A stretch of DNA of 64,000 nt, from the NCBI RefSeq assembly GCF_002939305.1, contig NZ_MVDI01000006.1, forward strand, positions 1 to 64,000, read 5' to 3'. This document shows, piece by piece, positions 1-64,000 of this stretch; positions within the stretch are counted from its first letter, which is position 1; each line of letters begins with the position of its first letter. Origin of the DNA: Chroococcidiopsis sp. TS-821. Its GTDB lineage: Bacteria > Cyanobacteriota > Cyanobacteriia > Cyanobacteriales > Chroococcidiopsidaceae. Position numbers and translations under genes: made by a program. Below the pieces are notes generated by a model that did not search any database, had not been told where the DNA came from, and saw only the letters and a program-made list of their open reading frames with translations.

Positions 1-126
1 CTGTACAGTTAAAAATTTGACTGTATATACAGGTAAACACGAGCGTACATTGTTATATTGGAATTCCAATATAACAATGTACGCTCGTGTTTACCTGTAT
101 ATACAGTCAAATTTTTAACTGTACAG
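1..126. repeat. Perfect 126-bp palindrome
   Basis: Positions 1-63 are the exact reverse complement of 64-126, with no spacer; the centre is GAATTC. Both outer ends read inward as CTGTACAGTT. The palindrome starts exactly at the first base of the window, so it could extend further left. Such loop-free palindromes are unstable in cells. It could be a fold-back assembly or contig-end artefact, a palindromic miniature element, or a hairpin-type replicon end. Confidence 0.95.
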
Positions 127-1739
127 GGTCAACTTGGTCAACTTATCCGCCCTTACCTAGATTTATACAGATATTTTAGGGCATGAGTATGCTAGTCTAG
201 AGTGCTTATCTAACAAGGCTTTTACATTTACATTGCATAGATGCACCTATACAGCTTGCTCGTACAACTGTATAGATGTACAAATATGTCTGTAAGATTG
301 TAGGAATTGCTGTACATATACACTTTTAATTTATTCGCCTTTCAGTAATTGTACGCTCGTAGGAGTGCCTCTGCTCTGTTGATTGTTGGTTGGCTCTTTA
401 GCCTAAAGCAGTGCGATCGCATCCCTATCGTAGCCTCTATTGGTTGCTGATATAGCATACTGCGATTGTTTGACTTTGTTTCTAGCTATCAGCGCGATCA
501 CTTGCTTCTTGTGCCTTCATCATTGCTGAGTCAAACAGTGCGATCAAGTGCTAGCCTTGCCTCTAACCGTGTTCTGCTATTGCCTGCCCTGCTGTACTCA
601 GTATAATGCGTCATTTCCCTTGCCTGTCCTCGCTTGCTAGCTCAAGCTCCGCTACTATGCCTCGCCTGATCCTGGATGAATTTCGGGTTTAGCTCGTAGC
701 CTTGCTGATATTGAAGGGCGATCGCTCACATCGCTCACTTTGAACTCAAGCCTTAGTCCTATCTTACTTAAGCGTATAAAATTGTCTGGCTCCACTGAGC
801 GCCATTATTATACAGCTAAATTTTTGCTGACTAACCGTACGCCTAAACCAGTATTTGTGGTGCTATCTCTGCAATCGCAGCCCTGAGTACTTACCTGTCC
901 GCTACTCCTGCCTGCTACGGCTCAACTGTCTTCGCCCCTAAAAAACTAAACTAAATCTAAAAACTAAACCTCACTCTCACTCTACATAACAACATGCTGG
1001 TTGCACTGTCAGCCTATCGGCTTTAGAGGATGGCAATTCACTGGCACGGGCTTTTGGTTTACTAGCGTAGGTGGTCGCCCACCACACCCGCAGCTTGCAA
1101 TTGATTGCTCTGGGCAATTTGCACATCATCACACAGTCTCTGGACTTGAGGCAGAGCAGTCAATCGAGCCGCCATGCACGCTATGTTGACTGACTAGGAT
1201 TATGACTGGCTTGAGTTGGTGGCTCTGTCATTCTGTCATGATGTAGTAGAATTGCTGCTACGGCGTTCCCCAACAAGTTAAACTAATTCGGGATTACACA
1301 CTTTTGCAATACCGAGTTGTTTGACGTTGGGAAAGCTGCATTCAATTTTGAGCCATATCGAAGGAGTTATTATCTGCTCCAGCCTTGATGTACGGTTATT
1401 GCTATTGGTGTTGGACGCGCGCGGTGCAGGTGAGGGGCAGCTTTGGGTTGACTTGGTTGCCTTCATTGGCATTGTTTTGTTTCAGTTCCACCACACCTCA
1501 AGCAGTGATCGCTACTTTCCTACTCCTGGTGCATGGGGTTCATCCTACTCCTTCTGACAGCTTCAGGGTTAGATTCCAACCTTCTCCTTATAACTCTTTG
1601 ACATGACATTCCTCAAATTTCGTTGCACATTTGGTAGGGACACCGACAATATTCATTAAAAAATTCGACAGTTTTGTTTCACAGCAGTAATAGCACACGG
1701 AAAATCGTATTTTGAATTAAATAATTGGCTAAATTGAAG
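127..1739. other. Gene-poor region, no supported gene
   Basis: About 1.6 kb without a convincing gene; open frames near 1001-1606 are short, overlap each other on both strands and show no known motif. GCGATCGC-type octamers occur (for example near 414 and 718). The + strand is visibly pyrimidine-rich around 541-660 (hand count 79 of 120 bases are C or T). A directly repeated GGTCAACTT sits at 127-144. At 814-836 a stretch TACAGCTAAATTTTTG resembles the arm of the palindrome at the window start. Confidence 0.6.
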
Positions 1740-2177
1740 ATGTATGTTTTCGATAGCTGCATTTTGGTTGCAGCACTACGCTCTCGACGAGGTGCTAGTT
1801 TTTTGATTCTGAGCGCTCTGAGGCAACGAGCCATTACTGGATGTCTTTCAGAAGCCCTTTTTCTTGAATATGCTGATGTGTTGAAGCGCGACGAGAACCT
1901 ACGACAGTTTTGGACTTCACTAGAGGAGGTCGATGTGGTACTAGGAGTGCTGGCAGATGTTTTGAAGCCAGTTCCTATCTATTTCCAATGGCGACCGCAA
2001 CTAAGCGATCCCAATGACGAAAGAGTTTTAGAATGTGCTATCAATGCTCAAGCTACGGCAATTGTCACGTTTAATGAACGAGATTTCCTGCCCTCTACAT
2101 CACAATTCGGCATTGCAGTGATTCAGCCTGGAGTTTTGGTTCGAGCCTTGAATTTAAAGGAGCGTTTAAGCGAATGA
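1740..2177 (+). CDS. PIN-domain toxin of a toxin-antitoxin pair
   Basis: A 145-residue PIN-domain protein of the kind annotated as putative toxin-antitoxin toxin component (VapC-like RNase). Visible motifs are the N-terminal MYVFDSCILVAAL with the first acidic residue, SEALFLEY with a central Glu, and the C-terminal DPNDERVLECA and TFNERDF acidic clusters. ATG 1740 is preferred over an in-frame TTG at 1725 because it puts the conserved MYVFD at the N-terminus. The next gene overlaps by 4 bp (ATGA), so the pair is translationally coupled. The order toxin then antitoxin is the reverse of the commonest VapBC order. RNA cleavage is the family activity, not shown here. Confidence 0.85.
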   Translation: MYVFDSCILVAALRSRRGASFLILSALRQRAITGCLSEALFLEYADVLKRDENLRQFWTSLEEVDVVLGVLADVLKPVPIYFQWRPQLSDPNDERVLECAINAQATAIVTFNERDFLPSTSQFGIAVIQPGVLVRALNLKERLSE

Positions 2178-2410
2178 GTTCTTATCTATTGCAATTACCG
2201 GAAGAGTTAATGCAAGAAGTACGGCAGTTAGCTGCGGCAAGTCAAATCCCCCTAGAGCAATGGTTGATTGCTGCAATTACCCAGCAGCTAGAAGTCGAAC
2301 GCTCTCTCTCACGCTTGCGGCAAGCAGCACAAGTTGCCGATTACGAGAGATTTGACCAGATTTTGGCAAGAGTACCAGATATTGAACCGATGCTGGGAGA
2401 TGAACTTTAA
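2174..2410 (+). CDS. Probable antitoxin, ribbon-helix-helix-like
   Basis: A 78-residue protein that overlaps the PIN toxin stop codon by 4 bp. The N-terminus (SSYLLQLPEELMQEVRQLAAA followed by IPLEQWLIAAI) has the beta-strand plus two-helix pattern of ribbon-helix-helix/Arc-type DNA-binding antitoxins. The C-terminal half is a charged helix that could wrap the toxin. The partner gene and the coupling are the main support. Autorepression of the pair is expected for such systems, but no operator was identified. Confidence 0.75.
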   Translation: MSSYLLQLPEELMQEVRQLAAASQIPLEQWLIAAITQQLEVERSLSRLRQAAQVADYERFDQILARVPDIEPMLGDEL

Positions 2411-3089
2411 CATACTTGTCGCATTCCTCGATCAGCGTCCTCTGTTCCACAGTATCTGCCTCTGTCTTAGAGCCTTTGATTCCTTGCTCTTCCATAGATC
2501 GCTCCCAAGCTAACTTAGGCAAAACCTACTAAGCGCGATCGCGTTCTTCAGCCGTTCTTCCTACAATCACGACATCGGACAGTGGGCATCCACAATCAGG
2601 AACTTGCCGACACGTTACCATCTTGAGCGAAGATGTTGCTAGACATAGTCAGGCTTTGAACCTAGACTTTGAGCCCTTATCCAACTGGGAGGCGATCGCA
2701 CATCCTCTTCACTGGTAACATGTTTCCTATCCCTAGAACCCTCTACTCTTTTTATTCGGTTTTCTACACCTTTTGGTTCGGTTGAAAGGCTTCTATCTAC
2801 AAAAGGTTACATTCTACAACTGAGATGAATTTGGTGGATGGGCAGCAGTTTGGTACTAATCTAGCCTAGTTCACTCAACGTCATCTATTGTTCCCAGGTT
2901 TAATGACTGGACACCCAGGCATTATCGCTCGTCGAGCAACTTGATTCTACACCTCACCAGACAATGACATTTAACGTGGTACTTTTTGTTTAACTGTTTA
3001 GCTTCCGTCCTCATATGGCACAAGCTTCGGCTATCCTTATCGATATCTCTTAATGCAACAGCGGCGACAAATAGCGTGAAACTTCTTCA
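2411..3089. other. Intergenic relic region
   Basis: About 680 bp without an intact gene. On the + strand from about 2560 to 2718 one frame stays open and reads like protein (ending SNWEAIAHPLHW then TAA), but it has no recognisable start or family and may be a gene fragment. Repeated small hairpins and GCGATCGC sites are present. It separates the toxin-antitoxin pair from the decayed Tn7-like transposition genes. Confidence 0.4.
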
Positions 3090-3194
3090 AACGATAAATC
3101 TACAATGACGTTGCAGGCGTTCGATTTGTTGCTCAGTTGCCGCATCAAGTTGACGTTGCGGGGGAATGATGATTTCGATCTCGCGCTGTGTCAC
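3090..3194 (-). pseudogene. Stub of a gene coupled to tnsB (tnsC position)
   Basis: A GTG codon overlaps the tnsB stop by 4 bp (GTGA) and opens a frame of 34 codons (TQREIEIIIPPQRQLDAATEQQ and on) before TGA. In Tn7-like and Tn5053-like elements the gene directly after tnsB is the AAA regulator tnsC/tniB, so this is probably its first few dozen codons followed by decay. The assignment rests on position and coupling, not on a conserved motif. Confidence 0.4.
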
Positions 3195-4784
3195 AGTAAG
3201 CCTGCCTTCCGTTTTAGGTCTTCGTAATCATAAACCCGCACATAGGGCACCGACTTCTTCGGCTTGATCGTCTCTGGCTCCGACTCGGTAACAGGTTCAG
3301 TTGCAGGCGAATTAACCAGGGAGGATGATACGCTGATGGGTGCATCGGTTCCTACGATATCGGGTTGAGCAGCGGTGCGGGGTTTGGGCGCATTCCCGTT
3401 TTGTTTTTGCTGCTTTTGGAGTTTCTTGACGCGCTGATCACGATCGCGCACTTCGTCCAGCATCGATCGATTACTAATGGCTTTGCCTGCTTCTCGTTTG
3501 CGTTGGCTGAGTGTCTGGGCTTCTGCATATGACAAGGTTTCGGTTTCCCAGCCCTGAGCATGGGCACGAGTGAGAAACACTTCTTTACACTCTTGCACCT
3601 GATAAATGAAGACAGTCGTGATGTCGCGGGGGTCGTACCGCAGCACGACCGATTCTCCGGCATAAGCAGCTAAATGTTCGCCAAGGTATGTTAGATTGGC
3701 GAACTGGAGATAGCCACTGCGGTACACCGTTCGGTGATCGCGTCGCATCAGGCACAGGTCTAACTCGCGTTCCCCTAACAGAGACAGTTGGGCAATGCGT
3801 CCGGCTTCCCACCGTCCGATGCGGCTTTGATCGCCCATACGGGCATCGATCGCCGGGTTGTAGTGATCCACGATGTAGCGCACAAACAATTGCTCTAGCT
3901 GAATTAGCGTTAAACAAGCTTCGGTTTCCGCCACGGGCGATCGCGTTTCTACATTACTGCTGACATAGCCGGGTAAGGTTGAGAAAAATTGGGTATTGAA
4001 TGTGCCAAAGGGTCGCTCGACAATCCCACCATCGGAGGGCTTGCGACGCAGACACAGTACGATGCCTAATTCGGTTGCCACTTGCTCTAAGTGTTGCGCT
4101 CGAAAGTCTTTCCCCCCATCCGTATATAAATATTGTGGTAGCCCATACGTCCCCCAGTTTCCCTGCAATTCATAGGCAGAACTGTATTGTTTGGGTAGGA
4201 TCGCATGGCGTAATGCCAAACACACCACGGCGGCACTAGGCGCGTCAAAGCCGAGATGCATCCCCATAATGCACCGCGAGTAGGTGTCAACCACGAGCGT
4301 TAAGGTAGGTCGCCCTAAAACTTGCCCTGCCTGATCCACCACCAACACATCAGCGCGGGTGTGATCCACCTGCCACACTTGATTCGACCACTCGATCCCA
4401 ATCGCTAATCCTTCACGGGTGTTCAGCGTCAAACGGTCCTGTCGCCAGCAAGAGCGATCGCTTTTGCTGCTGCTGCTCGATTAACGGCTTCAAGATGCGG
4501 TAGACCGTCATGTGGCTCGGATACTCTTGTGTCCCTAGTTCTTGTGCCCGTACCTTCACCCGCACTGCCACTTGTGCCGGGTTCATTCTCCGACCGCCTC
4601 GATTCCCAGAGCGATAAGTTTTCACAATAAACTGCTGCCACTGAGAGCTGATGCGCGCTTCTCCTCGATCCGAGCGCGATCGCCGGATGATACTCTCCAC
4701 TCCCTCCTCGCGTAATTGCCGCATCAGTCGGCGCACGCTCCGAACGGTCATCCCTAACTTTTGTGCCGCTGCTGCTTGCCACGG
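3191..4784 (-). pseudogene. tnsB: Decayed TnsB-type transposase, V-K CAST-like
   Basis: DDE transposase of the TnsB/MuA/retroviral integrase class. The integrase core shows QVDHTR, YTDGGKDF and SDGGIVERPF, giving Asp, Asp and Glu, and a Mu-type C-terminal domain follows (YDPRDITTVFIY, LTRAHAQGWETE). From memory these motifs match TnsB of type V-K CRISPR-associated transposons (such as Scytonema ShCAST) very closely. Two lesions are visible. First, the N-terminal domain frame (AQKLGMTVRSVRRL onward) stops at a TAG at 4785-4787, so the expected first several dozen residues are missing. Second, a one-base shift at the CAAAAG run near 4465 moves reading to the frame carrying NTREG. No cas12k, tniQ or intact tnsC is in the window. 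Confidence 0.85.
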
Positions 4785-4885
4785 CTATAAAAACGATTCA
4801 TTGTGTAATCTTCAAAGATTGCTTCTTAGATTCTCTAGTAAACTGAAGAATCTAGCTCTCAATTAAAACTTTTCTGACTGTTGAA

Positions 4886-7800
4886 TCAAGCCTGTTCATC
4901 AAAGATGTGGATGGATGGCGAGCGCATCAATCGTTCTCGAATCTTGCTAATCATGATGTAGAGCATGGGCACCACGAATAAACTCAAAAGTGTTGAAACT
5001 AACATTCCACCAAAAACTGCCGTTCCTAAGGATTGGCGACTAGCTGATCCGGCTCCAGTTGCCATAACCAACGGATAAATGCCTAACAGGGTAGAGATGG
5101 CTGTCATCAAAATTGGGCGTAATCGCTCCTGTGAGCCTTGTATAGCTGCTTTAGTAATTGAAAGTCCCTGATCGCGTAATCGATTGGCAAACTCTACAAT
5201 CAAAATTGAGTTCTTGCTAGCTAAACCAATCAACATGACGAGTCCAACTTGACAATATACATCGTTATGTAACTCTCGCAGAGATTGAGCTGATAACGCT
5301 CCTAGAACCGCCAAAGGAACAGACAACACGATAATGAGTGGATCAACAAAATTGTTGTACTGAGCTGCCAGAACCAGGAGTACAAAGAAAACACCTAACC
5401 CAAAAATGATGGGAGCCTGCCCTCCAGATTCTAGTTCTTCCAGAGAAATTCCTGACCACTCAAATCCCATGTTGGGAGGTAACACCTCAGCCGCCAATCT
5501 TTCCATGGCTTGAATAGCTTGTCCAGAACTAAACCCAGGCGCGGCTGTCCCATTAATTTCAATTGATCGATACAGGTTATAGTGATTAATCGTTTGCGGA
5601 CCAGTTGTTTGAGTCATGGTCATGAGGTTACTCAAAGGAATCATTTCACCCTGTCTGGAACGCACGTACAACTGACTAATATGTTCTGGATTAGAACGAA
5701 ATTGTTGATCTGCCTGGATATAAACACGATAGGTGCGACCAAATGCATTGAAATCATTGACGTAGCGCGAACCGAGATAGGTTTGCAGTGTACTGTAAAT
5801 TTCATCGACTGAAACTTGCAATGCCTCCGCTTTATCGCGATCAACTTCAAGCAACAGTTGTGGTGCGTTTGCCGTATAGGTGCTAAAAACAGCCTGCAAT
5901 CCTGGGGTTTGATTAGCACGATTGAGCAGTTCACCCTTCATCTGATCGAGCGTGCTAATATCACTGGTGGTACGATCGCTTCGATCTTGCAGTTGAAATA
6001 CAAAACCACCTACACTGCCCAAACTTTGAATCGTCGGTGGATTGATTGCCAGCACCGGAGCTTGCGGAATCGCCATCAGTGATCCTCGTACCCGATTCAG
6101 AATGCCTGATACCGTCTGTTCCGGATTGGTTCGTTCAGTCCAAGGCTGGAGGGGCGCAAACATAAATCCTCGATTAGGAGCATTGCCGCTAAATCCTACA
6201 CCACCAACGGCAAAGGTTGCTCGGATTTCGGGCACGTCGAGCAACTGTTGTTCCGCTTGCTCCACAATCTGTTTGGTGTAATTTAAGGATGTGCCATCGG
6301 GTCCTTGAATCAAATTGATGAAATATCCTTGATCTTCATCGGGTAAAAAGGCTTGTGGGACGCGCAGGTAAAGCCAACCCGTTAACCCTAAGGACGCGAT
6401 AAACAGGATGAGCACGGCTCCCTTAAACCGAATGATGAAATGAAGGGCACGATTATAAACACGACGCAGCCAATTGAGAAACCCATTGATGCGATTAAAG
6501 CTCCAACCTAACCAGCCTCGTGATTGAGGCTGTTGACGTAGCAATAGAGCAGAAAGGGCGGGAGTCAATGTCAGCGCATTAAAGGTAGAAATAGCAATGG
6601 CAAAGGCAATTGTTAGAGCAAACTGCTTATAGAGTTGCCCAGTAGTTCCAGGGAAAAAACCCACCGGAATAAACACTGCCATCAGCACTAACGATGTGGC
6701 GATGACTGCCCCAAACAGTTCGTGCATGGCTTCAATTGCAGCTCGAGCTGGACTCAGCCCTTTTTCTTGAATTAAACGGGAAATATCTTCTACGATAACG
6801 ATCGCATCATCCACAACCACTCCGGTTGCTAATGTCAAACCAAATAACGTCAGGCTATTGAGTGAAAAGTCGAATAGTTTTACGAATACAAAAGTGCCAA
6901 TCAAAGAAATGGGAATCGTGATGGCTGGAATGATCGTGGTGCGCCAATCTTGCAAAAAGATGAAAATTACCAGCACAACTAGCAATACTGCTTGAACCAG
7001 AGTGATGACGACTTCCTTGAAAGATGCCTCTACAAACAATGAAGAATCATAGGGAATGTCGTAGGTCAAGCCGGCAGGAAAGCTCTCTGCCAATCGTTGC
7101 ATTTCAGTCTTGACCGCTTTTGCAATGTTCAAAGCATTGCTGCCTGGAATCTGAATCACCTGATAGCCCACTGAAACATGTCCTCTATAGCTGGCGAACG
7201 AGCTATAGTTTTCAGCCCCTAACTCAACCCGACCCACATCTTTCAATTTCACCAGCGTGCCATCAGTTTCGGCTTTCAGCACAATCTCCTCAAACTCGTT
7301 TGCGTCTCTCAGCCTACCGATCGTCTGCAAGTCAATTTGATAGAGTTGCTCATCAGATACAGGCGGTTGTCCAATACTACCAATCCCTAGCTGCACATTT
7401 TGTTGATTGAGGGCGTTAATTACGTCCTGAGCCGTAAGGTTACGGCTGGCAAGCCGATTCGGGTCTAGCCAAACTCGCATGGCGTAACGACGTTCACCAA
7501 ACGCAAGAATGTTGCCAACGCCCTCAATGCGCCGGAGCGGATCTAGTACATAGAGATCCACATAATTGCTGATAAAAATATCATCATAGCGATCGTCTTC
7601 GCTATAGATTGCCATTGCTAAGACAATACCGCTAGACTGCTTTGATACCGATACGCCCGTTTGTTGCACAGCTTCTGGTAAGCGCGGTTCCACTTGCAGT
7701 ACCCGATTTTGCACATCAGATGCAGCGACATCAATGTCATATCCCTGCTCAAAGGTGACGACGATTGTACTCGTGCCATCGTTACTACTGGTCGAACTCA

Positions 7801-8035
7801 TATACCGCATGCCTTCGACCCCATTAATCTGCCGTTCCAACACAGTAGTGACAGTGTCTTCGACGACTTGAGCATTGGCACCGACATAGTTTGCAGTCAC
7901 CGTGATTTGCACTGGGCTGATGTCAGGATACTGCTCGACGGGTAAAGTAGGCAGACTAACTAATCCCGCCACTAGAATAACCAAAGCACAAACGATCGCA
8001 AAAACAGGTCGTTTGATGAAGAAATCAGCGAACAT
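4886..8035 (-). CDS. RND multidrug efflux permease (AcrB/MexB type)
   Basis: A 1049-residue inner-membrane proton-driven efflux pump, full length for the HAE1 branch of the RND family. The N-terminus MFADFFIKRPVFAIV is characteristic. VVVDDAIVIVEDI carries the paired Asp of TM4 and LIGLASKNSILIVEF the Lys of TM10, which together form the proton relay. The sequence pattern is HAE1 rather than the metal-exporting HME branch. It lies 32 bp downstream of the membrane fusion gene, in the same direction, so the two form an operon. No outer-membrane channel gene follows; one must come from elsewhere (the TolC-like protein at 60.5 kb is an unlikely partner). Confidence 0.95.
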   Translation of the reverse strand: MFADFFIKRPVFAIVCALVILVAGLVSLPTLPVEQYPDISPVQITVTANYVGANAQVVEDTVTTVLERQINGVEGMRYMSSTSSNDGTSTIVVTFEQGYDIDVAASDVQNRVLQVEPRLPEAVQQTGVSVSKQSSGIVLAMAIYSEDDRYDDIFISNYVDLYVLDPLRRIEGVGNILAFGERRYAMRVWLDPNRLASRNLTAQDVINALNQQNVQLGIGSIGQPPVSDEQLYQIDLQTIGRLRDANEFEEIVLKAETDGTLVKLKDVGRVELGAENYSSFASYRGHVSVGYQVIQIPGSNALNIAKAVKTEMQRLAESFPAGLTYDIPYDSSLFVEASFKEVVITLVQAVLLVVLVIFIFLQDWRTTIIPAITIPISLIGTFVFVKLFDFSLNSLTLFGLTLATGVVVDDAIVIVEDISRLIQEKGLSPARAAIEAMHELFGAVIATSLVLMAVFIPVGFFPGTTGQLYKQFALTIAFAIAISTFNALTLTPALSALLLRQQPQSRGWLGWSFNRINGFLNWLRRVYNRALHFIIRFKGAVLILFIASLGLTGWLYLRVPQAFLPDEDQGYFINLIQGPDGTSLNYTKQIVEQAEQQLLDVPEIRATFAVGGVGFSGNAPNRGFMFAPLQPWTERTNPEQTVSGILNRVRGSLMAIPQAPVLAINPPTIQSLGSVGGFVFQLQDRSDRTTSDISTLDQMKGELLNRANQTPGLQAVFSTYTANAPQLLLEVDRDKAEALQVSVDEIYSTLQTYLGSRYVNDFNAFGRTYRVYIQADQQFRSNPEHISQLYVRSRQGEMIPLSNLMTMTQTTGPQTINHYNLYRSIEINGTAAPGFSSGQAIQAMERLAAEVLPPNMGFEWSGISLEELESGGQAPIIFGLGVFFVLLVLAAQYNNFVDPLIIVLSVPLAVLGALSAQSLRELHNDVYCQVGLVMLIGLASKNSILIVEFANRLRDQGLSITKAAIQGSQERLRPILMTAISTLLGIYPLVMATGAGSASRQSLGTAVFGGMLVSTLLSLFVVPMLYIMISKIRERLMRSPSIHIFDEQA

Positions 8036-8067
8036 AAGCTAACTCTGTAATACTAGAAATTCCGATG

Positions 8068-9354
8068 CTAGGATTCGGGGGTAATCGGTACACCATCCCT
8101 TAGAGCCAGGACTCCTGAGGTAACAATGCTTTCTCCTGGCTCTAATCCATCAAGAACTTGATAATCATTGCCCTCCACGCTGCCGAGTTCAACTAAGCGC
8201 TGTCGAGCCACGAATCCTGACTCTGAGGGTTCAATCACATAAACGAAGGCTTCTCCACCTAAGCGCGTCACAGCAGTTGTGGGAATAAGTACACCGGGTT
8301 GCTGATTCCAAATCACGCTTGCCCGCACAAATTGATCCGTTCGCAATTGCCCATCAGAATTGTCAAGCAAGGCTTTGACAAGAACAGATTGCGTTGTGTT
8401 AGCTGTGTTAGGAGCAATGAAAAAAACTTGGCTAGTTCCCAATTTGCGCCCCTGGCTGTCGAATAACTCAACTGGGCTGCCTACTCGCAGTTGAGTTGCC
8501 TGTTCAGCCGAGATTGAAAAATTTACCTCTAGCAAATCATTCTCTGAAACGCTGATCAGCTCGGTAGAGGTATCCACGAAGTCACCCACTTTCACAGGAA
8601 TATCGCCCACAACGCCTGCAAATGGAGCCGCAATTTGAAAATACTGAAGTTGCACCCGTTGTTCTTGAATCCGTGCTTGAGCCTCTTGTACTGCCTTCTC
8701 AGCCCGAACAACGGCGGCTTGTTGCGCTCGCATCTGTTCTGTAATAGCACTGAGGTTAGCCTGTGCTACTTCAATGCGGTTAGCATACTGGTCTCGTGTC
8801 TGTTGCGAAACAGCTCCCACTTCAGCCAGTGCTGTATAGCGTTCGTATTCTTGTTGATTAAGTTCGACATCCGATAATTTGGATACTCGTTCAGCTTCGA
8901 GCGATCGCAATATGGCTCTGGCATTATCTACATTCGCTTGAGCCGATTCTACCGCTGCACTGGTACTGCTGACAGCCGCTTGTTGTTCATCTGGATCAAT
9001 TTGAATGAGTACGGTTCTGGTAGTAACCCGTTCTCCGGGTGTCACCAGAATCTGAGTAATTTGACCCTGAATTCTGGGTCGTAGCGTCACGGAACGGCGC
9101 GATCGCACATTAGCAATGAACTCGGATCGCTCCTGAATGAGGCGCGGCTGTAGGGTCAAGGTTTTGACGGGCATCGCTGGTTGCTGGGCAGTTGCAGGAA
9201 CTGGCTCACGCCCCGGAGCCAAAACCCACCAAACTCCCAACCCACCGCCCCCTAGCAACAGCAGCCCTAGCAACCACCCCAGACGAAAGTGACGAGGAGG
9301 GGCTGAAGCCCTTTGAGAAGATGAATTCGTTGCAGAAAAATCAGATGATTCCAT
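8068..9354 (-). CDS. RND efflux periplasmic adaptor (AcrA type)
   Basis: A 428-residue membrane fusion protein that links the RND pump to an outer-membrane channel. An N-terminal hydrophobic anchor (FRLGWLLGLLLLGGGGLGVWWV, about residues 23-45) precedes a split lipoyl domain: LRPRIQGQITQILVTPGERV before and IAAPFAGVVGDIPVKVGDFV after. A coiled-coil hairpin spans about residues 125-240. The C-terminal beta domains end with GLEPGESIVTSGVLALRDG. The gene is first of the two-gene operon and starts 23 bp after the end of the upstream glutaredoxin-MauE gene, so all three may be co-transcribed. Confidence 0.95.
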   Translation of the reverse strand: MESSDFSATNSSSQRASAPPRHFRLGWLLGLLLLGGGGLGVWWVLAPGREPVPATAQQPAMPVKTLTLQPRLIQERSEFIANVRSRRSVTLRPRIQGQITQILVTPGERVTTRTVLIQIDPDEQQAAVSSTSAAVESAQANVDNARAILRSLEAERVSKLSDVELNQQEYERYTALAEVGAVSQQTRDQYANRIEVAQANLSAITEQMRAQQAAVVRAEKAVQEAQARIQEQRVQLQYFQIAAPFAGVVGDIPVKVGDFVDTSTELISVSENDLLEVNFSISAEQATQLRVGSPVELFDSQGRKLGTSQVFFIAPNTANTTQSVLVKALLDNSDGQLRTDQFVRASVIWNQQPGVLIPTTAVTRLGGEAFVYVIEPSESGFVARQRLVELGSVEGNDYQVLDGLEPGESIVTSGVLALRDGVPITPES

Positions 9355-9376
9355 AATTCAACCCTAATCATCCTGC

Positions 9377-10201
9377 TCATTTAGCTTCGTAGTTTCCTTC
9401 TTGTAGCTGCACCACCGCTGGAGGCAATGCTTCTAGACTTCGCATCGACTGAATATTTGCCTCTGACAATGCAGAAAAGGTTAGCACTCCACCCATCACT
9501 GCCATGATTGCGTTCTCAGCAAAACTGACGACACCCAGTGGTGCTTTAGAGTTACCGCCCACACAAGCGCAATTTAACGCCAGCTTATCAATGTAGACCG
9601 CTTTGAAGACCGAAATTGCACCACTCACACCAACAATCAATGACCCAATTCCAGTAGCAAGCGGGGCAACGCCAGAGAGAAACCCAAGCCCAATTAGTAA
9701 CTCAGCAAAGGGATAGATTTTTCCATAGGGCTTGAAGCGCTTGGTGACGAGGTCATATTTTTCAAAGCTCTCGGCAAAAGCGTTAATATCCATCAATTTG
9801 AGCGAAGCCAGCATTGAGAGCGAAAATCCCATGAAGCCAGGAATTCCAAGCGATGTGGCAAGCGCCATTAGTCCGGCCGTCGAGAAGACCGCAGCGACTG
9901 GAGTATAGGAATACTCGGCTTTTTCTGCTTCTACCTTTAGCCGTTCTGCCAAATCTGTGTAACCTCCAACTCGTTCTTTACCAAAGAAAATCTGAGGGGT
10001 AGTGGCAACACCGTATTTTGCTTTGAACTGATCGACTTCTTGGCGCGATCGGAGTTTAACATCCTCGAATTCCATACCTTGCTCCTGAAGCAATTTGATC
10101 GCACGAAGTCCCCAAGGGCACTCATGCTCAGGCATAGACATCCGATAAACAGTAACGGATGTAGCAGTCGTATTTTTAGTTTTTCGATTCATAACAGTCA
10201 T
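9377..10201 (-). CDS. Glutaredoxin-MauE/DoxX fusion membrane protein
   Basis: 274 residues with two parts. Residues 16-90 form a glutaredoxin/NrdH-like domain with MPEHECPWGLRA (a single active-site Cys, CPWG rather than CPxC) and TTPQIFFG, the cis-Pro loop. Residues 100-250 contain about four membrane helices of the MauE/DoxX type, with a CACVGG cysteine motif near residue 210. MauE-like proteins are linked to thiol-disulfide chemistry at the membrane. AGGAGGTAAATT in front of ATG 10201 is a strong ribosome site. A MerR-type promoter lies 160 bp upstream, which places the gene in the putative copper regulon. The exact substrate cannot be told. Confidence 0.85.
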   Translation of the reverse strand: MTVMNRKTKNTTATSVTVYRMSMPEHECPWGLRAIKLLQEQGMEFEDVKLRSRQEVDQFKAKYGVATTPQIFFGKERVGGYTDLAERLKVEAEKAEYSYTPVAAVFSTAGLMALATSLGIPGFMGFSLSMLASLKLMDINAFAESFEKYDLVTKRFKPYGKIYPFAELLIGLGFLSGVAPLATGIGSLIVGVSGAISVFKAVYIDKLALNCACVGGNSKAPLGVVSFAENAIMAVMGGVLTFSALSEANIQSMRSLEALPPAVVQLQEGNYEAK

Positions 10202-10360
10202 AATTTACCTCCTGGAGGTTAAAAATTGTGTTGAAGGCTGCCACAATTGTGATACTCGATCTGCCAGCTAGTACAAATGCTGCAATCCTGATGCACGAGG
10301 AGGCACAATCTTTTTAAAGGCATTGCAGCCAGAGCAATGATCCTGGCTCAACTGTTCATC

Positions 10361-10392
10361 ACTGGAAACTGTACAGTAAACTGGAGAGTCAA
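10361..10392 (-). promoter_or_regulatory. MerR-type promoter of the glutaredoxin-MauE gene
   Basis: On the minus strand: -35 TTGACT (10387-10392), a 20-bp spacer with the dyad CTCCAGTTTACTGTACAG, then a poor -10, TCCAGT (10361-10366). It shares the TTGACTCTC...AGT..ACT core with the sites at 11833, 15614, 16562 and 27124. The over-long spacer is the hallmark of MerR-activated promoters. Confidence 0.65.
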
Positions 10393-10422
10393 GCTTTTTT
10401 CTCATCATTTATAATCAGCAAG

Positions 10423-10938
10423 CTACAGCCCAAACTCAGTCTTGAGTTGAGCAACCCAAGCCTTGATGCGTTCTTCTGTTAGTTCAGACTGGTTGTCTTC
10501 ATCTAGGGCTAGCCCCACAAACTTACCGTCTCGGAGTGCTTTAGAATCACTGAACTCATATCCTTCAGTAGACCAGTAGCCAACCGTTTCGCCACCAAGT
10601 TCAGAAATTTTTTCCTCCAGTATTCCCATTGCATCCTGGAAAGTATCGGGATAGCCAATTTGATCGCCTTCTCCAAAGTATGCAACTTTCTTTCCGCTAA
10701 AATCGATGTTATCTAGCTGATCGTCGTAGAAACTTTCCCAGTCGCTCTGTAGCTCTCCTACGTTCCAGGTCGGACATGCAATGATGATGTACTGATATTC
10801 ATTAAAGTCGTTAGGTTCAGTTTGCGAGATATCCTGTAGTGTTACAACAGCGTCACTACCAAACTCTTTTTGAATCAATTCTGCTGCGGTTTGCGTGTTG
10901 CTTGTTTGAGTTCCATAAAACAAAGCAATCTTAGCCAT
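10423..10938 (-). CDS. isiB: Long-chain flavodoxin
   Basis: A 171-residue FMN electron carrier that substitutes for ferredoxin under iron limitation or stress. FYGTQTSNTQTAAE is the FMN phosphate loop, and CPTWNVGELQSDW and GEGDQIGYPDTFQDAMG bind the isoalloxazine ring. The length and the inserted loop are those of long-chain flavodoxins. ATG 10938 is chosen because TTGGAGGTAATT precedes it; an in-frame TTG at 10950 would lie in that ribosome site. Finding it between copper-response genes suggests use as a copper- or oxidant-tolerant carrier. The weak MerR-like site 245 bp upstream supports this only slightly. Confidence 0.95.
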   Translation of the reverse strand: MAKIALFYGTQTSNTQTAAELIQKEFGSDAVVTLQDISQTEPNDFNEYQYIIIACPTWNVGELQSDWESFYDDQLDNIDFSGKKVAYFGEGDQIGYPDTFQDAMGILEEKISELGGETVGYWSTEGYEFSDSKALRDGKFVGLALDEDNQSELTEERIKAWVAQLKTEFGL

Positions 10939-11182
10939 AATTACCTCCAAGGAAAATAACGATTAGGAACAAAATCATCGAATGAAAGGCAACTAACAGG
11001 ATCTATCAGTGCTGTTAGCTGAGAGTAAATGTTCTAAAAGATTAGATAAATGCATAGCTTGATTGAGGCGATCGCTAATGTAATTTCGGTACCAGATAGC
11101 TAATTTTGTCTGAGTCAACTTGGTTTTTAGCTCAGTCGAACAGCTTTTGGATCAATTTATAACTTGCTTGCTGAGATAAATT

Positions 11183-11214
11183 CACTTTCAGTCTCTAGTT
11201 AGCTAAAGAGTCAC
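11183..11214 (-). promoter_or_regulatory. Weak MerR-like site upstream of flavodoxin
   Basis: On the minus strand: GTGACT, then a 20-bp spacer containing CTTTAGCTAACTAGAGACT, then AAAGTG. The dyad resembles the better sites of this window, but both promoter hexamers are poor and the flavodoxin start is 245 bp away. It may be a decayed copy. Confidence 0.35.
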
Positions 11215-11271
11215 GATGATCTCACAAAAAACTCAAAAAAATTCTATTTTTGTTTGGGTTTTAAAATGTTG

Positions 11272-11401
11272 TTATTGAACGGGTTCGCCTTAATCAGTTG
11301 ATCCGCTCTAATCATGAAAATCATAACCTCCTGCCAGCCCTAAAGGTGTTCGGTTTAGTGGGACTTAGGCATGAAACACACTGATTAAACCCGTTCAATA
11401 A
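11272..11401. repeat. Imperfect inverted repeat copying the merR 3' end
   Basis: The left arm at 11272-11298 reads TTATTGAACGGGTT, CGCCT, TAATCAGT. The right arm at 11380-11401 is the same sequence in reverse complement without the five extra bases. The right arm is also the coding end of merR (codons for IERV and the stop). An 81-bp loop separates them. It could fold as a terminator below merR, or be an inverted scar of a duplication. Confidence 0.7.
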
Positions 11402-11798
11402 TTGGACAAATGGTATCTTCAGGATGTTCAGGAATGGTTTCCCAACCTGATAGTAATCCTCTTAATTCCTGTTTGAGAATTTGCAGTTGCTGGATTTGTT
11501 GTTCGATCGCCTCCAGCTTATCTTCCAACTTTACCTTGATGTGATCGCACGGTAGGTCGCCCTGGTCGTAAACATCTAGAAATTCCTTAATCTCCGACAG
11601 ACTTAATCCTAATCCTTGGGCACGCTTGATGAAGCTCAACCGAGAGAACACATCTGAGTTAAACAAGCGATATCCACCTTCAGTTCTCCCAGTTGTCTTC
11701 AGTAAACCTAGCTCTTCGTAGTATCGAATCGTTTTGATCGGCATACCACTTGTTTTTGCAACTGAACCAATCAATTTAGGAGAGTGTTGAACTAACAT
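11385..11798 (-). CDS. MerR-family metal-responsive regulator
   Basis: 137 residues. An N-terminal winged helix (IGSVAKTSGMPIKTIRYYEELGLL, residues 10-33) and EGGYRLF wing are followed by a dimerisation coiled coil (about 85-115). Two cysteines sit at family metal-site positions: C84 in LPCDHIK and C131 in the C-terminal CPIIE. CueR-type copper sensors have a second Cys about eight residues before CPII; here that stretch reads PEHPEDTI. The single-loop cysteine plus C84 is more like Zn/Cd/Pb-type sensors, yet the linked genes are for copper. Its own promoter carries the operator, so it is autoregulated and probably controls the repeated sites of this region. Confidence 0.9.
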   Translation of the reverse strand: MLVQHSPKLIGSVAKTSGMPIKTIRYYEELGLLKTTGRTEGGYRLFNSDVFSRLSFIKRAQGLGLSLSEIKEFLDVYDQGDLPCDHIKVKLEDKLEAIEQQIQQLQILKQELRGLLSGWETIPEHPEDTICPIIERV

Positions 11799-11832
11799 AC
11801 CGACTACACCATCCTCTAGTGTTCTTTCTTCT

Positions 11833-11864
11833 ATCCTAAACTCTCTAGTCTACTAGAGAGTCAA
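11833..11864 (-). promoter_or_regulatory. MerR-type promoter and operator of merR
   Basis: On the minus strand: -35 TTGACT (11859-11864), a 20-bp spacer, and -10 TAGGAT (11833-11838). The spacer holds a perfect 10-bp dyad with a 2-bp centre, at 11840-11861 (ACTCTCTAGT facing ACTAGAGAGT). It is the most symmetrical of the related sites in the window. Confidence 0.85.
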
Positions 11865-11902
11865 GGGGCGTTGCAGGGCAATTGTCACTGAACAAACATC
11901 GC

Positions 11903-12874
11903 CTACCTCACCTGTATTGAAGTTTGAGCAATAACCTTCCCATCACTAGTGCTATTAGAAGCTCGCACTTCAATCACACCACGATTCATCTTCATGCCAC
12001 ACATGAACTCATACTCGCCTGCTTGTTCTGGTGTAAATTCCACCGTTGTTGTTTGATCGAGTGGAAGGTTCACCGTGATCGCAAAGTCTGGAATCATTAA
12101 TTGGTCATAGCAACTACTGGGATTTTGGCGATCGAAATGCAAACGAACGGGGTTTCCAGCTTCGACGATGACTCGCTTTGGTTGATACCCTTTCGCAACG
12201 GTTATGGTTGCCTGTTGGATTCCTGCTGGTGTCATTATCGCTTCAACACCAGAGGCTGAAACCGTAGACTGATCCGCGTGATGAGTGTGATCAGAGTGAT
12301 GAGTAGGTTGAGGAACAGAGGCGATCGCCATTGCCATACCTCCGTTTGCAGACTGCACTTCCACCACACCTCGAAACATATTCATGCCGCAGGTAAACTG
12401 ATATCTGCCAGGTTTATCAGGCGTAAACTCGATTGGGGTGATTTGGTTGAGTGGTAGCTCTTGGGCGATACGAAAATCAGGGAAACGTACCTCCTCTAAG
12501 CAACTGCTGGGATCTTTGCGATCGAAGTTTAATCGCACGGGTTGCTCAGCTTGCACCACAATATGGCTCGGTTCATATCCACCATCGACTCTGACAGTCA
12601 CCTCCTGAACTCCGCCCTGAGTGGTTGCCTTACGCGACTTTGGTTTACTGAGCAGAAACCACCACAGTTCCAACCCAATTAACCCTAATCCACCCAGTGT
12701 TACCGCTACTTTATTCGCAATAGGTTGATCAATGCGGCGAAATTGTCCGGTTTGTTCAGTCGGCTGCATGTCGCTCATGTCGTGAGGCATTTGTGCAACC
12801 GCTCTGCTAGATGCTACTCCTAGCACTAATCCCAAGCTTGCAATACCACTGATGATTGTTGTTTTCTTCACCAT
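11903..12874 (-). CDS. Membrane-anchored double cupredoxin
   Basis: 323 residues. A signal peptide (cut near SRAVAQ) is followed by a membrane helix (VAVTLGGLGLIGLELWWFLL, about 55-75) and two cupredoxin-like domains. Each repeats the same pattern: RLNFDRKDPSSCLEEVRFPDF and FTCGMNMFRG in the first, RLHFDRQNPSSCYDQLMIPDF and FMCGMKMNRG in the second. The Cys and Met residues in these blocks are likely copper ligands. A linker rich in His (THHSDHTHHADQ) joins the domains. It follows copA and a small membrane ORF in the same direction and probably buffers or passes copper in the periplasm. Confidence 0.88.
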   Translation of the reverse strand: MVKKTTIISGIASLGLVLGVASSRAVAQMPHDMSDMQPTEQTGQFRRIDQPIANKVAVTLGGLGLIGLELWWFLLSKPKSRKATTQGGVQEVTVRVDGGYEPSHIVVQAEQPVRLNFDRKDPSSCLEEVRFPDFRIAQELPLNQITPIEFTPDKPGRYQFTCGMNMFRGVVEVQSANGGMAMAIASVPQPTHHSDHTHHADQSTVSASGVEAIMTPAGIQQATITVAKGYQPKRVIVEAGNPVRLHFDRQNPSSCYDQLMIPDFAITVNLPLDQTTTVEFTPEQAGEYEFMCGMKMNRGVIEVRASNSTSDGKVIAQTSIQVR

Positions 12875-12886
12875 CGAGAAATCCTC

Positions 12887-12985
12887 CTATCCAAGTGTCC
12901 CTAAGATTGAGCCGGAAATCACACCGAGCAGAAAACCGAATCCTATGAGTGTTCCAAAAAACGCTATTGTCTTGAGCATTGTCAT
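12887..12985 (-). CDS. Small 32-residue hydrophobic membrane protein
   Basis: Too short for usual gene finding. ATG at 12985-12983 is preceded at good distance by GCAGGAGGAA, and the frame encodes MTMLKTIAFFGTLIGFGFLL and twelve further residues ending GSILGTLG, then TAG. It is a single transmembrane helix with small-residue (Gly/Ser) spacing. It sits between copA (25 bp away) and the cupredoxin gene (12 bp away), and a ribosome site for the next gene, AGGAGG, overlaps its stop. Small membrane peptides next to P-type ATPases can modulate the pump; that role here is inference. The strong ribosome site is the main reason to call it a gene. Confidence 0.7.
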   Translation of the reverse strand: MTMLKTIAFFGTLIGFGFLLGVISGSILGTLG

Positions 12986-13010
12986 TTCCTCCTGCTTTCG
13001 TCCGTTTCAT

Positions 13011-15356
13011 CTAACTCCGTGTTTTAGGTTGAAAGTTCCGCAGACGTAGCGCATTCGTCACAACCGACACTGAACTGAATGCCATTGCTGCACCCGCAAT
13101 AATTGGACTGAGCAACCAACCGAAGATCGGGTAGAGAATGCCAGCCGCGATCGGAATGCCTGCCACGTTGTAGATGAAGGCAAAGAATAGGTTTTGTTTA
13201 ATGTTGCGAATGGTGGCGCGAGAAAGTTGAATTGCAGTCACGATGCCTTGCAAATCCCCAGAGATCAGCGTGATATCACTGGCCGCGATCGCCACATCCG
13301 TTCCCGTGCCAATTGCCATCCCGACATCCGCTTGAGCGAGAGCAGGCGCATCGTTAATACCATCTCCCACCATTGCCACAATTCTGCCTTCTGATTGGAT
13401 TTTTTCTACGGTTGCCGCTTTTTGATCGGGACGCACTTCTGCAAACACTCGTTCAATCCCCACTTCCCGCGCAATCACTTCGGCGGTACGACGGTTGTCT
13501 CCAGTCAGCATCACCACTTCTAAGCCTAATTTTTGCAAGGTGCGGATTGCATTAACCGAAGAGGATTTAACGGCATCGGCAATCCCCATAATGCCCTCAA
13601 CTTTGCCATCTACGGCAAGCCAAATGACGGTTTTGCCCAAGTATTCCAATCGTTCCCACTGTTGCTGCAAAGCACTCGTATCAATGCCCAACTCGTTCAT
13701 CCAACGATGCGTACCAATTTGCACCAAATGCATTTGGCTCTGTTGCTGTGCCTGAGGCAAATGTATTTGCAAACGGTCTGATACATATCCCTGTACGCCG
13801 CTTCCAGCGATCGCCTCAAATTCTCGCGCATCTGCTAATTCCACACCTTGAGCTTGGGCATATTGCACAACTGCCTCAGCAAGGGGATGTTCGGAATTGC
13901 GTTCCACCGATGCAGCTAATTGCAGTAATTTTAATTCGTTGCGATTGGCTGTACCATTCACTGTGACGAAATCGGTAACAGTGGGTTTTCCTTGCGTGAT
14001 TGTCCCTGTTTTATCAAGGACGATCGTTTGGAGCTTATGCGCCATTTCCAGGCTTTCTGCTCCTTTGATCAAGATGCCGTTCTCGGCTCCTTTTCCCGTA
14101 CCCACCATGATCGAGGTGGGTGTCGCTAATCCCAGCGCACAGGGACAGGCAATAATTAGTACACCAACGGTGGTAATCAATGCTGGACAGGCAATAATTA
14201 GTACACCAACGGTGGTAATCAATGCTATTGTAACGTTACCGATGATGTTGTACCAGAGGATGAACGTGAGAATAGCAATCGCAATCACCGCAGGCACAAA
14301 CCATCCCGTCACCTGATCGGCAAGTCGCTGAATCGGAGCTTTGGAACCCTGTGCCTGTTGCACCAGCTTCACAATTTGCGCTAAGAAAGTATCTTTACCC
14401 ACCCGCGTTGCTCGGAATTTGAAGCTACCTGTTTTGTTGATCGTTGCGCCAATCACTTCATCGCCCGGATGTTTTTTAACGGGAATACTCTCTCCCGTGA
14501 CCATCGCTTCATCAATGGTGGAGGAGCCATCGACAATCTCGCCATCCACCGGAATCTTTTCACCCGGACGTACCAAGACGACATCTCCCAACACGACTTG
14601 TGCGATCGGCACATCTACTTCTTGCCCATTGCGAATCACTCGTGCGGTTCTCGCCTGCAACCCCATCAGCTTACGAATGGCTTCAGAGGTTTGTCCCTTT
14701 GCCCGGTTCTGTAACAACCCTCCCAACAGAATCAAGGCAATAATGACGGCTGCCGCCTCAAAGTACACATCCGGACTCAGCCCCTGGTTCACGAACCACT
14801 GAGGGAAAAATGTCGGAAATAGCGAGTAAAGATAAGCGGTTCCGGTGCCGATCGCCACCAGCGTATCCATCGTTGCGGTATGGCGTTTTAAGGCTTTCCA
14901 AGCATTGACGAAGAATTCACTTCCTGCCCAAAACAATACGGGAGTTGTGAGGACGAGCTGGAACCAGGGATTGTGCAGCCACATGGGGATAAAGGGAATG
15001 GGTAAGCCTGTCATAACAGGCAGTGAGCCAATTACCAGAATGGCGCTGACAACACCACTGACCCAGACTTTACGAGTTAACTTACGGTTCTCGGCTTGTC
15101 GTTCTCGTCGTTCCGCATCATCTTCGGGGGCAAGCACATCATCTTGCATGGGTTGAGCTGCATATCCTGCCGCATCAACCGCTTCCTGAATCGCGGCTAC
15201 GTCCGTTTTACTCGGATCGTAGGTGACAGATGCTTGCTCGGCTCCGAAGTTGACGCTGCATACTTCAACACCGGGAACCGATCGAATTGCTTCTTCAATG
15301 TTGTTGGCACAGGAGGCACAACTCATGCCTCGCAGTTTTAAGGTTGCGTTTTCCAT
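13011..15356 (-). CDS. copA: Copper-exporting P1B-type ATPase with internal duplication
   Basis: 781 residues. An N-terminal metal-binding domain carries [15 protein letters not shown]; the membrane metal site is CPCALG; the phosphorylation site is [15 protein letters not shown] is the HP motif; [10 protein letters not shown] is the hinge. YNVAG and [15 protein letters not shown] in the last helices fit the Cu(I) subgroup. An exact 42-bp tandem duplication (14143-14226) inserts 14 extra residues directly before the CPC motif, in the ion-path helix, so the copied segment [12 protein letters not shown] occurs twice. This should distort the copper site, and the protein may be inactive or mis-assembled. 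It is the second gene of a copZ-copA-small ORF-cupredoxin operon. Confidence 0.95.
14143..14226. repeat. Exact 2 x 42-bp tandem duplication in copA
   Basis: Units 14143-14184 and 14185-14226 are identical, each beginning GGACAGGCAATAATTAG. Being a multiple of three, the repeat keeps the copA frame open and duplicates 14 residues next to the CPC copper site. Perfect identity means it is recent, or an assembly error. Confidence 0.95.
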
Positions 15357-15387
15357 GTGTTACCCCCCATTTCTCTGGATGCTTTGC

Positions 15388-15582
15388 TTATGCGACGGTA
15401 TAACCCGCATCAGTAATGGCTTGTTTGATTGCCGTTTCAGACTGCTGCGTTTCAATATTGACCAACTTGGTTTTAGGATCAGCTTGTACCGTTGCCACCG
15501 GATCAACAGCTTTGACAGCGTTCGTGATGGTTTCTCCACAAGCGGAACAAGCCATATTGGGAACAGTAAGCTGTAAGGTCAT
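15388..15582 (-). CDS. copZ: Copper chaperone, HMA domain (CopZ type)
   Basis: A 64-residue single heavy-metal-associated domain; MACSACGETI supplies the CxxC-type copper site, and the length is normal. It carries Cu(I) to the P-type ATPase encoded next. ATG 15582 is preferred to the in-frame ATG at 15591 because GCAGGAGG ends directly at the upstream one and lies 9 bases before 15582. It is the first gene of the copper operon, behind a strong MerR-type promoter. A second, truncated copy lies at 26966-27091. Confidence 0.92.
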   Translation of the reverse strand: MTLQLTVPNMACSACGETITNAVKAVDPVATVQADPKTKLVNIETQQSETAIKQAITDAGYTVA

Positions 15583-15613
15583 GATTTTCATCCTCCTGCT
15601 ATGAACTATCTTT

Positions 15614-15645
15614 ATCTTGAAGTGTCCAGTACACTAGAGAGTCAA
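15614..15645 (-). promoter_or_regulatory. MerR-type promoter of the copZ-copA operon
   Basis: On the minus strand: -35 TTGACT (15640-15645), a 20-bp spacer CTCTAGTGTACTGGACACTT, and -10 CAAGAT (15614-15619). The dyad centres on AGTGTACT. The promoter lies about 32 bp before the copZ start and shares layout with the merR promoter. Confidence 0.85.
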
Positions 15646-15690
15646 GGGGGGGCAAGCAAATTTTGAAAACCTATCAAAAGACAGAACCAC

Positions 15691-16533
15691 TTAGCTTGAG
15701 TAGGTTTGTTGCTCGGCAATCCGTACAACGAAGGGGACGGTAATGACCTGTCCATCACGCTGTAACTGTGCCCAGGTTTTGTAAAGTCCAGCACGAGGAA
15801 AGCTTGTATGTGCGCTAATTTGAGGGGTGATGGTATCGACTGAGTGCAGTTCACCAGAGTGTGTGTGTTGATGAGTAGAGGATGAAACTGCATGATCGGA
15901 GTGATGGGCTGCCGATGCGCCGTGATGCTCCATCGGATGAACATGCAGAAACTCTGCGCCATCTTCGCTGATGATGACAAAGTGGGCGAGCGCACCCAGG
16001 TAAGGTTGAAGATCGGTGACTGGCTCATGGGTCTGCTCATCTTCAACAACAAAATCGAGCAGTACGCCTTCACCCGCACGCAGGGGTTGGTTTGCCCTCA
16101 TTGTGACTCGTATGCCATTCACTGTTTTCGTTGGGAGTTCATCTTCAATCAGGGCGATCGACTCACGTGCTTTTCCGAGAACTTGCAGACTCAGTTGATT
16201 CACAATTTGGTGCGTGTCGATCGGCGTGTAATCGACATAAAGCCGATAATTACCAGCTTGTGGAAAGGTATGCGTGACACGAAAACGACCATCGGTTTGT
16301 TGTTCTGGATGCAAGTGATGGAACTCGCTCAGGTCTTCAGAGACGACAAGCAGATGCATGGCTTGCTCATGCACAACTTGGAGATTGTGCATGAGCAAGC
16401 CATTGGCATTCCGAATGGTAAAAACAAGGTCTACCACCTCACCCGCTTTAACGTCGGCAGGCTTTGATTCAAACTCAACTTGATAAGCAGATAGAGCCGG
16501 ACCTGCGATCACATTTTCAGTGGATGTCATCAT
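15691..16533 (-). CDS. His-rich metal-binding protein, YtkA/CopC-like
   Basis: 280 residues with two beta-sandwich-like halves. EFHHLHPEQQ in the first half and EFLHVHPMEHHG in the second share the same His pattern, followed by a His/Ser-rich stretch (SSSTHQHTHSGELHS). The pattern suggests copper or nickel binding and matches proteins annotated as YtkA-like or FixH-like. No signal peptide or membrane helix is visible at the chosen start, although relatives are usually exported. AGGAGGATTGAA precedes ATG 16533. Its own MerR-type promoter lies 30 bp upstream. A perfect 19-bp inverted repeat interrupts the coding region. Confidence 0.75.
   Translation of the reverse strand: MMTSTENVIAGPALSAYQVEFESKPADVKAGEVVDLVFTIRNANGLLMHNLQVVHEQAMHLLVVSEDLSEFHHLHPEQQTDGRFRVTHTFPQAGNYRLYVDYTPIDTHQIVNQLSLQVLGKARESIALIEDELPTKTVNGIRVTMRANQPLRAGEGVLLDFVVEDEQTHEPVTDLQPYLGALAHFVIISEDGAEFLHVHPMEHHGASAAHHSDHAVSSSTHQHTHSGELHSVDTITPQISAHTSFPRAGLYKTWAQLQRDGQVITVPFVVRIAEQQTYSS
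16358..16403. repeat. Perfect 19-bp inverted repeat with 8-base loop, inside a gene
   Basis: Arms at 16358-16376 and 16385-16403 are exact reverse complements (the left arm begins ATGGCTTGCTCATGC). The loop is CTTGGAGA. The hairpin lies within the His-rich protein gene and would form a very stable structure in its mRNA, about 135 bases after the start codon. Confidence 0.95.
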
Positions 16534-16561
16534 TTCAATCCTCCTGCAATAAACTACTTCT

Positions 16562-16593
16562 ATCCTGAAGTCTCCAGTACACTAGAGATTCAA
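16562..16593 (-). promoter_or_regulatory. MerR-type promoter of the His-rich protein gene
   Basis: On the minus strand: -35 TTGAAT (16588-16593), a 20-bp spacer CTCTAGTGTACTGGAGACTT, and -10 CAGGAT (16562-16567). The spacer is nearly identical to that of the copZ promoter. Confidence 0.82.
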
Positions 16594-16810
16594 GAACATT
16601 AGGAAAAATCTTTTGTAACGTCAGTAAAGCAAAACTGAGGCATCCCGAATCCTTGATCTTTCGGACTTTTTCGATAGATGCAATGCAGTTTCTTTGGCGA
16701 AAACTACAGTGTACTGGAAGTAACTATAAAAAAATGATTAAAGCTTGTCTTGAGATTTCTTGCGAAAGTTTGGAATTCTTGCTGTTTTTTAGTGTTGTCT
16801 CTTGGCGATA

Positions 16811-17170
16811 TCAGAATTGTTGTTGATAGGTTCTGGGAGACATTCCTACTGCTCTCCGAAAAGCGGTTGCAAATGTGCTTTGATCCGAGTAGCCGCACTG
16901 AAGAGCAATGTCGATGATGAGTGTTTGCTTCTGTTCTAATAGCTGCTTTGCTCGCTCCATCCGTTGCTGCATCAAATACTTGTAAGGAGAGACTCCAATG
17001 GATTCTCTAAATAGGCGGCAGAAGTAGTATTGGCTCATGCCGAGATGAGTAGCAATTGCCTCTAACGACAAATTCTCATCTAAGTGTTCATTGATATAAG
17101 CGATCGCTTGATTCAGTTTGTGTTTCGGTAATCCTCTACATTCAAAGGTTGGTTCTCGCTCCATGTCCAT
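16811..17170 (-). CDS. AraC-family DNA-binding domain protein
   Basis: 119 residues comprising just the double helix-turn-helix of AraC/XylS regulators. LSLEAIATHLGMSQYYFCRLF is the first helix pair, and DIALQCGYSDQSTFATAFRR with the GMSPRTYQQQF end is the second. No effector-binding domain is present, so it resembles stand-alone forms such as SoxS or MarA, whose activity depends on their amount. AAGGAG lies ahead of the ATG. It sits 3' of a broken tetR gene and beside the copper operon; its targets are unknown. Confidence 0.88.
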   Translation of the reverse strand: MDMEREPTFECRGLPKHKLNQAIAYINEHLDENLSLEAIATHLGMSQYYFCRLFRESIGVSPYKYLMQQRMERAKQLLEQKQTLIIDIALQCGYSDQSTFATAFRRAVGMSPRTYQQQF

Positions 17171-17195
17171 CGTTATTCTCTCCTTAAAACACCTA

Positions 17196-17807
17196 CTAGC
17201 GTCGTTTGGTTGAACCTGAAGTCCGGTATTGGTGGCTTTGTGCGGTTAATAAAGCTAAAGCAGCCGCACGAGCTTGCCCTGCCGCATCTGAACGCTTTTC
17301 CATTAAGGCAAGCACAATTGCCCCTTCAATCAACAGCAATAGTTGACGGGCTAAAGATTCTGCGTTTTTTATTGCTGCCGCTTGTGTCAGTCTGAGGATG
17401 TATTGGTAAAGTGCTTGCTTGTGTTCCAGGGCCACTTGATAACCCGGATGATCTGAATTCACAAGTTCAACTGTTGCATTGATGAATGCACACCCTCGAA
17501 AATTGGGCTGCTCAAACCAGTCTTTCAACGCATCAAACATAGCGAGTAGGCGTTCAAACGGAGTCTTCCCGTACTGTTCAACCGTTGCTTCAAACCAACG
17601 TCGCCAGTTCTCATCCCGCCGCCGCAGAAACTCTGCGACTAATTAATCTTTGGAGTGGAAGTGATTATAAAGCGACATTTTGGCAACACCCGAATGAGCC
17701 ACGATCTCATCGACCCCAACGTGCTGAATGCCCTTCTGATAGAACAATTTCAAGGCAGCATCTAGAATGCGATCGCGAGCAGATTTTTTAGGAGAAGTTG
17801 ATTTCAT
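17196..17807 (-). pseudogene. TetR-family regulator with an in-frame stop
   Basis: Read through, the gene encodes about 203 residues of a TetR repressor. The N-terminal helix-turn-helix is KSARDRILDAALKLF, then GVDEIVAHSGVAKMSLYNHF. At codon 55 (17643-17645) a TAA interrupts the conserved HFHSKD-x-LVAEF stretch, and the same frame continues without further damage to the C-terminus. One G-to-T or C-to-T change at that codon (GAA or CAA to TAA) would explain it. Internal restart at Met codon 90 would give only the ligand-binding part. It is adjacent to the flavoprotein/Dsb cluster, the likely former target. Confidence 0.88.
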
Positions 17808-17967
17808 GAACGTTTTTATGTAGACCTGTCTGTCTATTTAGGGTGACTCTAATCTCTGGAAATTTATCAATGCCAACTATGGGTTTGACTCAACTCTAGT
17901 GTTCTACTTAGTTCGACTGTGCGTGATGCTCCTTCACTGCTCGATGGCTTGCTCTATGAAACCAATA

Positions 17968-19146
17968 TCAGACTTGTCCCATAGCCGTCGTAGTCCCACT
18001 AAAGCGCTTTGTGCCATGCATAAACTGGGAACGTTCGCCGAGATCCTGACCAGTTTTCCACAAATGCATTCCCAATCTAAGCTGATCGGGTTCCCAAGCA
18101 TTTAGCGCCTCAGGAACCTGATGGTTCTGTTCTAGGAGAGCGTCGGCAAGGGCGATCGCATTAGCCGATGCTTTCGAGGTGCTGGCAGCCGTATGAGGAC
18201 GAGAAATGAAGGCAGCATCCCCAACCAGGGCGACTCGTCCAAAGCTCATTTGCGGTACTCCTAAGTCTAAAATTGCCTGCACAAAGGGTTCTTTTGTAGC
18301 AGCAACTAGCTTTTGAAAGGGGGGAGCCAGTACCGCATCCGCATAAGATCTCATCTCTCGCTCAACAGTGGGAGCTAAAAACCCTGGAGGAACTGAATAA
18401 TCTCGCCGTCTTCCCTCTTTGTCAGTCAGAATTTGGGGCAGTTCTGTCGTTTCGTCATAGTTGACATACCAAACCCAGTTAAAGCGACGTTCTCCGGGCA
18501 CAAGCGATTCATTCTCACCGGGAACCAGGTATTGCAGAATGTGGGAATTGGGAAATTGGAAGAAGATGAATCGTTCTGTAAAGAGAGCGGCTGTCGCTGG
18601 ATCAAGATCTGCTTCATCCACTAATCCTCGATAACCGACGTATCCTGCATAGTGATAATGATAAGTGGGCAAAAGCAGTTGACGCACCGTTGAACCAGGA
18701 CCATCTGCACCCACCAGCAATGCAGCAGTGACAGAGGTTCTATCTGTAAATATTGCAGTAACCTCTTCATTGGTTTGCTGAATATCTGTTAGTCGCTTTC
18801 CAGTATGGTAGTGTTCGACTGGAAAATGCCGCCGCATGGAGCCATAGAGCATATTCCAGGATGTTAAAGTTTGACGCATGGGCATTGCTAGTTTAATGCT
18901 GCCATCGCGGTTGAGGTAATAGCGTTCCTGTGCAATGACACCCAATGAATCAACTGGAATCCCTGCCCGTTGAAACGCTTCAATGACATCGGGTTGCAGG
19001 ACAATGCCACCACCGCGACTATCAAGAGCATGGGGCGATCGCTCATAGACATCGACCTGCCACCCGATCGATCGCAACATGATTCCAGTGAATAAACCAC
19101 CCAATGATCCACCAATGACAATGGCATATTTTTCTTTAGAGTTCAT
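17968..19146 (-). CDS. FAD-dependent aromatic-type monooxygenase
   Basis: 392 residues of the p-hydroxybenzoate-hydroxylase-like class. IVIGGSLGGLFTGIML (residues 9-24) binds the ADP part of FAD. LLVGADGPGSTVR is the mid-protein GD motif, and VALVGDAAF is the second FAD motif. Closest resemblance is to hydroxylases acting on hydroxypyridine or small aromatic substrates, but the substrate cannot be read. It is last in a run of same-strand genes (DsbA-like, FrnE-like, flavin reductase-like). The gene before it starts 97 bp upstream. Confidence 0.85.
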   Translation of the reverse strand: MNSKEKYAIVIGGSLGGLFTGIMLRSIGWQVDVYERSPHALDSRGGGIVLQPDVIEAFQRAGIPVDSLGVIAQERYYLNRDGSIKLAMPMRQTLTSWNMLYGSMRRHFPVEHYHTGKRLTDIQQTNEEVTAIFTDRTSVTAALLVGADGPGSTVRQLLLPTYHYHYAGYVGYRGLVDEADLDPATAALFTERFIFFQFPNSHILQYLVPGENESLVPGERRFNWVWYVNYDETTELPQILTDKEGRRRDYSVPPGFLAPTVEREMRSYADAVLAPPFQKLVAATKEPFVQAILDLGVPQMSFGRVALVGDAAFISRPHTAASTSKASANAIALADALLEQNHQVPEALNAWEPDQLRLGMHLWKTGQDLGERSQFMHGTKRFSGTTTAMGQV

Positions 19147-19242
19147 TGTTCAACTCCAATTCGCTTTCTAGTTCAAACATTGGATAGCATTTGATTCCTG
19201 GAGAAATCATAAGAGACATCATTTTCTAAATAGCCAATAAAT

Positions 19243-20538
19243 TCAAGCTTCGGCTAGAAACTTGTGGACAAATGTAACTGCCATTGCCCCTTCTCCGACT
19301 GCTGAAGCAACTCGCTTGGTCGATCCATGCCGCACGTCACCCGCAGCAAACGATCCCGGAACACTGGTTTCAAGAAAATAAGGATCGCGATCAATTGACC
19401 AGCAAGCGGGCAACTGACCATTCTTAAGCAAATCCGATCCGGTAATCAGATAACCTGCCTCATCTCTCACAATGTTGGTATCTTTTGCCCACTCTGTGTT
19501 CGGCACACCACCAATACAGATAAAAAGATATTGAGTATCAATAGTTCGCACCAAATTTTCGCTACAGTCCGTAATTTCAACTTGCTGTAGGCTGCCCTCA
19601 CCATCTAGCCTCGTAACTTGAGCATTAAAAAGCACCTCAACATTGGCGGCATTCAGGATGCGATCGATCAAATATTTTGACAATGTAGATGCCAGAGTGC
19701 TGCCTCGAACAATCATCGTCACCTGCTTGGCATACTGTGAGAAATGCATGACGGCTTGACCTGCTGAATTACCGCCACCAACCACGAGAACCTGCTGATT
19801 CCGGCACATGGACGCTTCACTCACACCCGCGCCATAAAATAGCCCCCGGTTCAGAAAACGATCTTCGTTGGGCAAATTTAATCGTCGATACTCTACACCT
19901 GTCGCACAAATGTTGGTACGGGCAATCATTTTGCTGCCGTCTGCCATATCGACATAAATGCGATTGTTTCTAAATTCTGCCTTAATTCCTTCACGCAATA
20001 GCAAGAGTTCAACACCGAATTTAACCGCCTGCTGACGCGCTCGTTCCGCTAGTTCTGCACCCCGAATTCCTTCAGGAAACCCCATATAATTTTCAATCAG
20101 TGAACTGGTTCCAGCTTGCCCTCCAACGGCTTGTCGCTCAATCAGGACAGTCCGCAGCCCCTCAGAAGCTGCATAAACGGCTGCACTCAGCCCCGCCGGA
20201 CCTGCTCCATAGATCGAAAGATCGTATTCTTTGAATTTAGGCTGGGCTACCCACCCCAACCTTTGAGCAATGTCACGAATGGTTGGTGCAAACAGTCGAG
20301 TACCATCTGGAAATTCAACGACTGGTAAACGCAGATCGTTCAGGGCAGCAAATCCCAATTCTCGATGGCAGTCCTCGTCGCTTGTAAGTTCAACCCAATC
20401 AAATTCAACCACACTTCGATTGAGAAAATCGCGGATCTCGTAAGCTTCTGCTAGATTGGGTTGACCATACAGCCGCACTTGGTTTTGAGGTTTGTTTTGG
20501 TGTTCCGCTGAATCTAGGTAATCTAATTTAGTCATCAT
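19243..20538 (-). CDS. Thioredoxin-reductase-like flavoprotein lacking CxxC
   Basis: 431 residues. An N-terminal glutaredoxin-like fold (about 20-95, VRLYGQPN to LPVVEFPDG, no active Cys pair) is fused to a two-domain FAD/NADPH core: YGAGPAGLSAAVYAASEG and VGGQAGTSSLIENYMGFPEG for FAD, VLVVGGGNSAGQA for NADPH. In true thioredoxin reductases GVSxCATC lies between these; here the stretch reads GVSEASMCRN, with one Cys and no redox pair. It therefore cannot run the usual dithiol relay and may pass electrons to another acceptor. It ends five bases before the FrnE-like gene's stop region begins, in an apparent operon. Confidence 0.88.
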   Translation of the reverse strand: MMTKLDYLDSAEHQNKPQNQVRLYGQPNLAEAYEIRDFLNRSVVEFDWVELTSDEDCHRELGFAALNDLRLPVVEFPDGTRLFAPTIRDIAQRLGWVAQPKFKEYDLSIYGAGPAGLSAAVYAASEGLRTVLIERQAVGGQAGTSSLIENYMGFPEGIRGAELAERARQQAVKFGVELLLLREGIKAEFRNNRIYVDMADGSKMIARTNICATGVEYRRLNLPNEDRFLNRGLFYGAGVSEASMCRNQQVLVVGGGNSAGQAVMHFSQYAKQVTMIVRGSTLASTLSKYLIDRILNAANVEVLFNAQVTRLDGEGSLQQVEITDCSENLVRTIDTQYLFICIGGVPNTEWAKDTNIVRDEAGYLITGSDLLKNGQLPACWSIDRDPYFLETSVPGSFAAGDVRHGSTKRVASAVGEGAMAVTFVHKFLAEA

Positions 20539-20543
20539 CGGAC

Positions 20544-21206
20544 TTAAACCTTCTCTAATTCTGTTGCAGCACGCAGGGCAGCGAGAAAAATCTCGGTAGG
20601 CTGCCCCCCCACTAACACTTCCTTGCCAATGCAGATGGTGGGAACACTCCGAATTCCTTGAGCGATCGCTTGACGTTTCAATGCTTCAATTTCTTGAATC
20701 CCTGCTTGTGAAAGAAGAAATGTTTTGACGTGCGCTGAATCTAAACCAATTTCAGCAGCGAGATTTACCAGCGTACCAACATCACCAATATCCTGACCTT
20801 CTGTGAAATAGGCTCTCAGAATCCGTTCTGCCATCTCCGTTGCTTTGCCCGCATTACCTGCGAACCAAGTTAATCGGTGGGCTTTGAGGGTATTGGGAGT
20901 AACTTTCATCAAGTCGTAGCGAAATTCAATACCGTTGGCTTGCCCTGCCTGTACCGTTTTGGCATCCAGTTGTTGTGAATATTCCCAACTGCCAAATTTA
21001 TTGGTGCGGTAAGTTTTGCGATCCATCCCCGCTTCTGGCATATCTGGGTTTAGCTCAAACGGATACCAGATGCGCTGAATCTCAACTGAATTACCCAGTT
21101 GTGCGTTAGCGGAGCTTAACGAAGTTATTGCTTTCTGTAAGTTGGTGTCTGCAACTAAACACCAGGGACAAATAAAATCTGAAGTCATTTCGATCGTTAA
21201 GGTCAT
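20544..21206 (-). CDS. DsbA-family oxidoreductase, FrnE type
   Basis: A 220-residue thioredoxin-fold protein with the FrnE/HCCA-isomerase helical insertion. TSDFICPWCLVA gives the CPWC active site near residues 14-17, and RSVPTICIG is the cis-Pro loop. There is no signal peptide, so it should act in the cytoplasm, as FrnE proteins linked to oxidative stress do. Only five bases separate it from the flavoprotein gene downstream. Confidence 0.9.
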   Translation of the reverse strand: MTLTIEMTSDFICPWCLVADTNLQKAITSLSSANAQLGNSVEIQRIWYPFELNPDMPEAGMDRKTYRTNKFGSWEYSQQLDAKTVQAGQANGIEFRYDLMKVTPNTLKAHRLTWFAGNAGKATEMAERILRAYFTEGQDIGDVGTLVNLAAEIGLDSAHVKTFLLSQAGIQEIEALKRQAIAQGIRSVPTICIGKEVLVGGQPTEIFLAALRAATELEKV

Positions 21207-21230
21207 GGCTTTCCATTTGCTCCAAAATGT

Positions 21231-21794
21231 TTATCCTTGCAAGAATACTTTTGAAATTTCTGATTTTAAAGTTTCTGGGTTCCATTCACCATTTAGTCGA
21301 ATCCCATTAATAAAGAAAGTCGGTGTACGACTGACTCCACTTTGTATTCCACTCGCTATGTCTTCATGCACTCGCTCTAAATGAACATCTCGTCTCATTT
21401 GATGTAGAAAATGATTAACATCCAATCCTATTGTCAAAGCATACTTTACTAAATTGCCGTTATTCAAAGCATGTTGATGAGTCAATAAATAGTCATGCAT
21501 TTGCCAAAATTTACCTTGGGCGGCGGCGGCTTCAGCCGCTTCAGATGCGTGTTGAGCTTCCGGGTAAAGATTGACTTGTGGAAAATGGCGAAATACAATC
21601 CGTAGCTGTTCTCCTAGCTGCTGCTGAAGTTGTTGAATTACGGTTTGAGCCGCTGCACAATTTGGACAGGCATAACTGCCATATTCCACTAAGGTTATCA
21701 CTGCGGTCTCTGCTCCCTGGATGTGGTCACGCTGTCCTACTGGAATTGCCAGTTGATTAGAATCATTTGCTGAATTCACGGCTACTCTACCCAA
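21231..21794 (-). CDS. DsbA-like thiol-disulfide oxidoreductase
   Basis: 187 residues. YGSYACPNCAAAQTV holds the CPNC active site (about 41-44), and SRTPTFFINGIRL is the cis-Pro region. The class is DsbA/DsbG-like, similar to domains found fused to NhaA antiporters. No export signal is visible. First gene of the redox cluster running leftward to 17968; the 200 bp before it hold the likely promoter, without a clear regulator site. Confidence 0.88.
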   Translation of the reverse strand: MGRVAVNSANDSNQLAIPVGQRDHIQGAETAVITLVEYGSYACPNCAAAQTVIQQLQQQLGEQLRIVFRHFPQVNLYPEAQHASEAAEAAAAQGKFWQMHDYLLTHQHALNNGNLVKYALTIGLDVNHFLHQMRRDVHLERVHEDIASGIQSGVSRTPTFFINGIRLNGEWNPETLKSEISKVFLQG

Positions 21795-21995
21795 CCCATC
21801 GCTGAGTCTGCAACACCTTTCCTTACAAGCAAAATTGGCACATCTAACTCTGCTCCTGCTGTCAAGCTACCGTAAAACCTATGTTTTAGGCACGATGCAA
21901 ACATCCAGTCTTTGACCTAGACGAAACGCTAGGTGTTTAATCAATTACAGCAAATCCCAAAAATCTAGTCTTGCTTAGACAAATGAATCTGCTTG

Positions 21996-22628
21996 TTATA
22001 GCTTGATGATTCCGCGTTTTAGGGCTGTTACGACAGCATGAGTGCGATCGCTCACTCCCAACTTACTCATCAAATTAGACACATGAAATCGCACAGTACT
22101 CTCCGAAATGCCAATGGCTTCACCGATCTCGCGATTATTTTTACCGTCCGTCATGAGCGTTAAAACCTGACGTTCGCGATCGCTCAACTCTGACATACTG
22201 AGGCGAGAAGCCAGTTTAGAAGTGAGTGAATTGGGAATATGCTGCGCTCCAGTACAAACGGCACGAATCACTTCAACTAACTCATGACAGGGGGTATCTT
22301 TGAGCAGATAGGCTTTGGCTCCAGCCCGAAATCCCTGGTAAATGTCCTCATCCCCATCGTAGACCGTGAGCATAATAAAACAGGCGTTGGGAAACTCAGC
22401 CCGGACGGTCGCAACGACCTCAGCCCCGCCCATTTCCGGCATCCGCAAGTCTACAATTGCCACATCAGGCTGATGCAAACGAAATTGCTCGACGGCTTCT
22501 AGCCCATCACCCGCCTGAGCAACGACGGTCATACCTGGCTGCTTGTTAAGAATTGCCGCTAGCCCGTCGCGGACTACGGGGTGATCGTCAGCAATTAAGA
22601 TCCGAAGGGGTTGAGGCTCAGGGTTCAT
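21996..22628 (-). CDS. NarL/FixJ-type response regulator
   Basis: 210 residues. Receiver domain: IADDHPVVRDG, then VDLRMPEMGG with the phospho-acceptor Asp, and the Lys of YLLKDTP. The C-terminal LuxR-type helix-turn-helix is LSDRERQVLTLM to ISESTVRFHVSNLMSKLGV. Partner of the histidine kinase gene upstream, 107 bp away in the same direction. The target promoters are not evident. Confidence 0.95.
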   Translation of the reverse strand: MNPEPQPLRILIADDHPVVRDGLAAILNKQPGMTVVAQAGDGLEAVEQFRLHQPDVAIVDLRMPEMGGAEVVATVRAEFPNACFIMLTVYDGDEDIYQGFRAGAKAYLLKDTPCHELVEVIRAVCTGAQHIPNSLTSKLASRLSMSELSDRERQVLTLMTDGKNNREIGEAIGISESTVRFHVSNLMSKLGVSDRTHAVVTALKRGIIKL

Positions 22629-22734
22629 AATTGAAGGCAGAACGGGATTTAGCAGGGCTTTGTCTTACATTCTGGTTAAAATTTTATGCTCTGACATTTT
22701 TATTAATCAACCGAAATATTACTTTGCTGTCGCT

Positions 22735-25713
22735 TTAGCTTGGATGGGTAGGGGCTGTGATATGAACTTCAGTTCCTGTACCGATTTGGCTATTGATCTG
22801 CAATTGAGCATTCAGTAGGTCTGCCCGTTGCTGCATTCCCTTTAAGCCAAAGCCGTTGGTCGGCTGCTCTAGGTCAAACCCACACCCATCATCTTGAATA
22901 CACAGCGATACTTTCTGTGTAGCATACGAGAGATTAATCTGAATCGTAGATGGGTCAGCATGACGAAGCGCGTTGTTTAGAGACTCTTGAACCATGCGAA
23001 ATAGGTGCATTCCCACTTCTGGATTTAGCGGATAAGGAGTCCCTTCAACGTTAACTGAGATAGGGACATCAGTATTGCACCTCATCTGCTCAATCAGTTG
23101 ATGGAGAGAGGATAATAAATCGCTGTAAGCCGCGTCTTCTTGCAGCAGCAGCGATACTGAACGGCGGGCTTCTGCCAATCCTTCTCGCGTGAGATTGCTG
23201 GCTCGTTTTAGGTGAACAATGACTTGTTCTGGGTCATCGATCAGGTTAAGAGTGGCTGCTTGCAGTTGCATGAGGATTCCGGCAAAGCTTTGAGCCAGCG
23301 TATCGTGAATTTCACGCGCCATGCGATTACGATCTTCAAGGATCGCCGCTTGTTTTGCCTCTTCTGCCAACCGTGTCAATTGAATTGCCAGCGTTACTTG
23401 TTGAGCTAGGGCATAGGTGAGTTCAATTTGTTGCTCAGTGAAGTGGCGATCGCTTGGAAGAAAGACGATCAGTGCCCCGATCGTTCTGTCACCCAGAATC
23501 AACGGCATATTGAGAAAACGGTTCACCCCACGCGATTGATACCAGGCTCCTGCATCTAACCCATACTCATGAGCAATTCGGCTATGAACTTCACTGCTGG
23601 CAATATCTTCAGTAATGAAGTACCTCCGGCGATGATGCGGACTGTCTTGCTGAATCATCTCCGGCGGAACCGGATAGCCAAACAAGCCAACATGACCCGA
23701 TTGCTCTTCCGGCTTGAGGATCTTTTCTTGCCAGTAGGTCAGTCCAACGTAAGCAATGTTATCAGGTTTTGGATGATACCAGTATTCAGTGAGCGTTGCA
23801 TCTAGTTGCTCTGCAATCACTTTAAGCACATGTCCTAAAAAGCGATTGAGGTCAGTCTCTGTTGCTAAGGCATCAACGGTTTGCTTGAGTGCATCATTCG
23901 CTTTTGCCAGTTCTGCGACGCGATCTTGCTCCGCTTGCAGGAGGGCCTGTTGTGCCAACCGCAGTTCGGTAATATCGAGTTGTGATGCCCAACCGCCGAT
24001 CGCACAGCCATCTTTAATGATTGTGGTGATGTTGTTGAGGAAATAGCGTGGGTTGCCGTAACGATCGATTTCTTCTGTTTCAGCGTTACGAAGTTGATAG
24101 CGACTTTCGATCAAAGCTCTCATGAAAGACTGATTTTGCTGTGATGTGGAAACATCTATATCACTCAAACGCAGTCCAACAATGGATTCAGCGTCGTCAA
24201 AGCCATACATTGCTGCATAGGTGGCATTCCCTTCAGCAACACATAAGCTGCGATAGTACAAATCAATCTGTTCTTCAATCGGCAAATGCAACGGAATTGG
24301 TGGATCATATTCAACCCGAAAAATTCCTTCGCTGCTGATTTCAAATAAGGTGCGGTAGCGTTCTTCCGATTCAGAGAGACGATCGAGCGTTTGTTGTAAT
24401 TCGGTGTTGAGGCGTTCGAGTTCTTGCGATCGGGCTTGCTCGGCTTCGAGTAAGGCTTGTTGTGTCTCTCGCAGTTCGGTGATATCAATCTGAGTACCCC
24501 AAGCATTCACCAAATAGCCATCCTGGATGGTATAAACTCCACTGTTGAGGAAGTAGCGTAGCCGTCCCTGCCGATCAATTTCCTCTGTTTCCAAGTTACG
24601 AAAGCGGTATCCACTTTCTATTGTGCCTCGAATAAAGAGCGCATTTTTCTCTGAACCTGGAGCATGTACATCGGAATTTTTCAAGCCAATTAACTCATTA
24701 GGATGGTCTACACCATACATGGCAGCAAAGGCAGGATTGGCTTTAACCACGTGAATGCTGTTATATAGCCATTCACATTGTTTCTCGATAGGTAAGGTGA
24801 CTGGACAAGGCGGGTCAATCTCCATGTAGTGGAATCCTTCGCTGCTCAACTCAAATAGAGTCCGAAACCGTTCTTCGGATTCCGAGAGGTGATCGAGCGA
24901 TTGCTGGAGTTGGATGTTGAGGCGTTCGAGTTCTTGCGATCGGGCTTGCTCGGCTTGCAACATTGCTTTTTGGGTGCGATCGCGTTGAATGGCACTGCCA
25001 ATACAATTAGCAGCAATTTTCAAGACTGCCAGTTCTGCTAGAGTACGATGCTTTGCCTCACGGCAGTCGTCCAGTCCCAATACCCCCCACCATTTGCCCT
25101 CAACAAAGATCGGTACGAGGTAAAACGCTTTGACTCCGATCGCCGCTTGCTTGCCCCGAAAAGGTTCTGGCATTTGCTCAATCTGGCAGCTAACGGGTTG
25201 CCCTTGGCAAAACAAGTCATGCCAATCTCGAATTTCCTCATAGCATCCCTGCGACGTATTCAAATCAAAAATCTGGGCGATTGTATGGGGTGAGTTCCAC
25301 TCATACAGCACCTTCCAACCAGGTAATTCTTTAGATGGAAGAGTAAAGTTCTCGATCACAGTCACGCGATCGGTTTCTAAACCTTCGCCAAGGGTTTGTA
25401 GAGCAGTCTTAACCGCCTCATCAAAGTTCTCGATCGTCAGTAGAGCGCTGGCAGCAATCGCTGTAATTTCTAACAGGCGATCGGGTTTCCACAATTCCGG
25501 ATTGGCTTTCTCTAGCGCTTGAGTCTGTTGCTGAGTTGTCTTTTGTTGTTGATTGACGATCTCGATAGAAAATTCTGTCTCCTTCTGCTGACGTAACTGC
25601 TCATTCTCTTGCCGCAGTTGAGCGATCTCTTCTTGTAATTGTTGAACTTGTTGTTCTAGCTTTGTCGAAGGAACAGATTGAGATGCCGTCGTAGGAGAAT
25701 CAGATGAGTTCAT
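22735..25713 (-). CDS. Multi-PAS/GAF sensor histidine kinase, NarX type
   Basis: About 992 residues. N-terminal coiled coil (Gln-rich, 15-80), a GAF domain (about 85-250), two PAS domains with near-duplicate sequence (ERFRTLFELSSEGFHYMEIDPP and ERYRTLFEISSEGIFRVEYDPP starts), a second GAF (about 620-780), then HisKA_3 (LEDRNRMAREIHDTLAQSF with the phospho-His) and a HATPase. No membrane helices, so it is a soluble sensor. The second ATG (25713) is better spaced from AAGGA than 25719. The duplicated PAS-linker segments (ALLEAEQARSQELERLN) show internal repetition at DNA level. Confidence 0.93.
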   Translation of the reverse strand: MNSSDSPTTASQSVPSTKLEQQVQQLQEEIAQLRQENEQLRQQKETEFSIEIVNQQQKTTQQQTQALEKANPELWKPDRLLEITAIAASALLTIENFDEAVKTALQTLGEGLETDRVTVIENFTLPSKELPGWKVLYEWNSPHTIAQIFDLNTSQGCYEEIRDWHDLFCQGQPVSCQIEQMPEPFRGKQAAIGVKAFYLVPIFVEGKWWGVLGLDDCREAKHRTLAELAVLKIAANCIGSAIQRDRTQKAMLQAEQARSQELERLNIQLQQSLDHLSESEERFRTLFELSSEGFHYMEIDPPCPVTLPIEKQCEWLYNSIHVVKANPAFAAMYGVDHPNELIGLKNSDVHAPGSEKNALFIRGTIESGYRFRNLETEEIDRQGRLRYFLNSGVYTIQDGYLVNAWGTQIDITELRETQQALLEAEQARSQELERLNTELQQTLDRLSESEERYRTLFEISSEGIFRVEYDPPIPLHLPIEEQIDLYYRSLCVAEGNATYAAMYGFDDAESIVGLRLSDIDVSTSQQNQSFMRALIESRYQLRNAETEEIDRYGNPRYFLNNITTIIKDGCAIGGWASQLDITELRLAQQALLQAEQDRVAELAKANDALKQTVDALATETDLNRFLGHVLKVIAEQLDATLTEYWYHPKPDNIAYVGLTYWQEKILKPEEQSGHVGLFGYPVPPEMIQQDSPHHRRRYFITEDIASSEVHSRIAHEYGLDAGAWYQSRGVNRFLNMPLILGDRTIGALIVFLPSDRHFTEQQIELTYALAQQVTLAIQLTRLAEEAKQAAILEDRNRMAREIHDTLAQSFAGILMQLQAATLNLIDDPEQVIVHLKRASNLTREGLAEARRSVSLLLQEDAAYSDLLSSLHQLIEQMRCNTDVPISVNVEGTPYPLNPEVGMHLFRMVQESLNNALRHADPSTIQINLSYATQKVSLCIQDDGCGFDLEQPTNGFGLKGMQQRADLLNAQLQINSQIGTGTEVHITAPTHPS

Positions 25714-25876
25714 CGGCATTTCCTTAATGGATATGGAGTAGGACGGTAAACATCTGGTTGAATAGCTGCTGTAACTGTTTACTGTCCTAGTATATTTCAG
25801 CCGATCAAAGCCGCCTGCTTCCCCTTATCTTTGTTTAAGTTTGAGCAATTACAATGTTCTTCTACTTCCCCTACTA

Positions 25877-26978
25877 CCAGAAGTATTGAATCCAGCCATA
25901 AAACAAACTTTACATTTGACCTTGCAAGACTCATACAAGGGTCTCAGGAAGCAGATCGTAGCTCCAATGCACGATCGAACCGTGACGACTCAATTCTAAT
26001 TGCAAGTAGCGAAACTTATCCAGTAGTTGACGCCCATAGAACGCTGAGATTTCGATTAACTGCAAGATTAAATACGCAATGAGTACCATGTAAATCTGTA
26101 TCGTCACCCCGTTCACGTTTTTCGTGATCAACTTGTTCAATTTCAGGTGCATCTTGAGAAACTTCCACAACACCTCAATCTGCCAGCGATATGTCGATAC
26201 GTTTCACCAATCTCTTCATTGCTCGTCTCATCCACATTCGTCGCTAGGCGAAACTCGGTTTGGCTCTCCCGATCGCAAAACCAGACGACCCGATATCGAT
26301 TGTGATCCAGTTCGGTCTTCATATTGTTCTTAATTCGCACAACAAATTGTGTTCCAGTTAAACTCAATTGGTCGAGGAACTCCCAACCTGCAAAGCCTCT
26401 ATAATGCCGATGCCGCCTTCCGGTATCATTCCTGTCACGGACTCGGCAAATTTTGCATCGCGCCCCAGCCCTAAATGAATCAGACATTCACCCGGATTAC
26501 CCTGCTCTAAGTTGATGCCATTGAGCAATTTAACTTGATGATAGCCTTGCATCCAAAACACTTTGCTGGTTAAGGTGATGACCGTTGAATCAATCGGAAA
26601 CAGCATTTATGCGATCACTGGATTGCGTCGCTTGAGTTGCTGAATTAATTCGATATAAATCCGAAAAAAGTGCTGGTCTTGCCGATTTTTGCAAGCCTTA
26701 GAAACGTGGACACATTGACTGAAATACCCGTCCGATTTAGCCGATAAAACAAGTCCCTCATGCGGGTTAAACTGCGGTCGAGTACAAAGGTCAACCAGAT
26801 TCCAAAGAATAAGCGCGAGTTCAATACAGGGTAGCCATGCGGGCGAAGTTGCTTCAGAATCGATTTGACAAGCGTTGGAAATGAGGTTACTGTCAAGCAT
26901 CATTTTTTTCGTTGGGGACAGAATACTGCATCCTGCCTCTTTTTTTTCGTTGCTTAATCTTACTTTCAACACTTCTGG
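25877..26978 (-). mobile_element. Degenerate IS4-family insertion sequence
   Basis: Ends are defined by an inverted repeat: CCAGAAGTATTGAA at 25877-25890 and CCAGAAGTGTTGAA on the minus strand at 26978-26965, one mismatch. Inside, IS4-type transposase pieces run right to left in different frames: IDSTVITLTSKVFW, then RGFAGWEFLDQL, then KFLKMHLKLNKL near the C-terminus. Several frameshifts and stops make it inactive. The right end interrupts a copZ copy; the left flank is not the rest of copZ and no target duplication is seen, so a deletion accompanied the insertion. Confidence 0.8.
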
Positions 26979-27091
26979 GTTTTAGGATCAGCTTGAACCA
27001 TAGCATTGGGGTCGATCACCTTGATAGCTTTGGTAATCGTGTCGCCACAGGCAGAACAAGCCATGTTAGGAACTGTCAGTTGAAGAGCCAT
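26966..27091 (-). pseudogene. Second copZ copy, truncated by the IS
   Basis: 41 residues: MALQLTVPNMACSACG and onward match the copper chaperone at 15388-15582 closely up to ADPKT, after which IS sequence supplies KC and a stop. The metal site is kept, but the last beta strand and helix of the HMA fold are gone. It still has its own MerR-type promoter 33 bp upstream. It shows that the copper operon start was duplicated before the IS arrived. Confidence 0.88.
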
Positions 27092-27123
27092 GAATCTAAA
27101 CCTCTAAATGTGTAACTGCTTCT

Positions 27124-27155
27124 ATCTTGGAGTCTCCAGTTCACGGGAGAGTCAA
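27124..27155 (-). promoter_or_regulatory. MerR-type promoter of the truncated copZ copy
   Basis: On the minus strand: -35 TTGACT (27150-27155), a 20-bp spacer CTCCCGTGAACTGGAGACTC, and -10 CAAGAT (27124-27129). The dyad is slightly degraded compared with the copZ-copA promoter. Confidence 0.78.
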
Positions 27156-27210
27156 GGGGGGAAGTGGAAAAAATGATTGAGTCTACTCAACTCATGTTGA
27201 AACGAACAAA

Positions 27211-27239
27211 CCCTGGGTCTATCGCTAGATAAACCAGGG
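27211..27239 (-). terminator. Hairpin downstream of the copper-storage gene
   Basis: CCCTGGGTCTATC and GATAAACCAGGG pair with one bulge around a GCTA loop, and the minus strand beyond is T-rich. It lies 60 bp past the stop of the Cys-rich gene at 27299, as expected of its terminator. Confidence 0.6.
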
Positions 27240-27298
27240 CTGCGATCGGCTAAAAATGCAACGCTACAGCTGCGTAACCACGACTGAACGGTGCTACC

Positions 27299-27652
27299 TT
27301 ATGCCATTGCAGTTGCCATTTGACGGCAAGACTCTGCACAACGACGACAGGATGCTGCACAGCGACGACAGTGGTTATGGTCATGCTTCTCGCACTCAGC
27401 GGCACAGCGTGCGCTCGCTTCAGCACAGACTTGACACAGCTGAGCGTGCAAATCAGAGTTGCGAGCCATAAACCGAGCGCAAATATCACAAGTATCGGCA
27501 CAATCACGACAGAGCTTAATGTACTGCGCCATCATCTGCACCATGTCACCACTCAAACAAGCATCAGCACAGGTTTCACATTCACGTAAGCAATCCAGAC
27601 AGTTTTGGATACAAGTTTCAAGCAGCGATTGATGGGACTGGGCGGTAGTCAT
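27299..27652 (-). CDS. Cys-rich four-helix-bundle copper storage protein
   Basis: 117 residues with 19 cysteines arranged as CxxC, CxxxC and CxxxxxxC on predicted helices (for example CLDCLRECETCADAC and CRRCAASCRRCAESC). This matches the DUF326/Csp family, whose cysteines line a four-helix bundle that stores many Cu(I) ions. No signal peptide, so it is a cytosolic (Csp3-like) form. A paralogue lies at 31309. A hairpin terminator follows. Confidence 0.9.
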   Translation of the reverse strand: MTTAQSHQSLLETCIQNCLDCLRECETCADACLSGDMVQMMAQYIKLCRDCADTCDICARFMARNSDLHAQLCQVCAEASARCAAECEKHDHNHCRRCAASCRRCAESCRQMATAMA

Positions 27653-27797
27653 AGTTTTTTACTTCTCGCTGGGATAATTGTAACAAGAAGCAAAAATTTG
27701 CATTCTCTTCAGTCCAACGTAAGAGATTGTGGAAGTAATTGCGTCTGACCGCTGATGTAAAAACTCCTTTAAAGAATTACCACTGTTGAAAGACAGT

Positions 27798-27831
27798 GAT
27801 TTCATGTTGGTTTTATTTTTTTGTGCTTAGC
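27798..27831 (+). promoter_or_regulatory. Repeated upstream motif, copy 1
   Basis: GATTTCATGTTGGTTTTATT, followed by a T run and GTGCTTAGC. The same block appears upstream of the second copper-storage gene and of the DUF305 gene. ATTTCAT and GTTTTAT (ATTTTAT in the other copies) are 11 bp apart, the spacing of direct repeats bound by OmpR-family regulators. Here it lies about 165 bp before the glutathione-reductase-like gene and also upstream of the divergent copper-storage gene. Confidence 0.5.
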
Positions 27832-27993
27832 TAACGGATAAGTAATAAAGAATACGAGATCTTTTGATGAACTCGCTAATCACATGAGATTTCCTTCATA
27901 TCTCATCTTGTTATAGAACAGAACGGTAGAAAAAGATTGTAGAAAACAGATAGTTAAATGTCTTGCCCCTACAAATCATTTGGATCATTAATC

Positions 27994-29337
27994 ATGAGTT
28001 TTGATTACGATTTGTTTGTGATCGGAGCAGGTCCCGGTGGGCTAGCCGCAGCGGAACGGGCTGCTCATTACGGCGCACGAGTAGCGATCGCCGAACGTGA
28101 CCAGGTAGGAGGAACCTGTGTGGTGCATGGCTGTGTGCCTGAAAAGATGATGACCTATGCTGCCGGATTTTCTCATATTTTGCAAAACGCCGACGAATAC
28201 GGATGGAATAAAGTACCGCGTCAGTTTGATTGGTCAAAATTTGCCCAAACGCGAGATGAAAATATTAATCACTTGAGTCAAGTTCACGTCCATCATCTGC
28301 AAACGGCAGGGGTTGAGTTGATGTATGGCGATGCCACATTCTTAAATCCGCATACCCTCAAGTTGGGCGATCACCAGATCACGGCAAACAAAGTTTTGAT
28401 TGCTGTTGGTGCAAGAAGCGTTACACCCGATATACCGGGTATCAATGATGCAATTACGATGCGCGAATTGCTGGAGCTGAAGCAACAACCCGATCACCTA
28501 GCTATCATCGGCAGCAATCACATTGCCACTAAATTTGCTGGCATTATGAATGGGCTAGTTTGCAAGGTGACTCAGATTGTGGCAGAAGAGTATATCTTAC
28601 CGAATTGCGATCTTGATCTGCGTACCACTGTGCAAACAGGAATGATCCGGCAAGGAATTCAGGTTCTCAATAACACTCATGTGAGCAGCATTGAACAGGT
28701 GCAAGAGGGCTTGCAATTAGAGTTTACTGGTACTGCTACAGATGCTATTACAGTCAATACTGTTGTCTATGCAACTGATCGCGTTGCCAATATCGATCGC
28801 TTGAACCTGGAAGCCGCAGGGGTTGAAGTTCAGCAAGGTGCGATCGTTATTAATGACTATGGCCGAACCACTCAGCCTCATATCTTCGCAGTGGGTGACT
28901 GTACGCCTCGTCCGCAATGGACTCCTGCCGCAATTGCTGCTGGTCGCGCCTTTGCTGATTTTGAATTTGGCAAGCAGCCCCATATAGTCAGTTTTGCAGG
29001 AATTCCCTATGTGGTTGCTACCATGCCCGAAGCTGCAACAATTGGTTTGACTGAAACACAGGCTAGAGAAAAGCTGGGTGAATCAGTGCGTTGTTACCGT
29101 AAGACGTTTCAACCTTTATTCAACTTAATTGGTGAAGCAGAACAGGAAGCCATGCTCAAGCTAGTGGTTGATAGCAATTCTGATCGCGTGTTGGGTGTTC
29201 ACATGGTGGGTGAGTGTGCTGCCGAAGTCATTCAGATGTTGGCACCCGCGCTCAAGGCAGGCGTGACGAAACAACATTTTGATGAGTCATTGGGAATTCA
29301 CCCTTCGGTGGGTGAAGAATTTTTCACTTTAAAGTGA
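27994..29337 (+). CDS. Glutathione-reductase-like flavoprotein
   Basis: About 447 residues of the pyridine nucleotide-disulfide oxidoreductase class I. FVIGAGPGGLAAAERAAHYG binds FAD; GGTCVVHGCVPEK carries the redox-active CxxxxC; PHIFAVGDCT is the second FAD motif; C-terminal HPSVGEEF holds the catalytic His. The resemblance is closest to glutathione reductase, although the usual GGTCVxRGCVPKK is altered and the NADPH-site GxGxxA loop reads IIGSNHIATKF, so nucleotide use may differ. ATG 27994 fits the family N-terminus; an in-frame ATG at 27958 adds residues with no counterpart. The last codons are duplicated at 30479. Confidence 0.88.
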   Translation: MSFDYDLFVIGAGPGGLAAAERAAHYGARVAIAERDQVGGTCVVHGCVPEKMMTYAAGFSHILQNADEYGWNKVPRQFDWSKFAQTRDENINHLSQVHVHHLQTAGVELMYGDATFLNPHTLKLGDHQITANKVLIAVGARSVTPDIPGINDAITMRELLELKQQPDHLAIIGSNHIATKFAGIMNGLVCKVTQIVAEEYILPNCDLDLRTTVQTGMIRQGIQVLNNTHVSSIEQVQEGLQLEFTGTATDAITVNTVVYATDRVANIDRLNLEAAGVEVQQGAIVINDYGRTTQPHIFAVGDCTPRPQWTPAAIAAGRAFADFEFGKQPHIVSFAGIPYVVATMPEAATIGLTETQAREKLGESVRCYRKTFQPLFNLIGEAEQEAMLKLVVDSNSDRVLGVHMVGECAAEVIQMLAPALKAGVTKQHFDESLGIHPSVGEEFFTLK

Positions 29338-29364
29338 CAAGACTGAAGCGAGTTTGCAAGAGAC

Positions 29365-30447
29365 TTACTCTCTCTCAACTGGAGCGATCTCACTCCACCT
29401 GTATGCCATGTACTCAGCAAAGCCAACAACATAAGGATTCCACTTTTGGCGCAAAGCAATGTATAAATCTGCGCCCGTTTCTAAATCAGGTGTTGTTTCT
29501 ATGTTCGCAGCTTGCAGCCGCTCTACAGCACGGAAATACCACTCGCGCCACTCTTTCTCCGATTTATTCTGGTGGGCTGAATGTCCATCTGGAAGGAATG
29601 AATCGGACAATTGAAGCAGGGCATCCAAACCACCATCTTCTAACTCGGTAACTCCAGTAGAGTCTACTAACGCACGATATTTTTCTTGATTAAGCGCACT
29701 TTTGATTAATGTGGCTGTATCCACTGTGATTAGTGCAATCCGCGCTAGTGAGTAGTAGCTTTCCTGAAAGCGAAAATAGTGTAAAACCGGGTACGAGTGG
29801 TGAGACTCTAGCAACTCCAACAGGTTTCTGCCCATATCAGCAACTTCCTGACGGGCACCATTGAAATCTCCATTCGCTCCCAGCCGCGCCAGGAACTCGG
29901 CAGCATTTGCTTGACTGGCAGTACGGTGATGTAAGCTTAAGGCAAAAGTATTGCGTCGCGTTAAGGCACTATAGACTGACAGGAAGTAGGTGAGCGTTAG
30001 GGTAAAGGTCGAAAAACCAAGGGCTGCTTCTAATATCATGAGTAGCCGATAGGTTCCTGTTTTTGGCACAAGGTCGCCCGTACCTAGAGTGGTAAAGGTG
30101 TAGCCGCTGTAATAAAGTGCTGTAGCAAAATCTGTTGGCGTTGATCCCTGGCTAGCCTGGATACCAGAACCTAGGGCAGTCCAAACGATGAAGGCAAATC
30201 CGCCGATCAATAAGGTTGTCCATACAATGACAATTACTACTAGTAGGGTAGGACCACAGTAGGAGAGCAGGCGATCGCGATCGACCCAGGGACCGTATGA
30301 AGCTTGTCGAAATAGTTGCCATATTCCCTGATTGAGTAGCGTGCTCAACACTCCCCTACCACTGCGGGGATACAATACGGTTAAGAAAAGGTCTGTAAGA
30401 GCCAGGAGTATCAGTCCAACACCACCTGCGAGTACTAGCCAGTCCAT
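29365..30447 (-). CDS. Two-TM ion channel with large cytoplasmic domain
   Basis: 360 residues. Hydrophobic segments lie at about 3-26, 65-92 and 135-160. A pore loop, YTFTTLGTGDLVP, resembles the K+ channel filter TVGYGD but reads TLGTGD. The C-terminal 190 residues are soluble and helical with no known ligand domain. Convergent with the glutathione-reductase-like gene, 27 bp apart. The altered filter may reduce K+ selectivity. Confidence 0.82.
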   Translation of the reverse strand: MDWLVLAGGVGLILLALTDLFLTVLYPRSGRGVLSTLLNQGIWQLFRQASYGPWVDRDRLLSYCGPTLLVVIVIVWTTLLIGGFAFIVWTALGSGIQASQGSTPTDFATALYYSGYTFTTLGTGDLVPKTGTYRLLMILEAALGFSTFTLTLTYFLSVYSALTRRNTFALSLHHRTASQANAAEFLARLGANGDFNGARQEVADMGRNLLELLESHHSYPVLHYFRFQESYYSLARIALITVDTATLIKSALNQEKYRALVDSTGVTELEDGGLDALLQLSDSFLPDGHSAHQNKSEKEWREWYFRAVERLQAANIETTPDLETGADLYIALRQKWNPYVVGFAEYMAYRWSEIAPVERE

Positions 30448-30478
30448 GCTTCAACTTTTTCCTTTCCCAGGATTATAA

Positions 30479-30511
30479 GAATTTTTTACTTTAAAGTGAC
30501 GAAACTAAAGC
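30479..30511 (+). pseudogene. Relic of a second glutathione-reductase 3' end
   Basis: GAATTTTTTACTTTAAAGTG, followed by A, encodes EFFTLK and the stop, the same final residues as the gene ending at 29337. The similarity continues for about 12 bases past the stop (GACGAAACTAAAGC against GACAAGACTGAAGC). The channel gene therefore lies between two copies of the same 3' end. Confidence 0.6.
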
Positions 30512-30593
30512 TACGAGTAATTTACTTGGCTGCTTCTGCCATCTGGCTCAATTGACGATACGCGCTAGGCATTCACAACGAAAACCTGCCTAT

Positions 30594-31151
30594 TTACTGC
30601 ACTGCTTCTCTAATCTGGCGCTCCATCTCGGGGGTTATCTCAAGCGAACGAGCGGGAAGCTCGACCTCCCCTCGTTCTCCGTTCTCCGCAATATCATCGA
30701 GGAGCAACTGCATCTCAGCTATTTCACGGACCTGCGACGCAATTATCTCATCCGCAAGCTCACGAACGCGCGGATCGCTAATGCTTGCCTTCCGCGCATT
30801 GTTAATGGCAATCGAATGGTGGGGAATCATCGCCTTCATGAAGTTGACATCTCCGATCAGCGCTTGGGTTCTATTCACGGAGAGCAGAATCACGCCGAGC
30901 GCGGTAGCTAAACCGAGAACTGCGATCTTGGTTCCTACTCCTCGATACATCGACCACATAAAGGAAAGCATCACAACGGTCATCACGCACCCCATCACCA
31001 ATGAGGCGACCAGTCGATTTACACTAAACGTTGCGTGATCAAGTGTGTATATGAGCTGATACATCAAGAAGAACATGATGAACGTTGAGGTCGCGATCAT
31101 CGCCGCGAATCGGTTCCAGCCCATTCCTGACATGTGTTTCTGTTGGTTCAT
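30594..31151 (-). CDS. Membrane DUF305 protein
   Basis: 185 residues. Three hydrophobic segments (about 13-35, 45-67, 74-91) precede a DUF305-type helical domain with [18 protein letters not shown] and the [15 protein letters not shown] repeat. DUF305 proteins have a ferritin-like helical fold and are common in metal-resistance clusters; the MIPHH histidines are likely metal ligands. Upstream of it lies the second copper-storage gene in the same direction, separated by a hairpin. Confidence 0.88.
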
Positions 31152-31245
31152 ATTGCTTCTCTACTATTTCAAAATAGTGCTTTCGCTCAAATCCTCCCGT
31201 CACTTCTATAGCCGACTTACATAAGCGCAGAAGTTGTAGAGGGAA

Positions 31246-31274
31246 TTGGCAAGCTTATCAAGCAGGCTTGCCAA
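31246..31274 (-). terminator. Hairpin between copper-storage and DUF305 genes
   Basis: TTGGCAAGC (31246-31254) and GCTTGCCAA (31266-31274) form a perfect 9-bp stem with an 11-base loop, 35 bp past the copper-storage stop. There is no strong T run, so termination may be partial. Confidence 0.5.
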
Positions 31275-31308
31275 CCTCCTGATACTTAAACTGTAAATTT
31301 CGGTCGAA

Positions 31309-31638
31309 TTAACGCGATGTGGCAACACTAACCACCTTACGGTACTCCTCAACAGCCGATCGACAAGCCTTGGCACAGCTTTGGCAGTGTTCGTTATCGT
31401 GTTTTTCGCATTCACTGGCGCAGGCTTCGCAGATATCGATACAAGCTCGAACAACCTGAGGGATGAATTGAGATCCGCGACTCATGTAGCCAGCGATCGT
31501 CCAACACATTTGGGCACAATCGCGGCAGAGACGAGCGCATTCTGCCATGCTGCCCATACAGGCATCAGCGCAGTGTTCACACTCGTAAGCACAGTGAATG
31601 GCAGCATCAATACTGGTTTTATACTGCTGATGTGGCAT
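31309..31638 (-). CDS. Second Cys-rich copper storage protein
   Basis: 109 residues with 15 cysteines, in the same helical spacing as the protein at 27299 (CAYECEHCADAC, CRDCAQMC, CIDICEACASEC). CEKHDNEHCQSCAKAC parallels CEKHDHNHCRRCAASC of the other. A cytosolic Csp-like copper store. The conserved ATTTCAT-type repeat lies about 130 bp upstream, in the divergent region shared with the DUF305 gene at 31928. Confidence 0.9.
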   Translation of the reverse strand: MPHQQYKTSIDAAIHCAYECEHCADACMGSMAECARLCRDCAQMCWTIAGYMSRGSQFIPQVVRACIDICEACASECEKHDNEHCQSCAKACRSAVEEYRKVVSVATSR

Positions 31639-31765
31639 TGTTAGATTCTCCTAGAAACGATAAAACTTCTTCTCATAGGAGTACGGTAGGAAGTTGTGTA
31701 GATATGGTACATCCAGCTTTTGAGGTAAAGATATTTTCTATAATTTCCGACCTTTGGACGGTAGG

Positions 31766-31801
31766 GATTTCATGTTGATTTTATTTTTTAGTGCATTTAG
31801 C
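31766..31801. promoter_or_regulatory. Repeated upstream motif, copy 2
   Basis: GATTTCATGTTGATTTTATT plus a T run and GTGCATTTAGC. It differs from copy 1 (27798) at few positions and shares the 11-bp repeat ATTTCAT/ATTTTAT. It lies between divergent genes for a copper-storage protein and a DUF305 protein. Confidence 0.55.
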
Positions 31802-31840
31802 ACAAACTCGTCTTTGCTTGTATTGCTGCTTACCAGCTAA

Positions 31841-31870
31841 GATTTCATCCTGATTTTATTTTTGTTTGTC
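31841..31870 (+). promoter_or_regulatory. Repeated upstream motif, copy 3
   Basis: GATTTCATCCTGATTTTATT then TTTGTTTGTC; same 11-bp direct repeat as copies 1 and 2. It lies 58 bp ahead of the DUF305 lipoprotein gene start. Confidence 0.5.
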
Positions 31871-31927
31871 ATCATTAACGTTCGTAAGAAGTTAATCTTT
31901 GACCCAAAAACCTGGAGGCTTGATTAG

Positions 31928-32601
31928 GTGGTTATGTTGATGAGAAAAACACTCGCCTCATTTCTGTTGGTCGGAATCGTGCCTTTAGTGTCATTTAGCC
32001 TAGCTGCTTGTAGTGGTACAGCCTCCGAACAAGCTGCTGAAAGTCGTCCTAGCAGCTCCACGATGGCTCAGATGGATCATGGCTCCATGATGAACATGGA
32101 TTTGGGACCTGCCGATGAAAACTTTGATCTGCGCTTCATTGATGCCATAATTCTTCATCATCGAGGCGCAATTCAGATGGCGGAAGAAGCTCAGCAAAAA
32201 ACGAGCCGCTCAGAAATTCAGCAGCTTGCCGCAAACATTATTGAATCGCAAAGTCCGAAGAAAATGAGTTGTTACGAGCATGGCGGCAAGCATGGTATCC
32301 GAACGCCAGTGCAGAGCCAGTAATGTATGATGCAGCCAGTCAATCGATGATGCCCATGACCGCATCGCATCAACAGAGCATGGCGATGCAGATGGATCTC
32401 GGAGAAGCGGACGAAGAGTTTGATTTGCGATTTATGAATGCCATGATTCCTCATCATGAGGGGGCAGTTGCAATGGCACAGGAAGCGTTAGAGAAGAGCG
32501 ATCGCCCTGAAGTCAAAGAATTGGCTCAAAGCATCATCGATAGTCAGCAGCAAGAAATTGATCAGATGGTGCAGTGGCGGAAGGACTGGTACGGGCAGTA
32601 A
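31928..32601 (+). pseudogene. Tandem DUF305 lipoprotein, frameshifted
   Basis: Two DUF305 domains in one gene. The first frame (31928-32323) begins with a lipoprotein signal ending FSLAAC, then MNMDLGPADENFDLRFIDAI and ILHHRGAIQMAEEA. Around 32245-32265 reading must shift to the frame at 32269, where LRAWRQAWYP and the second domain (MQMDLGEADEEFDLRF, MIPHHEGAVAMA, QMVQWRKDWYGQ) follow. Each domain should end in RAWRQ/QWRKD-like residues, so the break is at the end of domain 1. GTG 31928 has GGAGG at proper distance. A real mutation or a sequencing error are both possible. The intact protein would be a periplasmic or outer-face metal binder. Confidence 0.8.
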
Positions 32602-32643
32602 TACCGGAAAATACTTCTCGTCTTAATACATTGGGGAAGCCAA

Positions 32644-32976
32644 TCATTCTTCCCCTTTTTCGCTAAATTTGCCTAAATATACGCTCTTCAATCCCATCGT
32701 CCCCTTCTTCGTTACTCCCCAGTAGCGCAGATAGCGGTAAGGTCCATAAGTCTTACCTGTCTTAGAATCTGGAATCATCTTCAGCTCAATATGCCCTCGC
32801 CCTCCGTGCTTCCCCAGCGGTGTGCCATCCTCACGAGTCTCCTGGTTCTTCTCCTCTGCCTCCTGTTGCCGTGACTCCAATAGCCCCTGAATCATTTCAG
32901 CCAGATCCCCTAACTTTTCATCACTCCAATCTTGGAGTTCCTGAATCAATCGCGCTGCTTTGCTCCGCTTTGGCAT
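32644..32976 (-). CDS. Conserved hypothetical of cyanobacterial plasmids
   Basis: 110 residues from ATG 32976, which has AGGGGTGGG just upstream; an in-frame TTG at 32997 is less likely. The N-terminus is a charged helix, then EDGTPLGKHGGRGHIELKMI, YGPYRYLRYW and KSVYLGKF. This G-x-IE-KMI to YGPY-YLRYW pattern is familiar from small proteins on cyanobacterial accessory replicons, function unknown. The upstream 115 bp carry five TTCCCTAAG boxes that probably bind a regulator or replication protein. Confidence 0.65.
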   Translation of the reverse strand: MPKRSKAARLIQELQDWSDEKLGDLAEMIQGLLESRQQEAEEKNQETREDGTPLGKHGGRGHIELKMIPDSKTGKTYGPYRYLRYWGVTKKGTMGLKSVYLGKFSEKGEE

Positions 32977-33003
32977 CTCCCACCCCTGATCCCGCAAAAA
33001 TTG

Positions 33004-33119
33004 CTTAGGGAATACTTAGGGATCTTTAGCTTGTTTTTATTCCCTAAGTCTAGATTCACCCGTACTGCTTTTGCTTAGGGAAAACTTAACTCGTCATAAA
33101 GGCAGAACTATTCCCTAAG
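33004..33119. repeat. Five TTCCCTAAG boxes
   Basis: CTTAGGGAA at 33004-33012, CTTAGGGAT at 33015-33023, TTCCCTAAG at 33040-33048, CTTAGGGAA at 33074-33082 and TTCCCTAAG at 33111-33119. Both orientations are used, producing nested inverted repeats. The last copy overlaps the polymerase stop codon. It could be an operator cluster for the small gene at 32644 or a degenerate iteron array. Confidence 0.85.
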
Positions 33120-33932
33120 CCTCATCACCACCCCAACTAGCTGAAACTTTGATGTCTACGACTACCAAGATCGGATGCAGAAACTTCCGAGCTGCTGCAA
33201 CCATGCCGCGATGTAAGAGATAACTGATGTGCTTCGCCTCAGCAACAGGACACTCCAGCAGGATCTCATCATGAACTGTGCAAATCAGCTTTGCTCCTGT
33301 CTCTGCCAGTACTTTGTTAAGTTTCACTAACGCTAACTTTGTGATATCAGCATTCAATCCCTGGACGGGATGGTTCAGCAACTCCGCTAGCCTGGGTTTA
33401 TCCGCCCACCTGCGCCGACGTCCAGCTAGGGTACGGCTCTCCTTTATTCCTCGGAGTAACTACGCTTGATCGTCTCATGCCACTCTGCCACTCCGGCGTA
33501 GGCTTCAAAGAAGCGTTTTCGGAATGCTTTTGCCTGCTCTAGAGACAGAGTGACTCCATACTTTGTCTCAGCATAGCTCTGAAGTTTGGCGGCACCCATG
33601 CCGTAAATCAGCCCAAAATTGATGGCTTTGGCAAGCCGTCGATCTTCCTCGCTCACATCCGCGATCGCTTTCCCCGTCACCAGAGCTGCTGTCAGCCGAT
33701 GCAGATCCTCACCTTTGCGGTATGCTCGTTGCATCCGGGCATCGCCACTTAATCGGGCAACAATTCGCAGCTCAATTTGAGAATAGTCGGCTCGCACTAT
33801 TTGATAACCTGGTGCAGCTACAAAGCAGGTTCGGGCAGCCGCATCACGAGGAATGGTCTGCAAAGGTGGATTGCGACAAGAAAACTGACCTGACCTGGCT
33901 CCAAGCTGGTAGTACGTTGGGTGAATCCTTCC
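33115..33932 (-). pseudogene. Family A DNA polymerase fragment
   Basis: C-terminal polymerase domain only. The frame starts at the edge of an IS element with GRIHPTYYQLGARSGQFS and NPPLQTIPRD, then RADYSQIELRI (motif A), KAINFGLIYGMGA (motif B), then a one-base shift near 33447-33455 to the frame with RTLAGRRRRW, HPVQG and VHDEILLE (motif C). The N-terminal exonuclease and thumb parts are missing because the IS6-like element cuts the gene at the conserved TGRIHPT. The missing part is not on the other side of the IS. Confidence 0.9.
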
Positions 33933-34764
33933 GGCTCTGTTGCAAAAAATGGTAGGCTGAAATGATTTAATGAGAGGAAATCCTTCTGCCTACGGTCATG
34001 AATCCAAAGCAACCGTTCAAGTGGCGGCACTATCAACCCGAAACTATTCTCCTGTACGTTGGTATCTTCAGTATCCGCTTTCATACCGCCACCTGGAACA
34101 AATGATGTAGGAGAGGGGGTTAAGCGTTGACCATTCAAAGGTATACCGATGGGTGCAGACTTATGGCTCCAGGACTCGAAAAACGCACTCGTCCACATCT
34201 GTGTTCTACTAATGATTCGTGGCAAGTGGATGAAACCTACGTTAAGGTCAAAGGTAAGTGGAAATATTTGTATCGGGCAGTCGATTCAGCTGGCAATACA
34301 ATTGATTTTATGTTGAGTGCTAAAAGAGATAGACGTGCAGCAAAACGGTTTTTTCGCAAAGTACTTTCATCGGCTCACACGCACTCGCCACGAGTAATCA
34401 ACGTCGATAAAAATGCAGCTTATCCTATTGCTATTAAAGAGTTGAAAGCAGGAGCGGAGCGAAACTACCTCAAGCTTGTGACTTACGACAAAACAAATAT
34501 CTAAATAATCTAGTTGAACAAGACCATAGGTTTATCAAGAAATTAGTTAATCCAGGTCTTGGCTTCAAATCATTTCACACCGCCAGAAGAACGCTAATTG
34601 GTTACGAAACTATGAACTCTATTAGAAAAGGTCAGCTCGTAGGAGTGTCCAAGGGAGACATTTTAGGTCAAGTGAAATTTATCGCTCAAATCTTTGGAGT
34701 CGCTGTCTAAATCCAACTGCTTCATCCGAAGAGACCGTTCTCAAAAACTTTTTGCAGTCATGAT
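33933..34764 (+). mobile_element. Degenerate IS6-family insertion sequence
   Basis: The left end GGCTCTGTTGCAAAAA matches the typical IS6 terminus. Transposase pieces are read on the + strand: MNPKQPFKWRHYQPETILL (from 33998), then RWYLQYPLSYRHLEQMM, TAG, ERGLSVDHSKVYRWV, then WQVDETYVKVKGKWKYLYRAVD (first DDE Asp), INVDKNAAYP (second) and, after a stop at 34502, DHRFIKKLVNPGLGF (Glu normally at -E-DHR-). At least two frameshifts and two stops. The right end keeps TTTTTGCA (34749-34756) but then diverges, so the boundary is approximate. Confidence 0.85.
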
Positions 34765-35171
34765 GAGTTGTCAAGGGGTGGAGGAAAATTTCAGTATTGA
34801 GATTCTCCAAGCATTAATTAATGTGGTTAATCAGTGTGGAAAGATGAATTGAGAATGGCAACAAGCAGTCATTCGTGGTCACTACCGTAGCTGTGCCACA
34901 CTTTTCTCATTCGTTCTCAAAGCCCTGCACCGCAAACAACACAACGTGGTTAGTTAAGCTACTCACAGCAAAAATCTACGGGGTTACAGGGAAAGCGAGC
35001 GGTTGAACAATCTCAAAAATCTCTTCTAGCAAGCCATTTTCTGATAAGTAATTTTGCCATGAAATGAGTCGAGGCGATCGCATAATCTTCAATACGAACT
35101 CTTTGTCTTGCTATTGGGAAGTACTATCTAGCTAAAGCTGTCCGTGTCAAACCTAGCTGGAATTCAGTCTT
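34765..35171. other. Intergenic region before the sensor permease
   Basis: About 400 bp between the IS6 relic and the sensor gene. No credible ORF or RNA is seen; a GCGATCGC-type site occurs near 35074. The promoter of the sensor-permease gene should be here; no GTA-N8-TAC NtcA box was found in it. Confidence 0.5.
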
Positions 35172-37979
35172 ATGCTAAGTAATTCAAACTTAAAAATTGT
35201 TAAAGTAAGACGCGATTATAACACGTGGGTTGCAACAGAAACGTTAGAGGACTATGCTCTGCGATTTGCGCCGCAATCGTTCAGAAAGTGGTCGGAGTGC
35301 CTAGTCGCCAACACAGCGATTGGTGGAACATCATTTTTAGCACCGGAGGCAATGGGAGGATCGCTTGTCATTAGCTACGGATTTGCTAATTCTTTCTGGG
35401 CAATTATCGTAGTAGGCATAATTATTTTTCTAACTGGATTGCCAATTACTTATTATGCTGCTAAGCACAACATTGATATCGACTTACTAACACGCGGTGC
35501 AGGTTTTGGCTACATCGGCTCAACAATTACTTCCTTAATCTACGCCTCATTTACATTTATCTTTTTTGCGATAGAAGCCGCTATTATGGCGCAAGCATTA
35601 GAGCTATATTTCCACTTGCCTTTACCTATCGGATATATAGTTTGCTCGGTAATAATCATTCCTTTAGTGTTTTTTGGAGTGACACTCATTAACCAGTTAC
35701 AGCTGTGGAGTCAAGCAATTTGGATTGTGTTGATGGTACTGCCCTACATTTGCGTTCTCTATAAAGAACCTGGCGCGCTCTCAAATTGGATTCACTTTGC
35801 AGGTCAATCTACTAGCGGTGCAGTGTTTGACCCACTTTTGTTTGGAGCAGCTGCTACTGTTTCATTTTCATTAATTGCGCAAATAGGAGAACAGGTAGAT
35901 TACTTAAGATTTTTGCCAGACGAACATCAAACAAACCGAGGAAGATGGTGGTTTTTTATGATGCTGGCAGGACCTGGCTGGATTATTATGGGCGTTGCCA
36001 AACAGCTAGGAGGAGCTTTCTTGGCGTCGTTAGCCATTAGTCACGGAATCAGTCTTGCTAAAGCAAACGAACCCACTCAAATGTATTTGGTAGGGTTCGA
36101 GTACGTCTTCTCAAATCCAGAAATTGCACTATCGTTCGCCGTTTTATTTGTAATCGTCTCTCAAATTAAAATTAACGTCACTAATGCCTATGCAGGCTCT
36201 CTAGCGTGGTCTAACTTTTTTTCGCGATTAACTCATACTCATCCAGGTCGGGTAGTGTGGTTAGTGTTCAACGTAGCAATTGCTTTACTGCTGATGGAAA
36301 TAGGAGTTTTTTCCACGTTAGAAACTGTACTGGGGCTGTATTCTAATATAGCCATTGCTTGGGTTGGAGCTTTAGTTGCCGATTTAGTAATTAACAAACC
36401 TCTTGGCATTAGCCCTTCTCAGGTCGAATTCAAGCGTTCCCATTTGTACAACTTTAATCCAGTAGGATTTGGTTCGATGCTGATTGCCTCACTGGTAGCT
36501 ATGATAGCTTTTCTCGGAGGCTTAGGCACGATTGCCAAAGCTTTTGCACCATTTATTGCTTTAGGATTAGCATTTATACTAGCTCCAGCGATTGCTTTTC
36601 TGACTAAAGGTAAATACTACCTAGCTCGTCAAGATTCCTGTACAAAAATAGATGTTGTCACACTTCGCTGTTGCATTTGCGAACAGGAGTACGCGCGTCA
36701 AGATATGTCATTTTGTCCAGTTTATGATAATTTCATTTGTTCTTTGTGTTGTAGCTTAGATGCTTGCTGCCACGATGCTTGCAAGAAAAGTACTGATAGC
36801 GAAGAGCAAGAACGCAACCTACAATCTGTTCAAATTCCTAAGGCAATCTTTCGGGATAAGATATCTCCTCAATTAGGCATACGGTTAATTAAATTTTTAG
36901 CTATTTTCTTATTTCTTTCCGTATTGTTTGGAATTATTATAGGCATCATGTATTACCAGCAAGTTGCTACTGCACAAAACCTTTCTTCTACTACTGCTCA
37001 AAAAATAGCAGAAATCTTGATGGAGCTATACGCTATTTCGTTAGTATTGATTGGTATGGGTTCGTGGTGGTTAGTGTTAACTCAGGAGAGCAGGCGGCTT
37101 GCGCAAGAAGAACTAGACAAGCGGAATTTACAACTGCAACAAGAAGTAAAAGAGCGGCAACAAGCAGAAGCACAAGTGAAAGAAAAAGCTGCTCAGCTTG
37201 AACAAACACTACACAATTTGAAGCAGGCAGAAGCTCAATTGATCCAAACAGAAAAGATGGCAGCCTTGGGTGGATTGGTTGCTGGTATTGCTCATGAAAT
37301 TAACACGCCTATTGGCATTGGCGTGACAGCAGCTTCACTTTTGATAGAAAAAACATCTGCCTTCTCTCAGCTTTTCCAGAGTGGCAAAATGAAGCGCTCT
37401 GATTTAGAAAAATACCTAAATATGGCTCAACAAACTAGTCAGATGACTTTGAACAATCTCGAACGAGCAACTGAGCTTATTCAAAGTTTTAAGCAAGTGG
37501 CAGTCGATCAGTCAAGTGAATCAAAACGAATATTTAATCTCAGCAGCTATTTAGAAGAAATTTTGTTACAGCTTAGTCCTAAGCTGAAAACTACAAAACA
37601 TATTATAGAGGTAAAAGGAGACGCTTCTCTGAACATAAATAGCTATCCAGGTGCTCTTTCTCAGATTATTACAAACTTAATTATGAATTCACTGATTCAC
37701 GCGTATGAATCTAGCGAACAAGGGCATATTGTATTGAGTTTTAAACAGGTAGAGGAGCGAATAGTTTTTGAGTACTCTGACGACGGTAAAGGAATAGCTC
37801 CAGAAAATATTAATAAAATTTTCGAACCATTTTTTACAACCAAACGAGGTCAAGGAGGAAGTGGTCTGGGTTTACATATTGTTTACAATTTAGTAACTCA
37901 AAAACTTAATGGAAGGATTTACTGTGAAAGTAAACCTGACACAGGAACAAAGTTTATTATCGAAATTGTTAATACTTGA
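35172..37979 (+). CDS. NCS1 permease-histidine kinase fusion sensor
   Basis: 935 residues in four parts. Residues 25-485 are an NCS1-type (nucleobase/allantoin/hydantoin) permease with about 12 membrane helices, starting TLEDYALRFAPQSFRKWSE. Residues 490-537 hold eleven cysteines (CCICEQEY, SFCPVYDNFICSLCC, ACCHDAC), a probable zinc or redox module. Two further helices (about 574-595 and 618-637) and a coiled coil (640-695) lead to a kinase: GGLVAGIAHEINTPIG with phospho-His 708, then the ATPase N, G1 and G2 boxes (NLIMNSLIHA, DDGKGIA, GSGLGLHIV). It parallels transporter-kinases such as CbrA. It is 30 bp upstream of a receiver-MarR gene, its likely partner, and next to amide/urea uptake genes. 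Confidence 0.93.
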   Translation: MLSNSNLKIVKVRRDYNTWVATETLEDYALRFAPQSFRKWSECLVANTAIGGTSFLAPEAMGGSLVISYGFANSFWAIIVVGIIIFLTGLPITYYAAKHNIDIDLLTRGAGFGYIGSTITSLIYASFTFIFFAIEAAIMAQALELYFHLPLPIGYIVCSVIIIPLVFFGVTLINQLQLWSQAIWIVLMVLPYICVLYKEPGALSNWIHFAGQSTSGAVFDPLLFGAAATVSFSLIAQIGEQVDYLRFLPDEHQTNRGRWWFFMMLAGPGWIIMGVAKQLGGAFLASLAISHGISLAKANEPTQMYLVGFEYVFSNPEIALSFAVLFVIVSQIKINVTNAYAGSLAWSNFFSRLTHTHPGRVVWLVFNVAIALLLMEIGVFSTLETVLGLYSNIAIAWVGALVADLVINKPLGISPSQVEFKRSHLYNFNPVGFGSMLIASLVAMIAFLGGLGTIAKAFAPFIALGLAFILAPAIAFLTKGKYYLARQDSCTKIDVVTLRCCICEQEYARQDMSFCPVYDNFICSLCCSLDACCHDACKKSTDSEEQERNLQSVQIPKAIFRDKISPQLGIRLIKFLAIFLFLSVLFGIIIGIMYYQQVATAQNLSSTTAQKIAEILMELYAISLVLIGMGSWWLVLTQESRRLAQEELDKRNLQLQQEVKERQQAEAQVKEKAAQLEQTLHNLKQAEAQLIQTEKMAALGGLVAGIAHEINTPIGIGVTAASLLIEKTSAFSQLFQSGKMKRSDLEKYLNMAQQTSQMTLNNLERATELIQSFKQVAVDQSSESKRIFNLSSYLEEILLQLSPKLKTTKHIIEVKGDASLNINSYPGALSQIITNLIMNSLIHAYESSEQGHIVLSFKQVEERIVFEYSDDGKGIAPENINKIFEPFFTTKRGQGGSGLGLHIVYNLVTQKLNGRIYCESKPDTGTKFIIEIVNT

Positions 37980-38009
37980 TATGACTGTCCTGATTAGGAA
38001 GTTTCTGTA

Positions 38010-39179
38010 ATGAATAACAGACAAGAATTTTTTCACAACCATCAAAGTTACGAATGTAATTCCTTCCAGGAAGAGGAGGAAATCCTTTTTGCTGATGAAA
38101 CGGAACCTGCTCAAACAGAGAGTGGCTGGAAAATTTTAATAGTAGACGATGATGTTGAAGTACACAATGTTACGAAACTAGCCCTGAGTGACTTTACCTT
38201 TGAGAATAAAAGTTTAGTATTTTTGAGTGCTTACTCTGCCCAAGAAGCAAAGCAATTAATTCAGTTGCATTCTGACATTGCTATTATTTTCCTTGATGTA
38301 GTAATGGAAACGGAAGATGCAGGTTTACAGTTGGTCAAGTACATCAGGGAGGAGTTAAAAAATCAACTAGTTAGAATTATTTTAAGAACAGGTCAACCAG
38401 GAAGATGTCCAGAGAATATTGTTGCAACTAATTATGAAATTGATGACTACAAAACCAAAACTGAACTAACTGCTCAAAAACTATTTTTCACAGTAGTCAC
38501 TGCTTTAAGAGGATTTTCTACAATTATAAAGCTTTTAGAAGCAAGCAAAGTTGTTGAATTAAAAGATGGGCAGCACGAACACTTTGACGAGATGTTAGCT
38601 GTTGAAAGGATCGCGCAAAATAAGGAAATACAAAATCAAAACTTATTGCGAAATTTAAAGGCTCAACAAATAGAAACTTTGGGAAATTTGATATCAGAGG
38701 TTACGCATGAAGTTATTAATTCTAGCTATACAAATACGCTTTATACAATGTCACTTATTACTTGGATAGCAAGAATGATATTGCGAACAACAGACGAGCA
38801 TTTTGCAAAGTTGGGTATATCGCAAAGCAAGTTAGCAGTATTAATATACTTGAGTAGCGAACCTCAGTTATATGCAAGTCCGTCTTCTTTAGCAAAGCAT
38901 TGTGGTGTTTCGCGTGCTGCCATGACTGGACTTGTAGATGGACTGGAAGAAGAGGGATATGTTGAACGCTACAGTCATCCTTCAGATCGTCGTTCTTTAA
39001 TGATTAAACTGACGCAAAAAGGACAACATTTTATAGATAGTATTGCTTCGCAAGATCAATACCGTATATCTGAATTAATGAGCGTACTAAGTGAAATAGA
39101 ACGTCAGAAATTAATTGAATTAACAATGAAGGTTATTAAAATTTTTGAGGAACAAGCGACAAGTTCATTAGAGCAATGA
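38010..39179 (+). CDS. Receiver-MarR fusion response regulator
   Basis: 389 residues. The receiver has ILIVDDDVEVHNVTKLAL and FLDVVMETEDAG, in which Asp 96 is the probable phospho-site; LRTGQPGRCPENIV is typical of the receiver type found in RpfG-like proteins. A helical linker (about 165-230) leads to a winged helix of the MarR type: SPSSLAKHCGVSRAAMTGLVDGLEEEGYVERY and the wing SDRRSLMIKLT. Most MarR proteins bind small ligands directly, so control by phosphorylation is unusual. The kinase gene is immediately upstream. The GTTAAC repeats at 39424-39467 are good candidates for its binding site. Confidence 0.92.
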   Translation: MNNRQEFFHNHQSYECNSFQEEEEILFADETEPAQTESGWKILIVDDDVEVHNVTKLALSDFTFENKSLVFLSAYSAQEAKQLIQLHSDIAIIFLDVVMETEDAGLQLVKYIREELKNQLVRIILRTGQPGRCPENIVATNYEIDDYKTKTELTAQKLFFTVVTALRGFSTIIKLLEASKVVELKDGQHEHFDEMLAVERIAQNKEIQNQNLLRNLKAQQIETLGNLISEVTHEVINSSYTNTLYTMSLITWIARMILRTTDEHFAKLGISQSKLAVLIYLSSEPQLYASPSSLAKHCGVSRAAMTGLVDGLEEEGYVERYSHPSDRRSLMIKLTQKGQHFIDSIASQDQYRISELMSVLSEIERQKLIELTMKVIKIFEEQATSSLEQ

Positions 39180-39423
39180 AGATAACTTGCATTAATTTAG
39201 TTGTAGCAGAAAACATAGTATATAACACTCTATTGCTGTAAATTTGCATTTCATTCGTTATTTGCTTAATCTACTTGAATCGTTATTTTCAACTATATCT
39301 GTAATAGTCTATCTAAAAGTAATAACCTGATTTTTGATGAACAGGTTAATATTAATTTTTATTGCAGAGTTGTTGTTTTGCTGCAAAAAAAAGCTATAGC
39401 CTCTGGAATTTACACGCGGAAAG

Positions 39424-39467
39424 GTTAACAAAAAAATAGTTAACCAGTTAACAATTCAGTAGTTAAG
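39424..39467 (+). promoter_or_regulatory. GTTAAC repeat array
   Basis: GTTAAC at 39424-39429, 39439-39444 and 39447-39452, and GTTAAG at 39462-39467: spacings of 15, 8 and 15 bp. This is two tandem copies of GTTAAC-N9-GTTAA(C/G). Each hexamer is itself a palindrome. The array overlaps the NtcA-type box and lies just upstream of the -10 box, ideal for an activator or repressor of the uptake operon. Confidence 0.75.
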
Positions 39468-39500
39468 TATACAAATTGCATTAGTCTCATTCTCTATGAT
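39459..39500 (+). promoter_or_regulatory. NtcA-type nitrogen-control promoter
   Basis: GTA-GTTAAGTA-TAC at 39459-39472 is an exact GTA-N8-TAC NtcA box. It is followed after 22 bp by TATGAT (39495-39500), matching the class II NtcA-activated layout. The uptake/amidase/urease genes begin 234 bp downstream. NtcA activates such genes when 2-oxoglutarate is high, i.e. under nitrogen shortage. Confidence 0.85.
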
Positions 39501-39733
39501 TCACAGATAACGACAGTTCAATGGCACTCTAAAATCTTTGGTTTAACCGTTGCGTGTCTTCTAGCTGCATGTAGGGCAATAGTCTGGCTTGCATGCTGCA
39601 CTACGTCGATTGCGTTTTGCACGTAGTTGCATTGGCGGCTTACTCGGTTGCGCGTAATGGAGATTGCGCGTACCTTGTGTGCCCACATTTTTCGTATGTC
39701 AAGGCTGCTCATGTTTTGATTGGGGTTCAACTG

Positions 39734-41017
39734 ATGAAGAGGCGGACTTTTATCCAAACTGCGATCGCATCTGCTGCAACTACGGCAGCTGTTTCGTGTG
39801 CTAACCGAACGACGCAAGTAACAAATACGTCAACACAGGCAGCAGCGAGTGGAGGCGATATCAAAGTTGGAGTTCTTTTCTCCTTAACCGGCGGTCTTGC
39901 AATCATTGAAAAGTCTTTACATGATGCCACTTTGATGGCAATTGATGAAATTAATACGGCAGGAGGAGTTGGTGGTGCTAAGCTCGTACCGATTGTAGAG
40001 GATGCAGCCTCAGATCCTAGAACGTATCAGGAGAAAGCTCGCAAGCTACTTATTAGCGATAATGTAACAACTGTTTTTGGCTGTTATACATCAGCCAGTC
40101 GCAAAGCAGTTCTTCCAATTTTTCAGCAACGTAAAGGATTGCTCTATTATCCAACTTACTACGAGGGTAACGAGTGTAGTGGTAATTGCATTTATACTGG
40201 GGCAGTTCCCAACCAGCAGCAAAGTAACTTCGTTCCTTGGATTGTAGAAAACCTCAATGCAAAAAGGTTCTTTATTGTAGGGTCTAACTATGTTTATCCG
40301 AGAGAAATGTCCAAAGTTTGCCAAATTCTTCTTAAAGAGAATGGCGGACAAGTAGTAGCAGATGAGTATCTACCACTAGGTCATACTGAATGGGCACCTC
40401 TAGTCAATCGGATTAGAGAGTTAAAGCCTGACGTTGTTTACTCAAATGTTGTAGGAGATTCCGTCATTGCTTTCTATCGTGAATTTAGAAACCAAGGTCT
40501 AACTGCTGAGTCTCTTCCTATTTGTGCAACTGTCACTAGCGAGATAGAAGTTGCTGCTATGGGTGCTGAGTTTGCAGCAGGACACTATACTTCGTTTCCT
40601 TACTTCCAAGCAATTCAATCGCCAACCAATACAGAGTGGGTTAAGCGCGTTAAGGAGCGATTCGGTCAAAATGCTGTGACGCACCATGCAATGGAGTGTT
40701 CTTATTGGCAAGTACATATATTCAAGCAAGCGGCTGAGCAAGCAGGCGATCTAGATCCGATGAGAATTCGCGAGGCTACGATTGGACAAACGTACGATGC
40801 ACCTGTCGGCAGAGTAGTTATTGACGATAATGCTCATGCTTTCCTTACGCCTCGAATTGCCCAAGCTCAATCTGATGGGCAATTTAGGGTTGTTGATGAA
40901 TATCCTGAACCGCTTGAACCGCTTCCTTATTCTGCATATGGCGAAACCTCTCAGAGTAGATTCTGCCTGCGAGATGGTTTAGACCAAGAAAAAGCCAAAG
41001 CCGTCACCGGAACGTGA
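39734..41017 (+). CDS. urtA: ABC transporter substrate-binding lipoprotein, UrtA-like
   Basis: 427 residues from ATG 39734. MKRRTFIQTAIASAATTAAV followed by SC is a twin-arginine-like signal ending in a lipobox. The mature part is a periplasmic binding protein of the amide/urea class (UrtA, FmdD, AmiC): VGVLFSLTGGLAIIEKSL, YYPTYYEGNECSGNCIYTGA, and VYSNVVGDSVIAFYREF. The ORF is open upstream to 39593, but that extension has no signal character. First gene of the transporter set, driven by the NtcA-type promoter. The neighbouring amidase suggests that short amides may be imported as well as urea. Confidence 0.9.
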   Translation: MKRRTFIQTAIASAATTAAVSCANRTTQVTNTSTQAAASGGDIKVGVLFSLTGGLAIIEKSLHDATLMAIDEINTAGGVGGAKLVPIVEDAASDPRTYQEKARKLLISDNVTTVFGCYTSASRKAVLPIFQQRKGLLYYPTYYEGNECSGNCIYTGAVPNQQQSNFVPWIVENLNAKRFFIVGSNYVYPREMSKVCQILLKENGGQVVADEYLPLGHTEWAPLVNRIRELKPDVVYSNVVGDSVIAFYREFRNQGLTAESLPICATVTSEIEVAAMGAEFAAGHYTSFPYFQAIQSPTNTEWVKRVKERFGQNAVTHHAMECSYWQVHIFKQAAEQAGDLDPMRIREATIGQTYDAPVGRVVIDDNAHAFLTPRIAQAQSDGQFRVVDEYPEPLEPLPYSAYGETSQSRFCLRDGLDQEKAKAVTGT

Positions 41018-41077
41018 ACATCTTAATTTGTGCTTTAAGAGAATTCAAGCTACTACAAATTGAGCTAAAAGAAAGAT

Positions 41078-41932
41078 ATGCTAGGAAGCTTTTTAACAGG
41101 TCTGAGTATTGCTTCAATTTTGTTACTAGTTGCATTGGGTTTGGTAATCGTCTACGGCAGCATGGGCGTAATCAACATGGCTCATGGAGAGCTAATTATG
41201 TTGGGTGCATATACTACTGTAGTTGCTCAGCAGTACGGGATTTCTTTCTTACTTTGTCTGCCTATAGCATTTTTCGTTGCCGGACTTATTGGCTTTTTTA
41301 TCGAGCGAATAGTTGTCCGACACCTATACGGGCGTCTACTAGATACACTACTAGCAACGTGGGGAGTTGGTATTGTTATTCAACAGCTAGTTCGATTAAC
41401 CTTCGGACCTGGGCTGCAAAACATTTCTGTGCCCTCATATCTCTCAGGAAACTTAATTTTAGGAGGCGTTAATCTTCAGCCTTATCGCTTAGCTATTTTT
41501 GCTGTAGCGATCGCATCACTTGGTGCCGTTACTTTCATTTTGTATAAAACTGATTTTGGTACCTGTTTGAGGGCAGTGACGCAAAATCCACAAATTTCAG
41601 CTTGCAATGGCATTAACGTCGATCAGATAAAGGGACTTACCTTTGCACTTGGTTCTGGCTTAGCTGGTATAGCTGGAGTAATGGTAGGGGGATTGCAAAG
41701 CGTAAGTCCAACAATGGGAACATCTTACGTTGTTGATTCATTTATTGTAGTAGTTGTTGGTGGTGTAAGTTCTCTAATAGGTGCAGTTGCCAGTTCTGCG
41801 TTACTTGGGCAGGTGAATGCATTCGTAGCTTGGGCATCCAACGATGTCATTGCCAAAGCAGTATTATTTGCAATAGCAATTGTTATCATTCGGTTTCGCC
41901 CCCAAGGTCTTTTTACAGTCAAATCACGCTAA
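41078..41932 (+). CDS. urtB: Branched-chain-type ABC permease, UrtB-like
   Basis: 284 residues, about eight membrane helices, of the LivH class. LGLVIVYGSMGVINMAHGEL is the family signature, and GGVSSLIGAV and VIIRFRPQGLFTVK are the conserved end. Pairs with the next gene to form the channel through which the solute bound by UrtA passes. Confidence 0.92.
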   Translation: MLGSFLTGLSIASILLLVALGLVIVYGSMGVINMAHGELIMLGAYTTVVAQQYGISFLLCLPIAFFVAGLIGFFIERIVVRHLYGRLLDTLLATWGVGIVIQQLVRLTFGPGLQNISVPSYLSGNLILGGVNLQPYRLAIFAVAIASLGAVTFILYKTDFGTCLRAVTQNPQISACNGINVDQIKGLTFALGSGLAGIAGVMVGGLQSVSPTMGTSYVVDSFIVVVVGGVSSLIGAVASSALLGQVNAFVAWASNDVIAKAVLFAIAIVIIRFRPQGLFTVKSR

Positions 41933-41980
41933 TTAAGTGGTTGAAATTAGGTCTCAACCGCCAAATTGAGGTTGTCAAAA

Positions 41981-43138
41981 ATGCTTAAATCAGCCGTACG
42001 CAAGATTCCTGCACCTTCCTATCTTATTTTTTTTGCAATTATCTTACTTCTTCCTCTGTTTGTTACTGATGCATTTTGGTTGAACAGACTTTCGCAGTAT
42101 CTTACCTATGGTATGCTGGCTGCTGCTCTATCCCTCTGCTGGGGCTACTGTGGCATTCTCAGCTTAGGTCATGCAGCCTTCTTTGGACTAGGTGCTTACT
42201 GCATGGCAATGTCACTAAAGCTACTTAGTCCAACTAGTTTAGGACAAGGTACAGATTTTCCACTACCAGACTTTATGGTGTGGAACACTCTTGCAGGACA
42301 AGAACTTACCTTACCACTTCTTTGGGTTCCCTTTCAAAATCAATGGTTTGGCTTGTTTGCTGCCTTGATAGTTCCCCTTACACTAGCAATCCTATTAGGA
42401 CTGTTCATCTTTTATGGCAACATCTCTGGAGTTTTTGTCTCAATAGTCACGCTGTCTTTGGTTGTCATTCTCAACCTGATTATTGTCGATCAGCAACCTC
42501 TTACTAATGGATTTAATGGAATTACCGACCTTGCTTACTTTACGGTTGGCAATTTTGAGTTCGATCCCTATAGCTGGACTACATACTTACTAACAGCTGT
42601 TTCTTTAATTGCAATGATGCTGCTACTAAAAGCAGTAGTAGAGACGAAAACAGGTTTATTATTTAGAGCAATCCAAGCTGACGAAACCCGCGTTAAATAT
42701 TTCGGGTACAACATTGCGAACTACAAGTTGTTTGCATTCAGCCTTTCTGCACTAGTAGCTGGACTTGCAGGTGCTCTATTTACAATCTCGTCTCAATTCG
42801 CATCTCCAGCACTACTCGAAATTGGATTTAGTATCAGTATTATTATTTGGACGGCTGTTGGCGGACGCGCTTCTTTACTAGGGTCGGCAATTGGCGCGAT
42901 TGCTATTAATTTACTTCAGAGCTTGCTGAGTGAGAGCGAAACCTTGATTAATGTTTGGTTACTCATTATTGGTTCTGTATTTATTTTGGTGATTCTAGTT
43001 TTACCTAACGGATTAACAGATATTATCCCAACTTTATCTGCAAGGTTTTTCCCAAAATCTTATTCCACAATGCCATCTTCTCCAGAAGGTAAAGAGGTGT
43101 CTGAAGCGCCGCTTGTGAGTATGCGAACCAAGGATTGA
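41981..43138 (+). CDS. urtC: Branched-chain-type ABC permease, UrtC-like
   Basis: 385 residues from ATG 41981 (TTGAGG lies 9 bases before; an in-frame TTG at 41966 is a poorer start). LivM class: LSLCWGYCGILSLGHAAFFG and ALVAGLAGALFTISSQF are the conserved blocks, with about ten helices. Second half of the membrane channel. Confidence 0.92.
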   Translation: MLKSAVRKIPAPSYLIFFAIILLLPLFVTDAFWLNRLSQYLTYGMLAAALSLCWGYCGILSLGHAAFFGLGAYCMAMSLKLLSPTSLGQGTDFPLPDFMVWNTLAGQELTLPLLWVPFQNQWFGLFAALIVPLTLAILLGLFIFYGNISGVFVSIVTLSLVVILNLIIVDQQPLTNGFNGITDLAYFTVGNFEFDPYSWTTYLLTAVSLIAMMLLLKAVVETKTGLLFRAIQADETRVKYFGYNIANYKLFAFSLSALVAGLAGALFTISSQFASPALLEIGFSISIIIWTAVGGRASLLGSAIGAIAINLLQSLLSESETLINVWLLIIGSVFILVILVLPNGLTDIIPTLSARFFPKSYSTMPSSPEGKEVSEAPLVSMRTKD

Positions 43139-43193
43139 TACGCAATGGCTAACTTATCAATTGGTGACATTTGTATAAGCAGGGAGAAGTTTA

Positions 43194-43997
43194 ATGGTTA
43201 AAGCTTCGCGCAGGCTTAATACCGTGTCTGATAGTACTTTAGCTCAAGACACAATACTTGAGATCCAAGATTTAGAGGTTTCATTTAGCGGGTTTAAAGC
43301 TGTTAGTGGACTTAATCTAACAGTTATACAAGGAGAAGTCCGCGTGTTAATCGGTGCTAATGGTGCTGGCAAGACAACTACAATGGATTTAATATCCGGC
43401 AAAACAAAGGCAACAGACGGTAGGATTCTTTTTAAGGGAAAAGATATTACGAACTGGGAACCACACCAAATTTCTCGAATTGGAGTTGGTAGGAAGTTTC
43501 AAATCCCTAGTGTTTTTAAAGATCTCACTGTTTTTGAAAATATGCAAGTTGCCTTGTGTGCAACACCTTCTGTCTTGCGAAACTTACAATGGCGTATCGG
43601 AAACAAGCACCACAACCGAATTGAAAGAATTCTACATCATATTGGACTGAACGATTACAAGTATCAAACTGCAAAATACTTGTCTCACGGGCAAACACAA
43701 TGGTTAGAAATTGGCATGGTACTGGCACAAGATCCTGAATTAGTTCTACTAGATGAGCCAACGGCTGGGATGACAACTCAAGAAACGCGGAAAACAGCCG
43801 AGATTATTAATAATCTTAAAGGTCAGCACACAATTCTTGTCGTTGAGCATGACATGACATTTGTACGAGATATTTGTGAAACCATTACAGTTATGCATCA
43901 GGGAAAAAAGTTATCCGAAGGGACAATCAGCGAAATCGAAAACGATCCTTCTGTGATTGAAGCTTACTTAGGTAGTGGAGGAATATCCCATGCTTAA
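43194..43997 (+). CDS. urtD: ABC transporter ATP-binding protein, UrtD-like
   Basis: 267 residues of the LivG class. Walker A GANGAGKTTTMD, signature LSHGQTQWLEIG (the LSGGQ loop in its LSHGQ form), Walker B LVLLDEPTAGM and the switch His in VVEHDMTFV. LSHGQTQWLEI is typical for UrtD-like proteins. GGGAGAAGTTTA precedes the ATG. It overlaps the next gene by 8 bp. Confidence 0.93.
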   Translation: MVKASRRLNTVSDSTLAQDTILEIQDLEVSFSGFKAVSGLNLTVIQGEVRVLIGANGAGKTTTMDLISGKTKATDGRILFKGKDITNWEPHQISRIGVGRKFQIPSVFKDLTVFENMQVALCATPSVLRNLQWRIGNKHHNRIERILHHIGLNDYKYQTAKYLSHGQTQWLEIGMVLAQDPELVLLDEPTAGMTTQETRKTAEIINNLKGQHTILVVEHDMTFVRDICETITVMHQGKKLSEGTISEIENDPSVIEAYLGSGGISHA

Positions 43998-44685
43998 GTT
44001 AACAGAAGTTGATTCTTTTTACAGTGATAGTCATATTCTTCATAGTGTTTCTATGAATATTCAAGAAGGAAGCTTTACAACTATTCTTGGACGCAACGGA
44101 ATGGGGAAGACGACGTTATTAAAAACTATTATGGGGCTTACCGACAAGATTCGTGGAAGGATAGAAATAGGTAATAAAGTATTAACGGCGCTACCAACTC
44201 ATTTACGAGCAAAATCAGGTATTAGTTATGTTCCTCAGGGTAGAGAAATTATTAATAATTTTACAATCCGTGAAAATATACTAATGGGATGTTATGCTAG
44301 ACAAGACGGAAAAAAAATAATTCCAGAAATTGTTTTAGAGCTATTTCCGTATTTACGAGAGCATCTTAATCGACGTGCTGGTTTATTGTCTGGTGGTCAG
44401 CAACAGCAGTTAGCAGTTGCCAGAGCGTTAGCTTCAAAGCCAAAAGTTTTACTTCTTGACGAACCTACTGAAGGAATTCAACCTAATCTTGTTGAGCTAA
44501 TTGAGCATACTTTAATACGGCTTAATAAGGAATTTGGCATCACTATAGTTCTTGTTGAGCAAAATATTAACTTTGCTCGTAGAGCATCAGATCAGTTTGT
44601 CATGATGAACAATGGTTCTATAGCAATAGATGGAGCTATCAGTGAGTTAAATGATGATGTTGTCCACAAATACATGACAGTGTAA
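43990..44685 (+). CDS. urtE: ABC transporter ATP-binding protein, UrtE-like
   Basis: 231 residues of the LivF class. Walker A GRNGMGKTTLLK, signature LLSGGQQQQLAVARAL, Walker B VLLLDEPTEGIQPN, and VEQNINFA switch. ATG 43990 is chosen since GTGGAGGAAT lies 8 bases before it; an in-frame GTG at 43975 coincides with that ribosome site. Last gene of the uptake set; the amidase follows 115 bp later. Confidence 0.93.
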   Translation: MLKLTEVDSFYSDSHILHSVSMNIQEGSFTTILGRNGMGKTTLLKTIMGLTDKIRGRIEIGNKVLTALPTHLRAKSGISYVPQGREIINNFTIRENILMGCYARQDGKKIIPEIVLELFPYLREHLNRRAGLLSGGQQQQLAVARALASKPKVLLLDEPTEGIQPNLVELIEHTLIRLNKEFGITIVLVEQNINFARRASDQFVMMNNGSIAIDGAISELNDDVVHKYMTV

Positions 44686-44800
44686 ATCATCATCTGTTAG
44701 GTAAGATGCTTAAGTCTTTTTGAACGAGACTTAAATGTTATTTCTCGGACTAATTTTTGCGTTCAATTTAAAAATTTCAATGTAATTTTTGGAGGATAAA

Positions 44801-45889
44801 ATGGCTTATCACGGTGATATTTCTTCAAGCGAGGATGCAGTTGGAGTTGCTGTAGTCAATTACAAGATGCCACGTCTTCATACGAGAGAAGAGGTGATCG
44901 AAAATTGTAAGAACATTTCAACAATGATTGATGGTCTTAAGCTTGGTTTGCCAGGTATGGATCTAGTCATTTTTCCTGAATACTCGACTCACGGTATCAT
45001 GTATGACTTCAAAGAAATGATGGAGACGGCATCGAGTATTCCTGGATCTGAAACAGATATTTTTGCTGAAGCTTGCGTACGTAACAAGGTTTGGGGTGTA
45101 TTTTCAATTACTGGAGAAAAACACGAGGATCATCCTGATAAAGTTCCTTACAACACGTTGATCTTAATAAATGACAAGGGCGAGATTGTACAAAAGTACC
45201 GTAAAATCATGCCTTGGTGTCCTATTGAAGGTTGGTATCCTGGTGGATGTACTTATGTTTCAGAAGGTCCCAAAGGACTTAAGATGAGCTTGATCATCTG
45301 CGATGATGGTAACTATCCTGAGATTTGGCGCGATTGCGCGATGAAGGGCGCTGAATTAATCGTACGCTGCCAAGGTTATATGTATCCTGCTAAAGAGCAG
45401 CAAGTTATGGTATCTAAGGCAATGGCGTGGATGAATAATACTTACGTAGCTGTTGCTAATGCCTCTGGTTTTGATGGAGTGTATAGCTACTTCGGACATT
45501 CGGCAGTTATTGGATTTGATGGTCGTACTCTCGGCGAATGTGGTGAAGAAGAAAATGGGGTGCAATATGCAGCACTCTCGAAGTTTGCGATTCGCGACTT
45601 CCGCAAGAATGCTCAGTCTCAAAACCATCTGTTCAAGCTGTTGCATCGCGGCTACACGGGCACTATTAACTCTGGCGACGGCTCTGATGGAATGCTTGAG
45701 TGCCCGTACGAGTTCTATCGAGATTGGGTACTCAATCCGCGCAAGGCAAAAGAAAATGTAGAAAATATTACCCGTCCAACTGTAGGAACGCCTGAGTGTC
45801 CTATTGAAGGACTGCCAACGCAAAAAATTAGTAGTACTCCTGTAGAAAAACCTCAAACATCTCCAGTGTCAGTCCCAGCTAAATCTTAG
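44801..45889 (+). CDS. amiE: Aliphatic amidase
   Basis: 362 residues of the nitrilase superfamily that hydrolyse short amides (acetamide, propionamide) to acid and ammonium. Glu, Lys, Cys triad: [29 protein letters not shown] and [15 protein letters not shown]. From memory the sequence matches Pseudomonas AmiE for most of its length ([20 protein letters not shown]) and is less like formamidase AmiF. TTGGAGGATAAA precedes ATG 44801. A Ser/Pro-rich tail of about 25 residues is extra. Its place between an uptake system and urease indicates breakdown of imported amides for nitrogen. A hairpin follows. Confidence 0.95.
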
Positions 45890-45903
45890 TTTTTTAGTTG
45901 AAG

Positions 45904-45950
45904 TTAGACTTCCCTATTTTCAAGTTATATAAAATCACAGGGAAGTCTAA
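45904..45950. terminator. 12-bp stem hairpin after the amidase
   Basis: TTAGACTTCCCT (45904-45915) and AGGGAAGTCTAA (45939-45950) form a perfect 12-bp stem around 23 AT-rich bases. It lies 15 bp after the amidase stop. There is no strong T run, so ureA may be reached by read-through or from its own promoter. Confidence 0.6.
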
Positions 45951-46094
45951 TACTTGCGAGATACATCAACTATTACTTGAAGGTAGAGCGTTGTGAGATT
46001 CTAGGCTAGAGAAATAAGAAGATTATCTTCTTTGCCTAGTAATACACCCTAGCCGTACAATAAGTCGCGGTTTCCTCACGTTACTTTTTACGCT

Positions 46095-46228
46095 CTCAGT
46101 ACTTGCTTGTCACGAAGCAATTCGGTGCAGCATCGCAAGCTGATGGAATTTGGCAGCAAGGTTGGTATAACGAGCCGCCAACGACTGATTTGAGAGCAGC
46201 GAGACGAGTGTACAGATGGGGATGACAA
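46095..46228 (-). pseudogene. Possible C-terminal remnant of a transposase
   Basis: The minus strand is open here and ends ARYTNLAAKFHQLAMLHRIA then a stop, which resembles the tail of IS5-type transposases. No start, no catalytic residues and no inverted repeats are visible. It fills the 350-bp gap between the amidase and ureA, so the urease genes may have been joined to the amidase block by an insertion event. Confidence 0.3.
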
Positions 46229-46266
46229 CGTAAAAGAGCTACTTGCTAGTTAGCAGGATGCGATCT

Positions 46267-46593
46267 ATGTATTTAACACCAAGAGAACTCGAACGTTTGA
46301 CTATTTTCACTGCTGCTGAAATTGCGCGGCGGCGGAAGGAGCGAGGAATTAAGCTAAATGTTCCAGAAGCGATCGCTTACATTACAGACTACATCGTAGA
46401 AGGAGCAAGAGAAGATAAATCTGTTGCACAACTGATGTCAGAAGGAGCTAGTTTGCTAAGTGTAGATGACGTTTTGCCTGGTGCCGCAGAGTTGATTCCA
46501 TTAATTCAAGTAGAAGCTCATTTTTTAGACGGGACAAAATTAGTCAGCATTCACAATCCAATTCGCCCTGTAGAGGTACGCGAGGTACATTGA
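46267..46593 (+). CDS. ureA: Urease gamma subunit
   Basis: 108 residues. [38 protein letters not shown] and [20 protein letters not shown] are the conserved blocks. ATG 46267 (MYLTPRE) matches the usual N-terminus; AGCAGG lies 9 bases before it. Upstream in-frame codons from 46243 have no counterpart. Its stop overlaps the ureB start (TGATG). Confidence 0.95.
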
Positions 46594-46979
46594 TGGTAGA
46601 AAACAAACAACTAATTCCTGGTGAAGTTCTCTGCGCATCCGAACCTATTTCTCTCAACGCAGGTCGCATTGCCAAAACAATTACGGTGACTAACATTGGC
46701 GATCGCCCTATCCAAGTTGGCTCTCACTATCATTTTTTTGAAGTCAACCGAGCGTTGAAATTTGACCGTGCAGAAGCTCTTGGCTTTCGATTAGATATTC
46801 CAGCAGGTACTGCTGTTCGCTTTGAACCAGGAGATTCTAAGTCAATTACTTTGGTTGCAATCGGTGGCAGTCGGTTCATTCGCGGACTCAATAGTTTAGT
46901 CAATGGCGCGTTGGATGCTACTGAAACGACAAACAAGGCATTAGAGCAATTACAAGTAATGGGGTTTGGCGACAAGTAG
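46593..46979 (+). CDS. ureB: Urease beta subunit
   Basis: 128 residues. [38 protein letters not shown] and [13 protein letters not shown] are diagnostic. The start ATG overlaps the ureA stop by one base. Fourteen bases separate its stop region from ureC. A subunit of the nickel-dependent urease holoenzyme. Confidence 0.95.
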
Positions 46980-46992
46980 TAGGAGTGCGTGT

Positions 46993-48699
46993 ATGGAAAT
47001 CAGTCGCGAACGCTATGCAGAATTGTTTGGACCTACTGTAGGCGATCGCATTCGCTTAGGGGATACTTCTTTAGTTGTAGAAGTAGAACGAGATACTACT
47101 GTTTATGGCGATGAGTGCGTTTTTGGGGGAGGTAAAACACTACGAGATGGTCTAGGAATGGCAGCCGGTGTAACAGCTAGCGAAGGCGCATTAGACCTTG
47201 TAGTTACAAATGTAGTATTGATCGATCCTGTTCAAGGAATTGTTAAAACGGATGTTGGTATCAAAAACGGCAAGATTGCTGGTATTGGTAAAGCAGGAAA
47301 TCCAAGCATCATGGACGGCGTGTGTCCAGATTTAATTGTCAGTGCTAATACGGATGTACGCGCTGGAGAAGGTTTAATTGCTACGCCAGGTGGAATTGAT
47401 TGTCACGTTCATTTTGACAGTGCTGGACTATGTGCAGAAGCACTTTCAAGTGGTGTAACAACAATGTTGGGTGGTGGGTTAGGTCCAGTAACGGTTGGAA
47501 TTTGCTCTAGTGGCGCTCGCAATCTGGGAATTATGCTGCAAGCTGCTGAAGGATTTCCAGTTAACTTTGGTTTTTTGGGGAAAGGCAGTTCAAGTCTTCC
47601 TGAAAGCTTAGTTGAGCAAATTGAAAACGGAGCTTACGGACTGAAAATTCACGAAGACTGGGGTGCAATGCCAGCAGTGATTGATACCTGCTTGTCAGTG
47701 GCAGACAATTATGATTTCCAAGTACAACTGCACACAGATACGCTCAACGAGTCAGGATACGTAGAAGATACTTTGGCAGCGATTGCTAAACGTACAATCC
47801 ATATGTATCATGCTGAGGGTGCAGGAGGTGGACACGCACCTGACATAATCAAAGTAGCTGGTTACTCCCACTGTCTTCCATCTTCTACTAATCCAACTAA
47901 TCCCTATACTGTTAATACATTTGACGAACATTTGGATATGGTGATGGTTTGTCATCACTTAAATCCTAAAGTGCCAGAAGATGTAGCATTTGCTGAATCG
48001 CGAATTCGGGCTGAAACGATTGCTGCTGAGGATATTTTGCACGATATAGGTGCAATTAGTATGCTAGGTTCAGACAGCCAAGGTATGGGTCGGATTGGAG
48101 AAGTGATTTGCCGCACTTGGCAGCTTGCTTCCAAAATGAAGGATCAGAGAGGCATACTAGCAGAAGATAATGAGCGCAACGATAATCATAGAATTCTTCG
48201 ATACTTAGCTAAATACACGATTAATGTTGCTAAAACTTGCGGTATTGATAGCTATGTCGGTTCTATCGAGCCTGGCAAGATAGCCGACCTTGTTCTTTGG
48301 AAACCTGGTTTTTTTGGCATTAAGCCTGAAACAGTTATTAAAGGCGGTTTTATTGCTTGGGCGGCAATGGGCGAATCAAATGCATCTCTAATGACTTGCG
48401 AGCCTATCTTGTACCGTCCCCAGTGGAGTAGCTTTGGTACGGCGTGTCAAGCAACTTCTGTCGGATTCGTAACTCAAGCGGCGCTAGAAAAAAACTTACC
48501 TGAGCGATTAGGTTTGCGAAAGCAACTTCTTCCTGTACGCGGAACGCGATCGCTTTCTAAAGCGGATATGGTACGCAATACTGCTTGTCCGGAAATTGAA
48601 GTCGACCCTGATACATTTCAAGTCAGAGTTAACGGCGAGTTGGCAACTTGCGAACCTGTTTCCAAAGTTCCGCTAGGTCGGTTATACATTTTTAGATAG
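46993..48699 (+). CDS. ureC: Urease alpha (catalytic) subunit
   Basis: 568 residues, normal length. Nickel ligands are visible: [10 protein letters not shown] (two His), [10 protein letters not shown] (the carbamylated Lys), [23 protein letters not shown], and [13 protein letters not shown] (Asp). VCHHLNP carries the flap Cys and catalytic His. ATG 46993 is preceded by AGGAGTGCGTGT and matches the family start [15 protein letters not shown]; a longer open frame to 46966 is within ureB. Hydrolyses urea to ammonium and carbonate in the cytoplasm. Confidence 0.97.
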
Positions 48700-48700
48700 C

Positions 48701-49354
48701 ATGGAAAGCATGATGAACCACACAGCAGCACGAGTTGGAGTGGGAGGTCCAGTTGGTAGTGGCAAAACAGCATTACTGGAATGTTTAATACCAGTACTTA
48801 TGCAACGTGGAATTGAAGTTGCCGTAGTAACAAATGATCTCTTAACTCAAGAAGATGCCAAGCGACTCAAGCATAAAGGATTTCTACCAGCAGAACGCAT
48901 TATTGGAGTAGAAACAGGTAGTTGTCCTCATACAGCAATTCGCGAAGATCCAACGATGAATTTGCTTGCCGTTAGCGACTTAGAGCGCTTATATCCTCAG
49001 TTAGATTTAGTATTTATAGAAAGCGGTGGCGATAATCTTGCATCGACTTTCAGTTATGACTTAGTAGATGCATACATTTTTGTGATCGATGTAGGTGCAG
49101 GAGATGATATTCCTCGAAAAAATGGTCCAGGCTTTATCCAAGCCGACTTGGCTGTGATTAATAAAATTGATATCGCACCTTACGTTGGAGCAGATTTAAA
49201 TTTAATTCGCAAAGAAGCAGGGGAACGTCGCAGCCAAAACCGGATTGCTTACACCAACTGTAAAACTGGTGAAGGATTGGGCGATGTTATTGATTTTATT
49301 GAAGAAACGGTTCTATTTCGCCAGTCATGTAAGAACATATCGGTAGAAGTTTGA
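48701..49354 (+). CDS. ureG: Urease accessory GTPase
   Basis: 217 residues. GVGGPVGSGKTALLE is the P-loop, VVTNDLLTQEDA and GVETGSCPHTAIREDPTMN (the CPH nickel site) are conserved, FIESGGDNLASTFS is Walker B-like and INKIDIAPYVGADL the guanine motif. ATGs at 48701, 48713 and 48716 are all possible starts. Powers nickel delivery to apo-urease. Here it follows ureC directly, not ureF as in many operons. Confidence 0.95.
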   Translation: MESMMNHTAARVGVGGPVGSGKTALLECLIPVLMQRGIEVAVVTNDLLTQEDAKRLKHKGFLPAERIIGVETGSCPHTAIREDPTMNLLAVSDLERLYPQLDLVFIESGGDNLASTFSYDLVDAYIFVIDVGAGDDIPRKNGPGFIQADLAVINKIDIAPYVGADLNLIRKEAGERRSQNRIAYTNCKTGEGLGDVIDFIEETVLFRQSCKNISVEV

Positions 49355-49355
49355 T

Positions 49356-50270
49356 ATGGTTGCAAGCAATTCTGGCACACAACTTGTAGCTAGCGGTTCA
49401 GCTTCTTTTGGATTAAAACATCCTCAAGTACAGGTGGAGAAATATAATCTTTACTTGCGTTTGTGCTGCGATCGCGACCAACAAACGTTTGTTGCGCATC
49501 AGTATGCGACGTATCCGTTCCGCCTTTCACGTACATTTCGTCTCGATAAATCAAGTTCCAGTCGAGCTTATTTGTATTTGATGAATGTATCCCCAGGGTT
49601 ACTTGCTGGCGATAGATTGCACATTGGCATACAAGTGGAGGCAAATGCTCGTGCTTACTTGACGGATCAATCAGCAACAAAAGTACATAGTATGCCAGTA
49701 TTTGGCTCGATTGCTAGAACAAGTTATAACATTAAAGTCGGTGCAAAAGCTATTCTAGAGTTAGTTCCAGAACCTTTAATTCTCTATAAAGAAGCAAGTT
49801 TTGAACAGTTTACAGAAGTATCACTTCATTCTACAAGCCAGTTGTTTTTGAGCGAAATTATTGTTCCTGGAAGACTTGCGAGAGCAGAATACTATAAATT
49901 CAATTGTTATCTTAGTCGGTTGCGAGTTTTATCAATAGAAGGAGAGTTAATTTTTGGCGATGCTATGCGGTTAAATGGAAATTTAAATACTTTTAAAGAT
50001 AGTTTTTTCTTTTTAAAGTTTCCTGTTATTGCAAATGTTGTAGTTGTACTGCCAAATACTGAGTTAAGTAGTTTGGTGAAAAAAATAGATGTTCTACAAG
50101 AGTACTCTTCAAAATTAATTTTAGGATATTCTCATCTACCGAACTGTAACGGTTTATTAGTCCGAATTATGGGAATTAATATTAGTAGTGTCAAAATATG
50201 CATTCAGCACATACTTAGCTACGTACGTCAAATTAGCAATCAACCACATTTACCAGAAGTTCCTAAATGA
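49356..50270 (+). CDS. ureD: Urease accessory protein UreD
   Basis: 304 residues. YPFRLSRTFRLD, YLYLMNVSPGLLAGDRLHI and ATKVHSMP (normally TKvh/y) are the UreD/UreH signature; GRLARAEYYKF is conserved further on. Binds apo-urease and with UreF and UreG forms the activation complex. Starts one base after the ureG stop codon region and overlaps ureE by 4 bp. Confidence 0.9.
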   Translation: MVASNSGTQLVASGSASFGLKHPQVQVEKYNLYLRLCCDRDQQTFVAHQYATYPFRLSRTFRLDKSSSSRAYLYLMNVSPGLLAGDRLHIGIQVEANARAYLTDQSATKVHSMPVFGSIARTSYNIKVGAKAILELVPEPLILYKEASFEQFTEVSLHSTSQLFLSEIIVPGRLARAEYYKFNCYLSRLRVLSIEGELIFGDAMRLNGNLNTFKDSFFFLKFPVIANVVVVLPNTELSSLVKKIDVLQEYSSKLILGYSHLPNCNGLLVRIMGINISSVKICIQHILSYVRQISNQPHLPEVPK

Positions 50271-50794
50271 GTACGATTGACCTTGCTTACACTTACCTTG
50301 GTAACTACATAAACAACCAAGAGCTACAACAAAAAATAGAAGCTGCACGAGCAGCAAGGCGCTGCTTAGACATAGAACTTGGGCAAGACGATCAAGCCAA
50401 GAGTAGAATTTATACAAAATCTACATCTAATGTTCCTATCGGAATTATTAAGAAGCGGGGATGGATGCTAAGTGAGGGAGACGTATTTAAAACACAGCAA
50501 GGAAATTTATTAATTATACATCTCAAAGCTTGTGAGTTAATGGTACTTAGTTTTTCAAATGAGCAGTCAGGATATGCGCTTCCACTAATTCATTTGGGGC
50601 ACACTTTGGGAAATCATCATTATCCTATTTTTGTTACTCAAGATAAAATTTACATCCAATTAGTTGCAGATAAAGATATTATCGAGAAAACCATTCAGAA
50701 ATTTAATATTCCTGGATTAAAGGTGACATATGAAACTCAATCCTTTGAGCATTATTTAAAATTGACAAGTAATATGCATTTCCATTCTCATTAA
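50267..50794 (+). CDS. ureE: Urease nickel chaperone UreE
   Basis: 175 residues. The N-terminal domain is followed by a metal-binding domain, with ALPLIHLGHTLGNHHYPIFV holding the conserved His of GNxHxP. The C-terminus ends MHFHSH, a short His tail. The N-terminal 45 residues (YLGNYINNQELQQKIEAARAA) are longer and more charged than usual. Coupled to ureD by a 4-bp ATGA overlap. Confidence 0.88.
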   Translation: MSTIDLAYTYLGNYINNQELQQKIEAARAARRCLDIELGQDDQAKSRIYTKSTSNVPIGIIKKRGWMLSEGDVFKTQQGNLLIIHLKACELMVLSFSNEQSGYALPLIHLGHTLGNHHYPIFVTQDKIYIQLVADKDIIEKTIQKFNIPGLKVTYETQSFEHYLKLTSNMHFHSH

Positions 50795-50850
50795 GAGTAA
50801 AGCGATTTCATCCATGAATAGTTTTACTTTTTCAATCAATAATATTTGCT

Positions 50851-51552
50851 ATGAGCCAGAACTTAAGTTTAGATCGACGATTAGCTTTAATGCAATTAGC
50901 TGATTCTTTTTTTCCATCAGGTTCGTTTACTCTATCTCATGGCTTAGAAGTACTAGTTCATACTAAGCAAGTTCAATCGATAGATGACTTTCAAAACTTT
51001 CTTAGGTTACTACTACACAACAAAATAGGTTCGGCTGATTTAATTGCTTTAGTACACGCTTATCGAGCAAGTGAGCAAAATAATGTAGCAGAGGTTCGTA
51101 ACGTTGACCTTAAACTTTTTGCTCAAACACCGATTCAGGAGATTAGAGAAGCTCAACGCAGAAGTGGTAAAGCGCTGTTAAGTGTAGCTTGTTCAACTTG
51201 GGACGACCCTCAGTTGCAAGCGATTCGTGCTTATACTGAAACAGGATACACACCTTGTCTTCATCCAATTATCTTCGCTATAGTAGGTCGGGCTGCAAAT
51301 TTAACGGAGGACGATACTATATTTGCCTTTCTGCACAATTTTTTGACAGGTTTATGTGGTGCTGCTATTCGTTTAGGCGTTTTGGGGCATCTCAAAGCTC
51401 AATTCGTTATCAAAGAAATAGCGGTTGATTTACAAGCAATAGCTCATCAAGCATCTTTATCTGATTTAAACGAAATGCAGTCTTGTGCGCCTTTTATTGA
51501 TATTGCCCAGATGACGCACAAACAACTTTCTCAAAGGTTATTTAGCAATTAA
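50851..51552 (+). CDS. ureF: Urease accessory protein UreF
   Basis: 233 residues, all helical. MQLADSFFPSGSFTLSHGLE is the UreF signature; FLTGLCGAAIRLGVLGH near residue 170 is conserved. Last gene of the urease set (A B C G D E F). Its stop is one base from the stop of the convergent gene at 51554, leaving no room for a separate terminator. Confidence 0.93.
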   Translation: MSQNLSLDRRLALMQLADSFFPSGSFTLSHGLEVLVHTKQVQSIDDFQNFLRLLLHNKIGSADLIALVHAYRASEQNNVAEVRNVDLKLFAQTPIQEIREAQRRSGKALLSVACSTWDDPQLQAIRAYTETGYTPCLHPIIFAIVGRAANLTEDDTIFAFLHNFLTGLCGAAIRLGVLGHLKAQFVIKEIAVDLQAIAHQASLSDLNEMQSCAPFIDIAQMTHKQLSQRLFSN

Positions 51553-51553
51553 C

Positions 51554-52522
51554 TCACTTTATAGTATCGTTATTGAGTCTTGGAGATATTATAAACTGTT
51601 CAAGCTTGTTGGGTTTACTCGTAAGCAGACCTGCTTCAATCTCAGATAGCACCTTAAGTTTCATCTGCTCTAAATCTCGGAATACTGCGGCAGCATCCTC
51701 GCTATTAAACTTGTAATACTCGGTGAGACTGCCAATTTTATAGTTGAAGTTCTTGTAGCGATATTTGAAATACTTTTCTACATTTCCGCGATGCTGCCAA
51801 GTGCCGAGAACTTCAATTGTTATAGACTTGAAGTGCTGCTTTAAGTCGCGCTGTATCTCCACTAGCCGTTGTTCTATTGAACGCTGCGTGACTCCAATTT
51901 TGTGTAATGTATCACCATCTGCCTTAATTTGTAAGTAGTACAAAGTTTGTCGTAGAATTTTTTGATACTGAGCGCAGTAGATTTTGTAATCTATGAGGCG
52001 TTCGGGAAAGAACAAGCTGGAATTAGAGGCGAGTTCGGCTTTTTGTTTTAGATTAAATAGCTTTTCTAGTAACAACGGTTCTTGTACGTAATTGAACAGT
52101 TCTAGAGGAAGTGCAGCTACTGGAATTTGCCCTAAACGAGTAAATTGATACTCTAGGGTAGAGGATTCTACCATTTGCAATAGACCGTGCCAGATGAATT
52201 GCTTGGGAACAGCAAAATGGGGAATACTACATTTCTTAACTCCGTATTCTCGCCAAAGCACTTTTAATTTTTCTAGTTCTTCCCCAGACAAGCGGATACT
52301 GAAATCGTCATATAAAGGTAATGTTGGTAGTTCTCGGTTTTTGCTCACTACCATAAACTGACAGGATTTATCAGTGTGTGCGAAGTGATGTTGCTTAATT
52401 CGTCCTTTCTTTGCGGTTAGCTGACCTCCGCAGTAGGGGCAGATCAGTTGAGTTTTGCCGCTGGGAACATCTTCTATGTCCACTAAAACGTTGTTTGCAT
52501 CGACACCATACCTCAGCCACAT
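51554..52522 (-). CDS. CoiA-like zinc/nuclease protein with GIY-YIG-type domain
   Basis: 322 residues. The N-terminus has ICPYCGGQL and KQHHFAH, as in competence protein CoiA and related nucleases (zinc hook plus HFAH motif). The C-terminal half, LYYLQIKADGDTLHKIGVTQ and RSIEQRLVEIQRDLKQHF, resembles the T5orf172/GIY-YIG nuclease group (YLxxx--KIGxT---RL). Similar fusions are frequent on cyanobacterial plasmids. Probable DNA-processing role; the target is unknown. Confidence 0.65.
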   Translation of the reverse strand: MWLRYGVDANNVLVDIEDVPSGKTQLICPYCGGQLTAKKGRIKQHHFAHTDKSCQFMVVSKNRELPTLPLYDDFSIRLSGEELEKLKVLWREYGVKKCSIPHFAVPKQFIWHGLLQMVESSTLEYQFTRLGQIPVAALPLELFNYVQEPLLLEKLFNLKQKAELASNSSLFFPERLIDYKIYCAQYQKILRQTLYYLQIKADGDTLHKIGVTQRSIEQRLVEIQRDLKQHFKSITIEVLGTWQHRGNVEKYFKYRYKNFNYKIGSLTEYYKFNSEDAAAVFRDLEQMKLKVLSEIEAGLLTSKPNKLEQFIISPRLNNDTIK

Positions 52523-52609
52523 AGATCAAACTTTAGGAAGAACTGATGCTGCATTATGCCATACTTCAGAAGAATGTTTGGCTTTTTGAGTCAATAGTAA
52601 GTTAAGCTA

Positions 52610-53407
52610 CTACTTTAAATCATTGCTTGCTTTATCCCATAAGTAACGGTCGAACCAATCAGCTACAAAGGGTACTAAACTGGCGTTGCTAGAGAACTTA
52701 ATTCCAGTCTGAAATTCTTGAACTTCTCCATTTGGCGTTCTTCTTGGAAAACCAACTAATAAGTGCTTTCTATCTACGACAAACAAGCTAATTCCAAACG
52801 GAATATTTATATAGCGGTATTCAACCTGGGAATCAACGCCTTCTTCTATGAAAATTCTCATCCTGTTTTGAATATAAGTGCGAATGCTATCTTTCATTTC
52901 TGTAGATAAGTTATGGTCGTAACCTATTATTACTCTGTATACAACACTACTACGATTCTCTTTGCTGTTTTTAAGCTGCTTGTTTAATGCATTTAAATAC
53001 CTTCCTGGAATTGGATCGCTTACTATAGAACCCGCGAAAATTAAAAGGTTAATTTCGGCTTCTGCATCTCGAACATATTGAGTACTGATATCAAACATCT
53101 CATCATAACCTTCTACCTTTTGAGCAGTTACTGCTGTTTCAACTATTCGCTTTGTTTCTGCTAGCTTTTGGCTTAAGCTTTCAAGTTTTGTGAGACGTTC
53201 CAGCCCAATGGCAATTCCTAGAACCCCTATTAGTGAAAGAATAATTTGAGGAATGTTATGTTCTATGTAAGGAATCTTAAGTCCACAAAAATCAAGTAAT
53301 CCGATACCGGTTCCAATCAAGCTGATAACTATTGCTGTCCATATTGTTACTTTTTCAGCTATTTCCCCTACTTCTATTTTTACTTCCACACTATTTGAAT
53401 TATTCAT
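52610..53407 (-). CDS. Membrane protein of unknown function
   Basis: 265 residues from ATG 53407, which has CTAGGT before it; the frame is open to 53467 but the extension is Lys/Asn/Tyr-rich. Two membrane helices (about 18-38 and 50-70) are followed by a coiled segment and a soluble C-terminal domain (INLLIFAGSIVSDPIPGRYL, VVYRVIIGYDHN, GISLFVVDRKHLLVGFP). The alternation of strands and helices with VVDRKHLLVGFP vaguely recalls phospholipase D-like folds, but an HKD motif is absent. I do not recognise the family. Confidence 0.6.
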   Translation of the reverse strand: MNNSNSVEVKIEVGEIAEKVTIWTAIVISLIGTGIGLLDFCGLKIPYIEHNIPQIILSLIGVLGIAIGLERLTKLESLSQKLAETKRIVETAVTAQKVEGYDEMFDISTQYVRDAEAEINLLIFAGSIVSDPIPGRYLNALNKQLKNSKENRSSVVYRVIIGYDHNLSTEMKDSIRTYIQNRMRIFIEEGVDSQVEYRYINIPFGISLFVVDRKHLLVGFPRRTPNGEVQEFQTGIKFSSNASLVPFVADWFDRYLWDKASNDLK

Positions 53408-53599
53408 GTTTTTACCTAGTTTTTTATAGTAGTATTTAAAAATATAGTTTAGATTTTTATTCAACAATTACATTTATGTGTATTAATAATTGCACTTATA
53501 TGCATTTCAAAATAATTATAATTTCGGCAATAGTTATACCTAAGTGCCTTATGGTATGCTAACTGGCGAGCATTGATTGGCAAGTATTACTAATCGCTC

Positions 53600-54322
53600 A
53601 TGGTACAGCATCGAATTGCGGTAGCAGCTAGAAAGGGGGGTGTGGGCAAAACTACAGTTGCTTGTGGTTTAGCATCGGTCTTCGCCCACTTAGGACATCG
53701 CGTTCTTGTAGTAGATTTAGATCCGCAGTCTAATGCAGGATACGTGTTGGGAATTGACCCTACTGCCCCAGGTACTGCTGAATTATTGTCTGGAATTTTA
53801 CCAACGCCTTTAGAAGCAGCTTCAGGGTTGTATATTTTACCAGGTGGACCTAAGCTAACAGGACACAATATTCAAGCATCAGACCCAGAGGATTTAGCAG
53901 ATGCAGTTGCGTCGTTAGATTATGACGTGTTGATTTTCGATTGTCCTCCTGGTGTTGAGTACCTAGAACGCTTGGGCTTAGTTGCTGCTGACGTAGCGCT
54001 GGTTTGCACTGATGCGCATCCGCTTGCGGTTGTTGGTGCGGGTCGCGTGTTGAATGAGTTGAGTTTGCGGCAGAAAAAAGGACGCAAGGGAGCCTCGCGA
54101 TGGGCTTTAGTGCTGAGCAAAATTGACTTACGCCGTTCGATGGATCAGGCGTTAGACCAGCAATTAGCCAAAACTTATCCGTCGCTCAAACGCCTGACTG
54201 TTCGCCAAGACGCGGCTTTGGCGTGGGCGGGTGCTGAAAGGATGCCGCTAATGCAGTACGACCCTAACTCTAAAGGGGCGAAAGATTTACAAGTTGTAGC
54301 AGAGTGGGTGTTAAATGGCTAG
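53600..54322 (+). CDS. parA: Plasmid partition ATPase ParA
   Basis: 240 residues of the Soj/ParA type Ib size. AARKGGVGKTTVA is the deviant Walker A (KGGVGKT), LVVDLDPQSNAG the A' motif, and LIFDCPPG Walker B. No N-terminal HTH, so it does not autoregulate by itself. Stop overlaps parB start by 8 bp. No obvious ribosome site precedes ATG 53600. It marks the window as part of a replicon with active segregation. Confidence 0.95.
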   Translation: MVQHRIAVAARKGGVGKTTVACGLASVFAHLGHRVLVVDLDPQSNAGYVLGIDPTAPGTAELLSGILPTPLEAASGLYILPGGPKLTGHNIQASDPEDLADAVASLDYDVLIFDCPPGVEYLERLGLVAADVALVCTDAHPLAVVGAGRVLNELSLRQKKGRKGASRWALVLSKIDLRRSMDQALDQQLAKTYPSLKRLTVRQDAALAWAGAERMPLMQYDPNSKGAKDLQVVAEWVLNG

Positions 54323-55127
54323 ACCTCGAAAACGCGCTGATAGTGCATCGGTGTTAGAGCAGGCAACGATTGTGGCTGATGCAATCCACGAGCAAGACCA
54401 GGAAGCTGCTTCGCAGTCTGAAGCCGATCGCATTCAACGCATTAATTTGCCTTTGTCTCGAATCAGCCCCAGAGCAGAAGATACCCGTCCATTACGCGAC
54501 TCCCATGTCAAAGACTTGGCAGAATCAATTGGCGCTTTGGGGTTGATTGAACCGTTAGTAGTAGACACAAAAGGTATTTTGCTAGCTGGCGGACATCGAT
54601 TAGCTGCAATTCAACTGCTTAAGGAAACTAATCCTGAACTTTATCAGCAACAGTTTCCTGACGACCTCATCCCTGTACGAGTCATGCCGTTTGATGCTGA
54701 AGCCGAACCAGAGCGATCGCTTCAGGTAGAGTTAGCAGAGAACGAGAAGCGAGTTAATTATTCGCGCGACCAAATTGAGCAATTAGCAGAGCGGCTGCGA
54801 TCGCTTAACTATCGAGATATCCCTGGTCGTCCCAAAGCAGGAGAAAAAGCGCTGGGTCCGGCTCTTGCTGTAGCGATTGGCGTATCTGCTCGATACGTGC
54901 GCAGGGTTCTTGCCGAGCAAACTGACCAGTACAAAAATACTAGGAACTCAGTTCCTAATTTATCGAAACTCAAGGCACTGCGGAAGATTGAAGCAGCATT
55001 AGAGGAATTAATTAGCTTGCCTGAGTCAGAGCAACCAACGCGTGCAGAGCAGAGTTTGTACAAAGCTATTCCGACTTTCTTAAAGAAGGTGAAGGCTAGT
55101 CTTGAGCAAGAAAGTAAGAGGCACTAA
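54315..55127 (+). CDS. parB: Partition protein ParB
   Basis: 270 residues. LPLSRISPRAEDTRPLRDSH (start of the CTPase domain), LIEPLVVDTKGILLAGGHRL (GGHR motif), VELAENEKRVNYS and an HTH around AVAIGVSARYVRRVLAE. An N-terminal extension of about 45 residues and a charged C-terminal helix are present. Overlaps parA by 8 bp. No classical TGTTTCACGTGAAACA parS is seen nearby; the palindrome at 55216 is one candidate. Confidence 0.93.
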   Translation: MARPRKRADSASVLEQATIVADAIHEQDQEAASQSEADRIQRINLPLSRISPRAEDTRPLRDSHVKDLAESIGALGLIEPLVVDTKGILLAGGHRLAAIQLLKETNPELYQQQFPDDLIPVRVMPFDAEAEPERSLQVELAENEKRVNYSRDQIEQLAERLRSLNYRDIPGRPKAGEKALGPALAVAIGVSARYVRRVLAEQTDQYKNTRNSVPNLSKLKALRKIEAALEELISLPESEQPTRAEQSLYKAIPTFLKKVKASLEQESKRH

Positions 55128-55215
55128 CAAGCGGTAAATCTTCATTAAATTCTTACAGAGACTAAGTGATTTTCCTATTGGTTTCTTCAAAGAAAATTAG
55201 CCATTCTGGAGAGTA

Positions 55216-55233
55216 AATCATTCATGAACGATT
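55216..55233. promoter_or_regulatory. Near-palindrome between parB and the next gene
   Basis: AATCATTCATGAACGATT differs from its own reverse complement at two positions. A third AATCATTCA copy follows at 55247-55255. It lies 11 bp before the start of the 88-residue gene. It could be an operator or a centromere-like site for ParB. Confidence 0.5.
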
Positions 55234-55243
55234 CACGCTAACG

Positions 55244-55510
55244 ATGAATCATTCAACAACTCACCGCGAGGTTCCGCGACGGTTAGCCGTGTTGATTTTG
55301 TCTCAAGAGCGGGGACGAAGTCCTGAATGTCCGCTCGATCCGAGTTTAATCAGCAAGTGGTGTGCCGACCTTGGCTTTGAACTAGGGTTGCGGTATTTCA
55401 CCGAAGACCAGTTTCAGCAGCTGAGGGTTGTCAATCAACACTACGCTTCTGGCGGAACCCGAAGGGAACTTTTGCAGAAACTAAGGAAGATCCAAAATGG
55501 TAACGCTTGA
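55244..55510 (+). CDS. Small protein of unknown function in the par operon
   Basis: 88 residues. RRLAVLILSQERGRSP, SLISKWCADLGFELG and YFTEDQFQQLRVVNQHYASG suggest an all-helical, possibly HTH-like fold. Family not recognised. It overlaps the next gene by 14 bp and follows parB by 116 bp, so it belongs to the same transcript. Confidence 0.65.
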   Translation: MNHSTTHREVPRRLAVLILSQERGRSPECPLDPSLISKWCADLGFELGLRYFTEDQFQQLRVVNQHYASGGTRRELLQKLRKIQNGNA

Positions 55511-56036
55511 AGATTTGATGCAACATGGCAGCCGCCGTAAAGTTGAAGCTATTGCCGCCAAGATGGGCTACCCCAAAGGGACAACTCAATTTCCTGATGA
55601 AGTTTTGGAGGAGGTCAAGAACCAGTGCAGCAAGAAGCGCTCGGTTAGCGCCAAAGCTGCTGATGCGGCGGAAGACGAGGCAGCGAATACAGCTGAGGCT
55701 GATTTAAAAAGCATTGAAGTTGCCGCAGAAAATCGCGCTGCCGGAATGTTGGTAGCACTCGATACACTAACTATGGTTAAGTGTGCTACTCGCAAGTTTT
55801 CTGATTCTCATCTTCAGCAAGCAGTAGATGAATCGCAGGGAAGGCTGCGGCAGTTCCTCAGTGGTGTAGCGACAGTGTATGACCCTGAAGCTTTTTTAGC
55901 CCAAACCCCCCTAGCCTTGGAAGCAGCTGGGGAGAGTGGTTCGATGCGATCGCTTCCAGCCAACAGCAACTTGTCGCCGAGTACCGAAAAAGAAGTCAAG
56001 CCAGAACCAGGGCGCAAATCCTCATCGGCACGTTGA
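55497..56036 (+). CDS. Unknown protein, possibly frameshifted with a TM tail
   Basis: 179 residues as read: helical N-terminus (VTLEDLMQHGSRRKVEAIAAKM), a middle rich in Ala/Glu, then a tail of low complexity (SMRSLPANSNLSP to SSSAR). Another frame of the same strand, entered near the AAACCCCCC run at 55904-55912, reads much more like protein: WGEWFDAIASSQQQLVAEYR, then RTRAQILIGTLIATAVLGLYL (a membrane helix), stopping at 56126-56128 inside the next gene. A one-base indel in the homopolymer would explain this, and the true product would then be a membrane-anchored protein of about 209 residues. Function unknown. Confidence 0.55.
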   Translation: MVTLEDLMQHGSRRKVEAIAAKMGYPKGTTQFPDEVLEEVKNQCSKKRSVSAKAADAAEDEAANTAEADLKSIEVAAENRAAGMLVALDTLTMVKCATRKFSDSHLQQAVDESQGRLRQFLSGVATVYDPEAFLAQTPLALEAAGESGSMRSLPANSNLSPSTEKEVKPEPGRKSSSAR

Positions 56037-56093
56037 TAGCGACCGCTGTTCTTGGACTTTATCTAAAGCCGCACGTAGAGTGTAGAAGTCATT

Positions 56094-57032
56094 ATGGGCA
56101 TCAAGCAACATCGACGCAGACTCGCTAGCGGTGAGGAGCGGATTTATATTTATGAGGTTAGCGACGAGCAGCGGCGGAGTGTAGGAGTTGTCACGAGTTC
56201 CAGTTCCGATTCCGTTTCACCACCCTTCTATAGAGTCGAAGAAAAAAATCGCATTGTTGCTGCACTGCAAGCTGATTCTAGTTTGCTCGTTATCGGCGAA
56301 CCTGGTTGCGGGAAAACAACTTTATTAGATAGCGTTGCTGTCGCTTTGGCTGAAGTTGGGTTTCCTTTAGCAACAATTAATCCGGCTACTCCAAAGCAAA
56401 TCTTACTCTCAATTGCCTCTCAGCTTGGTGCTGAAACCGAATCAATAGAGGGTAAGGCGTTAGCGGTAACAGGGTTGATGGAGGCGATCGCTGATTTTTT
56501 GAGCGAGAACACGGCTTTTCTACTCATCGATGATGCCCATCGTTTATCGGTCTCAATTCGCTGTTGGCTGGAGGAACTGCACAATGGCGGTCAGCCGATG
56601 CTACTAGCTGCTTCGCGTCCGCCTGCTAAAGACATTTTTCTCAAACTACCTCGAATTGAATTACAACCTTTGTCGCACCGCCAAATTCGGGAGATCATGG
56701 AGCAAGCTGCCAGAGAATTGGGGATAGAACTATCTGCTGCGCAGCTAGCACAGCTACAGCAAAGATGTGGTGGAAATCCGATGCTGGCTAAGCGAGTGGT
56801 TAGGGAAGAGTATTTAGGGTTGGAGGAAAGTAGTCCAGACCACACGCAGTGGGTTGACGGTACTCCGTTTCTGATTGCTGGATTAATGGTTTTTACAATT
56901 GTTAGATTTATTGGTTTAGGGCTAAATAGCACTTCACTCTACCTTATTGGCGGACTAGTTGATGTCACAGTGGGAATTGTGCGCTTACTATTGTTTAGCT
57001 TGCCTAAAAAGTCGGTGAGGTTAGGACGGTGA
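56094..57032 (+). CDS. Membrane-anchored AAA ATPase
   Basis: 312 residues. Walker A VIGEPGCGKTTLL (68-80), Walker B AFLLIDDAH, and a helical lid (ELQPLSHRQIREIMEQAA). This resembles TniB/ExeA/Cdc6-type AAA proteins that move DNA or peptidoglycan machines. Two C-terminal membrane helices (FLIAGLMVFTIVRFIGLGL and LYLIGGLVDVTVGIVRLLLF) are unusual for the class and would hold it at the membrane. The next gene starts on GTG, overlapping by 4 bp. Confidence 0.8.
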   Translation: MGIKQHRRRLASGEERIYIYEVSDEQRRSVGVVTSSSSDSVSPPFYRVEEKNRIVAALQADSSLLVIGEPGCGKTTLLDSVAVALAEVGFPLATINPATPKQILLSIASQLGAETESIEGKALAVTGLMEAIADFLSENTAFLLIDDAHRLSVSIRCWLEELHNGGQPMLLAASRPPAKDIFLKLPRIELQPLSHRQIREIMEQAARELGIELSAAQLAQLQQRCGGNPMLAKRVVREEYLGLEESSPDHTQWVDGTPFLIAGLMVFTIVRFIGLGLNSTSLYLIGGLVDVTVGIVRLLLFSLPKKSVRLGR

Positions 57033-58075
57033 AAAGTATTACACACGCACTTTTTGCTACTACTGCGACTTCGCTAGTTTTGGGAACGGCTGAACCTACA
57101 CTGTTACTGACAGGTGCTTTAGCTTCTCAGTTGCCAGACGTAGATACCTCGAAGAGCATCCCAGGACGCATTTTGTTACCACTGTCATCGTGGTTAGAGA
57201 AACGATATCCACACCGCACGATTACTCACAGTTTCTTAGCAACAGGGGCGATCGCGCTTGTTACTTTACCTATTGCCTTCGTTGCGATCAAGTTATGGCA
57301 GGCTTTAGTGTTAGGTTATTTTTGCGGTTGGTTTGCAGATGTTTTTACTAAATCAGGCGTAGCAGCATTTTATCCATCAGCAGCGCGACTCGTGATTCCA
57401 GGTAATCCGCAGTTGCGGTTATCAACGGGCAGCAATGCTGAATATTTTGTCATGGCGGTGCTAATTCTAGTAGCGATCGCTAGCATAAGCATTAACAGCA
57501 ATGGCGGTATTTTAAGAACTTTTAACTCGACACTAGGTATTCCGTCAGGTGCTGTTGAAATTGTTAATACCGAAGGGTCGCAGTATTTACTAATGGCTCA
57601 AGTATACGGTCGTTGGGCGATCGCTCAGCAGTCAGTCAATGAAAAGTTTGAAGTCGTGCGACCGCTGACGCAAACAGATTTGTTGCTAAAGAATGCTTCA
57701 GGCACTCTTTACAGAGTTGGTAGTTCGCAGAATTGTCAGATTATTGCTAGCCGAATTTTAGTTGAACGCAGCCGCCCTATTAAATTACAAGTACAAGAAC
57801 TGCAATTAACAGATGAAGTTATTGCTGAAGTTTTGGCACAGTATCAAAGTTTTACGAGCGAGCGAACTTATATCAATGGCACTTTAGCTGTTGAAGATGC
57901 TGAAGATTTAGTCATACCGACTCATGCAGATTCCTTCGATACGATTACTTTGCAACAGCAACGCGAAGTGGGAGTCGTGCGGTTAGAGTCAGCAAGTCCT
58001 GCGGAAGTTCTCAGCTTGCTTGGCGATTACTACGCATCTGGCAGTTTGATTATTCGGAAAGTTGAGGTATTGTGA
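57029..58075 (+). CDS. YdjM-like membrane-bound metal hydrolase
   Basis: 348 residues, GTG start. The first 170 residues match the YdjM/DUF457 family: SITHALFATT, SQLPDVDTSKS and YPHRTITHSFLA provide the His and Asp metal ligands between membrane helices. The following 180 residues (from about 175) are a soluble extension with no known family. The family is sometimes described as LexA-induced or phospholipase-like, but the activity is uncertain. Overlaps neighbours by 4 bp and 1 bp. Confidence 0.82.
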   Translation: MKSITHALFATTATSLVLGTAEPTLLLTGALASQLPDVDTSKSIPGRILLPLSSWLEKRYPHRTITHSFLATGAIALVTLPIAFVAIKLWQALVLGYFCGWFADVFTKSGVAAFYPSAARLVIPGNPQLRLSTGSNAEYFVMAVLILVAIASISINSNGGILRTFNSTLGIPSGAVEIVNTEGSQYLLMAQVYGRWAIAQQSVNEKFEVVRPLTQTDLLLKNASGTLYRVGSSQNCQIIASRILVERSRPIKLQVQELQLTDEVIAEVLAQYQSFTSERTYINGTLAVEDAEDLVIPTHADSFDTITLQQQREVGVVRLESASPAEVLSLLGDYYASGSLIIRKVEVL

Positions 58076-59181
58076 TGTTTCAAAAAAAAGCCAAGCCATT
58101 GCCAGAGCCAGTACTAAAAGTAGTTCGCCATGCACCAACAGCATCGCCAACGGTAACTTCATCTGGCATTCAGTTAGGAGAAAATATTTACTGGAATCCT
58201 GAACTTTTACCTAATGCTCATATCGCGATTATTGGTGCTAGCGGTTCGGGGAAGACGCAAACCTTGAAGGCGATCGCGTATGAAGCTTCTAAAGTCTTCT
58301 CCCTGCAAATATTTATTGTGGACTTTCACGGCGACCAGCAACTAGAGGGGGAGGTTTGCTACCACCTAGATATGGAATCGCCGCACGGCATTAATCCTTT
58401 AACTATTGATAAAGATACCAAGGGTGGTGGACCAGCACTGCAAGCAATCGCTGTCGCAGCAATTTTGAAAAAAGCCTTGTCGATGGGACCTAATCAGGAA
58501 GGATTGGTGATTGAGGTTCTAAATAGCTGTTACACAGCGCGAGGCATCGTTCAATCAGATCCCAAAAGCTGGGAGCAAGAACCCCCAACATTTGCTGAGC
58601 TAAAAGCTGAAGTCGAGCAACGTATCGAAGAGGGTTGTAAAGAAAGTCAGAAGTTGCTTCTGAAGCTGGCAGCAACGTTTCAATATGGTATTTTTAACCG
58701 TCCTCAGCCACCGCTTAATGCACCAATTATCCGGTTTGACTTATCCGCACTTGGCAAAGTTCCAGGTTTAGGCGCGATTGCTGCTGAATCTTTGGCGAAA
58801 CAGCTAATGGATAGTCATCGACTGCATGGCGAAATCGAGGGCAAAATTCCTCGTACATTTCTCTTCATCGACGAAGCCAAGGAGATGTCAAAGTCGTTGA
58901 TGTGCGATCGCATTACGGCTGATGGCAGAAAGTACGGCTTAGCTTTAGTTCTTGCGTCCCAATCAGAGCGACACATGAGTTCTGATGTTATTGGTAATTC
59001 TGCTACGAAGATTGTGTTACCTGTAGACCAAGCGGAGGTCAAATCAATTGCTAAAAAATTTCGCTTTGCTGAAGAGAGAGTAGCGCGACTTTCTCCTTTA
59101 CAAGCACTGTGTAGATTCGGTAAAGATGCAATGGAGGTTGATATAGTACCTTATTTTCAGCGCTTGGAGGGTGAGAAATGA
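58075..59181 (+). CDS. HerA/TraC-type ATPase
   Basis: 368 residues. Walker A IIGASGSGKTQTLK (about 53-66), IFIVDFHGDQQ, Walker B RTFLFIDEAKEM, and the arginine/sensor region LALVLASQSERHMSSDVIGN are typical of HerA/FtsK/VirB4-like hexameric ATPases (DUF87 group). Such enzymes pump DNA or drive secretion. ATG 58075 overlaps the preceding stop; a GTG at 58072 is an alternative. It sits between a membrane hydrolase and an HlyD-like adaptor, so it may be the motor of a trans-envelope complex. Confidence 0.85.
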   Translation: MFQKKAKPLPEPVLKVVRHAPTASPTVTSSGIQLGENIYWNPELLPNAHIAIIGASGSGKTQTLKAIAYEASKVFSLQIFIVDFHGDQQLEGEVCYHLDMESPHGINPLTIDKDTKGGGPALQAIAVAAILKKALSMGPNQEGLVIEVLNSCYTARGIVQSDPKSWEQEPPTFAELKAEVEQRIEEGCKESQKLLLKLAATFQYGIFNRPQPPLNAPIIRFDLSALGKVPGLGAIAAESLAKQLMDSHRLHGEIEGKIPRTFLFIDEAKEMSKSLMCDRITADGRKYGLALVLASQSERHMSSDVIGNSATKIVLPVDQAEVKSIAKKFRFAEERVARLSPLQALCRFGKDAMEVDIVPYFQRLEGEK

Positions 59182-60698
59182 ACGAAATTTCGATATTACC
59201 TCCTCTGGAAACTGCTAAAAAGCAACCTCACGCGCAGAGAACAGCAGAGGTATTTCGAGCTTTAGATGAAGCTCAAGCGCAGGGCATTACAACTTATGAT
59301 GCGCTAATTAATTATGTTCGACAAAAGACAGGCACGGGTTGTTCGCGGAAACTGATTAGTAAGTGGAAGAAAGAACGCGCTACTTCTGTAAAGAGCGAAT
59401 CTAATGTACAGAATCTGCTAGAGGAAACTGCGGTTACTGCTTTAGATAAAGAGGTTCAACCAGAAATACAGCAGCTTGAAACTAGTGATACAACAAATCA
59501 TCAATCGCTGGTAGATAACTTTAAGTTCATTAAACAGTTACAGTCAGTTCAATTGCGAAAAGTGCTGATTCCTATAGCGGCGATTAGTATGGGATTAACA
59601 TTGCTAGTGCAAGTGAAACCAACGTTGGGCGATCGCGTTACAACTAATACTCAAGCAACAACGCCTGTACCCGCACCGAGTAGCACCAATGTACCGCGAA
59701 CGTTGAAGTTTAGCTTATCAGTATCTAGTCCGGCGGATCTTAAAGTATCTAAAGGAGATACAGTAGAAGCGGGACAAGTGATAGCCGAACGAGTTGAACA
59801 GCGCGATCGCCTGCAAGCTGAACTTGATTCTTTAAATCTTCAGTACCAGCAGCTTCAATCTCGTATAATTCCCAAACCTGCCTCTCATGCTCCAGTGCCG
59901 TTGATTAAACAACTACCACCAATTTCCTATGCGGAGGAAGAAGCAGCAATTCAGGCAGCGGAAAGTAATTTAAGGCAAGCAGAACGCGCTTTCTCGTTAC
60001 AGCAGCAGAGTATGCGCTCTTCACCAATTGCTGAATCGAATGCTGTGCAACGCGCAGTTGTCGAGGTGGAGAACAAACAACGCCTTGTTGATAATCAGAA
60101 GCGGAAGCTTGATGCTGTAAGTACGCTAAAAGACTTGCCTGCTGCTGTACTCGAACACGAGCAGGAGGTATTGAAAGCGAAGGAAGCTGAACTCAAACAG
60201 GCTGTTGCTGACCAAGAACTTTTCACAGCTAAGTTAGAGGCAGCATCGCGCAATCAAGTTGAAAAGTTACAGCAGTTAGGTGCTGCTGTAGAAAAGGCAA
60301 GGGCAGATTTACAAGTCGCGATCGCCAAGCTGCAAACTAAAAAAGACATGAGAGCGCATCAAGAATACGAAGCATCGGTCGTTGCTGCAAGAAGGATAGA
60401 AGAGCGAAATGCAGCGCAGGACAGTCATTCGCGCAATTTATTAGCAGCCGAACAGCAGGAGCGCGATCGCCAATTTCAGCTAGCACAAATCAAAGCCAAA
60501 ATCGACAATGTTAATAGCCAACTTACAAATCTGTCAGTTGTTACTAGCCCGTATGATGGTGTCATCAAAGCAATCAAGTTCCGCAAGCAGTCTAACAATG
60601 ATTTGCACGTTGAGCTTACACTTAGCGTTGATGCTGCCACTACAACCAGCAGTAGCTCAGGGTCAGAGAGCGCAACTACAGCCCCAAACAGAGAGTAA
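59178..60698 (+). CDS. HlyD-like adaptor with cytoplasmic KfrA/HTH-like head
   Basis: 506 residues. Residues 20-70 (RTAEVFRALDEAQAQGITTYDAL to SRKLISKWKKER) look like the DNA-binding head of KfrA-type plasmid proteins. One membrane helix follows (127-146, KVLIPIAAISMGLTLLVQV). Then a split lipoyl motif (KVSKGDTVEAGQVIAERV at about 194-211 and SPYDGVIKAIKF near 458) flanks a coiled coil of about 240 residues, as in HlyD membrane fusion proteins. A DNA-binding head on a secretion adaptor is unusual and would physically tie DNA to an envelope channel. The HTH is inferred from pattern only. ATG overlaps the ATPase stop by 4 bp. Confidence 0.8.
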   Translation: MNEISILPPLETAKKQPHAQRTAEVFRALDEAQAQGITTYDALINYVRQKTGTGCSRKLISKWKKERATSVKSESNVQNLLEETAVTALDKEVQPEIQQLETSDTTNHQSLVDNFKFIKQLQSVQLRKVLIPIAAISMGLTLLVQVKPTLGDRVTTNTQATTPVPAPSSTNVPRTLKFSLSVSSPADLKVSKGDTVEAGQVIAERVEQRDRLQAELDSLNLQYQQLQSRIIPKPASHAPVPLIKQLPPISYAEEEAAIQAAESNLRQAERAFSLQQQSMRSSPIAESNAVQRAVVEVENKQRLVDNQKRKLDAVSTLKDLPAAVLEHEQEVLKAKEAELKQAVADQELFTAKLEAASRNQVEKLQQLGAAVEKARADLQVAIAKLQTKKDMRAHQEYEASVVAARRIEERNAAQDSHSRNLLAAEQQERDRQFQLAQIKAKIDNVNSQLTNLSVVTSPYDGVIKAIKFRKQSNNDLHVELTLSVDAATTTSSSSGSESATTAPNRE

Positions 60699-61548
60699 CT
60701 CTCAACCAACGGAGGTTCCTGAATTAGAAGCTGGGCAAGAGGAAATACCAGAACCTACTCAAAGTAATCCTTTAGAACCAGCAGGAACTGACATTGACGT
60801 GATTATCAAAACTCGGATTAACGATGATTTGTGGGAAGCGATGAAAGGTGACTTACCGTGCTTAATCGCGACTCGCGAGTGTATCTCTGAGTTACAAGCA
60901 ACGGCAACTGGGCGCAATCCTTTGCTATTGGAGATTGACGAGCGTATTGAAGAAATCAATGCCAAGATTGAACAAGCGAGGGCGAGTAATAAAAAATCTA
61001 TTCGGCTTAGTGTTCTTACGCCAGGATTGCAAGCGCTGCTTTCACCACAAGCAATTACTCAGAACGGAAAGACACGGACGACTGGGGGATTTTTATCAAA
61101 CATTCTTTCAATCTTTACTAATCCTGTAGGCATCGTTGATAAACTACTTTCTGCGGTTGGCGTACCCCTACTACAATCAGCATTTGGCGGTAACGAGCAA
61201 AATCAGAGAAATGCAATCGCTATTTCTGACCTTCAGGTAAAATCTGCTGAGTTACAACGAGGACGTGCCGAACTCGCACAAAAGATTCGCGAACAGGTGT
61301 ATTTGGCAGTGTTTGATTATGACGACGCAGCGCGTGAATTTCAGATTGCTCAAGAAGTAGCTAAACGCGATGCAGCTAGGATGCAGCTACTAGAAGTAGA
61401 ATATCGCTTTGGTGAAGGTAATACCAATAGTTATTTGAATAGCCTTAATAGCTTAGATGGAAGAAAAGCGCAAACTTACCGAGCATGGGCAACGCTGCGA
61501 TCGCGGCTTGAGAAGATTAAGTTGTTAGTGTTAGGGGTAGACGAGTAA
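60553..61548 (+). CDS. Exported TolC-like coiled-coil protein
   Basis: About 331 residues. An N-terminal hydrophobic export signal ends near PAVAQG. The C-terminal half (AELAQKIREQVYLAVFDYDD to EYRFGEGNTNSYLNSLNSLDG and RLEKIKLLVLG) has the helix-turn-helix pattern of outer membrane factors, in which YRFGEGN is the characteristic loop. Length is only one repeat, so a full TolC barrel is unlikely unless more subunits assemble. Start is uncertain: ATG 60553, 60556 or 60598, all within the end of the preceding gene (up to 146 bp overlap in another frame). Confidence 0.75.
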   Translation: MMVSSKQSSSASSLTMICTLSLHLALMLPLQPAVAQGQRAQLQPQTESNSQPTEVPELEAGQEEIPEPTQSNPLEPAGTDIDVIIKTRINDDLWEAMKGDLPCLIATRECISELQATATGRNPLLLEIDERIEEINAKIEQARASNKKSIRLSVLTPGLQALLSPQAITQNGKTRTTGGFLSNILSIFTNPVGIVDKLLSAVGVPLLQSAFGGNEQNQRNAIAISDLQVKSAELQRGRAELAQKIREQVYLAVFDYDDAAREFQIAQEVAKRDAARMQLLEVEYRFGEGNTNSYLNSLNSLDGRKAQTYRAWATLRSRLEKIKLLVLGVDE

Positions 61549-61554
61549 TTGCTT

Positions 61555-61821
61555 TTATGAGCAAACCCACCCCTCATTAAATTGCAATATGCTCAAAATA
61601 CTGCCAGCACTCAAGACGGATAGGATACTTCCAGCACTAAGGACGCTTAAAAGACAACCAGCGCTACCGATACTTAAAATACTGCCAGCACTACCAATAC
61701 TCAGGATACTGCCAACGCTACCAATACTTAGAATACTGCCAGCACTGCCAATACTTAGGATGCTACGATAACTCATCCAACTCAAAATACTGCGTTCTGA
61801 ATTAAGCCAGTTTTTACTCAT
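61555..61821 (-). CDS. SILSIGSAG-repeat protein
   Basis: 88 residues from ATG 61821 (TGGAG lies ahead). After MSKNWLNSERSILSWMSYR come six copies of a nine-residue unit SILSIGSAG (variants SILSIGSVG, CLLSVLSAG, SILSVLSAG), encoded by 27-bp DNA repeats. Regular Ser and Ile/Leu spacing suggests a solenoid or beta structure. Family is unknown to me, though similar Ser-Leu repeat proteins occur in actinobacteria and cyanobacteria. Convergent with the TolC-like gene, 7 bp apart. The same repeat also keeps the opposite strand open. Confidence 0.6.
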   Translation of the reverse strand: MSKNWLNSERSILSWMSYRSILSIGSAGSILSIGSVGSILSIGSAGSILSIGSAGCLLSVLSAGSILSVLSAGSILSILQFNEGWVCS

Positions 61822-61989
61822 CATTGTCTCCACAATCAACGAATGGGGGGATTTTACCACAGTTGCACAAAGCAGTCAGTTTGAGCGATTTTCTCACTGA
61901 GGAATTCCCCAGTGAGCAGTAAAGGTGCACTCAAAGTATGTATATGGATAGTTAGTCTAAGCAGGTGACGCGATCGCTCTTTGAGAAAG

Positions 61990-62874
61990 TTAAACTGGCA
62001 ACTTTGATAGTCGATCAGAAAACCAGCAGTGAATTACAGTGAATGCGGTTACGTACTTCAATTGATTGATCGTCAAAATGAAAGTAAGTTTTTCTTTGAA
62101 TCCTTTGAGATTATTATCGTTTATAACTTTGCGATATTCGCTTATATTAATAGGACTAACTAATCCCCAAAGTTCCTTCCAAGTAAGCTTCTGGTAAATA
62201 GCCCAATTACCGATAGCGCAACACCGTACCTTCATTATCAGTTGTTTTCTGTTTCGGGCAGGATGACGAACAACAGCATGGGGAGAATAGACAACTTCAT
62301 ACCCTGCTTTAAATACTCGCTGTCCCCACTCTTTATCACCTAATGCTGGCAGCTGGTCGTTGAATAATCCAACGCTTTCAAGCACTTTTCGGGATGTAAA
62401 CACGTTAGCGGTTGCACCATAGTGATGGCGAACGTAATCTTTTTGTCTTAAGTAGAAGATCGAGTCAACGTATTCGGGAACAGTGGGGCGATCGCCTTTG
62501 AAGAAAAATTCAATATGTCCGGCAACTAAGCCAATGTTGGGTTGTGCTAAGAATGCTTGAACTCCTGCTGCAATCCAATCATTTGCAGGAATGCAGTCAG
62601 AATCAGTAAAAGCAAAGATCTCGCCTTTAGCAGCTACTATGCCTCGATTTCTGGCAGCGCAGCAACCGCGTTTTGGTTCGTGAAGTAATTGAACATTGGG
62701 AAACTGCCTAACAACGGCTTTAACTTTGTCAACATCGTCAGAACTATTGTCAACGACAATCACTTCGTATCTGCTGTAAGGATACGTTTGATAGTAAAGT
62801 GCAGTTAACGCTTTATACAGGCGATCGCTATCGTTGTAGACCGGAACGACTACACTTACAAAAGGCTGGTTCAT
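61990..62874 (-). CDS. Family 2 glycosyltransferase
   Basis: 294 residues. VSVVVPVYNDSDRL is the nucleotide-binding N-terminus, FTDSDCIPANDWI holds the DxD-type motif, and DKEWGQRVFKAGY is the ED/DxxW-like acceptor site. GT-A fold, cytoplasmic or at the inner membrane face. Probably adds a sugar to an extracellular polymer or glycan; the sugar cannot be told. It is 53 bp downstream of the secreted protein gene in the same direction. Confidence 0.9.
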   Translation of the reverse strand: MNQPFVSVVVPVYNDSDRLYKALTALYYQTYPYSRYEVIVVDNSSDDVDKVKAVVRQFPNVQLLHEPKRGCCAARNRGIVAAKGEIFAFTDSDCIPANDWIAAGVQAFLAQPNIGLVAGHIEFFFKGDRPTVPEYVDSIFYLRQKDYVRHHYGATANVFTSRKVLESVGLFNDQLPALGDKEWGQRVFKAGYEVVYSPHAVVRHPARNRKQLIMKVRCCAIGNWAIYQKLTWKELWGLVSPINISEYRKVINDNNLKGFKEKLTFILTINQLKYVTAFTVIHCWFSDRLSKLPV

Positions 62875-62927
62875 AGTAGAAATGCCCCTCTCGTAAGGGG
62901 CACGAGAACTAGTATGTTTGGGCTTAA

Positions 62928-63617
62928 CTAGCTAGCCAAGGTGTAGTTACTACTACCGCCGCTCCAACCTTCTGGGAAGTAGGCTTTACCTTGACGACAG
63001 AATGGCAATTCTTCAGAAGTCATAGTACTCGGAGTAAATCTAGTTATCTCCGAGCCTGTAGAGCCAGAGGCACTAATAGGCATTACAGAAATTGGAGTAC
63101 TAGCAAGCGGATAGCTCGGACTGCTTTTAACAGAAATCATGCCGCAAGCATTTGCCTTAGCACGCCGCGTTGAGGGCACGTTGTTGAATGTAATTTCTTG
63201 TCTAGAGTAAGGAGCTAACCCAGTAAAGTAAATTACATTATTGGAATCTTTGAATACCGAAGCAGAGGGAGCAGCGGAGGAGAAGGCTAAATTACCATCA
63301 ACGCACCGAGGAGTTGAACCGACAGGAAGACTTGACATCTCGTAGGCGGCTCCATCTTTTGTAAACGAAGAATCAGTATTAATTGGAAACGAGGAGGAGC
63401 TACGCAAAGCTACTACACCACAAGCATTAGCTGCAACGCGCCGAACTCGAGGAGTACCAGAATACTCAAGTAAATAAGTTCCGTAGCTGTTCAATCCTGT
63501 AACCGTAACGCTACCGTCATTACCTTTGGTAGCTGTAACGTTAGCCAAAGCAGGTGTTGCAGTTGTGGCAACAGCGATGAGGGACGCAATTGCGGCAGCA
63601 GTTTTTTTGTTGTTCAT
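62928..63617 (-). CDS. Secreted two-repeat protein of unknown function
   Basis: 229 residues. A Sec signal peptide (MNNKKTAAAIASLIAVATTA to TPALA, cut before NVTAT). The mature part contains two related blocks: VTGLNSYGTYLLEYSGTPR with RRVAANACGVVALRSSSSFP, and FTGLAPYSRQEITFNNVPS with RRAKANACGMISVKSSPSYP. Each has a lone conserved Cys (ANACG). A further Cys pair (PRCVD, PFCRQ) could give disulfides. Family not recognised; similar two-block proteins may be surface or adhesion components. Confidence 0.7.
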   Translation of the reverse strand: MNNKKTAAAIASLIAVATTATPALANVTATKGNDGSVTVTGLNSYGTYLLEYSGTPRVRRVAANACGVVALRSSSSFPINTDSSFTKDGAAYEMSSLPVGSTPRCVDGNLAFSSAAPSASVFKDSNNVIYFTGLAPYSRQEITFNNVPSTRRAKANACGMISVKSSPSYPLASTPISVMPISASGSTGSEITRFTPSTMTSEELPFCRQGKAYFPEGWSGGSSNYTLAS

Positions 63618-63747
63618 GATTCAATTTCTTACGAGAAGGGAATAATCTACCTAGCGAGGCTGCTACTGCACTCAATCCCCTCAGCAGCCTCCACCAAATT
63701 AGCTTTGCAATTGCTGTGGCAACACTACGGAAGATACGGATTTAAAT

Positions 63748-64000
63748 ATGAAGAGTTTAATAAGGTATTCAGTTAATGGTTTGCCATTTGTAGCGATTGC
63801 TCTTGCTGTTGGTTTTGCTAATTATCCGAAGTTTGTTGCTCCTAGCGCAGAGTTAGAAGATGAAGGACGCGGTAATAAAGTAGTTCACGCTCCTCGAAGG
63901 CGAGAACTTCCTCAATCTGAAGAGTATCAAGTTACTAGCGTTCATGATGGCGATACTCTTACAGTTCAGGGAAATTGGGGGAAGCAGAAAGTTCGATTGT
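63748..64000 (+). CDS. Thermonuclease-like protein, 5' part
   Basis: Incomplete: 84 codons up to the window end. N-terminal hydrophobic segment (LPFVAIALAVGFANYPKFV), then a charged linker and YQVTSVHDGDTLTVQGNWGK, the start of the staphylococcal nuclease fold (HDGDTL with the calcium-binding Asp). Probably an exported or membrane-anchored SNase. Start ATG 63748; no strong ribosome site. Confidence 0.8.
   Translation, partial: MKSLIRYSVNGLPFVAIALAVGFANYPKFVAPSAELEDEGRGNKVVHAPRRRELPQSEEYQVTSVHDGDTLTVQGNWGKQKVRL

Follow-up and report, generated by a model that had tools for sequence, protein, structure and literature searches.

An NCS1-fold permease–histidine kinase family tied to urea and amide utilization genes

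Transporters fused to histidine kinases form a short list. In CbrA, CrbS and RpuS, an SLC5 transporter is joined to the kinase through STAC (PMC7096432, PMC9100948, PMC13022988), and CrbS and RpuS pair with LuxR-family regulators (PMC9100948). CbrA transports histidine, and its kinase activity was left unchanged by L-histidine in vitro (PMC7096432); fusion of a permease to a kinase is thus no guarantee of ligand control. In Ks-Amt5, an ammonium transporter fused to a kinase, transport was lost and a binding site gained, and the protein responds to ammonium (PMC5764959). Among urea and amide genes, the fmdCABDEF cluster of Methylophilus methylotrophus is induced by formamide and urea (PMC10781810). 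No sensor for this cluster is described in the papers that we found. To our knowledge, it is not known for most operons of this kind how external urea and short-chain amides are sensed for the induction of uptake and hydrolysis genes.

Here we describe a conserved, previously undescribed family of permease-kinases that is tied to urea and amide use. A preliminary description of the locus, made from its sequence, had called the role of the two proteins in amide or urea use undescribed, and a literature search for an NCS1 kinase or a urt/fmd sensor likewise gave none, although it covered open-access papers only, which makes the absence weak. (GrtK, PMC12918730, was considered and is not a relative, being a PilS-like kinase.)

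The sensor and its NCS1-fold permease

The window, that is, the whole 64,000-nucleotide stretch of Chroococcidiopsis sp. TS-821 DNA that was analysed, carries the sensor gene at 35172-37979, on the forward strand like all of the window features given below. It encodes 935 aa, with a permease half and a histidine kinase half, in the order NCS1-fold permease, eight-Cys module, two helices, coiled coil and histidine kinase. The permease domain (residues about 24-486; 35241..36629) is followed by the Cys module (residues 487-545; 36630..36806) and by two predicted transmembrane helices (residues 564-642; 36861..37097), which appear as hydrophobic segments and as helices 566-599 and 606-642 of the AlphaFold model. 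The coiled coil and kinase core occupy 37098..37979 and were placed by Pfam and motif positions. With HisKA at residues 699-758, HATPase_c at 828-932 and a phosphoacceptor, His708, in the motif GIAHEINTP (codon 37293-37295), the core has the HisKA histidine and HATPase motifs of a two-component kinase by sequence. The fusion of permease and kinase and the neighboring receiver-MarR gene, both proposed in the preliminary description, hold in their coordinates, reading frames and domains.

Sequence searches of Pfam, NCBIfam and the PDB did not match the permease half to NCS1; among 15 family members, Pfam PF02133 found none even at E 10, and the SLC5 (SSF) model likewise matched no family permease in the same search. 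Profile-profile comparison, a bridging homologue and a structure search nevertheless agree with the NCS1 call made earlier. Two profiles, one built from 46 relatives and the other from nine true PF02133 permeases, aligned at 95.7% (hhalign, E 8.8e-9, 373 columns). The bridging homologue, a standalone permease at locus L174, is 30% identical to the sensor permease (E 1e-34) and is itself PF02133 (E 3.5e-9). Finally, a structure search with the AlphaFold model (pLDDT 80.7) returned CodB at Z 33.4 and Mhp1 at Z 25-29, with the best non-NCS1 row at 23.6 and SLC5 structures below NCS1. A structural control is needed here because every LeuT-fold family scores above 20, and the margin over the other families is clear for CodB only. 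By profile and predicted model, then, the membrane half of the sensor is an NCS1-fold permease nearest to CodB and Mhp1, with the PF02133 fold extending over residues 24-480. It differs from CodB and Mhp1 in lying below Pfam detection by sequence, in being fused to a kinase and in a conserved S-Q-x-K-I-N segment in a late helix, where K333 is invariant.

Linkage to urea and amide genes

A scan of genome contigs gave at least 580 relatives. The sensor is present in 13 of 386 cyanobacterial genomes, and of 398 Pseudomonadota genomes 56 gave a hit, which was strong in about 52 (about 13%). From the matched Pseudomonadota set, 40 loci of up to 20 kb each were sampled, and in 39 of these, urt, fmd, ami or ure genes lie no more than about 10 kb from the sensor (the exception sits on a 4.8-kb contig). 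The same is true of 63/69 named Pseudomonadota loci, where the chance expectation of finding a single-copy locus within 10 kb is well under 1% in such genomes. Typically, the sensor and its regulator share a strand and are transcribed away from urtABCDE-fmdA-fmdB(-amiE). Since some of the linked loci have urease only and others urt-fmd-ami only, the common theme appears to be urea and amide chemistry. The preliminary description had also listed nucleobases, hydantoin and allantoin as possible ligands, but no genes for these recur near the sensor, and the neighborhood lends them no support. Guilt by association does not distinguish urea from formamide or acetamide.

The linkage to such genes in other genomes is thus strong in Pseudomonadota, but it does not extend to most of the cyanobacterial relatives, where the sensor lies apart from them: among 23 kinase-fused cyanobacterial loci, only the window and one other, L024, are linked. 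The ligand may therefore differ in these cyanobacteria, or regulation may act at a distance.

In the window, the island downstream of the sensor begins with a urtABCDE-type ABC transporter (39593..44685), in which UrtB-E score above their cut-offs and UrtA, a divergent paralogue, below the UrtA cut-off. It continues with the aliphatic amidase gene amiE (44789..45889; NCBIfam equivalog PRK13286, E 3.5e-212) and with a urease set comprising ureABC, ureG, ureD, ureE and ureF (46243..51552), identified by sequence matches. These window copies of urtA and ureC form a divergent second set, as the genome (5.23 Mb) has a canonical urtA and another ureC about 27 kb apart on a different contig, C1. The contig of the window is 270 kb long and a ParA-like gene lies downstream, so that this could be a plasmid. 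Overall, the system has the look of an accessory module for amides and urea.

What does the permease recognize? Two cyanobacteria, at loci L112 and L113, have the permease and Cys module, with no kinase, directly before the formamidase genes fmdA-fmdB, although the L113 copy has a broken frame. At L174, the genes next to the standalone permease encode a CN hydrolase, a UrtA/AmiC-like receptor and AmiR. These contexts point to short-chain amides as the substrates of this type of permease, and together with the linkage across genomes they support the earlier proposal that the permease senses an amide-like solute in amide or urea use. (Stenomitos frigidus has one kinase-fused and one kinase-free copy; a tree gave no resolution of the kinase-free permeases as ancestral or derived.)

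Whether the permease of the sensor also transports its ligand is a separate matter. CbrA transports and Ks-Amt5 does not, so either mode is possible for an NCS1 sensor. The domain could be a pure receptor without transport, or the kinase could read flux or an internal state, and in either case the system and its target genes would be unchanged. We take this to be a serious possibility, somewhat short of an even chance: there is the precedent of Ks-Amt5, in which a binding site replaced transport (PMC5764959), and the neighboring urtABCDE makes uptake via the sensor unnecessary, but the kinase-free copies beside formamidase suggest a scaffold that is competent for transport, and CbrA does transport (PMC7096432). 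In our main reading, the permease binds its solute and perhaps also carries it.

The regulator and its promoter

The partner gene (38010-39179) encodes a 389-aa response regulator, delimited by Pfam and by alignment with its L024 counterpart and with a REC-kinase from locus L026. The Response_reg domain spans residues 42-151, with Asp96 (PF00072, 32.2 bits against a cut-off of 30.2), and a MarR winged helix spans residues 270-329 (PF01047, 48.4 bits against a cut-off of 24.6). Of 292 cyanobacterial genomes searched, only that of the window had the full receiver-MarR protein; a second example, at L024 in another cyanobacterium and 60% identical, brings the total to two genomes. The relatives of its receiver are fused to kinases or GGDEF domains. 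In L026 (Stenomitos), the sensor is followed by a REC-kinase, whose H-box region can be aligned with the linker of the window protein; the H-box histidine is kept in the window protein and lost in that of L024. From this alignment, the regulator probably arose from a REC-kinase by substitution of a MarR domain for the kinase part.

Pseudomonadota have a different arrangement: the sensor kinase is of the hybrid type, carrying a receiver itself, and is paired with a protein made up of a receiver and a LuxR-type helix-turn-helix. The regulator gene there typically overlaps the kinase gene by 7-50 nt, and it overlaps or abuts it in most loci. The MarR partner of the preliminary description thus stands for the window and L024 but not elsewhere, and as a general rule it was rejected; REC-MarR is a rare cyanobacterial replacement for the LuxR-type regulator.

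A palindrome, ATAGTTAA-N4-TTAACNAT (39436..39455 in the window), lies after the regulator gene and ahead of the operon that follows (urtA in the window, amiE in L024); it occurs once per whole genome, and in the same place, in both REC-MarR genomes. It emerged from a post hoc comparison of the two loci and is a candidate operator for REC-MarR. What appears to be an NtcA-type promoter (39459..39500) comes 3 and 5 nt further on in the two genomes, with GTAN8TAC at 39459-39472, a 22-nt spacer and TATGAT at 39495-39500. The layout is repeated in L024 (position 9143), so that both loci have the GTAN8TAC box, the spacer of about 22 nt and the TAN3T box of NtcA-activated promoters in their sequence. 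For the NtcA-type part alone, P is about 0.0045 (window) and 0.0025 (L024) per intergenic region, and the two loci share little in the flanks between the boxes. We take the shared palindrome and putative NtcA promoter to mean that nitrogen status and substrate both exert control here.

It could be argued that REC-MarR is not the target of the kinase at all, that the kinase addresses another regulator, and that the MarR protein is an independent repressor of the operon that responds to a small molecule. In L026, the same type of kinase precedes a REC-kinase instead, which suggests that the wiring is variable, and most cyanobacterial relatives have no adjacent regulator. We nevertheless regard this as unlikely, given the short gaps between sensor and regulator (30 nt in the window, about 11 nt in L024), the receiver's retention of its phosphorylation residues (Asp46/47, Asp96, Thr127 and Lys148) and the fact that this type of kinase core and a REC partner travel together in the window, L024 and L026. 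The cores of this trio are 70-76% identical to each other, versus about 30% to those of other cyanobacteria. The preliminary description had already proposed signaling from the permease to a phospho-controlled MarR.

The cysteine module and the signaling path

All of the eleven cysteines noted in the preliminary description are present, at residues 490-537 of the sensor, but three are not conserved; the other eight are invariant in 93/93 distinct sequences, with the fixed spacing C-x2-C-x11-C-x7-C-x2-CC-x5-C-x3-C. Folded alone, the module gives a compact predicted fold at fair confidence (pLDDT 75). Its likeness to the zinc domains RING, PHD and FYVE is weak (best Foldseek E 0.31), as is its match to Prok-RING_1 (2/55 sequences, best E 0.0063). 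Profile matches to C2H2 fingers in the PDB were dropped, as they are single CxxC knuckles repeated in tandem. On the predicted fold and spacing, the module is likeliest to be a structural two-zinc, RING/PHD-like domain, the metal being our inference. Because twelve permease helices precede it, it is expected to face the cytosol, and because the L112 protein stops right after it, with no kinase following, it is part of the permease and not of the kinase. The reading of the cysteines as a redox hinge was set aside, as only 8/11 are conserved, their spacing is fixed and their expected side is cytosolic. Urease requires nickel, and the invariance and spacing of the eight cysteines in all of the sequences could suggest that the module is itself the sensor, serving the needs of urease by reading a metal such as nickel or zinc, or the redox state, with the permease as a modulating platform, but this is improbable, since the module is equally conserved near formamidase or amidase genes only and in kinase-free permeases, and its fixed spacing, compact predicted fold and weak RING/PHD likeness better fit a structural zinc site.

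The sensor is very probably a switch that turns on the genes for uptake and breakdown of urea or amides when the substrate is present. The NCS1-fold domain would bind the solute, and its conformational change would pass through the cytoplasmic eight-Cys module and the two-helix hairpin to the coiled coil, altering autophosphorylation at His708. The phosphoryl group would then move from His708 to Asp96 of REC-MarR, and the MarR dimer of this partner would bind the palindrome that directly precedes the NtcA box in the urt-ami-ure promoter. The operon would thus need two conditions, nitrogen limitation (through NtcA) and the presence of substrate (through REC-MarR). We put the probability that the pair is an amide/urea transceptor two-component system, to which NtcA adds nitrogen control, at roughly 70%.

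A bolder form of the proposal can be put forward only tentatively, and we would sooner bet against it than for it: that these proteins make up a third transporter-kinase class of NCS1 amide/urea transceptors, each carrying its substrate as well as reporting it and coupled to its kinase by a two-zinc module found nowhere else, which in about one in eight Pseudomonadota would be the missing inducer sensor of urt/fmd/urease operons and in two cyanobacteria would have been rewired to REC-MarR, forming an AND gate with NtcA. In many culturable genera, among them Bradyrhizobium, Herbaspirillum and Methyloversatilis, this widespread permease-kinase, locked as it is to urea and amide genes, is a direct candidate for the sensor, and the kinase-free sister permeases are natural controls for separating transport from sensing.

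The sensor is thus a new family within a known kind, the transporter-kinase fusions such as CbrA and Ks-Amt5, and adds one fold to their number. Like CbrA, CrbS and RpuS, it has a LeuT-fold transporter fused to a cytoplasmic, often hybrid, kinase, with probable nutrient control of nearby genes; unlike them, it has an NCS1 rather than an SLC5 permease and is linked to urea and amide genes, and where they have STAC and PAS, the stretch between its permease and kinase holds the eight-Cys module and two helices. With Ks-Amt5 it shares a transporter domain fused to a kinase and probably turned into a nitrogen sensor, but the Amt/Rh fold of Ks-Amt5 is unrelated to NCS1 and has no Cys module, and its partner is not known. 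The porin, formamidase, FmdB and amide/urea ABC transporter of the M. methylotrophus fmdCABDEF cluster are also found in the loci of relatives. AmiC/AmiR, finally, gives amide-responsive control of an amidase operon, and the distant standalone permease of L174 lies in just such an operon; AmiC, however, is a soluble binding protein and AmiR an antiterminator, and no kinase is involved.

Permease relatives and a conserved helix segment

The permease domain of the sensor, the 935-residue protein in which an NCS1-fold permease is joined to a histidine kinase, is 30% identical to a standalone NCS1 permease at locus L174 (6784-11981), whose neighbours in the same run of genes are CN hydrolases, a UrtA/AmiC-like receptor and AmiR. 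Judged by its gene content, this run is a compact amide operon. In Stenomitos frigidus (loci L026/L173 and L172), the kinase-fused sensor is followed by a receiver-kinase rather than by the receiver-MarR protein, and a second, kinase-free copy of the permease is found on a separate contig. Elsewhere the genes 3' of the sensor are others: Okeania (L030, 10402-11821) has an isochorismatase-type hydrolase there together with a cupin-like ORF, and L108 (6387-7670) has an NCS1-like permease ORF. The cyanobacteria of these two loci may respond to a different ligand.

Late in the permease, one helix carries a conserved S-Q-x-K-I-N segment (sensor residues 330-335; window about 36159-36176). Its lysine, K333, is invariant, with R in its place in distant standalone relatives, and the segment may have a bearing on ion coupling.

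The urtA region and duplicate ureases

At L024, from the second cyanobacterium with a receiver-MarR gene, a perfect 24-bp palindrome, CAAATGTATCTTAAGATACATTTG, lies between the sensor and urtA (4971-4994) and contains an NtcA-type box oriented toward urtA. Urease and urtA each occur twice in the TS-821 genome: the canonical pair is on contig C1 (about 1340200-1368600), and the divergent second set is the one in the window (urease genes 46243-51552).

Surroundings of the island

A ParA-like ATPase is followed by a ParB-looking ORF, itself without a Pfam match, at 53600-55127 of the window. Together with the 270 kb contig, these genes suggest that the island of sensor, urt, amiE and urease genes resides on a plasmid. 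An IS240-type transposase piece (34127-34504) adjoins the sensor on its 5' side; the opposite strand carries a truncated DNA polymerase A fragment (33444-33863). Small Cys-rich proteins, one with a DUF326 match, are encoded near DUF305 proteins (27299-27652, 31309-31638 and 31928-32601), a grouping that resembles a copper-handling cluster.

Follow-up and report, generated by a model that had tools for sequence, protein, structure and literature searches.

Periplasmic adaptors of the HlyD type, known from type I secretion and tripartite efflux, carry an N-terminal membrane anchor or are lipoproteins, and are built in the order half-lipoyl motif, alpha hairpin, half-lipoyl motif. Another class of machines moves DNA with motors of the FtsK-HerA superfamily. 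In Thermus, TdtA of the element ICETh1 is a hexameric FtsK-HerA ATPase of about 64 kDa that is needed for DNA donation (transjugation), in which the donor pushes DNA out, and motors of the HerA family can thus drive donation (PMC5365140). The archaeal Ced system of Sulfolobales, with its HerA/VirB4-type ATPase (CedB, CedD), works in import through a CedA channel and without a relaxase (PMC11868833). Type IV secretion (VirB4/VirD4, in cyanobacteria MPF_C) likewise uses an ATPase of this superfamily. On the current model, a 2021 survey judged 88% of 424 cyanobacterial plasmids likely to be immobile (PMC8600333). Plasmids also encode coiled-coil proteins of the KfrA type, in which a small N-terminal helix-turn-helix (HTH)-type head is followed by long helices.

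The locus described here lies in a window of 64,000 nucleotides from Chroococcidiopsis sp. TS-821, the whole stretch of DNA that was analysed. The first-pass annotation had singled out one gene, at 59178-60698, and read its product as a secretion adaptor with a KfrA-like HTH head in the cytoplasm, one membrane helix and an HlyD-type periplasmic hairpin, a single protein that could touch both plasmid DNA and the outer envelope. The finding is larger than one protein. The adaptor is a subunit of a five-gene plasmid cassette, the fourth gene in an overlapping series that runs AAA ATPase, YdjM, HerA-like ATPase, adaptor and half-TolC. With its HerA-type DNA-motor ATPase and its TolC-like exit duct, the cassette is a conserved plasmid operon that has apparently gone undescribed; no earlier description was found in the literature searched, most subscription papers lying outside its scope. 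The features are as follows.

53600-54322, forward strand: ParA-type partition ATPase, upstream of the cassette (profile searches)
54315-55127, forward strand: ParB-like protein, upstream (weak PF02195 match)
55244-55510, forward strand: small conserved protein, upstream, overlapping the next gene (locus comparison)
55497-56036, forward strand: conserved upstream protein (locus comparison)
56094-57032, forward strand: AAA_22 ATPase with two C-terminal membrane helices (profile; hydropathy)
57029-58075, forward strand: YdjM-type membrane protein with a C-terminal domain (PF04307, E 4.5e-22)
58072-59181, forward strand: HerA/DptH/CedD-like ATPase without a membrane helix, its stop overlapping the adaptor start (ATGA) (profile searches)
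59178-60698, forward strand: HTH-headed, membrane-anchored HlyD-like adaptor of 506 residues (open reading frame, alignment, AlphaFold model)
59229-59384, forward strand: head domain of the adaptor, residues 18-69, three predicted helices with a conserved GxGCSRKLISKWK in helix 3 (alignment, model, dN/dS)
59553-59615, forward strand: membrane helix, residues 126-146 (hydropathy)
59697-59789, forward strand: N-terminal half-lipoyl motif, residues 174-204 (PF00364 below threshold; alignment)
59790-60533, forward strand: long alpha hairpin, residues 205-452 (AlphaFold model; weak TIGR01843 match)
60534-60635, forward strand: C-terminal half-lipoyl motif SPYDGVIKAIKF, with P458 and G461 invariant (alignment)
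60598-61548, forward strand: half-size TolC-like protein with a single OEP-type repeat and a signal peptide, MICTLSLHLALMLPLQPAVA-Q (profile search)

The half-TolC gene overlaps the 3' end of the adaptor gene by 101 bp, with 60553 as an alternative start. In the protein encoded at 55497-56036, a C-terminal stretch, AAGMLVALDTLTMV, resembles by eye the C-terminus of KfrA_N proteins found at the same place in Nostocales. Several other features mark the neighbourhood. Just past the cassette, at 61595-61793, are 27/54-bp tandem repeats that are open on both strands (Ser/Leu/Gly/Ile on the reverse, Leu/Pro/Ile on the forward). Just upstream of the ParA gene, a reverse-strand gene (51554-52522) joins a CoiA N-terminal domain to a T5orf172 (GIY-YIG-type) nuclease domain. 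An ABC-type periplasmic binding protein (Peripla_BP_5) followed by genes for the urease alpha subunit and UreF occupies 39593-51552 of this ParAB-bearing contig, and the reverse strand of 4886-15356 encodes an AcrB-type RND efflux pump, an HlyD/CusB-type adaptor and a heavy-metal P-type ATPase.

The adaptor gene is a single open frame, with its ATG at 59178 and its stop ending at 60698. In agreement with the first-pass annotation, the hydropathy profile has a single strong membrane segment at residues 126-146, and since the preceding flank, FKFIKQLQSVQLRK, is more positive than the following one, the N-terminus is predicted to be cytoplasmic, where the head had been placed. The HlyD-type periplasmic hairpin is borne out by the half-lipoyl motifs, by the modelled long hairpin and by sub-threshold matches to PF00364 and TIGR01843. 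The lipoyl half-motif falls at residues 187-204, and the TIGR01843 profile matches residues 187-395 with E 8e-4, far below its cut-off. In the AlphaFold model of the full-length protein, hairpin helices at residues 197-227 and 252-453 are flanked by short strand pairs; no beta-barrel domain follows the lipoyl half, and the roughly 20 residues beyond the last strands are unstructured. The AlphaFold models were based on two sequences only. A Foldseek search with the full-length adaptor returned mostly generic coiled coils, with HlyD (5c21) at rank 13 and EmrA (8zar) at rank 36, and PDB sequence searches with profiles of the head, the adaptor and the OEP protein gave no credible match. We hold with high confidence that the protein consists of a head, a flexible linker, one membrane helix and a half-lipoyl/hairpin/half-lipoyl unit.

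The head is a conserved domain under strong purifying selection. Compared with Gloeocapsopsis crepidinum it is 87% identical with a dN/dS of 0.11, a ratio also found for the hairpin; constraint is weakest in the linker, at 0.56. In net charge the head is basic (+5), the linker acidic (-5). Its low dN/dS and the retention of the head-adaptor fusion in six loci rule out a frame error or a chance fusion. AlphaFold places helices at residues 18-34, 40-51 and 57-85 in the full-length protein (pLDDT about 82-89 across residues 20-60) and again predicts three helices when the head is folded alone (core pLDDT about 85-92). A fold search with the head gave TEAD4 as the best hit (Z 6.2), together with FadR (5.4) and LmrR (5.0), all below the level of a clear match. 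The closest solved chains are mostly DNA-binding and HTH- or homeodomain-like, including Rok and Mu transposase, but at Z of only 4-6, so an HTH fold is likely rather than proved; DNA binding by the head is probable.

At E 1 the head is not matched by the KfrA_N profile PF11740, which at E 0.01 matches nothing in the genome, and a profile-profile comparison (hhalign) of the head with cyanobacterial KfrA_N heads gave 21% probability (P 0.001). For the proposed KfrA-like HTH head, structure prediction makes a three-helix HTH-type fold likely, but membership of KfrA is rejected on the profile searches and hhalign. The head is an HTH-like domain that forms a small family of its own. A remote relation to KfrA is possible: two head proteins in other loci (L082, L083) run on into a KATGILI...Y.DNP stretch that resembles, by eye, the C-terminus of Nostocales KfrA proteins (KATGLLIVQEAMVTYFYQNP).

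A plasmid search found adaptor relatives on 28 plasmids, the named ones all cyanobacterial, and 34 adaptor-bearing loci were profiled ORF by ORF. The AAA ATPase and YdjM genes are each present in 31 of the 34, the HerA-like gene in 27 and the OEP gene in 26, with all five in 21. Gene order and strand are nearly always constant, and the conserved cassette very probably acts as a functional unit. It occurs in laboratory strains, on pSYSX of Synechocystis PCC 6803 and in Synechococcus elongatus UTEX 3055, where the half-TolC gene is not annotated. Another carrier, pSYLC of Synechocystis PCC 6714 (L122, 41 kb), has no annotated Rep or ParA gene. HerA is not an obligatory core, since it is missing from some cassettes (L035, L043, L044, L098 and a Thermus plasmid). 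Viral contigs searched with HerA, OEP, adaptor and head queries held no close relatives, HerA having two distant matches only, and a viral origin was rejected.

The head is tied to the motor more closely than to the adaptor. It is fused to the adaptor in six loci (the window, L003, L031, L032, L080 and L081) and is a separate ORF in five others. In four of these (L090, L092, L094, L095) it overlaps the adaptor frame, and in L034 no adaptor gene follows it. In L082 and L083 another membrane helix connects it to a C-terminal domain resembling YdjM, and in Synechococcus elongatus (L084, L123) it forms the C-terminal end of a distinct protein whose gene immediately precedes the AAA gene. Whatever its fusion, it lies 3' of HerA in 11 of the 12 loci that have both, starting about 5-760 nt past the HerA stop; in L094 and L095 HerA is absent within the stretch read. 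Across 386 cyanobacterial genomes the HerA-like protein occurs in 17 and the head in 8, seven of which have both. The adaptor tree does not reject a single origin of the head fusion. Because the steady neighbour of the head is the HerA motor and not the adaptor, the head may be read as a DNA-recruiting or motor-docking part.

The HerA-like ATPase, of 369 residues, has a HerA-type core with Walker A and DEA motifs and belongs to the FtsK-HerA superfamily. Among solved structures it matches DptH (7es4) with E 3.7e-21, as well as HerA and TrwB, and its NCBIfam matches are to CedD (1.7e-13), CedB (3e-9) and VirB4 (1e-9), all below the family cut-offs. In three relatives a GIY-YIG domain that keeps the GIY, YIG, R and E motif residues is inserted in-frame near residue 184 (L003:7586-9001, L034:7586-9001 and L031:7226-8683); the window copy lacks it. 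An SNase domain extends four lipoprotein-type hairpin adaptors (L090:6963-8381, L092:7017-8528, L094 and L095), three of which match the catalytic motif pattern. No OEP gene lies beside these four, so SNase fusion and OEP may be alternatives, or the OEP gene may be elsewhere; in G006 a second adaptor-OEP pair lies at a distance of about 80 kb. In the vicinity of other cassettes there are eight separate SNase genes, almost all encoding a signal peptide, a lipobox or a hydrophobic N-terminus. Judging by the nuclease-bearing adaptors and HerA copies, the cassette probably handles DNA, and we consider DNA a reasonably likely substrate.

The half-TolC protein scores 16.0 bits against an OEP cut-off of 22 and has one repeat-sized OEP region, where genuine TolC proteins of the same genome have two. 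Comparison by hhalign of the OEP and adaptor alignments with single TolC- and CusB-type sequences gave no support (8-22%), so the TolC-like and adaptor readings depend on Pfam, PGAP names, motifs and the homologue from Thermus. Thermus plasmids of about 20 kb carry a reduced set, consisting of an AAA protein with membrane helices, a one-repeat OEP protein, a YdjM plus half-lipoyl-hairpin protein and an SNase; one such plasmid was read completely, and HerA is not annotated on it. Its OEP protein scores above the Pfam cut-off (E 1.4e-9, 38.5 bits), which supports the TolC-like reading of the cyanobacterial protein. With the OEP profile built from cyanobacteria the Thermus protein is not hit, so the link rests on a shared Pfam family and neighbourhood. 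On pTthSNM6-6d of Thermus thermophilus, YdjM and the half-lipoyl hairpin adaptor form one chain (L124:3818-5452), encoded near the one-repeat TolC-like gene, and this fusion supports the two acting together.

Our preferred, if tentative, reading is that the adaptor is the inner-membrane and periplasmic adaptor of a plasmid machine that moves DNA across the cyanobacterial envelope, with export as the likeliest direction. The head would bind plasmid DNA and keep it beside the HerA-like ATPase, whose gene stands immediately upstream and shares overlapping codons with that of the adaptor. The ATPase ring would drive the DNA into a conduit made of the AAA membrane protein, YdjM, the hairpin adaptor and the half-TolC, the last oligomerising within the outer membrane. 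DNA would then move outward, so that a plasmid could be transferred with neither a classical relaxase nor the core of a type IV secretion system. Export itself may be proposed with some reserve, for a periplasmic nuclease fits uptake or destruction of DNA at least as well.

The plasmids that carry the cassette for the most part have no recognised transfer genes. Nearly all those with adaptor relatives are typed non-mobilizable (27 of 28, and 61 of 62 in another carrier set). Since PF03432, the sole relaxase profile used, is found in one of 14 complete carrier plasmids and absent from the other 13, a relaxase is no fixed companion of the cassette. Across the genome of the window the cassette HerA is the one VirB4-type match, at 35 bits against a cut-off of 643, and a full-score VirB4 was found nowhere in that genome. 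The 270-kb contig of the window (C6) carries a MobA/VirD2-type relaxase at C6:225812-226192 (region 225312-226241) and a VirD4/TraG-type coupling protein at C6:213268-213624 (E 8e-28; region 212879-214849, L109), so this replicon may use a more ordinary mobilisation route. Between these two lie genes for a DNA polymerase A, an M23 peptidase and an AAA protein. The relaxase and coupling protein count against the preferred reading, as do the cassettes without HerA, the SNase-fused adaptors without an OEP gene and the moderate strength of the fold matches for the head.

Partition offers a different and rather improbable account, in which the head would recognise a site on the plasmid and fix it to the envelope, helping ParAB much as KfrA helps segregation, while HerA and the AAA protein work on plasmid DNA at the membrane without any export. 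ParA and ParB genes do lie directly upstream in the window and in L003, L034, L090, L031 and L042, and genuine KfrA_N genes stand just upstream of the cassette in Nostocales (Anabaena, Dolichospermum/G113, Cylindrospermopsis). The precedent of RA3, whose KfrA binds KorB and IncC and stabilises the plasmid (PMC7783346), also counts in its favour. Yet a half-TolC with a signal peptide, a hairpin adaptor in the periplasm and a periplasmic SNase are not needed for tethering, and several cassettes, such as those of pSYSX and pSYLC, have no adjoining ParAB.

Similarly improbable is that a single chain is synthesised and then cut at the membrane helix, which would act as a signal sequence, leaving the head free in the cytoplasm as an HTH regulator of the operon and the adaptor in the periplasm. 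Of the six fused relatives, three have a lipobox-like LVGC at the end of the membrane helix, where the head might be released by cleavage; the window protein and that of L003, however, have neither a lipobox cysteine nor a clear signal peptidase I site. Most headless relatives start with a lipobox or with a signal peptide that looks cleavable, and both the loosely constrained linker and the five separate head ORFs would suit cleavage, but the other membrane joining in L082 and L083 suggests that membrane placement is selected. The idea of one protein from plasmid DNA to the outer envelope is therefore only partly sustained: the head-adaptor fusion is unusual, but it is one of several arrangements, and half of the fused relatives bear LVGC. 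A continuous protein from cytoplasm to outer envelope is possible.

Envelope defence or exclusion, in which the cassette would capture and destroy incoming DNA in the periplasm and so protect the resident plasmid, is more doubtful still. Signal-bearing SNases and SNase-fused adaptors would fit, as would the kinship of HerA with antiphage HerA and with DptH/DndH, which are restriction proteins, but an outer-membrane exit duct is unexpected and the system would be a new type of defence; a known one was rejected, PADLOC finding shared ATPase folds only. A type I-like conduit powered by the AAA and HerA ATPases and exporting a plasmid-encoded protein is very improbable: the HlyD-like adaptor and TolC-like protein would suit it, but the cassette has no ABC, RND or MFS transporter and no conserved candidate cargo gene, and the SNases bear their own Sec signals.

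Each part of the cassette, which we tentatively regard as a DNA-transfer machine, is a known fold, and the combination misses the defining tests of type I secretion, type IV secretion and KfrA. With HlyD-type adaptors it shares the anchor, the half-lipoyl/hairpin/half-lipoyl order and an adjoining OEP-type gene; unlike them, its adaptor has no beta-barrel after the lipoyl half, gains a cytoplasmic head and is paired with a HerA-type ATPase in place of an ABC, RND or MFS partner. Classical type I secretion is ruled out by the lack of an ABC partner, the partners being AAA_22, YdjM, HerA-like and OEP-like proteins. KfrA-type proteins have a small HTH-type head such as is predicted here, long helices and a place near ParAB on plasmids, but the KfrA_N profile does not match here and the helices of the adaptor form a periplasmic hairpin past a membrane helix. 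As in type IV secretion, an FtsK-HerA superfamily ATPase would serve a two-membrane conduit on a plasmid, but the cassette lacks a full-score VirB4, no type IV scaffold gene was seen in it, and most complete carriers have no PF03432 relaxase. The Ced system supplies the best NCBIfam match and the precedent of working without a relaxase, but its hosts have no outer membrane and it has neither adaptor nor OEP. TdtA likewise is a HerA-like hexameric motor on a mobile element, but it is larger than the cassette ATPase and stands in its own operon with restriction-modification genes, where no adaptor/half-TolC cassette has been described. That the cassette is a wholly new class of plasmid DNA-transfer machine without relaxase or type IV core, in which a DNA-binding head tethered to the membrane loads a HerA motor that pumps DNA through YdjM, a hairpin adaptor of minimal form and a half-size TolC, on many "non-mobilizable" cyanobacterial plasmids and in reduced form on Thermus plasmids, seems unlikely, if worth entertaining. 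The cassette is a candidate variant of HerA-family DNA transfer with a candidate conduit identified. It is a concrete candidate for the missing transfer machinery of cyanobacterial plasmids, most of which have no recognised transfer genes, and it could point to the path across the envelope that DNA takes in Thermus-type donation driven by HerA.
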